Below are positions 1-32,623 of a stretch of 32,623 nucleotides of DNA, piece after piece. The notes beneath the pieces were generated by a model. It was not told where the DNA came from. It saw only the letters and a program-made list of their open reading frames with translations, and ran no database searches. The stretch's first letter is position 1. Each line of letters starts with the position of its first letter. The position numbers and the translations under genes are program-made. Source of the stretch: Verrucomicrobiales bacterium (GTDB lineage: Bacteria > Verrucomicrobiota > Verrucomicrobiia > Verrucomicrobiales > V1-33); the NCBI GenBank assembly GCA_028293125.1, contig JAQGPJ010000056.1:1-32623 (forward strand), given 5' to 3'.

Positions 1-399
1 ATGAGGCGCATTCAAAAAGCCCTCCTGCTTTTCAAAGCCGGAGGCCGCCACCTGCCGCGCACCGCCTTCGGCAGGGCCCTCAGTTACGCCCTCGGCCAAT
101 GGCCCGCCATGATCAATTACCTGACCGATGGCCGCATCGAACTGGATAACAACCTCACCGAAAACGCCATCCGTCCCACTGCGGTCGGCAAAAAGAACTG
201 GCTCTTCATGGGTGACGCCGGAGCGGGTGAAACCGCCGCCACGCTCTACACCATCATTGAAAACGCCCGCCGTCACGGATTGGATCCCGAGGCCTACCTG
301 ACCGATCTGCTTACCCGGCTGCCCGCTCTCAAGCAGAGCGACCTCCCCGACTGCACCCCGGCCGCATGGGCCAAAGCACGGAAAACCCGCGTCGCCTGA
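1..399 (+). CDS. tnpC: IS66 transposase TnpC, C-terminal fragment (5' truncated by window edge)
   Basis: These are the last 132 residues of an IS66 DDE transposase. Visible family signatures are the YALGQW segment (residues 29-34), the LDNNLTEN segment around residues 48-55 that holds the third catalytic acid (Glu), and the following RP..VGKKNWLF block. The ATG at position 1 is an internal Met, not a start. The missing 386 N-terminal codons lie at 31464-32623. Together they give about 518 residues, close to the usual length of the family. Joining base 32623 straight to base 1 leaves the frame off by one, so a few bases at the junction are missing, duplicated or miscalled, or this copy carries a frameshift. 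Confidence 0.92.
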   Translation: MRRIQKALLLFKAGGRHLPRTAFGRALSYALGQWPAMINYLTDGRIELDNNLTENAIRPTAVGKKNWLFMGDAGAGETAATLYTIIENARRHGLDPEAYLTDLLTRLPALKQSDLPDCTPAAWAKARKTRVA

Positions 400-437
400 G
401 TCAAATCCATTTTCAGGGCGCTTGAGGTGACGCTTAC
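1..437 (+). mobile_element. IS66-family element, right (3') part
   Basis: This is the 3' end of an IS66-family insertion sequence. It carries the end of tnpC and finishes at 437 with GACGCTTAC. The reverse complement, GTAAGCGTC, matches the GTAAGCG start of the left end at 30443, and a second block, AGCGCC, is also shared between the two ends. The 8 bases after it (438-445) equal the 8 bases before the left end (30435-30442). With 30443-32623 the element would be about 2.62 kb, a normal IS66 size. The two parts are most simply one element split by the window edges. Confidence 0.88.
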
Positions 438-445
438 CGTGAAGC
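438..445. repeat. IS66 target-site duplication, copy flanking the right IS end
   Basis: CGTGAAGC directly abuts the IS right end. An identical octamer abuts the left end at 30435-30442. IS66 elements make 8-bp duplications, so matching duplications on what look like the two inner flanks mean that one IS sits in one circular molecule. Confidence 0.9.
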
Positions 446-543
446 CCGGTGGTCTCGGTGTAGATGATCACCCGGCGGCCTCCTTTCATGGCATTGGATT
501 CGGAATTATGAGGAGGGTCCCAATCAAAATCCCTGAAGGCCAT
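438..543 (-). pseudogene. DnaQ-like 3'-5' exonuclease, 5' fragment cut off by IS66
   Basis: Read on the minus strand from ATG 543 (or the better-placed ATG 489), this encodes about 35 residues ending in RRVIIYTETTGLH, which is the ExoI motif of DEDDh exonucleases (usually DTETTG). If IS66 and one copy of the duplication are removed, the frame runs straight into DPIHVVELSA at 30434, so this is the 5' end of the pseudogene at 29441-30442. The first catalytic Asp is Tyr here (TAC for GAC). The gene lies downstream of the NB-ARC gene ending at 702. The AT-rich gap 544-701 could hold its promoter, but no clear -35/-10 pair was found. Confidence 0.85.
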
Positions 544-701
544 TGTAGACTCAGTCAGCGCTGTACGGTGGCACACGATAACAGCATAAGTCGAGCACAC
601 ATTTCCAAAATTGGATGGACCATTAAGCGAAAATAACGGATTTTACACAATTTTTTATCTAATCGCACAACGTAAATTCTAGGAATAAAAGGAGACAATT
701 G

Positions 702-3083
702 TCATTTGGATAAATTTTTGGTTTGGAGCAGTTTATCGAGGGTGTCTCTTGAAGCAAGCGTACGAGGGTGCTTCGATCCCAGCACACGCTCCTGATCCTT
801 CAGAACTTGATCCAAAAGCGGTTCCGCCATTTCAAAATTTCCTTTAGCAATTAGCAGCAGTGCTAAATTACTAAAGGAGTCGAGAGTTTCTGGGTGCTTA
901 GCTCCCAAGATGCGGTTTTGGCCATCCAATGCTTGGCGCAAAAGCGGTTCTGCTGCCTCAAAATTCTTTCTAGTGTAAAGCAATCCTGCAAGATTGGCAA
1001 GAGCGGTCAAAGTATCGAGGTGCTCAACACCGCAAACGCGCTGACGAATAATTAACACTTGACGGAAAAGCGATTCTGCCCCTTCAAGGTCACCTTTAGT
1101 ACTTAAAAGTGTGGCGAGATTACTGAGAGAAATAAGGACGTCGGGATGCTCGGGACTCAACTGAGTTTTTTGTATCGCGATCGACCGACGAAGAAGAAAT
1201 TCTGCCGCTGCAAATTGTCCTTTGGCTTTCAATACGACTGCAAGATTACTCAAAGAATCAGGTTGCTCCATTCCCCAAATCCGCATTTCAATTTCTAATA
1301 CCTTGAGAGCTATTTCTTCTGCCGCTGCAAAGTCGCCTTTTAATTTTAGAATCCCCGCAAGGTTACTAAGAGAGTTAAGTGTATCAGGATGATCTTCTCC
1401 AAGAGCACTCCTCTGCGCTTCCAGAGCGCGGCGCAAAAACGACTCTGCTGAATTGTAATCACCATTACATTGTGATAAAAAGCATGAATATGTTCCGAGT
1501 AAGGATCTGGCATATATAAATTTATCACATAGGTTGTTTTTGTGAAAAACAGCTGCACAGTGAGGTGCCAGCCATCGCCATAAATTCCATGTTGAAACAT
1601 CCTGCGAATTTTTTGGAGCTTCATGGAAAAGCAAAGTCACAGCTCTTTCCCATGCCTCTCGGGCAGTGTCGCCCAATTGGCTGAGGACAATTTCCTGAAC
1701 TAAGCGGTGAAGGGAGAAGCTTTCGGGAGGCTCATCTGGAAAATTCACCAGAGAGTATCGAGAAAGTTCCAGCAGCGCTTCCTCCAGTGCCGGACATTCC
1801 GGGGTATTTCCGATTATTGAGCGTGGGAGGGGGGCTGGAGCAAGAAAAGCGAGGCTGTCGAGCAGGCGTCGGGCGTCGGCGCTGAGCTGATCAAAGCTGG
1901 CCTGCCAAGTGACCGCCACCGAGACGGGATAGCGCATCAGGCGTGGATCGCACCATTTCAGCATGTCCGCCCGACGGGTGTCGAAAATCTCCACATATCG
2001 CGCGAAACTGATCCTGTGCGCGGCGATGTAGGCCCCGGCCTGCTCAAGCGCCAGTGCAAGCCCGTCCAGCCGGAACGCCAGCGCGCCCGCAGCCTCACCG
2101 TCCGAGGCTTTGGCCTGACGCCGACCGCCGGTGCGCTCAATTAGAAAACTGATGGCGTCCTCCTCCCTGAGTTTCCCAAGGTCGCTCCCTTGGACCTGTC
2201 CGCTCCACCCGTCCAGACGGGAGGTGATAAGCACATATCCGGCGCTGAGCCTGCCCAGCAGGTCCTCCACGGCAGAGGCGGCCTCCTCCGTATCCACGTT
2301 GTCCAGAATGAGCAGCCAGCCCGGATTGGCATCCAGCCAGCGCAGCACGGCTTCAAAGCGCGCGTCCTCCTCCGGGGCTGATTGCTCCGGAAGGCCGAAG
2401 GCGTCGGAAAAGGCCAGATTGGCCAGATTGGTCCGGAGGGCCGATTCCGAGTCCGCCCCCACCATTATGAGGACACTGTAATCCTCCTGATGGCGGCGGG
2501 CGTATTCGATGGCGGTCCGGGTTTTGCCGATTCCCCCAAGTCCATGGACCGCCTGCGGGGCGGTGATGGCGGCGGCCTCCCCTCCGATGCCTGCGCGCAG
2601 GCTTTGGTGAAGACGCTCCAGAAAAGCCTCCCTTCCCTTGCATAGGGAGCCGATGGAGGCGGGCAGATTGAAAAGGCGGCGGGATAGCCTATGGAATGGG
2701 CAAGGCGGGGGCGGAGCCGCCCTCATCCAAGCTTCCATCAACCGCTCAATGAGTTTTGCCTGACCGGGATGAAGAACGGCGGCGGCGGCGGCGATGGCGC
2801 TGATCTTGTCACGCCGCCCGCTGAGGAGGTGGTGCCATATTTCCAAGGGGGTGCTGCCCGAATCCAGCAGTTCTGAACCATCAATACCCAACGTTTCAAC
2901 CAAACCAACGATGGCGGTGCGCGTGGGCCATCCTCTTGCCAGCAGCTCCCGTAGGTTTTTGTAAGGCGAATCAGAGTCAGGCACAATGCTTTCATGACTA
3001 TACCATGCTGCTTCCAATGCAACTGAACCATGTAGCCGGGAATTGCTCCGACTCTCTAGGGGATTGGCGGCAGCACGCCGCAC
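702..3083 (-). CDS. EAD-NB-ARC-TPR STAND ATPase
   Basis: This is a STAND-type signalling ATPase of up to 793 residues. The order is: an effector-associated domain at about 40-118 (starting KNLRELLAR); an NB-ARC module from about 147, with P-loop GLGGIGKT at 181-188, Walker B LLILDNVD at 257-264, LITSR at 285-289 and a GLALAL motif at 341-346; a winged-helix stretch to about 480; and then at least five kinesin-light-chain-like TPRs (about 540-790, repeating HP.TL.SL.NLA). Known relatives use the TPRs to sense a ligand, oligomerise through NB-ARC, and recruit or activate effectors. GTG 3083 overlaps the upstream protease gene by 28 bp and adds about 34 unmatched residues, so GTG 2984 is the likelier start. 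The TPR half (702 to about 1700) is visibly AT-richer than the ATPase half. It is last in the four-gene run. Confidence 0.9.
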   Translation of the reverse strand: MRRAAANPLESRSNSRLHGSVALEAAWYSHESIVPDSDSPYKNLRELLARGWPTRTAIVGLVETLGIDGSELLDSGSTPLEIWHHLLSGRRDKISAIAAAAAVLHPGQAKLIERLMEAWMRAAPPPPCPFHRLSRRLFNLPASIGSLCKGREAFLERLHQSLRAGIGGEAAAITAPQAVHGLGGIGKTRTAIEYARRHQEDYSVLIMVGADSESALRTNLANLAFSDAFGLPEQSAPEEDARFEAVLRWLDANPGWLLILDNVDTEEAASAVEDLLGRLSAGYVLITSRLDGWSGQVQGSDLGKLREEDAISFLIERTGGRRQAKASDGEAAGALAFRLDGLALALEQAGAYIAAHRISFARYVEIFDTRRADMLKWCDPRLMRYPVSVAVTWQASFDQLSADARRLLDSLAFLAPAPLPRSIIGNTPECPALEEALLELSRYSLVNFPDEPPESFSLHRLVQEIVLSQLGDTAREAWERAVTLLFHEAPKNSQDVSTWNLWRWLAPHCAAVFHKNNLCDKFIYARSLLGTYSCFLSQCNGDYNSAESFLRRALEAQRSALGEDHPDTLNSLSNLAGILKLKGDFAAAEEIALKVLEIEMRIWGMEQPDSLSNLAVVLKAKGQFAAAEFLLRRSIAIQKTQLSPEHPDVLISLSNLATLLSTKGDLEGAESLFRQVLIIRQRVCGVEHLDTLTALANLAGLLYTRKNFEAAEPLLRQALDGQNRILGAKHPETLDSFSNLALLLIAKGNFEMAEPLLDQVLKDQERVLGSKHPRTLASRDTLDKLLQTKNLSK

Positions 3084-4057
3084 GCCTTAAGTCCTGCCGC
3101 AAGACGGACGGCGGGGATGCCCTGATTGTAAGTAAGTGGATTACCGGTGCGGGGATCGGAACTCTGACCGCTGGCATGGTGCAGGGCCACCACCCGCCAG
3201 GAGCGGTCAAACACCGGCGAGCCAGAGGAGCCGGGCTCGGTGTCCGTGAGGTAACGCACGCGCTCCGTAGTCACTTCGGTGACGGTGTTGTGGTAAAGAG
3301 CAATCTCCTTGGGTCGACCTCCGGAATGCTGCACAATGTTTACATAATCGTGTCGGCGCGGTGCGGTGTCCGACAAGGAAAGCGCTCCGAAGGCGGCGTT
3401 GGCGTCCTCCGCAAGCCTCACTGCTGTCCAGTCGTCCCCCCCCCTCATCGGGGAGGTGTGGAAACCGGCTGCGGGATCGACTTTGAAAACCACAGTATCG
3501 GACACCAATCCCTTTTGGTCCTCCTCGTAGTTGAACTGGGCCACAGCGAAAGCGGCGGCAACGGCATCGGGCAGGACGTGGTGATTGGTGACCAGCCAGT
3601 TGCCGGGCAGAAGCCAGCCAGTGCCTGTTGATCCGTCAGCGCAGCGGATGCGGGCCACACTGCGCGCGCATTGAAGGCCTTGAGCTAGAAAATGAACGGG
3701 CAGAAGGGTGGATACCGCACGGGTAAGAGCCTCCAGAGAGGACGGGTCTGCGGTGGCAGGAGTAGGGATTTCCGGCCCGCGGACCTCGCTGAGGTTGTGG
3801 ACATCTTTCTTTGCCAGAAGAAGGCTTGGGTCGGTGGGCAGCTCCTTCAGTGCTCCATCCACCAGAGCATCAATGTTCATGCCAAAGGAGGCTTTGGAAA
3901 CCACATCGTGCCAAGTGTCACGTGCAGAGCCGCCCTGAATAATGTTCATGGGGTGGAGGCTGTAGATGCCAAGGTCCTCCAGAATTCTATCCCTTTGGTG
4001 TTCCTTCCAAAAGCGGCGGGCCAGCAGGTCGCGAAGGTTTTTCTCAGAGGGGGTCAT
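3056..4057 (-). CDS. EAD-fused trypsin-like serine protease
   Basis: A 333-residue protein. Residues 1-80 form an effector-associated domain of the EAD1 type (KNLRDLLAR, GGSARDTWHDVV, then a terminal LPTDPSL). After a linker, residues 130-330 form a trypsin-like (Trypsin_2) protease with an intact triad: His160 in TNHHV, Asp209 in DDWTAVRL, and Ser278 in GSSGSP. No signal peptide or membrane segment is visible, so it should act in the cytoplasm. In systems of this type the EAD recruits the protease to a sensor carrying a like EAD. The next gene (702-3083) has a similar domain in the same position, which makes it the likely partner. ATG 4057 has no good Shine-Dalgarno site. A 139-bp gap separates it from the preceding NB-ARC gene. 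The substrate is unknown. Confidence 0.88.
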   Translation of the reverse strand: MTPSEKNLRDLLARRFWKEHQRDRILEDLGIYSLHPMNIIQGGSARDTWHDVVSKASFGMNIDALVDGALKELPTDPSLLLAKKDVHNLSEVRGPEIPTPATADPSSLEALTRAVSTLLPVHFLAQGLQCARSVARIRCADGSTGTGWLLPGNWLVTNHHVLPDAVAAAFAVAQFNYEEDQKGLVSDTVVFKVDPAAGFHTSPMRGGDDWTAVRLAEDANAAFGALSLSDTAPRRHDYVNIVQHSGGRPKEIALYHNTVTEVTTERVRYLTDTEPGSSGSPVFDRSWRVVALHHASGQSSDPRTGNPLTYNQGIPAVRLAAGLKACGVLPPIP

Positions 4058-4196
4058 AGAAGGGAAGGCGCTGGTGGATGGAACTGAATTGGGTGGTGGT
4101 CACAAGGAAAGGCTGTGTGCAGAATCACACTGGCCGTAAAGCAAAGACATTGAATTGATTAAGCGAGAAAGATTTTCAGATAATCCGTTTCCGGCG

Positions 4197-5669
4197 TTAC
4201 AGCGTCTCGGCAGCTGGAGGGCCACCCTTGGTGCGAAGAAGCATCGCGAGGCTGTCAAGAGATTGCAAGGTTTCCGGATGCTCCGTTCCCAGAGCCTGTT
4301 TCCGTGCCTCCAGCGCTTGGCGTAAGAACGGCTCGGCCACCTCATGCTCCGCATTGGCGAGCATTAGAAAAACGGCGTAATCATTCATCAATTGGATGAC
4401 GGATAAGAAGTCGTCTTGCGGTTCAGCGAAAGACAGAACAGCGGCGCAGTGTGGAGCCAGCCGTCGCCAAATATTCCATGTGGAGGCATCCTGCGAGTTT
4501 TTGGGAACTTCGGAAAGAAGCAAACCCACGGCTTTTTTCCGTGCTTCCAGCGCGGTTCCGCCCAGCAGGTTGCGAACAATTTCCTGCACCAAGCGGTGAA
4601 TGGAGAACGTGTAAGGAGGCTCATCCAGAAACCGGACAAGTGAGTATCCCCGAAGTTCGACCAATGCCTTGTTTCGTGATGAGCCGTCGTCTCCATTTTC
4701 AATCATTGAGCGCGGGATGGGATCAGGGGCCATAAACGCAAGACTGTCGAGCAGGCTGCGGGCAGGGGCGCTGAGCTGCTCAAAGCTGGTCAGCCAAGTG
4801 ACTGCCACAGGTGCCCGATACTGCATCAGTTGCTCATCATGCCATTGCAGCACTTCTGCGCGTTTTGCGTCATAGAGCTTCAGATACTGCGCAAAGGTGA
4901 TTCCGCCCTCGTCAATGTAGGCTCCAGCCTGCTCCAAGGCCAAAGGAAGTTCATCCAGCTTGGAGGCGAGTGTTTTGGCGCTCCTCTCCTCGTCGTCAGT
5001 GTGAGGCCGCCCGGAGCGCTCTATTAGAAATTCGACAGCATCCCTTTCGTCCAGCACTTGAAGGTTCAACCTCCTTACTTGACTGCTCCAACCGCTCAAA
5101 CGCGAGGTGATGAGCACATGACCGGAGCCAAGTTTTTCCAAGAGACCCTCCACGGTGACAGCAGTTTCCTTTACGTCCACGTTGTCGATGATGAGCAGCC
5201 AGCCTGGATGGGTGTCCAGCCAGCGCAGCACGGCACCCAAGCGAACCTCCTCCTCCTGTGAAGTGCGCTCCGCGAGATTCAGCACAAGAGGGCTGGTGAG
5301 GTTGGCAAGATTGGTGCGAAGCGAGTTTGCCGAATCGGCCCTTACCAGCAGGAGAGCATTATATTCCTCTTTATGGCGGTGGGCGTATTCAATGGCCGCC
5401 CGTGTCTTGCCAATGCCGCCTAATCCATGGATAGCCTGTGGGGAGGCGATGGTGTCAGGCTTTCCGTCACAGCTTTTCCGAAATCCACAATGGAGCTGCT
5501 CTAGAAAATCCTCCCGTCCTTTGAAAAGGGAACCAATGGAGCGGGACGACAGATTGGAAATGCGGGAGGGCACGGCTTTGGAAGCCGCTCCGGCGGCACC
5601 TTGGCCGTCTGTCCGGAAAGCCGGATTAGGGAGGTGAGATACGCTGTCTGTCAGGCCCGCCGGTGCCAC
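4197..5669 (-). CDS. NB-ARC STAND ATPase with truncated TPR array
   Basis: A 490-residue paralogue of the protein at 702-3083, with similar residues across the ATPase: P-loop GLGGIGKT at 82-89, Walker B LLIIDNVD at 158-165, LITSR at 186-190, and an LPLALEQAGAY motif. Instead of five or more TPRs it has about one and a half. It stops after KGGPPAAETL, where the paralogue continues KGDFAAAEE, so the sensor array looks cut off. The N-terminus has about 45 low-complexity residues and no recognisable EAD. The start is GTG 5669, only 20 bp after the stop of the LRR-Roc-COR gene, with no clear Shine-Dalgarno site. Translation probably depends on the upstream gene. It could be a decaying copy or a helper/adaptor ATPase without its own sensor. 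The NB-ARC assignment is secure; the role is inference. Confidence 0.85.
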   Translation of the reverse strand: MAPAGLTDSVSHLPNPAFRTDGQGAAGAASKAVPSRISNLSSRSIGSLFKGREDFLEQLHCGFRKSCDGKPDTIASPQAIHGLGGIGKTRAAIEYAHRHKEEYNALLLVRADSANSLRTNLANLTSPLVLNLAERTSQEEEVRLGAVLRWLDTHPGWLLIIDNVDVKETAVTVEGLLEKLGSGHVLITSRLSGWSSQVRRLNLQVLDERDAVEFLIERSGRPHTDDEERSAKTLASKLDELPLALEQAGAYIDEGGITFAQYLKLYDAKRAEVLQWHDEQLMQYRAPVAVTWLTSFEQLSAPARSLLDSLAFMAPDPIPRSMIENGDDGSSRNKALVELRGYSLVRFLDEPPYTFSIHRLVQEIVRNLLGGTALEARKKAVGLLLSEVPKNSQDASTWNIWRRLAPHCAAVLSFAEPQDDFLSVIQLMNDYAVFLMLANAEHEVAEPFLRQALEARKQALGTEHPETLQSLDSLAMLLRTKGGPPAAETL

Positions 5670-5689
5670 GCCGGGATCATCCGGCGGGC

Positions 5690-8600
5690 CTACGTGGGGT
5701 TTGGATCAATCAGGACAATCTTGGCTGGATCCACGCCGGAGCGGGTAAGCAGCACCGGTGTGTTCTCCTCAGAGATGCCCTCCAGCATGATGGCGGCTTT
5801 TCCGGCCTCAAAGGCGGTTTTGATGGAGCGGCCAAAAGCGATGGACTCATAAAAGGCGGCTGCAAAGGTGATGGCCGCCTTATCCCCGATGGCCCGCCTC
5901 ATGCCCACCGCGCAGTCAATGACGCTGGTCACCGCTTCCGCTTGGTCACGGGAGAAGCAGGCGTTGAAAACCACCACCCGGATATTGTCCCGAAGTGTCG
6001 TGAAAACCTGAGTGAGCGCGGCGGTACTGACGGGCTTGGCTTTCTCGTCCGAACCTAAAAGAACAATTGCCTCATCCGGGCTGCCGTGTCCGCTGAAGTG
6101 AACGATGTGGGGGGTATATCGCTGGAGATGGTGCAGCAGGTCCTTGGGACGGACCGCGAACTTGGTGTGCAGCTCCAAGTGGTCCCGGAGGGCTGCGGCT
6201 TGGATTCCGGCCTCAATATCGCGGCATTCCACATCAAGCGCCAACCGTGCCGTGTCAGTGGGATTGGCGGCGAGGAAAAGGATTTTCTGCTTCTCGTTCA
6301 TAGGCGTGCGTGAAGGGGAATGACTGGCTGGCGCGGTTGAGGAGCTTTCGGTGCCGGCGGATATGGATGAGGGAGTGGAGGAATTGTCCGTGAAACCGTG
6401 GGCCGCGAACTGCTCAAAATCCTTGGGCAGGAGGCGGTCGGCGATTCCGGGAACGATCTCCCCGGCGCGCTGGGCGAAAGCCTTCAGGTTGTTGAACCGC
6501 CGGAGCATGGCCTCGCTCAGCGTCCCCCGTCCGGTGAGGGGGGTCACACGGGCGTGAACCTTCTGATACTCCTGTTCCCAGTGCTCGATGATGTCCAGCT
6601 GGTAGCCCATGTCATAAATCCGGGCGTCAGGCAGGCGGAAGACCCGCACCCGTTCATGGAATTTGGTGTCGTTCTGCTGGGACAGACGCCAGATTTCACT
6701 CAGTTCGAACATGCAGTTCTCCGAATGCAGGTAGGCGTCGCTAAGGATGACAAAGACCCGGTCCTGTCCGGCAAGGGAGGTCATGAATCTGGAGAGCTTC
6801 TCTCCCAACCCCACGTCGGTAACATCCCGGATGATCCGGATGCCGCGCGCCTCGGCCTCCCTGCACAGACGGTCCACGGTTTCATGGCTTTTATCCCTCC
6901 AGGCATAGGAGACGGCGCAGGTGGTGGTTCCAGTCGGGGGCATGGCGTCAAATATCAGGGAGGGGGAGGATTGTCTGTCAGGAATTGCGGATTCCGCGAC
7001 ATTCCGGCTTTTGGTGTCCGAGCCTTCGGGGAGCCTCACGCGGACCTCCGTCAGGCCGGACAGCTCCGCCGTCTCCCGCACCCATTGGGCCAACTCCATC
7101 AGCAGGGAGAGGGATTCGCCTTCCCGCGTGCGGATCACGATGACGGGCGGCCGCTCCTCCAGACGCTGCTCAATGCGGGCATAGCTCCCATGAGTGCTTT
7201 CATACAGGCAGACTCCATCCCTCCAATAGACCGGCGTCATGCCCGCCAGATTTCCAATGCGGATAAGAAGCGCGCGCATGACGCCGGGATGGGCGAATGG
7301 CAGCTCCACCACCGCCTCGTCGCCGGGCAGACCCTCCCTCCACCGGTCCTTTGTCTCCTGAGTCAGGGTTTCATAATCCGGCAGCAGATCGGGAGCGATG
7401 TATTCCGTCTCAAATCCCAGCTTCTCATTTTCCCGCCGGTGGACAAAGCAGATACCGCAGGAGAGCATGAAGTCCAGAAAGAGCTTTTGCTCGTCCTCTG
7501 AATGCTCGTGCCACGCCAGCGCCTCCAGCAGGGTGCGGGTCATGCGTCCGTGAAGCCGTCTGAGTTCGCGGAAGCACTTGTCCCGGTTGAAGACGGTGTA
7601 GACCGCCTCCAGCGCCCAGCCCTGATCAAGAATGATGCAGCCTCCGAACAGGCCGGATTTGTAAAAGACCATGCCGGACCGGTGCAGGTAGTCCAGCAGC
7701 AGGGCCGGGCTGCTGACGCCGCCGCACTCCACGCAGATTTCCTCATACCGCTCCATGGGCAGGGTGCGGTGCCGGCGCTTTGAGGAATCCGTCACGGCGG
7801 CGTCCTCCAACAGCAGGGCGTCCAGCCGGGCTTTGACCTTCATGCGTCCCCTGCCGATCCGTGCCTGACCTTGCCGCTCCCGCAGCTGGTCCACCACCTC
7901 CTCCAGCGCTCCCCTCAGGACTTTTCCTCCCTTCTGGTTGAGGGCGCTGTACTGCAGCGCCTGAAAGAAAGGAAAAGCCTCTAGCTCCTCAGGCCCGACG
8001 GGGGGCCACAGTATCCTGTCCTCCGCTCGGTCGCACCGGTTCTGCACCAGGAGCACCGGGCTTTCCGGACCGGCAAGGTGCCGGACATAGGAGAGCCACC
8101 ACGCCAGCGGGCGGTTGCGGAATATCATGCCTCCATGCTCATGGGCGGCGCTGTTCTCGGAGTCCGGAGTCCAGACCAGGACAAAAATGGCGCGGTCCCG
8201 CATGAAGAGGGCATGGGTGCCATGGTAAATGTCCTGCCCGCCGAAGTCCCAGAACCGCAGGAGGGTGTCTGGTCCGAACTTCTGCGAGGCCACGGTGATG
8301 CCGTGAGTGCTGTCCGCGTTTTCCTCAAAGGGCAGCCCCCGGAGGCGGTTGCAGAGCTGCGTTTTGCCGATGCGCCCGTTGCCCAGAATCATGACCTTCA
8401 CATCGGGCAGGAGGGCCTCTCCCGCTTTCAGGTCCCGGAAGTGGGCTCGCAGGCGTTCAAGGCAGTTGTCGTCGTGGGACCGGGAAAGCGTCTCCACCGG
8501 AATGCTGTCAAGCACGGCGCTGGGGATGATCAATGTAAGGAGTGATTCCTGCCAGACCAGTTTTTCAGGAAGTCTCTCTACTGGATTATTCCAACAGTTA

Positions 8601-9922
8601 AGGGACTGGAGGGAGGCCAGCCCCGCCAGCGGTTCCAGCGTCGTCAGCTGGTTGTGGGAGCATTTGAGGGACTGAAGGGAGGCCAGCCCCGCCAAGGGCT
8701 CCAACGCCGTCAGCCGGTTGCCGGAGCATTTGAGGGACGGAAGGGAGGCCAGCCCCGCCAAGGGCTCCAACGTCATCAGCCGGTTGCTGGAGCAGTCGAG
8801 GAACTGGAGCGCGGAGAGTCCCGCCAGAGGCTCCAGCGCCGTCAGCTCGTTTTCGGAGCAGTCGAGGGACTGGAGGGAGGAGAGCCCCGCCAGCGGCTCC
8901 AGCGTCGCCAGCCGGTTGTGAGAGCATTTGAGGGACTGAAGGGAGGCCAGCCCCGCCAAGGGCTCCAGCGTCGTCAGCCCGTTGCCGGAGCAGTCGAGGG
9001 ACCGGAGGGAGGTGATTCCCGCCAGCGGCTCCACCGTGGTTAGCGCGTTGCCGGAGCAGTCAAGGGACTGGAGGGAGATGAGCCCGGCCAGCGGCTCCAG
9101 CGTGGTCAGCCCGTTGCCGGAGCAGTCAAGGGACCGGAGGGAGGTGATTCCCGCCAGCGGCTCTACCGTGGTCAGCGCGTTGCCGGAGCAGTCAAGGGAC
9201 TGGAGGGAGGCGAGTCCTGCCAGCGGCTCCAGTGTCATCAGCCCGTTGACGGAGCAGATAAGGAACCGGAGGGAGGGAAGCCCCGCCAGCGGCTCCAGCG
9301 TCGCCAGCCCGTTGCCGGAGCAGTCGAGGGACCAGAGGGAGGTGAGCACGGCCAGCGGCTCCAGCGTCGCCAGCCGGTTGCTATGGCAGACGAGGGACTG
9401 GAGGAAGGCCAGCCCCGCCAGCGGTTCCAGCGTGGTCAGCCGGTTGTGGGAGCAGTCGAGGGACTGGAGGGCGGAGAGTCCTGCCAGCGGCTCCAGCGTC
9501 GCCAGCCCGTTGCCGGAGCAGTTGAGAGAGTGAAGGGAGGAGAGTCCCGCCAGCGGCTCCAGCGTCGTCATCTGATTTCTGGAGCAGTCGAGGGACTGGA
9601 GGGAGGCAAGTCCTTGGAGGGGGATCAGGTCCTCCCATGTCATTCCGCAGATGTGGAGATGCCTCAGATTTGGAAAGCTGGACCAGCGCGTCTCCTTGGG
9701 GGTTGGCTGGTTTTGCCCCAAATCAGATTCCGCCTTCCTCCAATCCCCATTCTTATACCAGCCTCTCCCAAGATTCAGTTCGATGAGATGCTCCAATTCC
9801 CACAACTCCTCCGGCCAGTTTTGGAGTCCCAGCCTTCCTAGATCGAGAAACCCCGTCCTCTCCTCCCTCTCTTTGGCGATGCGCTCACGGGCGATTTTCA
9901 GACCTTCGGATTCATAGAGCAT
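5690..9922 (-). CDS. LRR-Roc-COR-TIR-CHAT multidomain immune-like protein
   Basis: A 1410-residue protein and the first gene of the minus-strand run (ATG 9922). In order: a helical N-terminus (1-95); about 16 leucine-rich repeats of 22 residues (about 104-449; consensus LASLQSLDCSGNGLTTLEPLAG); a Roc GTPase at about 505-680 with P-loop GNGRIGKT (514-521), WDFGGQ (558-563) and NRCD (628-631); a COR domain (about 715-900); a TIR domain of the TIR_2 type (about 1000-1130) with AVSYAW and SENCMFEL, in which Glu1073 sits where TIR NADases keep their catalytic Glu; a Ser/Thr-rich linker (1180-1207); and a C-terminal CHAT caspase-like protease (1210-1410) with HFSGHG (His1279) and FNACFS (Cys1322). 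Known parts suggest sensing by the LRRs, a GTP switch in Roc-COR, and output by NAD cleavage and/or proteolysis. Two effectors on one ROCO chain is unusual. Confidence 0.92.
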   Translation of the reverse strand: MLYESEGLKIARERIAKEREERTGFLDLGRLGLQNWPEELWELEHLIELNLGRGWYKNGDWRKAESDLGQNQPTPKETRWSSFPNLRHLHICGMTWEDLIPLQGLASLQSLDCSRNQMTTLEPLAGLSSLHSLNCSGNGLATLEPLAGLSALQSLDCSHNRLTTLEPLAGLAFLQSLVCHSNRLATLEPLAVLTSLWSLDCSGNGLATLEPLAGLPSLRFLICSVNGLMTLEPLAGLASLQSLDCSGNALTTVEPLAGITSLRSLDCSGNGLTTLEPLAGLISLQSLDCSGNALTTVEPLAGITSLRSLDCSGNGLTTLEPLAGLASLQSLKCSHNRLATLEPLAGLSSLQSLDCSENELTALEPLAGLSALQFLDCSSNRLMTLEPLAGLASLPSLKCSGNRLTALEPLAGLASLQSLKCSHNQLTTLEPLAGLASLQSLNCWNNPVERLPEKLVWQESLLTLIIPSAVLDSIPVETLSRSHDDNCLERLRAHFRDLKAGEALLPDVKVMILGNGRIGKTQLCNRLRGLPFEENADSTHGITVASQKFGPDTLLRFWDFGGQDIYHGTHALFMRDRAIFVLVWTPDSENSAAHEHGGMIFRNRPLAWWLSYVRHLAGPESPVLLVQNRCDRAEDRILWPPVGPEELEAFPFFQALQYSALNQKGGKVLRGALEEVVDQLRERQGQARIGRGRMKVKARLDALLLEDAAVTDSSKRRHRTLPMERYEEICVECGGVSSPALLLDYLHRSGMVFYKSGLFGGCIILDQGWALEAVYTVFNRDKCFRELRRLHGRMTRTLLEALAWHEHSEDEQKLFLDFMLSCGICFVHRRENEKLGFETEYIAPDLLPDYETLTQETKDRWREGLPGDEAVVELPFAHPGVMRALLIRIGNLAGMTPVYWRDGVCLYESTHGSYARIEQRLEERPPVIVIRTREGESLSLLMELAQWVRETAELSGLTEVRVRLPEGSDTKSRNVAESAIPDRQSSPSLIFDAMPPTGTTTCAVSYAWRDKSHETVDRLCREAEARGIRIIRDVTDVGLGEKLSRFMTSLAGQDRVFVILSDAYLHSENCMFELSEIWRLSQQNDTKFHERVRVFRLPDARIYDMGYQLDIIEHWEQEYQKVHARVTPLTGRGTLSEAMLRRFNNLKAFAQRAGEIVPGIADRLLPKDFEQFAAHGFTDNSSTPSSISAGTESSSTAPASHSPSRTPMNEKQKILFLAANPTDTARLALDVECRDIEAGIQAAALRDHLELHTKFAVRPKDLLHHLQRYTPHIVHFSGHGSPDEAIVLLGSDEKAKPVSTAALTQVFTTLRDNIRVVVFNACFSRDQAEAVTSVIDCAVGMRRAIGDKAAITFAAAFYESIAFGRSIKTAFEAGKAAIMLEGISEENTPVLLTRSGVDPAKIVLIDPNPT
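8576..9613 (-). repeat. 66-bp tandem repeats encoding the LRR array
   Basis: This stretch is built of 66-bp units, one 22-residue LRR each, many of them nearly identical in DNA. A two-repeat (132-bp) block containing the CSGNALTTVEPLAGI variant is present twice in a row (residues about 242-285 and 286-329), a sign of recent unequal crossover. It is coding, not a CRISPR array. Confidence 0.9.
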
Positions 9923-10570
9923 GGCGGGCGTTTCAGAGCTGCTCTTCTTCTATCAGGATTCGATTAAAAACAAGCATGAGCATCAAACGAGCCCCACTCC
10001 GGTTCCAGAGGCTGGCGGGGGGAGTTCCGCCTTGGTCCGGAGCGGGGCGGCTGCGGCGCGGCGCCCCCTCCGGGTGTGTGGTGTGTTTCCAAAATCGGCG
10101 CGCCCCCTCTTGGAACGGGGATGGAGACTGGCAGAGGAAAGGGTTGTGGCGGGTGTCCGGAGGCGGCGGGAGGCTTCTCCGGAGCTTCTCTCCGCTTCCG
10201 GCGCGGGCGGCTCTCCTGCGGAGCCGGGAGGATGCGGCGGAATCGGGCGGCTTGGGCGGACCGCAGCCAGGCAAACCTCTCCCGTCCGCCCGCTCCGGAG
10301 GCTGGTTTCCGGCGGGAGACAGAAGCCGCCCACCGGAAGCGAGAGCTTTGCCCGGCGCGGGGAGACAGGAACGGTCACGGGGGAGGAAGACAAGTCCTGA
10401 ATGGGCAAAGAGACAGGAGACACAGACAGACAATTTGACTGGCGTGTGTGAAGACAGGCTGCGCTCGGGAACCCGCAGGGGTTTTTGCCGGATTTTAAAA
10501 GATTCCTTACGGGGGGGAGGGGGGGCTGCGCCTGTTTGTCTCCCCTGTCTGCCGCAGATGGCGCGTTTTT

Positions 10571-10841
10571 GCCTTCATGGCGACCCCCTCGCCATGGGGA
10601 TTTCCTTGAAACTGAAGGGGTTGGAATCTTCATGGCGCATGGCGTCTCTTTTTAAAATGATAAAGGAGGAGAAGAAGAAAATAATAAGGCTGTAAGCAGT
10701 AGGGTATTGCGGGACGCAAAGACGGCGCGCAATGCTCACGCACGCGCGCCGTAACCCAAAAACCGCCGCCATGCGCCATGATGGCGCTAAGGCCTTGAAT
10801 TCCAACGGGGTCGCCATGGCGCCCCCCTCGCCATGAAGGGC
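10571..10841. repeat. Long nested inverted repeat, MITE-like
   Basis: Arms 10571-10645 and 10767-10841 are imperfect reverse complements. The best-matching blocks are CATGGCGCATGGCG (10631-10644) against CGCCATGCGCCATG (10767-10780), GTTGGAAT in both, and GCCTTCATGGCGA at the outer ends. Each arm holds a smaller palindrome, for example CATGGCGA-CCCCC-TCGCCATG at 10576-10596 (8-bp perfect stem). The 120-bp centre is partly AT-rich and encodes nothing obvious. It could be a miniature transposable element, a folded replication or termination site, or the remains of one. Confidence 0.6.
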
Positions 10842-11332
10842 TAAAACCCGTCTTGAGCGTCTTCCTTGACACACACGGGGACGGAAATGAGCCAAAACCG
10901 CCTCGTGTTCGTCTTGTAGGCGCACACACGGTCCGGGCGGTCCCCGGCGGGACGCGCCAGCAATCGGGAAAGGGCGTTGTGGTCCGCGACCTTTCTCGAG
11001 GCGGCGGTGTTCCGGCAATTCTGCATGAGGTCGTGGAGTTCGGGAGAGGTCCCAGTCCGGACCTTCCGGCCATTCTGCCCACACCTCAAGAGGAAAGGCT
11101 GGGAACTGCGCATCCGCGGGCGTTTGCCGGGATACCCGGCAGCATCATGCGCGGAATCGGTTTCCCACAGTGTCCGGTCGATGGCGTGCCCGCTGAGTTT
11201 GAGCGTGGCGTGATCCGGCAGGGCCAGGAATCCGCTGTCCGGTGAATCCTCACTTAGGAGCAGGGCGGGGTCCGGGTTGATGTGGCATTTCACGTTGAAG
11301 CGCTGTCTGGGGTCCTGAAGGTGTTTGGGCAT
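10841..11332 (-). CDS. Hypothetical protein, doubtful
   Basis: A 163-residue open frame with a less biased composition than the other frames of this gap (for example FNVKCHINPDPALLL near the start). It has no recognised domain and no Shine-Dalgarno site before ATG 11332. It lies just downstream of brxL on the same strand and ends at the inverted repeat. It may be a gene remnant or chance. Confidence 0.22.
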   Translation of the reverse strand: MPKHLQDPRQRFNVKCHINPDPALLLSEDSPDSGFLALPDHATLKLSGHAIDRTLWETDSAHDAAGYPGKRPRMRSSQPFLLRCGQNGRKVRTGTSPELHDLMQNCRNTAASRKVADHNALSRLLARPAGDRPDRVCAYKTNTRRFWLISVPVCVKEDAQDGF

Positions 11333-11430
11333 CGGCCATGTGCCGGTCGAGGCATTGCCGCTGGACGATTGATCCGACCCGTTGCTTGGCGGTCCATCGC
11401 TCCCGGAATCCCTTTCCCATGAAGGAACAA

Positions 11431-13485
11431 TTAATCGACACCAAGAGCTTTGAAGACTGCGTCGGCGGGATCAGAGTAGAAGCTGGTTTGGAACTTGGCG
11501 AATAACTCTCCTGGGACGGTGGGTATGTCGGAGACGCTCGACATGGGAAGGAGGATCCGCCTGGCTCCGGAATTGAAAGTTACTTGGAGGGTTTCCGCGA
11601 GGCTTTCGACGGGAATGCTGCTGCCACCCAGGCTCATGGTGCCGAGCACCACCAGTTGGGATTGGAGGGGGCGCTGGAGAAGCGCGGAGCAAAGGGCCAC
11701 AAAAGCTGCCAGGGTGAGCGCGTTGGCGGGGCCGCTGTTGTGGAGTTCGACGAGGTGAAGATGGAAATCGCGTTCCCCGGGCTTAAGGGAGGCGCTGATC
11801 CGGCTGGCGTTGGCTTTGAAATAATCGAAACCCACTTTGATGCCTTCCTTGGCGGCGGAATTATTGCCCAGACCGGAGATTTTCAGGCCCCCGCTTCCTG
11901 CGGTCACCTGAGTTTCCAAACGGTACAGGCCCAGCAGCGAGGAGCCACGGGCCACGGTGTGCAGCACCCCGGGGTTCAGCGCTCCATCGGGAATCAGGGA
12001 GCCACCGCCCTGCTCGGGGACGCTGATGAATTTTTCCACTCCGGTTTCCGTGTCCGTGTAGCTGAAGTGCACGTCGTAAAACTCCATGCCGCCGATTTTT
12101 TTCAGCTGCTCCTTCACCCGGCGGCGGCTTTCCAGCGCGTAGTCGAGACATCGGGCAACCGCTTCCCGGGGGTAATCCTCATTCGGGTAGAGCAGCTTCA
12201 GCAGTCCGGAAACGGTTCGTTTCACCGCGATGGTGTCCCGCTGATTCAGATCCCGGCCCAGCCGGAAATGCTTGCTGATGGCATCTCCAAAACTCCGCTT
12301 CCGCAGTTCCCGCATCACCTCGGCAAGGTAGTCGACAATGAATCCATATCCGTCCGTGAAGAACTCCGGACGCATTTTAGGGATTTCCCAGCCGGGGATA
12401 TAACAGTGGAACCGGTCAAAAAATGCGGTGTCGATCATGGTTTCCGGAAAAGGAGCCAGGAGGTGGCTGGTCTTCACCAGCGTGTCCACCGGCTGGTTGA
12501 TGTTGCCCACAAACACCATGGAGGCGGAGGCGTTGATCGAGTCCCGGCCACGTGCGAAGGAGCCGGAGGCCATATAGTCCTTCATGATCTGGACTCCATC
12601 CTTGTCGTCGAAATTGATGCCCGCCACTTCATCAAAAGCCACCACATCCCACAGCCCGACCAGCCCCACCCGGCGGGAACTCATGTTGTAGAACAGGTTC
12701 GCCACCGACGTCTTGCCGCCGGAGATCAGAATGCTGTTGGGGCTGATTTCCTTGTAAATGTGGCTCTTTCCGGTGCCGCGCGGCCCCAGTTCGCAGACGT
12801 TGTAATTGTTCTCCACCAGTGGGATCATGCGGGCCAGCAGGTGCCACTTCACACGGCTGGGGAAATGGGCGGGCTCCATGCCCGTGGAGCGCAGCAGCAC
12901 ATCAATCCACTGCTCCTCGGTAAAACCCGCGCGTCCCTGAAAAAAGTCCTCCAGATCCACATTCGGCATCTGGATCGGTTTCAGTTCCTCCACCACAAAG
13001 GGCGATCCTTTTTGTCCCTCCTCGTAAAAATAGGACAGGGTCACGATGCACCAGATTCCCCCCGCCAGCAGTTTCTCATACTCTTTGATCCAGCGTGTCC
13101 CCACCTCAACGCCCTTGGTGCCCAGATTGGAAAGCAGCGCCTCGTAAACATCCCGCTTCTCGTTCAGCTTCACCGTCACTTTGTCGATGACCTTCATGCG
13201 GCCGCGCTCCCGGATGGTGGATTTCACCTTTTCAGCCTCATCCGGACGGACATAGTTTTCGGCCAGGACTTTCTTCACCGTCCTCAGCCCTTCCGCGATG
13301 ATTTCCTCATCGCGCGAGGCGCAGTAAGTGCCCAGCAGGTATTCCAGGACGTAAACCGGCACATTGGCTCCCTCCTTGACCAGCTTGGTCAGGTCCTTCC
13401 TCACCACTTTTCCGGCGAAGTGGCGGTTCAGCAGCTCATCAATATTTTCCGGGTCGGAAGCGGGCACGGAATCAGAAGTCATCAT
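11431..13485 (-). CDS. brxL: BREX protein BrxL (Lon-like AAA+ ATPase)
   Basis: The last gene of the type 1 BREX operon, 684 residues. The N-terminal helical domain contains the family-like start LNRHFAGKVVRKDL. The AAA+ core has Walker A GPRGTGKS (234-241), Walker B VVAFDE (281-286) and an arginine-finger-like FFDRF (355-359). The C-terminal Lon-protease-like domain (about 520-684) keeps the fold signatures, but the GPSAG serine motif reads GPANA (585-589) and the downstream Lys is not evident, so proteolysis is unlikely. BrxL multimers bind DNA and are needed for phage restriction but not for methylation in studied type 1 systems. ATG 13485 overlaps the 3' end of pglZ by 14 bp, which implies coupled translation. 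Confidence 0.95.
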   Translation of the reverse strand: MMTSDSVPASDPENIDELLNRHFAGKVVRKDLTKLVKEGANVPVYVLEYLLGTYCASRDEEIIAEGLRTVKKVLAENYVRPDEAEKVKSTIRERGRMKVIDKVTVKLNEKRDVYEALLSNLGTKGVEVGTRWIKEYEKLLAGGIWCIVTLSYFYEEGQKGSPFVVEELKPIQMPNVDLEDFFQGRAGFTEEQWIDVLLRSTGMEPAHFPSRVKWHLLARMIPLVENNYNVCELGPRGTGKSHIYKEISPNSILISGGKTSVANLFYNMSSRRVGLVGLWDVVAFDEVAGINFDDKDGVQIMKDYMASGSFARGRDSINASASMVFVGNINQPVDTLVKTSHLLAPFPETMIDTAFFDRFHCYIPGWEIPKMRPEFFTDGYGFIVDYLAEVMRELRKRSFGDAISKHFRLGRDLNQRDTIAVKRTVSGLLKLLYPNEDYPREAVARCLDYALESRRRVKEQLKKIGGMEFYDVHFSYTDTETGVEKFISVPEQGGGSLIPDGALNPGVLHTVARGSSLLGLYRLETQVTAGSGGLKISGLGNNSAAKEGIKVGFDYFKANASRISASLKPGERDFHLHLVELHNSGPANALTLAAFVALCSALLQRPLQSQLVVLGTMSLGGSSIPVESLAETLQVTFNSGARRILLPMSSVSDIPTVPGELFAKFQTSFYSDPADAVFKALGVD

Positions 13486-16090
13486 GGAAAGCCTTGTCGA
13501 TGGTTACGGAATGGCGGCTGCGCTCGATGCCCGTCGCGTCGTCGACCAGGCGAAGGTGGTATGTTTTTTTGCTGTCGTAAATCTGATCCAGCAGAGTCAG
13601 GGAAATAAATTGCGTCAGCTCAGTCATGTTGCCGGAACCGCTCTGGAATGTTGCTTTAACGATATCCGTCACCGTCTGATCCCCGTCCCACACCGCCACT
13701 TTCAGAGTCAGGGGTTTCACCCGGTCCGAGACGGCTTCAGCCTGGATCAGCTGGAACCGGTGACGGGACGTGGTGATTTTATGATTCTTGCCCACCACAA
13801 TGACGTCCACCTCCCTGGTCTGGGTCTGGAGCTTCGATTTCCCATCGATTTCATTCACGGTGAGCAGCGGGATCATGATTTCCTGAAGCATGGCCCCTCC
13901 ATGCACAAACCGCGCTCCACCCACAAAGTGAAACCGCGTGGTGCCTTTGGGAACCCAAAATTCCATGCCGCCATCGGCTCCGGCCGTGATTTCCGTGGTG
14001 CCGTGCCAGACAGCGGGGTCCGTTGGAAGGTGATGGCCGAGCAGGTAGCGTTTTTTCGAAATCACCGCGCCTGACGGCTTGCAGGGCATGGGCGTTTTGT
14101 CAGGGGCCGAAGGATTGGAATCCTGATACAGAAAACCGTGATCCGCCGTGATCAGGACTTGAGTGCCGTTCAGCTTGTCGATAATCTGCCGGGTCAGTTG
14201 TGCCAGTTCCTGAATGGCTTCCCTTACGGCCTTGAAGGTCCCGCTTTCCGTGGAGGCGGAGTCCCCGGCGGCATCCACCGCATTATGGTAGATGTAAACG
14301 ACCCGTTTGCCGCGGATCCGCTCCCGGGCCTCGTCGCGTTTCATTCCCATCACCGTCCCGGCGGTAAGAGCGGTGCCATGGTAAGCGGCCAGAATGGCTT
14401 CCCGGGCCTCCAGTCCGGAGGTGGTCTTTCCATCGGCGAAAACCTCACCGCTTTCCCTGCAGGCCAGTGTTTTGTGCGGAAGCAGGCTGGCCATCCCGAG
14501 CGCGGTGCAGGAGGGCAGCACCCCGAGCATTGTTTCAAGAGTGGCCTTCATGCGGTATCGGCCATTCAGTTCCGCCGCCAGTTCCCTCGCGGCCTCGTAG
14601 CGGAAGGCGTCGCTGATAATCACAAATATCCGCCGGTTGGGACTTTCCTCCAGAATGGGAGCGACCCGGCTGGCGAAAAAATGCTGCTGGTTGAGCACGC
14701 CGGACAGTTTCCAGCTCTTCAGCAGTTCACCTTCCACGGCGGTTCCCCAGGCCAGCGCGAGCCCGCTCAGGAAGCCGGTGCCATAATGCCGCTCAATTTG
14801 TTCACGCAGGGGTTTCAGAATATCCCAGGCCTGCGCTTCCGCCACGTCCGCGTGCTCACAAAACTGCCGGTAAACCTGGTCCACACGGTGGAGCCCGCTT
14901 TCGTAGGCTTTCCAGTGAGCCAGGGCGTCGGGCTGGTGAAATCCCCCGGCATACTCCCGCCGCAGCTCCAGAAATTCCGCCGCGGCCATCAGGGCCGCAT
15001 ACACTGCCCGGTAGGCGGATCGGGGGGTTTCCCGGGTGTCGGGAAGGCTGACGGAGGCCCAGTGACCGTCCGTGCGGCGTCGGACGGCTGTTTGGATGTC
15101 TGCGGCTTTCACGGTGTCCGGGGCTTCGGTCAGACGGTTCCGCATCATCCGCATCATCCCCTTTTCCACCTCCACAAAGGTCATCACGCCCTCCAGAGCA
15201 TCGCTTCCCAGGGTCGAAATCCCGTCCTCCACACGCAGCAGCCGGGCGACTTTTCCCGCCAGATGGTCGTAAGCCTCTCCTGTCCGGTTGCTGTCCCGCC
15301 ATTGGGAAAGAAAAATCACCGCGTTCGGTCTGCCGGACGCTGGCAGCAGCAGGGAGTGAAGGGCTGCGGGAACAGGCCCGGAGCCGCGCAGACTCTCGGC
15401 GAAATCCGTCGCCAGCAGCCGGATCAGCAGATTTCCTAGGGAAGGCGTATCCTCCGTGTAGCCAAAGCGCCCAAAGACCTCCTTCCAGAAAACCCCGTCC
15501 AGTTCCAGCTTCTGAAGCAGTTCCCATCCGGCGGTGGGAATGGCGAAATCCAGTTCCGCCGTGTCGGCCATTTCCTGAAAGAGCACGCGGAGAAAGCTGA
15601 AAAGCTCCGGCTGGTCGGACTTGAGAAGCACCGCCGTCATTTTCCGGTCCAGCTCCGCCTCCATGTCCGTGGGCTGCACCAGTGGCAGCAGCTTTTTCAC
15701 GCGGTCCCTGGATTCAAAAAATCTGCGCCGCAGAATCAGATGCGCCCGCAGACCGTGAGTGATCAGGCCGAGGTCGTGGAGGAGAATGGACGCTTTGTCC
15801 GCGCGGAAATTGTGCGCATAGTGGCGGATGTCCAGAAGCCAGTCCTCCTCCATTGGCGGCGGCTCTTTGGCGCTGTAGAGCAGGTATTTTCCCTTGGGAT
15901 CATCCAGCTCCAGCCTCTTTTTGACTTCGAGGGCGGATTCTCCGTCCAGGCGGATCGGCGTCACGCCTTCCAGGGCCAGCTGTTCCAGCACTTCCTGAAA
16001 CTCGCGGTCGGGATCATTCCAGAACACGATCCGGTGCCCCTGGTCCTGATAAAGGCGGGTGAGCGCGGTGCTGATTTGATCGGAGTTCAT
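13472..16090 (-). CDS. pglZ: BREX protein PglZ (alkaline-phosphatase superfamily)
   Basis: An 872-residue core BREX protein. The N-terminus (IVFWNDPDREFQEVL) is typical of type 1 PglZ. The phosphatase-superfamily domain occupies about 485-740, with metal-ligand motifs ISDAFRYE (Asp494) and TADHGF (Asp650-His651), and LPSCTALGM, where Thr529 fits the nucleophile position. Relatives are metal-dependent nucleases/phosphodiesterases that associate with the other BREX subunits. It follows pglX after a 111-bp gap that contains a short hairpin and an unconvincing 28-codon ORF, and it overlaps brxL by 14 bp. Length and motifs are complete, so it should be functional. Confidence 0.96.
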   Translation of the reverse strand: MNSDQISTALTRLYQDQGHRIVFWNDPDREFQEVLEQLALEGVTPIRLDGESALEVKKRLELDDPKGKYLLYSAKEPPPMEEDWLLDIRHYAHNFRADKASILLHDLGLITHGLRAHLILRRRFFESRDRVKKLLPLVQPTDMEAELDRKMTAVLLKSDQPELFSFLRVLFQEMADTAELDFAIPTAGWELLQKLELDGVFWKEVFGRFGYTEDTPSLGNLLIRLLATDFAESLRGSGPVPAALHSLLLPASGRPNAVIFLSQWRDSNRTGEAYDHLAGKVARLLRVEDGISTLGSDALEGVMTFVEVEKGMMRMMRNRLTEAPDTVKAADIQTAVRRRTDGHWASVSLPDTRETPRSAYRAVYAALMAAAEFLELRREYAGGFHQPDALAHWKAYESGLHRVDQVYRQFCEHADVAEAQAWDILKPLREQIERHYGTGFLSGLALAWGTAVEGELLKSWKLSGVLNQQHFFASRVAPILEESPNRRIFVIISDAFRYEAARELAAELNGRYRMKATLETMLGVLPSCTALGMASLLPHKTLACRESGEVFADGKTTSGLEAREAILAAYHGTALTAGTVMGMKRDEARERIRGKRVVYIYHNAVDAAGDSASTESGTFKAVREAIQELAQLTRQIIDKLNGTQVLITADHGFLYQDSNPSAPDKTPMPCKPSGAVISKKRYLLGHHLPTDPAVWHGTTEITAGADGGMEFWVPKGTTRFHFVGGARFVHGGAMLQEIMIPLLTVNEIDGKSKLQTQTREVDVIVVGKNHKITTSRHRFQLIQAEAVSDRVKPLTLKVAVWDGDQTVTDIVKATFQSGSGNMTELTQFISLTLLDQIYDSKKTYHLRLVDDATGIERSRHSVTIDKAFHDDF

Positions 16091-16201
16091 GTTGGGAAAA
16101 GCGGCTGCCGGTCACTTGGGCAAGACCCCGCATTTCCATGACCAGCCCCATTTCAAACGGGGCGGCGGGGAAAGAGCGGGAGGATTCTTTTTGGGCATGA
16201 C

Positions 16202-19200
16202 TCAGTCCTCTTTGGCGCCGCACACTTTTTTCGCTTCCGCCACGAGAGGACCGAATTTGGCGTAATTCACCTTCACGCCGTCATCCAGATCCAAGGCGAT
16301 GCGCTGGTCCGCGTAGTGGCGGAGCTGCTCGTCGAATTGGATCAGCTCCGCCTGCTGCTTTTTGAGCTGGTCCTGTTCCGTCTGGAATTTTTTGCTCTGG
16401 GCGCTGGAGCTGGCCTTCAGTTTCCCGTCGTCCAGATTGGCGATGCGGGCGCTCAGCTTTCCCTGAAGCGGGATCACGTATTCCGTGCGGATCCGCGCCA
16501 GGGTGCCCAGGGTGTAGCGATGGAGATAGACCAGGCATTGGAAGGCTTTCTGCTTGCCGCTGGAGAAGAGCCAGTAGATGGGCCGGTTTTTGTAGGTTTG
16601 CAGGTGGTCCTTGCCGAAGTCATTCTGGAAATACGTCCTCAGGTCCTTGCCCAGAGCTTGCTTGAGGAACTGCAGGTTCCCGTTCAGCGCGGCCTCGCCG
16701 AAGGTTGCGCGGAGGAAATCGCGGGTGCGGGCCACGATGTCGTCCTCGAACCACTCGCCATCGAGCACGGGGATGATGCCGTCCTCGTCGGGGGCGAAGG
16801 TGAGTTCGGCCAGTGGTTTTCCCACTTTTTCCAGAAACTCACGGAGTGAGTCGCCAGCATTGGCGAGGATGAGGCCGGGGTGGTCGGGGGAATAGCGGCC
16901 CATCATGCAGCCGACGGCATAGGAGAGGAAGGCGGCCATGTCGCGGCGGGCCTCAGCGCGGGCGAGGGTGATTTGCTCCTCGGGCACTTCGGGCTGCAAC
17001 TCGCCGTCGAGGCCGTAGGCGGCGATGAAGAGCCGGTTGTTCTCCGTCTCCAGCTCCTGCATCCGGCGGACCGCGGCGGTGCTCTGCGTCTCCCAATTCC
17101 GCCAGCTCGCTTCCAGCGTCGCGCCCTTCAGCCCCGGCCGCAGCAACGGCTGGTCGCGGAAATCCCACGAGGTCTCGAAGTTGTCCCAGTCGGCGCGTGC
17201 GAGGGCAATGCAGCTTTCAGGAATTTCACTAAATTCACCAGATCGAGAACTAAAATGCTGCGGCAGAGGAATGTTCTGAATATCCCCAATATTGCAGTTC
17301 AAGGTCGGGTTAAAGAGGTGGACGATAAAGTTGCCAACCTTACTGTTTGCGACACCAAGAAGGGCAATTGTGGTCTGGCGATCAGCGAACAGAGTAGGTG
17401 CAGCAAGATTGAAAATATGTCCTGCCTCTTTAATTCTAAACCCTTTCAAAGGGCTCGATGAAATTAAGTTCCAGCAGAATCCCTCACGCTCCCAAAGATA
17501 TTCCGGAATTATTCGGGCAACATGATCGCTTCTGTAGTGTTTGCAGGCCGATTCTGTCCAGTTCACGACCGAGTCAACATTGCCATACCATTTTCTGTAT
17601 TCACCGCCCTTGGGATGAAATCTCCACGATCTGGGTGCCACAAGCGCCTTACTTATCTCCCAGAATTTCCTAATGAATCGGTCATTGTCTCCTGTTTTTG
17701 TCTGACCATCCGACTGAGTAATGCTGCCAATGTTTTCCCCAGTTTCAAAAACCCCGATTGTTTTGTTGGGAACAAAATAACCAATTGGCGTTCCCGGTAT
17801 TTTCAAAAACGTTTTAGCTGCAGCCCTATAGAACCAACCGCAATTTGGGTTACTGATCGCCTCTAAGGTGCGTGGCCCCTGTTGCTCTGAGCCACGAAAA
17901 TCGGAGAGGCGAATGTAGGAACCGAGATGATCCAACAGATTGTGATTCAGTAATGTGAACGTGCAGATAGGCACAGTCGCTCCATCAAATCCGGAATATT
18001 CAAGCTGAACCAGCGACGTGATTGTTGCTTTGCCGGTCAGAAGGATACGAAGATCCCGATATGAAGCGATGAACATCCACACGAAAGGAGACATGAATCC
18101 CATTCGACCAAACGGCAAACTTAAGGACAGACAACGAGCAAGGAAGGCTGCGAACAAGTCATATTTATATTCTGAGAAATTGTTCTGTAAGAATGTCTTT
18201 AGTTTGGGATTCATCCCCTTCGCGCCCATATACGGCGGATTGGCCACGACGACGTGATACCGCTGGGTGAGCGCCTCAGCTTGTTCGAGCACGCGCAGGA
18301 CTTTGAGGTGCGTTCCGCGCAGGAAAAGATGGCCGCCGAGTTCCTTCGCCTCGATGGCGCGGCTGAGGTCGGCGATTGCCCGTTCGTCGAAGCACGGCTG
18401 GATGAGCGATCCGAAGGTCTTCGCCTCCTCGAACTGGTGGAGCAGTCGGAGCACGGGCTGATTGAAGAGGTCGCCCAGCCTGAGGGTGTGAGTGTAGTCG
18501 TGCAGCTCGTCTTCCCCGAAGCGCACGTCGCGCAGCTCGATGATGCGGGGCCGGACAAGGTGTTCCGGCTGGAAGAAGCGACGGGACTTTTGCCGGGCCT
18601 TGAAGACGAGGGCCAGCTCGGCGAGCTGGGCGGCGCGGGGGCAGATCTCCAGCCCGTGCAGATTGTGCCGCAGGATAAGGCCGGGAATATCAGGGGGCGC
18701 GTAGCCTTCCTCCTCATAGATGAGGGTGAGCAGGTCGAAGGCGTAGGTGAGCATGTGCCCGCTGCCGACGGCGGGATCCACCAACCGGATTTCCTCGGGT
18801 TTGGTGATTTTGAGGAAGTCGGTCTCAGCGGCGGAAGAGGCCTCCACGCCGACGAGGGAAAGGTCCGGCAAATCAACGGTGTGGGAGGACCACTCCCGTT
18901 GCCATGCGAGGCACAGGGCGGTGTGGCAAGCACGGAATTGCTTCATCTCCTCCAGCACCGGTCCGCTGCCGGAGCCCCACTTCATGGCCCTTTGGAGGAA
19001 AAAGAGGCAGCATCGCAGATCCTCGAAGGAGGCATATTCCCAACCTTCCCGCTGAAGCTCCTCCACTTTATTCCCGTCGGGGTCGCCCCACCGGCTGCGG
19101 GCATAAGCATAGCCGTCAACGGTCAGGGCGTAGGCTTGGGAGGAGTCATCAATATCGTCGTCCTCTTTCGCAGGGACGGCGGGCAGAGGTTGGGGACGCA

Positions 19201-20119
19201 GCCACATCCACTTCTGGAATTCCCCTTCCCGGAAGGAGATGCGGTTTGTCCACCCGGCCTGCCAGGCCGGCGGCTCGGCGGTGGCGGGCTCGATGTAGTA
19301 GGGCATGTGCCCGCGCAGCCGGGAGCCGGGACGATTGAGCAGCCAGAGCCGGCCGAGGGAGTTTTCGACAAGGTAGCGGACGATCCAGTGCGGAGTGAAG
19401 AGCTGAGTGACGGCGGGAATGTCCTCGGTCGGAACGGCGCTCTTGCGGGCCATGACCGCATCCTTTTTCTCCGAGATATAAAACTGGTAGAGCCAGCCAA
19501 GGACTTCCACCTGCTGCCAGTCCTCCTCCCCGCTTCCCGCGACGAGCTGGCGGATGACGGAATCCGAATGCAGGAGATTGTCCGGCAGCAGCAGGATGGT
19601 GGCATCATCCAGGCGGCTGAAAATGGAGGGCAGGATGCGGTACAGCTCCTGACACTGGGCCAGCAGCAGCAGGCGGTAGAGTTCCTCGTCCCGGGTGCCG
19701 TCCAGTTTGAGGCGGATCACCTCCGCGCGGTCCAGCCCCTCCAGTGTGACGTGTTCGGCTTTCTCCAGCAGCTCCGGCAGGGAGCCGTGCTCCGGATGGC
19801 TGAGCACCCGGTAGCCGTGGGACAGGTAGCCATGCAGCTCCATGTAGCGAAGCGCCACGAAACGGTTGAACCAAGTGTAGGCGATGGCCTCCATGGCGGG
19901 CTCGAATCCATCCCTGCCGATGCGCTCCAGAAGATCGCGCCGCAGCGGGACCACGCTCCGGGGAAACGGCTGCCCGCCAATGACGGCCAGATCTCCCGTT
20001 TCCGTGAGCGGCTCCACCGCGTCCTCCCGGATGCCAAGCACGACCGCCCGGCGTTTGACGGCTTCAATAAATGCCGTGCGGGCGGCGGGAGCGTAGGTTT
20101 TGAGTTTGCTGAGGTTCAT
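16202..20119 (-). CDS. pglX: BREX adenine-specific DNA methyltransferase PglX
   Basis: A 1305-residue type 1 PglX, the site-specific N6-adenine methyltransferase that marks host DNA and sets BREX specificity. Methyltransferase motif I is LVDPAVGSGHM (Asp448) and motif IV is VVANPPY (627-630). The C-terminal third is helical with a coiled-coil-like stretch near 1250. The segment after NPPY to about residue 965 (nucleotides about 17215-18230), which should hold the target-recognition domain, is visibly AT-richer than both flanks, as if exchanged. ATG 20119 overlaps the brxC stop as ATGA, so translation is probably coupled. No frameshift or truncation was found. Confidence 0.96.
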   Translation of the reverse strand: MNLSKLKTYAPAARTAFIEAVKRRAVVLGIREDAVEPLTETGDLAVIGGQPFPRSVVPLRRDLLERIGRDGFEPAMEAIAYTWFNRFVALRYMELHGYLSHGYRVLSHPEHGSLPELLEKAEHVTLEGLDRAEVIRLKLDGTRDEELYRLLLLAQCQELYRILPSIFSRLDDATILLLPDNLLHSDSVIRQLVAGSGEEDWQQVEVLGWLYQFYISEKKDAVMARKSAVPTEDIPAVTQLFTPHWIVRYLVENSLGRLWLLNRPGSRLRGHMPYYIEPATAEPPAWQAGWTNRISFREGEFQKWMWLRPQPLPAVPAKEDDDIDDSSQAYALTVDGYAYARSRWGDPDGNKVEELQREGWEYASFEDLRCCLFFLQRAMKWGSGSGPVLEEMKQFRACHTALCLAWQREWSSHTVDLPDLSLVGVEASSAAETDFLKITKPEEIRLVDPAVGSGHMLTYAFDLLTLIYEEEGYAPPDIPGLILRHNLHGLEICPRAAQLAELALVFKARQKSRRFFQPEHLVRPRIIELRDVRFGEDELHDYTHTLRLGDLFNQPVLRLLHQFEEAKTFGSLIQPCFDERAIADLSRAIEAKELGGHLFLRGTHLKVLRVLEQAEALTQRYHVVVANPPYMGAKGMNPKLKTFLQNNFSEYKYDLFAAFLARCLSLSLPFGRMGFMSPFVWMFIASYRDLRILLTGKATITSLVQLEYSGFDGATVPICTFTLLNHNLLDHLGSYIRLSDFRGSEQQGPRTLEAISNPNCGWFYRAAAKTFLKIPGTPIGYFVPNKTIGVFETGENIGSITQSDGQTKTGDNDRFIRKFWEISKALVAPRSWRFHPKGGEYRKWYGNVDSVVNWTESACKHYRSDHVARIIPEYLWEREGFCWNLISSSPLKGFRIKEAGHIFNLAAPTLFADRQTTIALLGVANSKVGNFIVHLFNPTLNCNIGDIQNIPLPQHFSSRSGEFSEIPESCIALARADWDNFETSWDFRDQPLLRPGLKGATLEASWRNWETQSTAAVRRMQELETENNRLFIAAYGLDGELQPEVPEEQITLARAEARRDMAAFLSYAVGCMMGRYSPDHPGLILANAGDSLREFLEKVGKPLAELTFAPDEDGIIPVLDGEWFEDDIVARTRDFLRATFGEAALNGNLQFLKQALGKDLRTYFQNDFGKDHLQTYKNRPIYWLFSSGKQKAFQCLVYLHRYTLGTLARIRTEYVIPLQGKLSARIANLDDGKLKASSSAQSKKFQTEQDQLKKQQAELIQFDEQLRHYADQRIALDLDDGVKVNYAKFGPLVAEAKKVCGAKED

Positions 20120-23100
20120 TCTTTGATCTGAATCCTTTCGTTTTGGGCAAGGGCATCCTGAAGTTCCACGCGCAGCCGGGTGAGGAAATCCTCCACCTCG
20201 GGTCCGGATTCGAGGAAGGGCTTGGAAAGAAGAGAGCTGATCCGGACAATTCTCCTAAGTTTGACGCCAGCTTGCTCCTCCGCTTTCGGCGTGTTTGTCG
20301 AAGAGTTCACCTGCTTCCGCGTGGACTCCTCAATGGCGGAAACCGCTATCTCGAAAAGGTCGAGAGCCTCCCGGGCGGCTTGGTCGATGTGGGCGATACT
20401 GTCGTAGGTGCAAACCTTTTGCCGCAGACTGTCAAAATTCCCGAGAACCTCCTGCCGGAGGGGCTCGTTGGTTCCGGCCTGATCGAGCTCCGCTTTCGTC
20501 TGGCCGAGCCGCTCCTCAATGGTGCCCAGCACTTGGGCCCGGCGGGCGGAGAGCATGGCCAGATTGATTTCCTGCACGGAATCGATGAGTCCACGGGCCT
20601 CGCTGAGCATGCCGTAGGGAGCCGCAGCTTGGAGAATCCGCTCCATGCGCAGCAATGCGGGGGCGGCGGCGGGGTCGCGCTCCAGCTCCAGTTGATTCAG
20701 CCGGAAACGGATGGTGGCTCGGCGCAGCTCCTCCCACAGGGGGCGCTGTTTGGTATAGAAGTTCGAAAGCTGGTGGAAACTTTCGGATAGGTCGAGGATT
20801 TCATCCTTGCTGGCATTGAACTGGGCGAGAAACGCCTGGTTTTCGGTTTGGGCCAGCAAACGCTGCATGGGGCCGATGCCCGTCGCGAGAGCTTCCAGGC
20901 CCGGGTATTCCCCATTGTGGGCCAGGCTTTGGAACGATTGGAGGTCCTTCAGCCAGCTCTGAAAGTGCGCCCGGAGGTGGGAGCAAAGTCCTTCCTCGTG
21001 ATCCGGCCCCATTTCCCCGAAAATCTCCTGTCCCAGTTTGCGGGCTCTCTGGAGTTCGGCGGGATCGGTGAGAATCCGCTGCGTGAGGGTGATCTGCCGC
21101 CATTTGGCGGTGGCGGTGAGTTCTTCGAAGGCACGGTCCAGGGGAATTTTGGCCCCGGCCCGGACGAGGTGGATTTCCCCCGTCACCAGCAGCCTCGCGA
21201 CGAGGAGGATGGTTTCCAGGGAGGGCCAGCCATAGGGCCGTCCGGAAAAACGGTCCTCCACCAGATCGTGGAGCACAACCACCCGGCTGGCTTGGCGGCA
21301 CAGGCTGAGGTAATCCCGCAGTTCCTGAATAGCCTTGGGGTTTCCTTGTTCAGTCTTAAGGGCCAGCGTCTGCTGGCCGATATCATTGGCCCGGAGCACA
21401 GCCTGGATTTCCTTCAGCGGCTCTGTCACCAGATGCTGGAGATAATCCGTTTTAAGATAAGTATTCCTGATGAGGTAATCCAGGGAATCCCCGACGACGG
21501 TGGCGGGACCGGCGGTTTTGGGCTGAAAGGGTTGTCCGGCCACAAAACACAAGGCGCGGGTGACGAGGCCTGTCAGAGCCAGAACAAGACGCTGGCGGCG
21601 CTGGCGGTTATCATCGGCGAAATCCCGGAGAATGCGCTGGGTGGACGAGTTCTGGGTGCCGTCGCTCGTTTTGGAGGTGAACCTCTCGGTCTGCAGGTAG
21701 ATGCGGACTTCGCGGGCCAGGGAATCGTGGTCTCCAAGCCGGAGAATGACCTGGCCATTGTCCTCAACGCTGGCCATCGTGCAGCGTCCGCTGTCATAAA
21801 GATCGTATTCATCGTTGAGGGGCGTGATGAATTGGACGGTGAGGGCGTTTTCCGCCCGGCTGCCATGAGGATGCCGGTCGCAAACGCGGATGAGAGGGAA
21901 ATCCTTCCCGTTCACGGAATACCGATGCTTGCGCTGTTCCTTGAGAACCTCGTCAAAGATGAGTTCGCCCATGAGCCTGGCTTCCGCTCCCGGATCCAGC
22001 TCCTGATTTTTGATTTCGCGGCTGAGATCGCGCTCCTCATTGGTGAGAAAAGAGAAATTGTCGCCGTTGCGGTTCACAAGTGTCTGGCCCTCAAGCCGCA
22101 GAAGGCTGGATTCGATCCTCCGCCGGAGAGTCAGGCGGTCGGTATCGATCTCGTCCATGCAGAGAGCGACAAGGTTTTCGACGTTGCCCTTCACCTCATC
22201 GACATACCGGATGAGAAACAGGACCTTGAGCATGTGGATATCAAAAGGCTCCAAAGCCTGATTCGTGGAGGCCTGGTCGATGGTGCGTTTGACGGCGGTG
22301 TCGAGGAAGTTTTCGATGGAGGGGTAAAAACGATAGAGCGGCACCAGCACGCCCGGCGGGCAGTCTTTGATCTGCACGGTGGCGGACTGGAAGGCATCCA
22401 GAAGGGAGCGCTCCCCGCGCGCAAGATGCATCCCGGTGGCCCCGGCCTTGCGGATGGCTTCGAAGATTTTTTGAACCAGTTGGAACTGATAGGGGATGAA
22501 CGGGTAAGTGGCGGCGAAATCCGCGGAATCCCGGTAGGATTTCATACTCATGCCGGTGTGGCCGAAAGTGAGCTGATTGCGGATGACATCACCTTTCTCC
22601 GCGTGGAGCTTTTCCAAAACCCCGGTGGCGTCCCTGGTTTTGGCCAGGAGCCGGGCCCGGATGACCTCGTCCACATTGGCGCTGGAGAGGGACATGCGCG
22701 TGGTGAAGCGGGCGGTGATGCGCGAAAAATCGTTGGCGCGCGTGGTGTTCATGACGCCGATCACCGCGTCAATATCCTCCTGGGAAGTCACGATAACCCA
22801 GGCCCTTCCGCCGCAGCGGGTGCCCAGAGTTTCGGTGATGGTCTGGAGGCTGAGCATCAGCTGGGAGTTTTGCCCGATAAAGGCTCCCATCTCGTCGGCG
22901 AAGAAAAGCAGCCGGTGGTCCGGTCCCTTGCTGTCGAGGTATTCCTTAACCCAGTCGCAGAAACTCTCCACAGTGAGGGAGAAATTGCCTTCAGCGTTGT
23001 CGAACCATTTGCTGGAGGCCTCACCGGATTGTCCCAAAGCCGAGGAAAGAGCGCAGATCATTTCATCGCGGTAGAAATCGAAGGCGTCGCGCTCGGTTTC

Positions 23101-23703
23101 CCATGATTTCCCGGCGGCCTCGAGGAAGGCCGTTTTGAAGGCTTCAAGCTTCCCGCGCTCGTCCAAGTGGCGCTCCATGTGCGCGATGTGAGGGGGTGAA
23201 CCCGCATAGCCCTGCAATTCATTGAGCATCCGCAGAAGCACGGACAGGATGGCGTCGCGGTTCGAGGCGTGGTCGGCTTTGGTCTCGATATTGAAGAGGA
23301 CCACTTCCGTCGGATGAGCCAAAGCGCGCCGGATATCGGCGTAGAACATGCCGTCCTTTATTTTGGATTCAAAAAAATCGACGGTGCGCTTCGTCCTGCC
23401 GTCCATATGCAGCTCGCGATTTTCCATGAGATAGGAAAGAACCTTCAGGAAGTGGGATTTCCCGGAGCCGAAAAAGCCGGAAATCCAAACTCCGATCTGT
23501 CCGGCCACCTGCGCGCTGTTGAGATTTTCAGCGACGTTCAAATAACTCCGGAAGAAGCTGTGGAGGTGCTTGTCCAGCTCATGGGTGACCACGAATTCGT
23601 CCAGTTCCTGCCACACGGAAGCATCATCCTGCTGGTCGGCCTTGACGACGCCGTTGATGGGACGGGCGATGTCACGTTCGAAAATGTCTTGGATTCTCAT
23701 CAT
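20116..23703 (-). CDS. brxC: BREX ATPase BrxC (PglY-like)
   Basis: A 1195-residue large P-loop ATPase of BREX. The start IQDIFERDIARPINGVVKA is characteristic of BrxC. Walker A is GFFGSGKS (76-83), and LLFFADEMGAF further on fits Walker B. The C-terminal third is largely helical. BrxC is required for both methylation and restriction in studied type 1 systems and assembles with BrxB, PglZ and PglX. It begins 12 bp after brxB and shares ATGA with pglX. ATG 23703 is followed by a second ATG one codon later, and either could be used. Confidence 0.96.
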   Translation of the reverse strand: MMRIQDIFERDIARPINGVVKADQQDDASVWQELDEFVVTHELDKHLHSFFRSYLNVAENLNSAQVAGQIGVWISGFFGSGKSHFLKVLSYLMENRELHMDGRTKRTVDFFESKIKDGMFYADIRRALAHPTEVVLFNIETKADHASNRDAILSVLLRMLNELQGYAGSPPHIAHMERHLDERGKLEAFKTAFLEAAGKSWETERDAFDFYRDEMICALSSALGQSGEASSKWFDNAEGNFSLTVESFCDWVKEYLDSKGPDHRLLFFADEMGAFIGQNSQLMLSLQTITETLGTRCGGRAWVIVTSQEDIDAVIGVMNTTRANDFSRITARFTTRMSLSSANVDEVIRARLLAKTRDATGVLEKLHAEKGDVIRNQLTFGHTGMSMKSYRDSADFAATYPFIPYQFQLVQKIFEAIRKAGATGMHLARGERSLLDAFQSATVQIKDCPPGVLVPLYRFYPSIENFLDTAVKRTIDQASTNQALEPFDIHMLKVLFLIRYVDEVKGNVENLVALCMDEIDTDRLTLRRRIESSLLRLEGQTLVNRNGDNFSFLTNEERDLSREIKNQELDPGAEARLMGELIFDEVLKEQRKHRYSVNGKDFPLIRVCDRHPHGSRAENALTVQFITPLNDEYDLYDSGRCTMASVEDNGQVILRLGDHDSLAREVRIYLQTERFTSKTSDGTQNSSTQRILRDFADDNRQRRQRLVLALTGLVTRALCFVAGQPFQPKTAGPATVVGDSLDYLIRNTYLKTDYLQHLVTEPLKEIQAVLRANDIGQQTLALKTEQGNPKAIQELRDYLSLCRQASRVVVLHDLVEDRFSGRPYGWPSLETILLVARLLVTGEIHLVRAGAKIPLDRAFEELTATAKWRQITLTQRILTDPAELQRARKLGQEIFGEMGPDHEEGLCSHLRAHFQSWLKDLQSFQSLAHNGEYPGLEALATGIGPMQRLLAQTENQAFLAQFNASKDEILDLSESFHQLSNFYTKQRPLWEELRRATIRFRLNQLELERDPAAAPALLRMERILQAAAPYGMLSEARGLIDSVQEINLAMLSARRAQVLGTIEERLGQTKAELDQAGTNEPLRQEVLGNFDSLRQKVCTYDSIAHIDQAAREALDLFEIAVSAIEESTRKQVNSSTNTPKAEEQAGVKLRRIVRISSLLSKPFLESGPEVEDFLTRLRVELQDALAQNERIQIKE

Positions 23704-23715
23704 GATGCGAAAGGG

Positions 23716-24288
23716 TCAGGGAACGAGTTTGAAGGCGCGGTAGTAAGGGCCTTTCAACTTGCCGAAAAGGCGCACATACTGGCCGTCATAGGTGCCGGGG
23801 TAGAACATCACCAGGGGCGTCCGGCCCATGCGCGGCTGGAGCGCGGCCAGCAGGCTGTGGGTGCGGACCACGGGAAACACGCTGCCAACCCCCGAGACCA
23901 GCACCAGATCATGCGCGCCGCCACCCACCTCGGCTGCAAAGGCGTCGGCCAATTTTGCGCCCTCGAACTGGGGAGCCAGGGTTTTGATCAAAGCAACATC
24001 ACCGTCCCGCTTCTGTTTGTCGTAAGCCCGTTGCAAAAATCCCCGGGTTTGGAGCGATTTGATGAACAGCTCGAAAAGATTCAGGTGCGCGACCTTCAGC
24101 TCGGGGTGCGCTTTGGCCAGATGGGGACCCAAAAAGGAGAGATAATCGCGGATTTTCAGCTCCGCGTCGGGAGGATAATCGAAAATGTGGAAGGCCACTT
24201 CGTTGCCAATACCTGTGCTCCGCAGGAATCCCTCCGAAGTGATTCTGGCCGGGATTTGGTTGAGGCGTTCTTCGAGGTTGCCGGTCAT
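23716..24288 (-). CDS. brxB: BREX protein BrxB (DUF1788 family)
   Basis: A 190-residue protein with the conserved BrxB C-terminus: LVLVSGVGSVFPVVRTHSLL, then TPLVMFYPGTYDGQYVRLF. BrxB is a small core subunit that links BrxC and PglZ in known complexes. ATG 24288 overlaps the brxA stop as ATGA, and the stop lies 12 bp before brxC, so it sits in the middle of a tightly coupled operon. Length is normal. Confidence 0.95.
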   Translation of the reverse strand: MTGNLEERLNQIPARITSEGFLRSTGIGNEVAFHIFDYPPDAELKIRDYLSFLGPHLAKAHPELKVAHLNLFELFIKSLQTRGFLQRAYDKQKRDGDVALIKTLAPQFEGAKLADAFAAEVGGGAHDLVLVSGVGSVFPVVRTHSLLAALQPRMGRTPLVMFYPGTYDGQYVRLFGKLKGPYYRAFKLVP

Positions 24289-24884
24289 GATAGCTGGAGG
24301 GTGCGTAAAAGAGAAAATTCCCTGCGGTCTTCCAGATAAGCCTGTAATTCGGGGAGAATGGTGACCCGCCGCAGTTCACGGGAAGTGGTGTCTGTGAGAT
24401 ATCCGCCTTGGGCTAGGATTTGAAACACGGACGAGCGCAGCCGCTTCCGGGTGGCCTCGCGCCACACAGGCATCGCCGGATCCCGGGACTGGCAGAGTTC
24501 AAGAAACGGTGCCCATACGCCGCTGGAAAGGTGGGTCCGGAAGAGGCGGTGCTCCTCGCGCAGCACCAGTTCCAAGAAATCCCGGAGCAGCGCGCTATCC
24601 TTCACCGCCGCAGCCAGCAGGGCCTGAGTGGCCAGAGGTTTGGAGCCGTCCCGCACCATGAGCCAAAGCCCGTCGTCGAATTCCTCCAGACGGGAGCGGA
24701 TGAGTCTGGAAAGGCGGAGAGCCGTGGCGGATGTTCTGGACTGAAGCCGGTTTTCCCCCACGATGGCGGTTCTCCACTGCTCCTCCGTGGCTTTGTCGAG
24801 AAGCAGGCCCGCAATCACACGGCTCTCGCGTGGTTTCAAGGAACCGGCGGTCAGATCGGCACTGTAACGGGAAGTAATGGGCAT
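24285..24884 (-). CDS. brxA: BREX protein BrxA (DUF1819 family)
   Basis: The first BREX gene, about 199 residues from ATG 24884. RYSADLTAGSLKPRESRVIA near the N-terminus is the BrxA hallmark. BrxA is a small helical DNA-binding protein. The start was chosen because family members begin a few residues before this motif. ATG 24944 (20 residues longer) has a better-spaced AAGG upstream and is a real alternative. The open frame continues to 25073, but the extra residues are Pro-rich and resemble nothing. No dedicated BREX regulator (WYL/BrxR) is present nearby. Confidence 0.92.
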   Translation of the reverse strand: MPITSRYSADLTAGSLKPRESRVIAGLLLDKATEEQWRTAIVGENRLQSRTSATALRLSRLIRSRLEEFDDGLWLMVRDGSKPLATQALLAAAVKDSALLRDFLELVLREEHRLFRTHLSSGVWAPFLELCQSRDPAMPVWREATRKRLRSSVFQILAQGGYLTDTTSRELRRVTILPELQAYLEDRREFSLLRTLQLS

Positions 24885-25074
24885 GCGGGCGATGCGCTGG
24901 TTAGAAGGAATGTTTTCGATGACTGGCCATTGATGTCCCGCCATTTTCATCGCCTTCGCGGCATCCTCAATGGTGATTGATGTTCGGATCGCCGCAGGCA
25001 CAGGTGCAGGCAAGGGCCAGATTCTCACGGTCTGCCGGGCGGGGTGGCTCCCGGCCTTTGATGGCTTGGTCATT

Positions 25075-25275
25075 CCATGACCACCGTAATGCCGTGGGCA
25101 GTGTCGGCATCCGCCTCAAAAGGCAGTCCTTCAAGTCGGTTCCAGATCTGGGTTTTGCCAATGTGCCCATTGCCCATTGCCCAGAATCACACCTTCACAT
25201 CCGGAAGCAGAGCTTCGCCTGCGGCCAGATCGATAAAATGAGCTCCAAAGCGTTCCAAGCAATCATCCCGGTTCT
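25075..25275 (-). pseudogene. Decayed Roc GTPase fragment (second ROCO gene remnant)
   Basis: On the minus strand this reads CLERFGAHFIDLAAGEALLP-DVKV, then a frameshift, then GNGHIGKTQIWNRLEGLPFE and ADADTAHGITVV. It aligns block by block with residues 488-545 of the intact ROCO protein (GEALLPDVKVMILGNGRIGKT and onward). The lesion is a lost base just before the P-loop plus a 7-base tandem duplication (ATGGGCA twice). No LRR, COR, TIR or CHAT sequence remains around it. It lies immediately upstream of brxA, in the same orientation as the intact gene downstream of brxL. Confidence 0.85.
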
Positions 25276-25344
25276 AGCGGCTTGCTGGCCTATAAACCGC
25301 AGGGCTCCAGTAAATCCCCGAAAATATCCGACTTTCCCTTTGGA

Positions 25345-25378
25345 GCAGCCCACCCAATAATGTATTTTATCGGTTCAG
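25345..25378 (+). repeat. pdif/Xer-like site, copy 1
   Basis: CAGCCCACCCAATAA, spacer TGTATT, then TTATCGGTTCAG. The arms match copies 2 (26291) and 3 (29397, reversed) while the 6-bp spacer differs, and the TAA-N6-TTA centre is that of XerC/XerD sites. It is in direct orientation relative to copy 2. The recombinase is not encoded here, so a host Xer would be needed. Confidence 0.5.
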
Positions 25379-25464
25379 ATCACAGAAATTTTGGGCGGCA
25401 TGCCACCCCGGCGGTTAGGGGCACCAGCGCATTGTTCGCCCTTGTTCGTGGACAAGTGTTCTGC

Positions 25465-25974
25465 TCATGGGATTGGTGGACAGCTGGCAAAGTTCAGGGT
25501 CGGCTCATCTGGGGCCATCTTCAAGCGCTCTCCACGAAGTATCCACGCATCTGCTACTGAAAGCCACGAATCCTGATAATCCATCGAGATGTGAATACGG
25601 CTACGAAGCCAGTCCCAAATTGCTGTGGGGCTCATCCGTCTCTGGCTCAGTTCGTGGTAACGCTCAAATCCCGCGATGGGTTCTCGAAGTGTGTTGTAGC
25701 AAGCATGAACATGCTGCTGCGTGTCAGCGAGAGAAGCACTCTGGCCCAACATGCTCCTCATGGTGTGCAACTCCTCAGAGGCTGCATCCAGAGAATTGTT
25801 GTAGCCAATGGAAATTACAGTGGTGAGACACTGGGTAACCGCTGACTGAGTCTCCATCGAGCCAGCCAACTCGTGTCGAGATATCTTTAATGCTGTGGCA
25901 ATTGCTCGACGCATAAACTCCTTAACGTAATCGAGCAACTCATCGTGAGTGACGTAGGATTCTTCTTGGATCAT
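25465..25974 (-). CDS. Hypothetical protein in a putative pdif module
   Basis: A 169-residue protein, soluble and mostly helical by composition, with no recognised domain. It starts MIQEESYVTHDELLDYV. Codon use is less GC-biased than in BREX, suggesting a different origin. It is the only gene between the two directly oriented pdif-like sites at 25345 and 26291, as expected for a mobile one-gene module. ATG 25974 has no strong Shine-Dalgarno site. No partner gene was seen, so a toxin-antitoxin role is not supported. The even amino-acid composition makes a real gene likely. Confidence 0.55.
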   Translation of the reverse strand: MIQEESYVTHDELLDYVKEFMRRAIATALKISRHELAGSMETQSAVTQCLTTVISIGYNNSLDAASEELHTMRSMLGQSASLADTQQHVHACYNTLREPIAGFERYHELSQRRMSPTAIWDWLRSRIHISMDYQDSWLSVADAWILRGERLKMAPDEPTLNFASCPPIP

Positions 25975-26290
25975 TGACGATTGACGTTGTTGAGTTGAGC
26001 GAACCAGTGGAGCACCGGTAGGAAGGCGGATAAATGCGTCTCTTTATATCCCGCAAGACTGTCGAGGGAATAGGGATTCATGGAAAGTGGCGGATTTTAA
26101 CGCTGATTGCACGGGGTGCGAACGCAAACCCACGGTTGTGCGAAAAACGCCCCCTTTTGGCAAAAATGCGTCTGTGGGATATTCCCAGCCAGTGTCGCCA
26201 AAAATTTCAGCGAACTGCGCCTCAGCCGCCCCATCCCGCAGTGCGTCCTCCGGCCAATCCCTTTTCCCTGCCCCGTTTTTTCTCATCCGA

Positions 26291-26414
26291 CAGCCAACCC
26301 AATAATAGATCTTATTGGAACGGTTCGGGGGGCGAAGGGGAAATTGGGATATTATTGTGTTTCGGCGTGGAGAGGTGGAATCCCTTGCCCTGCCCGCTGG
26401 TTTCGAGGGGATTT
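26291..26414 (+). repeat. 124-bp inverted repeat flanking the replicon, left arm, with pdif/Xer-like site copy 2
   Basis: It begins with CAGCCAACCCAATAA, spacer TAGATC, then TTATTGG (26291-26318), and continues for a further ~95 bases. By hand alignment about 103 of 124 positions match the reverse complement of 29274-29397 without gaps. The arms enclose rep, parA and the small partition gene. Confidence 0.75.
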
Positions 26415-26693
26415 GGCCGCTTTCAGACCGGGCCGGCGGCAGGCTGACAGAGGCTGTGAGAGGGATTTGCCGCGCCGGCGGAGCCTGTTTTTGGGCTTTC
26501 AGGTGCCCCTACGCCTCGTTCCCTGAGTCCTCAGTTTCGCCATAGTCGCCAATTTGGGTCGGAAACGCGCCTCCAGCGCGTCGGATACCCGCTTCCGCAC
26601 TCATCACCCTTGGGTGATGCCAGGCAGGCCATCAGGGGCTTTAAAACATGTTCAGGGACGATGCTCGGACCAAAAAACTCCCCGCATCCGCCC

Positions 26694-26839
26694 GTTCCAT
26701 CACGCCATGCTACCAAGCTGGCCGCCGCTAAGGGGAAGTATCTCCCGAACACTCTGAAGGGGTTGATTGAGGCCACCCATGACAATGGCCAAGCTGGGAG
26801 TCAGGAAGTAATCTCACCCGCAAAATGTGCGAATTAGAG
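26694..26839 (+). repeat. Duplicated gene tail plus iteron-like site, copy A (degraded)
   Basis: From GTTCCATCACGCCATGCT through GAAGTATCTCCCG to TTGATTGAGGCC this matches copy B at 26984-27110. Copy A has lost one base, which breaks the frame seen in B. It also ends in an iteron-like CCCGCAAAATGTGCGAATTAGA (26815-26836), a diverged form of the site at 27086. Confidence 0.7.
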
Positions 26840-26983
26840 TTTCGGTTGGTGCAAAGTTTTGATGCTGTAGCAGTTACGATAAAACGCAGTGACCGGCTTT
26901 ATGTCCTTCAGCTCTTCGGGGCTCCGGTTTTGCTGGCGAGTAGGAACTTCAGCGCGTCGAGCTGGGCCTTAATCCTGCCGTCT

Positions 26984-27110
26984 GTTCCATCACGCCATGC
27001 TCACCGAGCTGGCCGCCGCCAAAGGGGGGTATCTCCCGGAAACTCTGGAGCGGCTGATTGAGGCTGGCCCACGGCAAGGCTAAAAAGTCCGCAAAATGTG
27101 TCCTTTAGAG
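26984..27110 (+). repeat. Duplicated gene tail plus iteron-like site, copy B
   Basis: Read from about 26987 this encodes FHHAMLTELAAAKGGYLPET and LERLIEAGPRQG followed by TAA. It looks like the genuine C-terminus of a gene whose 5' part is gone. It is followed by the inverted iteron at 27086. The protein family was not recognised. Confidence 0.65.
27086..27103 (-). repeat. Isolated inverted iteron
   Basis: On the minus strand this reads GGACACATTTTGCGGACT, identical to 18 bases of the second iteron at 27304-27321. It lies about 180 bp upstream of the array, in opposite orientation. Inverted iterons near an array commonly act as a Rep dimer operator or a handcuffing site. Confidence 0.75.
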
Positions 27111-27261
27111 GCCGAATTTAAATGCAATGCATTGATGTTGAGCAGGTTGTGTAATATTTGCGTGACCCGCTTTTTCCTGTAGTTCGCCGGCGGAGCCGGC
27201 CTCCATCCCGCCGCGACAGCGGCCCTTCCCGATCTTTCCTAAATTTCTTTCTTTTATCTCC

Positions 27262-27267
27262 TATAAT
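27262..27267 (+). promoter_or_regulatory. Possible -10 of the rep promoter
   Basis: TATAAT sits in an AT-rich stretch 139 bp before the rep start and 15 bp before the first iteron. No good -35 lies at 16-18 bp, so the assignment is weak. Rep bound to the iterons would block or modulate a transcript started here. Confidence 0.35.
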
Positions 27268-27281
27268 GGTAGCCGCCCAAA

Positions 27282-27355
27282 GGACACAAAAAGCGGACTG
27301 ATCGGACACATTTTGCGGACTGATCGGACACAAAAAGCGGACTAAAGGACACATG
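27282..27355 (+). repeat. Iteron array, probable plasmid origin (oriV)
   Basis: 22-bp direct repeats of GGACACAAAAAGCGGACTGATC start at 27282, 27304 (AAAAA replaced by TTTTG-type bases) and 27326 (21 bp, ending CTAAA), and a partial fourth starts at 27347. They lie directly before a Rep_3 initiator gene and beside an AT-rich stretch (27235-27269), the usual layout of an iteron-controlled origin. Confidence 0.85.
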
Positions 27356-27400
27356 CTTTTATTCTTGCGTCCCTTAACCTGCCCCGCCAAAGTCCCCGGA

Positions 27401-28234
27401 ATGGCCACAAAACAGACTGGAGACCTCATCGCCGTCATGGCGAACACTGTAGCCGAGGCTCGGCACGCGCTCACAGTGCCGGAGCAGCGGCTGATTCTCT
27501 GGCTCATCGCCCAGATCGACCGGGAGGACGACGTTCTACGGGAGCACAAGCTCAGCGTGCTGGAGTTCGCCGAGATCCTTGGAGGCAACAACAACCGCCT
27601 TTATGATCAGATGGAGGCCGCCTGCAAGCAGCTCAACAGCCGCGTTCTGGAGATCAGGACCGGGCCCAAAACACGCGTCGCCTTCCACTGGATGCAGCAG
27701 GTTCAGTATTTGGAGGATGAGTGCAGCATAGCCCTGCAGTTTCACATCAACTTGGAACCTGTCCTCCTCCAGCTCCGGGAGCGCTTTTGCCAGATCCCCA
27801 TTCGGACCGCGTTCCAGCTGCGGTCCGGCTACGCCATCCGGTGGCTGGAGATGCTCCACAGCCGCCAGCATCAGCGGACTTTTTACCTCACCGTCGAGGA
27901 GCTGCGGGACTGGCTCCACATCGAGCCCGGAGAGCTGCAGCGGATTGTCCACCTCAATCAGCGGGCTATCGACTACCCCCGGAAGGAGCTGGACGCCAAG
28001 TCTCCTCTTACGTTCACGAGCGAGTCCAAGAAAGTCGGCCGGAAAGTCGTCGGGTGGAAATTCACAGTCATCGACAACAAGCCCAAGCCCGTCACCAAAA
28101 TCCGGAAGCCCCGAACGTCAAAAGCCGCTTTGGCCCCGCCCGTCGATCCGGCTCAGCAGGCTGCCCACGCCGCCGCTCTCCGTGAGTTCAAAGCGGCGCT
28201 AGCCCCCGGTAAACCCCTGCCGTCGGCCCCGTGA
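27401..28234 (+). CDS. repB: Rep_3-family plasmid replication initiator
   Basis: A 277-residue initiator of the RepB/Rep_3 family, with two winged-helix domains. The N-terminal signature is TGDLIAVMANTVAEARHALT followed by VPEQRLILWLIAQID. A second block, QIPIRTAFQLRSGYAIRWLE with FYLTVEELRDWL, is the conserved second winged helix. It binds the iterons just upstream to open the origin. ATG 27401 is preferred over ATG 27353 because family members start about 10 residues before the VMAN motif and the earlier codon lies inside the last iteron. No strong Shine-Dalgarno site is visible. The C-terminus is a Pro/Lys-rich tail. It is followed by the partition operon on the same strand. Confidence 0.93.
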   Translation: MATKQTGDLIAVMANTVAEARHALTVPEQRLILWLIAQIDREDDVLREHKLSVLEFAEILGGNNNRLYDQMEAACKQLNSRVLEIRTGPKTRVAFHWMQQVQYLEDECSIALQFHINLEPVLLQLRERFCQIPIRTAFQLRSGYAIRWLEMLHSRQHQRTFYLTVEELRDWLHIEPGELQRIVHLNQRAIDYPRKELDAKSPLTFTSESKKVGRKVVGWKFTVIDNKPKPVTKIRKPRTSKAALAPPVDPAQQAAHAAALREFKAALAPGKPLPSAP

Positions 28235-28252
28235 TGAATTTCCGAACCTATG

Positions 28253-28273
28253 AACTTCATAACTTCGGAAGTT
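28253..28273. repeat. Putative partition site (parS-like), upstream of parA
   Basis: AACTTC recurs at 8-bp spacing (28253, 28261) and is followed by GAAGTT at 28268, giving AACTTCGGAAGTT. The same arrangement recurs after the partition genes at 29208-29244. 8-bp-spaced short repeats suit ribbon-helix-helix centromere-binding proteins. Confidence 0.6.
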
Positions 28274-28303
28274 AAGGATTTCTGATTTTCGCCTTTTCCG
28301 AGC

Positions 28304-28316
28304 GGAGGATACCTCC
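28304..28316 (+). promoter_or_regulatory. parA Shine-Dalgarno inside a small hairpin
   Basis: GGAGG-ATA-CCTCC is a perfect 5-bp stem with a 3-base loop. GGAGG (28304-28308) is the ribosome site, 11 bases before ATG 28320, so pairing with CCTCC could lower parA translation. Confidence 0.45.
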
Positions 28317-28319
28317 AGA

Positions 28320-28901
28320 ATGAGCCGGATGAAAATCGCTGTCTGCAATCAAAAGGGAGGCTCCGGGAAAACTACCGCAGCCATGCTCCTGGCCTATGCC
28401 TTGGGGACGGCGGGGCGGAGCGTGGGACTGATCGACCGTGACCCGCAGCAGACCGCCTGCCGGTGGTTGGAGACAGCTCCTGGCGATGGGGTGGAGATGG
28501 CAAGGCCGGGCATCAGCTACGATTTTGTCATTATCGACACGCCAGGATACGTGCGGGACCCGGGGTTTGTGCAGGCGATCCGGGAGGCGGACAAGGTCCT
28601 GCTGGTCTGCTCCACCAGCCCGGTGGACGTCTGGAGCACGCAGGCGGCGGCGGACTTTGTGCGGTCCAAGCGGCCTGATCTGCGCCCCCTCATTCTGTTT
28701 TCCCGCTTTGTAGGGCACACCGGCTTCGGGAAATCCAGTGAGGCATTCGCAAAGGCTCTCGGGCTGCGCGCTCTGAAGCACGCCATCCCCGAGCGGCAAT
28801 GCATCCAGCGGGCCTCCCTGCATGGATACTCCGCCCTCCCGCTGCTGGAGCGGTCCAATCTGGCAAACCTTGCCATCGAAGTCATCACTGCCAAGCCGTG
28901 A
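28320..28901 (+). CDS. parA: ParA-type partition ATPase
   Basis: A 193-residue compact ParA/Soj-like ATPase for plasmid segregation. The deviant Walker A is KGGSGKTT (residues about 12-19), with the signature Lys before GGSGKT; then LIDRDPQQTACRWLE, where LIDRDPQ replaces the usual LIDxDPQ; and Walker B DFVIIDTPG. It has no N-terminal DNA-binding domain, so it belongs to the small type Ib class that works with a small RHH partner. GGAGG precedes ATG 28320. The stop overlaps the next gene as GTGA. Putative centromere repeats lie on both sides of the pair. Confidence 0.92.
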   Translation: MSRMKIAVCNQKGGSGKTTAAMLLAYALGTAGRSVGLIDRDPQQTACRWLETAPGDGVEMARPGISYDFVIIDTPGYVRDPGFVQAIREADKVLLVCSTSPVDVWSTQAAADFVRSKRPDLRPLILFSRFVGHTGFGKSSEAFAKALGLRALKHAIPERQCIQRASLHGYSALPLLERSNLANLAIEVITAKP

Positions 28902-29200
28902 AAAAGAAATCAACACCCTCTGAGGATCTGATCCGGAGCTTGGGCGCAAAGCCCTCCGCCATTCCGGAAGCAGCGCCGTCCAATTTCACCAAAGTCTCCG
29001 TGAGCGTGTTTCCCCCGGACATGACTGCGGCGGAGGCTCTCATGGAGAGGATGCGCCGGAACTGTGGCGGACTCGTCACGCGCTCGGACGCATTCAAGCT
29101 GGCGCTGCGGTTTGCGGCGGCGGCTATGACGGACGCGGAGATACGGGACGGCTTCACCGCCATTAAGCAGGAGGACCGGCGCAACCGCGGCACCCTGTGA
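28898..29200 (+). CDS. Small partition/centromere-binding protein (RHH-like)
   Basis: A 100-residue protein starting at GTG 28898, which overlaps the parA stop as GTGA (translational coupling). The central part, FTKVSVSVFPPDM then a helix and TRSDAFKLALRFAA, has the strand-helix-helix pattern of ribbon-helix-helix proteins. The N-terminus is basic (KKKSTPSEDLIRSLG), as in proteins that stimulate ParA. In type Ib systems this partner binds the centromere and stimulates the ATPase. The 8-bp-spaced repeats before parA and directly after this gene are candidate binding sites. The family assignment rests on pattern and position only. Confidence 0.72.
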   Translation: MKKKSTPSEDLIRSLGAKPSAIPEAAPSNFTKVSVSVFPPDMTAAEALMERMRRNCGGLVTRSDAFKLALRFAAAAMTDAEIRDGFTAIKQEDRRNRGTL

Positions 29201-29207
29201 AGTCAAT

Positions 29208-29244
29208 AACTTCACGACTTCGGAAGTTGGCAACTTCAGAAGTC
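29208..29244. repeat. Putative partition site (parS-like), downstream copy
   Basis: Hexamers AACTTC (29208), GACTTC (29216), GAAGTT (29223), AACTTC (29232) and GAAGTC (29239) fall largely on an 8-bp grid directly after the partition gene. ACTTCGGAAGTT is shared exactly with the upstream site. Confidence 0.6.
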
Positions 29245-29273
29245 CGGAAAGCATAGCCCGCCGGCAGACCGTG

Positions 29274-29397
29274 AAATCCCCCGGAAACCAGTCCACCGGG
29301 CAGGGGATTCCCCATCCCCGCGCCGAAGCACAATAATATCCGAATTCTCCCTTCGGTCTCCGAACCGAACCAATAAGATCTATTATTGGGTTGGCTG
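29274..29397 (-). repeat. 124-bp inverted repeat flanking the replicon, right arm, with pdif/Xer-like site copy 3
   Basis: This is the reverse complement of the left arm at 26291-26414. The recombination-site-like core (CAGCCAACCCAATAA, TAGATC, TTATTGG on the minus strand) lies at its outer end, 29370-29397, and is identical to copy 2 through that stretch. Confidence 0.75.
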
Positions 29398-29440
29398 CTT
29401 TGCCCGGCGCGCCGCCCCCAAAAGGCGCTTTCAGCCTGCA

Positions 29441-30442
29441 TCATCCTACGATCCGCTGAATCAGAATCCTCAGCTCCTCCTTTTCCTCCTTCGTAACCAC
29501 GCCATCCTCCAAAATCCGCTCCAGCGTCTGGGCGATCTCCGATGCCGGCCATTGGTTGAGCAGCGGTCCCGCGTCCTGGAGCCATGAATGCAGCGCCATC
29601 ACCTGAGCCGTGGTGATCCTGCTGTTCACGGTCAGGCCCCGGCACAGACCCGCCAGCTCGCCTATGGTCTTGTCCGCCTGATACCTCCGGGGGTGAGGGA
29701 CATGCAGGTAGGCGGTGAACTCCGCGCAAGCGTTGCTGACGGCCCAGCCGCCCATGACGGCGCGCCACACATAAAAGGCCTCCATTCCCATGCGGTCGTG
29801 AGCCTCCCTTGGCCGCAACCGGCCCCCGCGCCGCATTGTCCCTGCCCACATACCACCATTTGTCCGCCGGGACTGCGACGGCGGGGCGGCGCTCCTCCCG
29901 CACTATGTCCAGACACTTGGAGACTGAGGTGAGCCTGCTGAAATCGGCCACCGCGCTGAAGGTGCCCAGTCCCACAGGCTCCAGCCAGCGCCGCGTAAAC
30001 CTTCCGGAACAGCTCCACCACCGTCAGGACATCGGTGGCTTCTGTCCGCCGTGAGCTAGAAATGCTCCTTAAGCACCTTCAGCGGGTGGCCGGCGGTCTC
30101 CGTCACCAGCCGCCGCGCCAGCATCAGGCAGCAGAAGCCACGGTGACCGACCGGCGCGATGCCCAGCCGAGCCCATTCAAGCTCCAGCGCGCAGTTCCAG
30201 TCCAAATTCAGATTGTGGGCCACCAGAGGGCAGCCCCCGGCGTAGTCGCGGAAGGCGGCGTAACCCCGTGCGGACTGTAGCCGGACAGGCGGAGAAGCTC
30301 CCGCGTGTATCCGTGAATGGCCGTGGCCTCCGGGTGGATTGAAACATCGTGGTTGAGCAGCATCCAGAACGGGTTTCCGACAGGCTCCCATCCTTCCATC
30401 AGCTGCGCGGACAGCTCAACGACGTGGATTGGGTCGTGAAGC
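29441..30442 (-). pseudogene. DnaQ-like (DEDDh) 3'-5' exonuclease pseudogene, main part
   Basis: Read on the minus strand in shifting frames: DPIHVVELSAQLMEGWEPVG and AIHGYTRELLR (from 30434); a frameshift near 30270-30290; CPLVAHNLNLDWNCALELEW (ExoII); LKVLKEHF and a stop at 30056; in another frame EATDVLTVVELFRKVYAALA (end of ExoIII); then VADFSRLTSVSKCLDIV and, after a further shift, EAFYVWRAVMGGWAVSNACA and a C-terminal helical region to the TGA at 29441. The 5' end lies at 438-543, separated by IS66. At least three frameshifts, one insertion and loss of the first catalytic Asp show that it is dead. The C-terminal region is of a type found in bacterial exonuclease/BRCT-like proteins and was not assigned. 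Confidence 0.82.
30435..30442. repeat. IS66 target-site duplication, copy flanking the left IS end
   Basis: CGTGAAGC lies immediately before GTAAGCGG, the left end of the element, and is identical to 438-445. Confidence 0.9.
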
Positions 30443-30481
30443 GTAAGCGGTGCGTCCAGCGCCTCTGCCCGAGGGAAAGTA

Positions 30482-30513
30482 TAAGTGTCATAGATGACCA
30501 TCTATGACACTTA
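30482..30513 (+). promoter_or_regulatory. Perfect 15-bp inverted repeat covering the tnpA start
   Basis: TAAGTGTCATAGATG (30482-30496), a 2-base spacer, and CATCTATGACACTTA (30499-30513) are perfect reverse complements. The right arm contains ATG 30504 of tnpA. In a transcript entering from outside, the hairpin would bury the start codon; as DNA it could be an operator. Confidence 0.7.
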
Positions 30514-30989
30514 CAAATAAATCTCTGGAACTTCTGAAAACGGACACATCGGGCCGTGTGCGCACGACACCGGAGCGCCGGGAGGCGCTGCTGGACGAAT
30601 TCGAGCGCAGCGGGCTTTCGGGCATGCGCTTTGCGGCGCGCCACGGGCTCACCTATCCGACCTTCGCCAGCTGGGCGGCCCGGCGCAGGAAGGAGCGGAT
30701 GGGAATGGAGGAGCAAAAAGCCGGGCCCGCGCCCTGCACGCCGCGCGGGGCAGCCGCGCCGGTGAAGCCTGTGCGGTGGCTGGAGGCGGTGACCGATGAT
30801 GCCGGTGCCGTCCCGGTGCGGGGCGTGGTGCTGCATCTGCCCGGCGGCGTGCGGATGGAGGTGGCGCATGCGGACCAGGCTCCATTGGCGGCCGCGCTGC
30901 TGCGGGCGCTTGGTGCCGGAGGAGGCTGTGCCACTGGCGCTCCCGCCACTCCTTGCGTCAAAACCGCCAGCCCCGCGCCGTCATGCTGA
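30504..30989 (+). CDS. tnpA: IS66 TnpA (HTH accessory protein)
   Basis: A 161-residue IS66 first ORF. Residues about 24-66 form a helix-turn-helix of the IS3/IS911/IS66 kind (RREALLDEFERSGLSGMRFA then YPTFASWAARRRKER). The C-terminal half contains the WLEAV and LHLPGGVRMEV segments typical of IS66 TnpA. It is needed with TnpB and TnpC for transposition. The stop overlaps the tnpB start by 7 bases (ATGCTGA). ATG 30504 lies in a hairpin. Intact. Confidence 0.88.
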   Translation: MTLTNKSLELLKTDTSGRVRTTPERREALLDEFERSGLSGMRFAARHGLTYPTFASWAARRRKERMGMEEQKAGPAPCTPRGAAAPVKPVRWLEAVTDDAGAVPVRGVVLHLPGGVRMEVAHADQAPLAAALLRALGAGGGCATGAPATPCVKTASPAPSC

Positions 30990-31336
30990 GCTTCACCGGG
31001 AGTCTCAAAGTGTTCCTCGCGGTGGAGCCCTGCGACATGCGGCGCGGGCATAACGGCCTGCTGGCGCTGGTCGGAGAGAAGCTCAAGGAGGACTTCCGCA
31101 CGGGCGCTCTTTTTGTTTTCACTAACCGGGATCGCCGCCTGCTCAAAGCGCTGTATTGGGATGGAACCGGCCTTTGGATTTTGAATAAACGACTGGAAAA
31201 GGGTCGATTCTCCTGGCCGCAGGGCACGGAGTCCGGTGCGGTGAAAATCAAACTTACGCCGGAGGCCTTCTCCATGCTCACCGACGGCATCGACCTGCGC
31301 GATGGCGCGCGGCGGGCATGGTATGAGCGGGAATGA
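30983..31336 (+). CDS. tnpB: IS66 TnpB (Orf2 family)
   Basis: A 117-residue IS66 Orf2 protein. The conserved family core is clear: VFLAVEPCDMRRGHNGLLAL, then ALFVFTNRDRRLLKALYWDG and GLWILNKRLEKGRFSWP. Its biochemical role in transposition is not settled. ATG 30983 was chosen because it overlaps the tnpA stop and fits the family N-terminus; an upstream in-frame ATG at 30953 would add only unconserved residues. Intact. Confidence 0.95.
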   Translation: MLSFTGSLKVFLAVEPCDMRRGHNGLLALVGEKLKEDFRTGALFVFTNRDRRLLKALYWDGTGLWILNKRLEKGRFSWPQGTESGAVKIKLTPEAFSMLTDGIDLRDGARRAWYERE

Positions 31337-31341
31337 AAGCA

Positions 31342-31415
31342 CAGGCGGAGGGGGCTCGGGCCTCCTCCGCCTGACATCTTGTTAAAAAATCCGGCGGCAC
31401 GGGCCGGTTATTTTT
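31342..31415 (+). terminator. Two hairpins between tnpB and tnpC, terminator-like
   Basis: CAGGCGGAGG (31342-31351) pairs with CCTCCGCCTG (31364-31373), a 10-bp perfect stem just after the tnpB stop, without a T run. A second one follows: A-run, CCGGC...GCCGG, then TTATTTTT (31384-31415), a bidirectional terminator shape. tnpC probably has its own promoter beyond, or is expressed by read-through. Confidence 0.5.
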
Positions 31416-31463
31416 ATAACATTATTTTCTGGCCTGTGCGGGCATCGTATGCCATGATGCGGC

Positions 31464-32623
31464 ATGACTCCACAGGAAGCCGCGCTGACCGCTCTGGTGG
31501 AGGCGCTGCAGCATCGGAACCGGCTGCTGGAGGAACGGTGCGCGCAGCTGGAGACCGAAAACAGACTCCTGCGGCGGAAGGTGGACCTGCTGGTCAAACG
31601 CTGCTTCGGAGCCAAAAGCGAGTCCCTGAGCCCGGACCAGCTGGAGCTGCTTCTAACAGGAAATGAGGAGCCGCCGCCGGGAAAATCCGACGCCTCCCGC
31701 GTGGCGTCCACCGCCGGTGACACGCTGGAGGCCGCTCCCCGGGACCATTCCCCCGCAGGGCCAAAACCTGCCCGCCGCGCCCGGTTGCCGGAGCATCTGC
31801 CCATTGTTGAGGAGTTCATTGATCCGCCGGAGGTGCTGGCCGATCCCGGCGCTTACCGCCGCATCGGCGAGGAGCGCACGGAGCGGCTGGACTATACGCC
31901 GGGCCGCTTTTTCCAGCGGCACACGGTCCGGGGAAAGTATGTCAGGAAGGAAGCCGCCGACGCCGTGCCGGTCATCGCGCCCCTGACCATCCTTCAGGAC
32001 CGGTGCATCGCAGCGCCCGCCCTGCTGGCGCACATCATCGTCGCCAAATACTGCGATCACGTGCCGCTTTACCGGCAGGAACAGATTTTCAAAACACGGC
32101 ACGATGTGCAGCTGCCACGCCAGACGATGGCCCGCTGGCTGGTCATGGCCGCCTTCTGGCTCAGCGGCGTGTGCCGCGAAATCACCCGCGCCGTCCTTGA
32201 GGACGGCTATGTTCAAATTGATGAGACGGCTGTCAGATACCTTGATCCCGGCCATGGAAAAAGCCGCACCGGCTATCTGTGGGCCATGCACCGGCCCGGC
32301 GGCGGCACCGTTTTCCAATGGCACACCAGCCGCGCCGCCCAGTGCCTGGAAAGCCTGATCCCCAAAGGCTGGAACGGCACCATCCAGTGCGATGGCTACA
32401 GCGCCTACGGCGCTTTCGCGAAAGGACGGCAGGGCTCCATCAGCCTTGTCTCCTGCATGGCCCACATCCGCCGGGACATCTTTGAGGCCAAAGAGGAGGC
32501 CTCAGTTCGCGCGGGCTGGCTGCTGCGGCAGATCCAAACGCTCTATCAAATCGAAAGGCGGCTGCGGGAGCAGCGGGCCGGGCCCGCGCTGCGCGCGGCC
32601 GTCCGCGCCTCCCAGGCCGCCCC
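31464..32623 (+). CDS. tnpC: IS66 transposase TnpC, N-terminal 386 codons (3' truncated by window edge)
   Basis: An open frame from ATG 31464 to the window end. It starts with a coiled-coil-like leader (LVEALQHRNRLLEERCAQLE, the usual IS66 N-terminus) and the KRCFGAKSESLSPDQLELL block. The DDE catalytic domain follows, with first Asp in YVQIDETAVRYL and second Asp in IQCDGYSAYG. The third acid is in the fragment at 1-399. The Cys zinc finger that most IS66 TnpC proteins carry before IGE..ERLDYTPGRF is absent; no CxxC occurs there. No frameshift is present inside this part. Confidence 0.94.
   Translation, partial: MTPQEAALTALVEALQHRNRLLEERCAQLETENRLLRRKVDLLVKRCFGAKSESLSPDQLELLLTGNEEPPPGKSDASRVASTAGDTLEAAPRDHSPAGPKPARRARLPEHLPIVEEFIDPPEVLADPGAYRRIGEERTERLDYTPGRFFQRHTVRGKYVRKEAADAVPVIAPLTILQDRCIAAPALLAHIIVAKYCDHVPLYRQEQIFKTRHDVQLPRQTMARWLVMAAFWLSGVCREITRAVLEDGYVQIDETAVRYLDPGHGKSRTGYLWAMHRPGGGTVFQWHTSRAAQCLESLIPKGWNGTIQCDGYSAYGAFAKGRQGSISLVSCMAHIRRDIFEAKEEASVRAGWLLRQIQTLYQIERRLREQRAGPALRAAVRASQAA

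What the first reader, a model, noticed from the sequence alone, without database searches (positions are those of the whole stretch)
17215..18230. AT-rich island in pglX at the target-recognition region
Composition shifts sharply just after NPPY and shifts back near residue 965. The methyltransferase and helical parts on both sides are GC-rich. A swapped specificity domain would change the methylated motif and release phages from escape, as seen for Type I and BREX specificity genes.
Basis: partly seen in the sequence, partly recalled or inferred. Interest (0 to 1): 0.6.

Follow-up and report, generated by a model that had tools for sequence, protein, structure and literature searches.

The report
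Swappable DNA-recognition block in BREX methyltransferase
The AT-rich stretch is the part of a BREX anti-phage methyltransferase that reads the DNA target; it has a different ancestry from the rest of the gene, and relatives show that it is exchanged as two interchangeable pieces, which probably lets bacteria change which DNA motif is protected and attacked.

Summary
The island is real. The best-fitting segment is 17222-18211 (PglX codons 637-966), 45% GC against 63% in the rest of the gene, far beyond codon shuffles. The gene is pglX of a complete type I BREX operon, probably plasmid-borne. The segment starts just after NPPY and covers every base-reading element of E. coli BrxX apart from the catalytic pocket: the methyltransferase loop for base 6 and the whole TRD. 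Against the nearest backbone relative, identity is about 80% before it, 30% inside and 75% after. The island's phylogeny conflicts with the backbone's (AU p 0.0006 and 1e-7; reverse test 1e-54). In E. coli and E. fergusonii, near-identical pglX genes carry unrelated blocks, assorting as two modules: S1 (second half of the methyltransferase domain, base-6 loop) and S2 (TRD). An exchanged specificity block is thus supported. Two corrections: the block is larger than the TRD, and its AT-richness does not mark one recent import here. Nearly all of 117 PglX genes show it, always towards AT, and type I hsdS genes do too. The predicted target ends in AAT (methylated fifth A); untested. TRD exchange is a known kind; the two-module layout and the universal AT bias are the fresher points.

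The parts
16202..20119 (-). pglX (brxX), 1305 aa, BREX adenine methyltransferase and specificity factor
   Evidence: PADLOC PglX E=0; BrxX/PglX structures E about 1e-231
17222..18211 (-). AT-rich exchanged specificity block, codons 637-966
   Evidence: Change-point scan; identity drop against relatives; tree conflict
17822..18211 (-). Module S1 as analysed (residues 637-766): second half of the methyltransferase domain, with the base-6 loop; natural boundary to S2 at about residues 755-766
   Evidence: Maps to BrxX 518-644; moves separately from S2 in E. coli; gene split at 755/762 in L243 and 757/762 in L244
17969..18004 (-). Base-6 reading loop (residues 706-717, LEYSGFDGATVP), short type
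   Evidence: Aligned to BrxX 587-601; role from PMC11842806
17222..17821 (-). Module S2 as analysed (residues 767-966): target recognition domain
   Evidence: Maps to BrxX 645-843; TRD is 651-837
17297..17299 (-). Codon of Asn941, equivalent to BrxX N823 and Salmonella S838, base-4 reader
   Evidence: Alignments; rule from PMC11341690
18230..18241 (-). NPPY catalytic motif (residues 627-630), conserved flank just upstream of the block
   Evidence: Translation, position
20116..23703 (-). brxC
   Evidence: Pfam and PADLOC BrxC
23716..24288 (-). brxB
   Evidence: PADLOC BrxB
24285..25073 (-). brxA
   Evidence: PADLOC BrxA
13472..16090 (-). pglZ
   Evidence: Pfam and PADLOC PglZ
11431..13485 (-). 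brxL
   Evidence: Pfam and PADLOC BrxL

Best explanation
The island is the DNA-specificity block of PglX, replaced as a unit or in parts by homologous recombination between pglX genes. Conserved flanks anchor the exchange: the NPPY block upstream and the start of the C-terminal domain (ADWDNFETSWDF) downstream. The block is made of two modules that assort independently: S1, the second half of the methyltransferase domain, with the loop that reads base 6; and S2, the TRD, which reads bases 1-4. Exchange changes the six-base motif while the catalytic core, the N-terminal domain and the C-terminal domain, thought to contact other BREX proteins, stay matched to the operon. Because PglX sets specificity for both self-methylation and defence, both change together. 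Shown here: different ancestry of block and backbone; two-module exchange in E. coli; position of the block on the BrxX structure. Inferred: recombination through the flanks as the route; that the motif changed; that the target ends in AAT with the fifth A methylated (position 1 possibly G); that selection comes from phages avoiding or carrying the old motif. The AT-richness is a standing, directional property of these modules, not the dated scar of one import.
For: L002 identity 82/80/29.5/75% for N-terminal part, methyltransferase core, island and C-terminal part. DNA identity to L002 drops from 97% to 53% at residues 620-639 and returns from 40% to 83% at 960-979. Distances of backbone blocks correlate at 0.37-0.74 with each other, but S1 and S2 correlate with the backbone at -0.11 to 0.10 and with each other at 0.15. 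Backbone groups the window with L002 and L039, S2 groups it with L009; AU tests p 0.0006 (S2), 1e-7 (S1), 1e-54 (reverse). E. coli series: EF117/L141 100% through S1 then 51%; L141/L146 S1 42% then 100% to the end; L143/L146 S1 99%, S2 54%. All BrxX base-contact elements for bases 1-4 and 6 fall in the block.
Against: No donor closer than about 54% protein identity over the block was found (L009), so the event is old or the donor is unsampled. No methylome for this genome. The motif rules rest on about four characterised systems, two of them close relatives. S1 and S2 trees have long branches, and the WIN+L009 grouping was named after the trees were seen.
Confidence: 0.9

Rival explanations
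1. Fast diversifying evolution in place: the block diverged by substitution under selection, without exchange, and its AT-richness reflects relaxed codon selection.
For: TRDs are the most variable part of BrxX (PMC11842806); pairwise S2 identity among relatives is low throughout (median 35%).
Against: S1 identity is spread from about 20% to 90% regardless of backbone distance; identical modules sit on different partners in E. coli; trees conflict; equally variable backbone stretches show almost no GC3 dip.
Confidence: 0.05
2. The AT-richness comes from an AT-ward pressure acting on specificity modules themselves (mutational, expression or selection), rather than from the composition of donors.
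For: Mean island GC3 is below backbone GC3 in every host class above 0.2, including AT-rich and mid-GC hosts where exchange with an average pool predicts no difference or the reverse. HsdS genes show the same (-17 points, 15 of 17).
Against: An exchange pool dominated by AT-rich donors, with partial amelioration, gives the same pattern (slope 0.54-0.61); island GC does follow host GC.
Confidence: 0.4
3. Local shuffling: the block is switched from silent cassettes or by inversion within the same genome.
For: Tandem or partial extra pglX copies exist in some Bacilli (L246, L247), and pglX phase variation is reported (PMC11341690).
Against: One copy of the block and of pglX in the whole assembly; no inverted repeats in or around the gene.
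Confidence: 0.03

Closest known systems
E. coli HS BrxX / Salmonella PglX (type I BREX; PDB 9ewz, 8c45)
   Same: Same domain order, catalytic NPPY, sequence homology over residues 1-284 and 439-1301; model of residues 600-1000 matches them best.
   Different: Island is only about 27% identical to BrxX HS in both modules; short S1 loop type instead of long; extra sequence at residues 281-440 that almost no relative shares.
E. fergusonii pEFER PglX (GCTAAT) and Acinetobacter NEB 394 PglX (GTAGAT)
   Same: Same S1 loop type; S1 identity 57% and 61%, above the backbone identity of 45-54%.
   Different: S2 only 31% and 28% identical, so bases 1-4 probably differ.
Type I restriction HsdS target recognition domains
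   Same: Conserved frame with exchangeable recognition domains (PMC3077401, PMC12707154); also AT-rich against a neighbouring gene.
   Different: HsdS is a separate subunit with two TRDs; PglX is one chain in which one of the exchanged modules is half of the methyltransferase domain.
MmeI-family type IIL enzymes
   Same: Single-chain methyltransferase plus TRD; Pfam MmeI_Mtase hit; six-base asymmetric site with methylated fifth adenine (PMC11341690).
   Different: No nuclease domain was hit in the window's PglX, and it sits in a BREX operon.

Membership tests
Type I BREX | brxA, brxB, brxC, pglX, pglZ and brxL together | tested here: met
   All six in order on the - strand
Type I BREX PglX/BrxX | SAM-binding and NPPY motifs in a gamma-type adenine methyltransferase | tested here: met
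   DPAVGSGH and NPPY present; Eco57I and MmeI_Mtase hits
Type I BREX PglX/BrxX | TRD and C-terminal domain after the methyltransferase domain | tested here: met
   Aligned through BrxX 1199; fold match
Type I BREX PglX/BrxX | Methylates the fifth adenine of a six-base asymmetric motif | not testable with these tools
   Needs a methylome
Exchanged specificity domain (HsdS-like TRD exchange) | Conserved frame, unrelated recognition block among close relatives | tested here: met
Exchanged specificity domain (HsdS-like TRD exchange) | Block phylogeny conflicts with frame phylogeny | tested here: met
Exchanged specificity domain (HsdS-like TRD exchange) | Exchange changes the recognised motif | not testable with these tools
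   Inferred from the loop types and known motifs
Phase-variable shufflon or invertible pglX | Silent cassettes or inverted repeats near the gene | tested here: not met
   Single copy in the assembly; no inverted repeats

The most novel reading that the evidence does not exclude
Type I PglX specificity is a two-cassette combinatorial system: a limited set of S1 types, defined by the base-6 loop, combines freely with a very large set of TRDs. Specificity modules of BREX and type I systems share a directional AT bias across bacteria, so AT dips could be used to find exchangeable recognition modules from raw sequence.
Probability: 0.5. Interest if true: 0.6.

Novelty: new member of a known kind. 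Interest (0 to 1): 0.42.

Why it matters
It shows how a BREX system can get a new target motif while keeping its machinery. It gives natural cut points for engineering: loop-only swaps in E. coli BrxX lost defence (PMC11842806), whereas nature moves the whole S1 half-domain or the whole TRD. It makes a testable motif prediction. It also warns that a composition dip in a specificity gene is a general property, not a dated import.

Tried and rejected
Composition dip as chance or amino-acid bias: rejected. Recent import specific to this genome: not supported, since 97% of 67 relatives have the dip. Symmetric exchange among hosts of all GC as the whole cause of the dip: does not fit AT-rich and mid-GC hosts. 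Silent cassettes in the same genome: none. Donor search: plasmids give islands at most 48% identical, viral contigs 39%, a sample of the same phylum 42% over the whole block. Full motif prediction: positions 2 and 3 could not be read; position 1 is uncertain because of an apparent two-residue shift around the arginine that should read it. The AlphaFold model of residues 600-1000 matches BrxX best but at rmsd 13.6 and TM 0.48, so it was used only for fold, not for contacts.

Full report
What was checked. The window is contig C80 of a 6.48-Mb assembly. It carries a complete type I BREX operon on the - strand: brxA 24285-25073, brxB 23716-24288, brxC 20116-23703, pglX 16202-20119, pglZ 13472-16090, brxL 11431-13485. 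A likelihood change-point scan of pglX puts the island at 17222-18211, codons 637-966, with 45.2% GC against 63.3% (gain 49.4; maximum of 100 codon shuffles 9.6). GC3 falls from 0.82 to 0.46, and the other large brx genes show no such dip. A 239-kb sample of the genome has 60.8% GC, with 1.3% of equal blocks as AT-rich. The drop also holds at fourfold sites (0.88 to 0.45-0.47).

What it is. Homology to E. coli BrxX and Salmonella PglX is strong over most of the protein (residues 1-284 and 439-1301). The island maps to BrxX residues 518-843. In the BrxX-DNA structure the TRD is 651-837 and reads bases 1-4 through R751, K681, D684, Q784 and N823; a loop at 587-601 in the methyltransferase domain reads base 6 (PMC11842806). 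All of these lie in the island. What lies outside is most of the catalytic pocket for the flipped adenine. The island is therefore the complete specificity part, not only the TRD.

Exchange. Against 67 full-length relatives the frame is conserved and the island is not: L002 has 82/80/29.5/75% identity for N-terminal part, methyltransferase core, island and C-terminal part. DNA identity to L002 falls from 97% (residues 620-629) to 53% (630-639) and returns from 40% (960-969) to 83% (970-979). Pairwise distances of backbone blocks correlate at 0.37-0.74, but those of S1 (637-766) and S2 (767-966) hardly correlate with the backbone or with each other. The backbone tree joins the window with L002 and L039; the S2 tree joins it with L009, a Deltaproteobacteria MAG whose backbone is far away. 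AU tests reject the backbone grouping for S2 (0.0006) and S1 (1e-7), and the S2 grouping for the backbone (1e-54). Two cautions: S1 and S2 trees contain long branches, and both groupings were read off trees before being tested, although WIN+L002+L039 came from the backbone and was tested on other columns.

Two modules. In complete E. coli genomes and the E. fergusonii plasmid pEFER, pglX genes with 91-100% identical frames carry unrelated blocks. EF117 and L141 are identical through S1 and then 51% in S2. L141 and L146 differ in S1 (42%) and are identical from residue 644 to the end. L143 and L146 share S1 (99%) and differ in S2 (54%). All four combinations thus exist, with the cut at BrxX 644-651, the hinge between methyltransferase domain and TRD. 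In Escherichia the 3' cut often lies further on (about 960-1000) than in the window's clade. In two genomes of the window's phylum pglX is split into two genes at the same boundary, window residues 755-762.

Motif. S1 loops fall into a few types. The window has the short LEYSGF-DGATVPIC loop, as do E. fergusonii PglX (GCTAAT) and Acinetobacter NEB 394 PglX (GTAGAT); E. coli HS (GGTAAG) and Salmonella (GATCAG) have the long HLGARAF loop. That predicts T at base 6. At the base-4 position the window has Asn941 (HS N reads A, E. fergusonii N reads A, NEB 394 H reads G, Salmonella S reads C), which predicts A. The prediction is NNNAAT with the fifth A methylated, position 1 possibly G. It rests on few systems and is untested.

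The AT-richness. The GC3 dip sits at the same place in 39 high-GC PglX genes, the window's included, from about residue 631 to 975, and is nearly absent (-0.01 to -0.05) from equally variable backbone stretches. Over 117 PglX genes, mean module GC3 is below mean backbone GC3 in all host classes above 0.2, by about 30 points in the most GC-rich hosts and slightly even in AT-rich ones (29 hosts, p 0.001-0.005). Exchange with an average pool would raise GC in AT-rich hosts; it does not. Either the pool is AT-rich and imports ameliorate only partly, or the modules are under an AT-ward pressure. HsdS genes from the same phylum show a 17-point deficit against one neighbouring gene (15 of 17); this is a small control in which the neighbour was not identified. 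So the dip is a general mark of exchangeable recognition modules, and not proof of a recent import here.

Mechanism and limits. Most likely pglX recombines with other pglX genes through conserved flanks, taking in a new S1, S2 or both. Because PglX is the specificity factor for both methylation and defence (PMC11341690), both change together. Phage escape as the selective force is an inference. The operon is probably on a plasmid (Rep3 initiator at 27353-28234 with 22-nt direct repeats at 27282-27343 just upstream), which would favour such meetings.

Novelty. Variability of the BrxX TRD is published, and TRD exchange is long known in type I systems (PMC3077401). In the papers searched and read, no description was found of two independently exchanged PglX modules or of a universal AT bias; the library is incomplete, so this is not a claim of priority.

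Noticed in passing
27282-28234: Rep3-family plasmid replication initiator (27353-28234) with about three 22-nt direct repeats just upstream (27282-27343), like iterons: the 32.6-kb contig is probably a plasmid or part of one that carries the BREX operon. No end overlap was found.
   Followed up: partly
L243 (290-6903) and L244 (1-9044), same phylum as the window: pglX is split into two genes exactly at the S1/S2 boundary, with a UG5-nitrilase defence reverse transcriptase gene between the halves (intact in L244; only its nitrilase part plus an AlbA_2/HATPase gene in L243). Of seven genomes with this reverse transcriptase in the phylum sample, two have this layout. No paper on this link was found.
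   Followed up: partly
702-9922: Downstream of the BREX operon lies a group of likely defence or signalling genes: leucine-rich repeat/Roc-COR/TIR/CHAT protein (5690-9922), NB-ARC/TPR protein (4197-5669), EAD1-trypsin protein (3056-4057) and EAD1/TPR protein (702-3083). The first has a 66-nt tandem repeat at 8601-9607.
   Followed up: no
401-1900: The lowest-GC stretch of the window (about 43% over 1 kb) is here, not in pglX.
   Followed up: no
L246 and L247 (Bacilli genomes): Two full tandem pglX genes in L246, and a full pglX next to a second one broken in two in L247: possible local reservoirs of specificity modules.
   Followed up: no
L245 (318-7121): pglX broken inside the TRD module by Mu/Tn7-like transposition genes (an integrase-core protein followed by an ATPase).
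   Followed up: no
31464-32621: IS66-family transposase running off the contig end.
   Followed up: no
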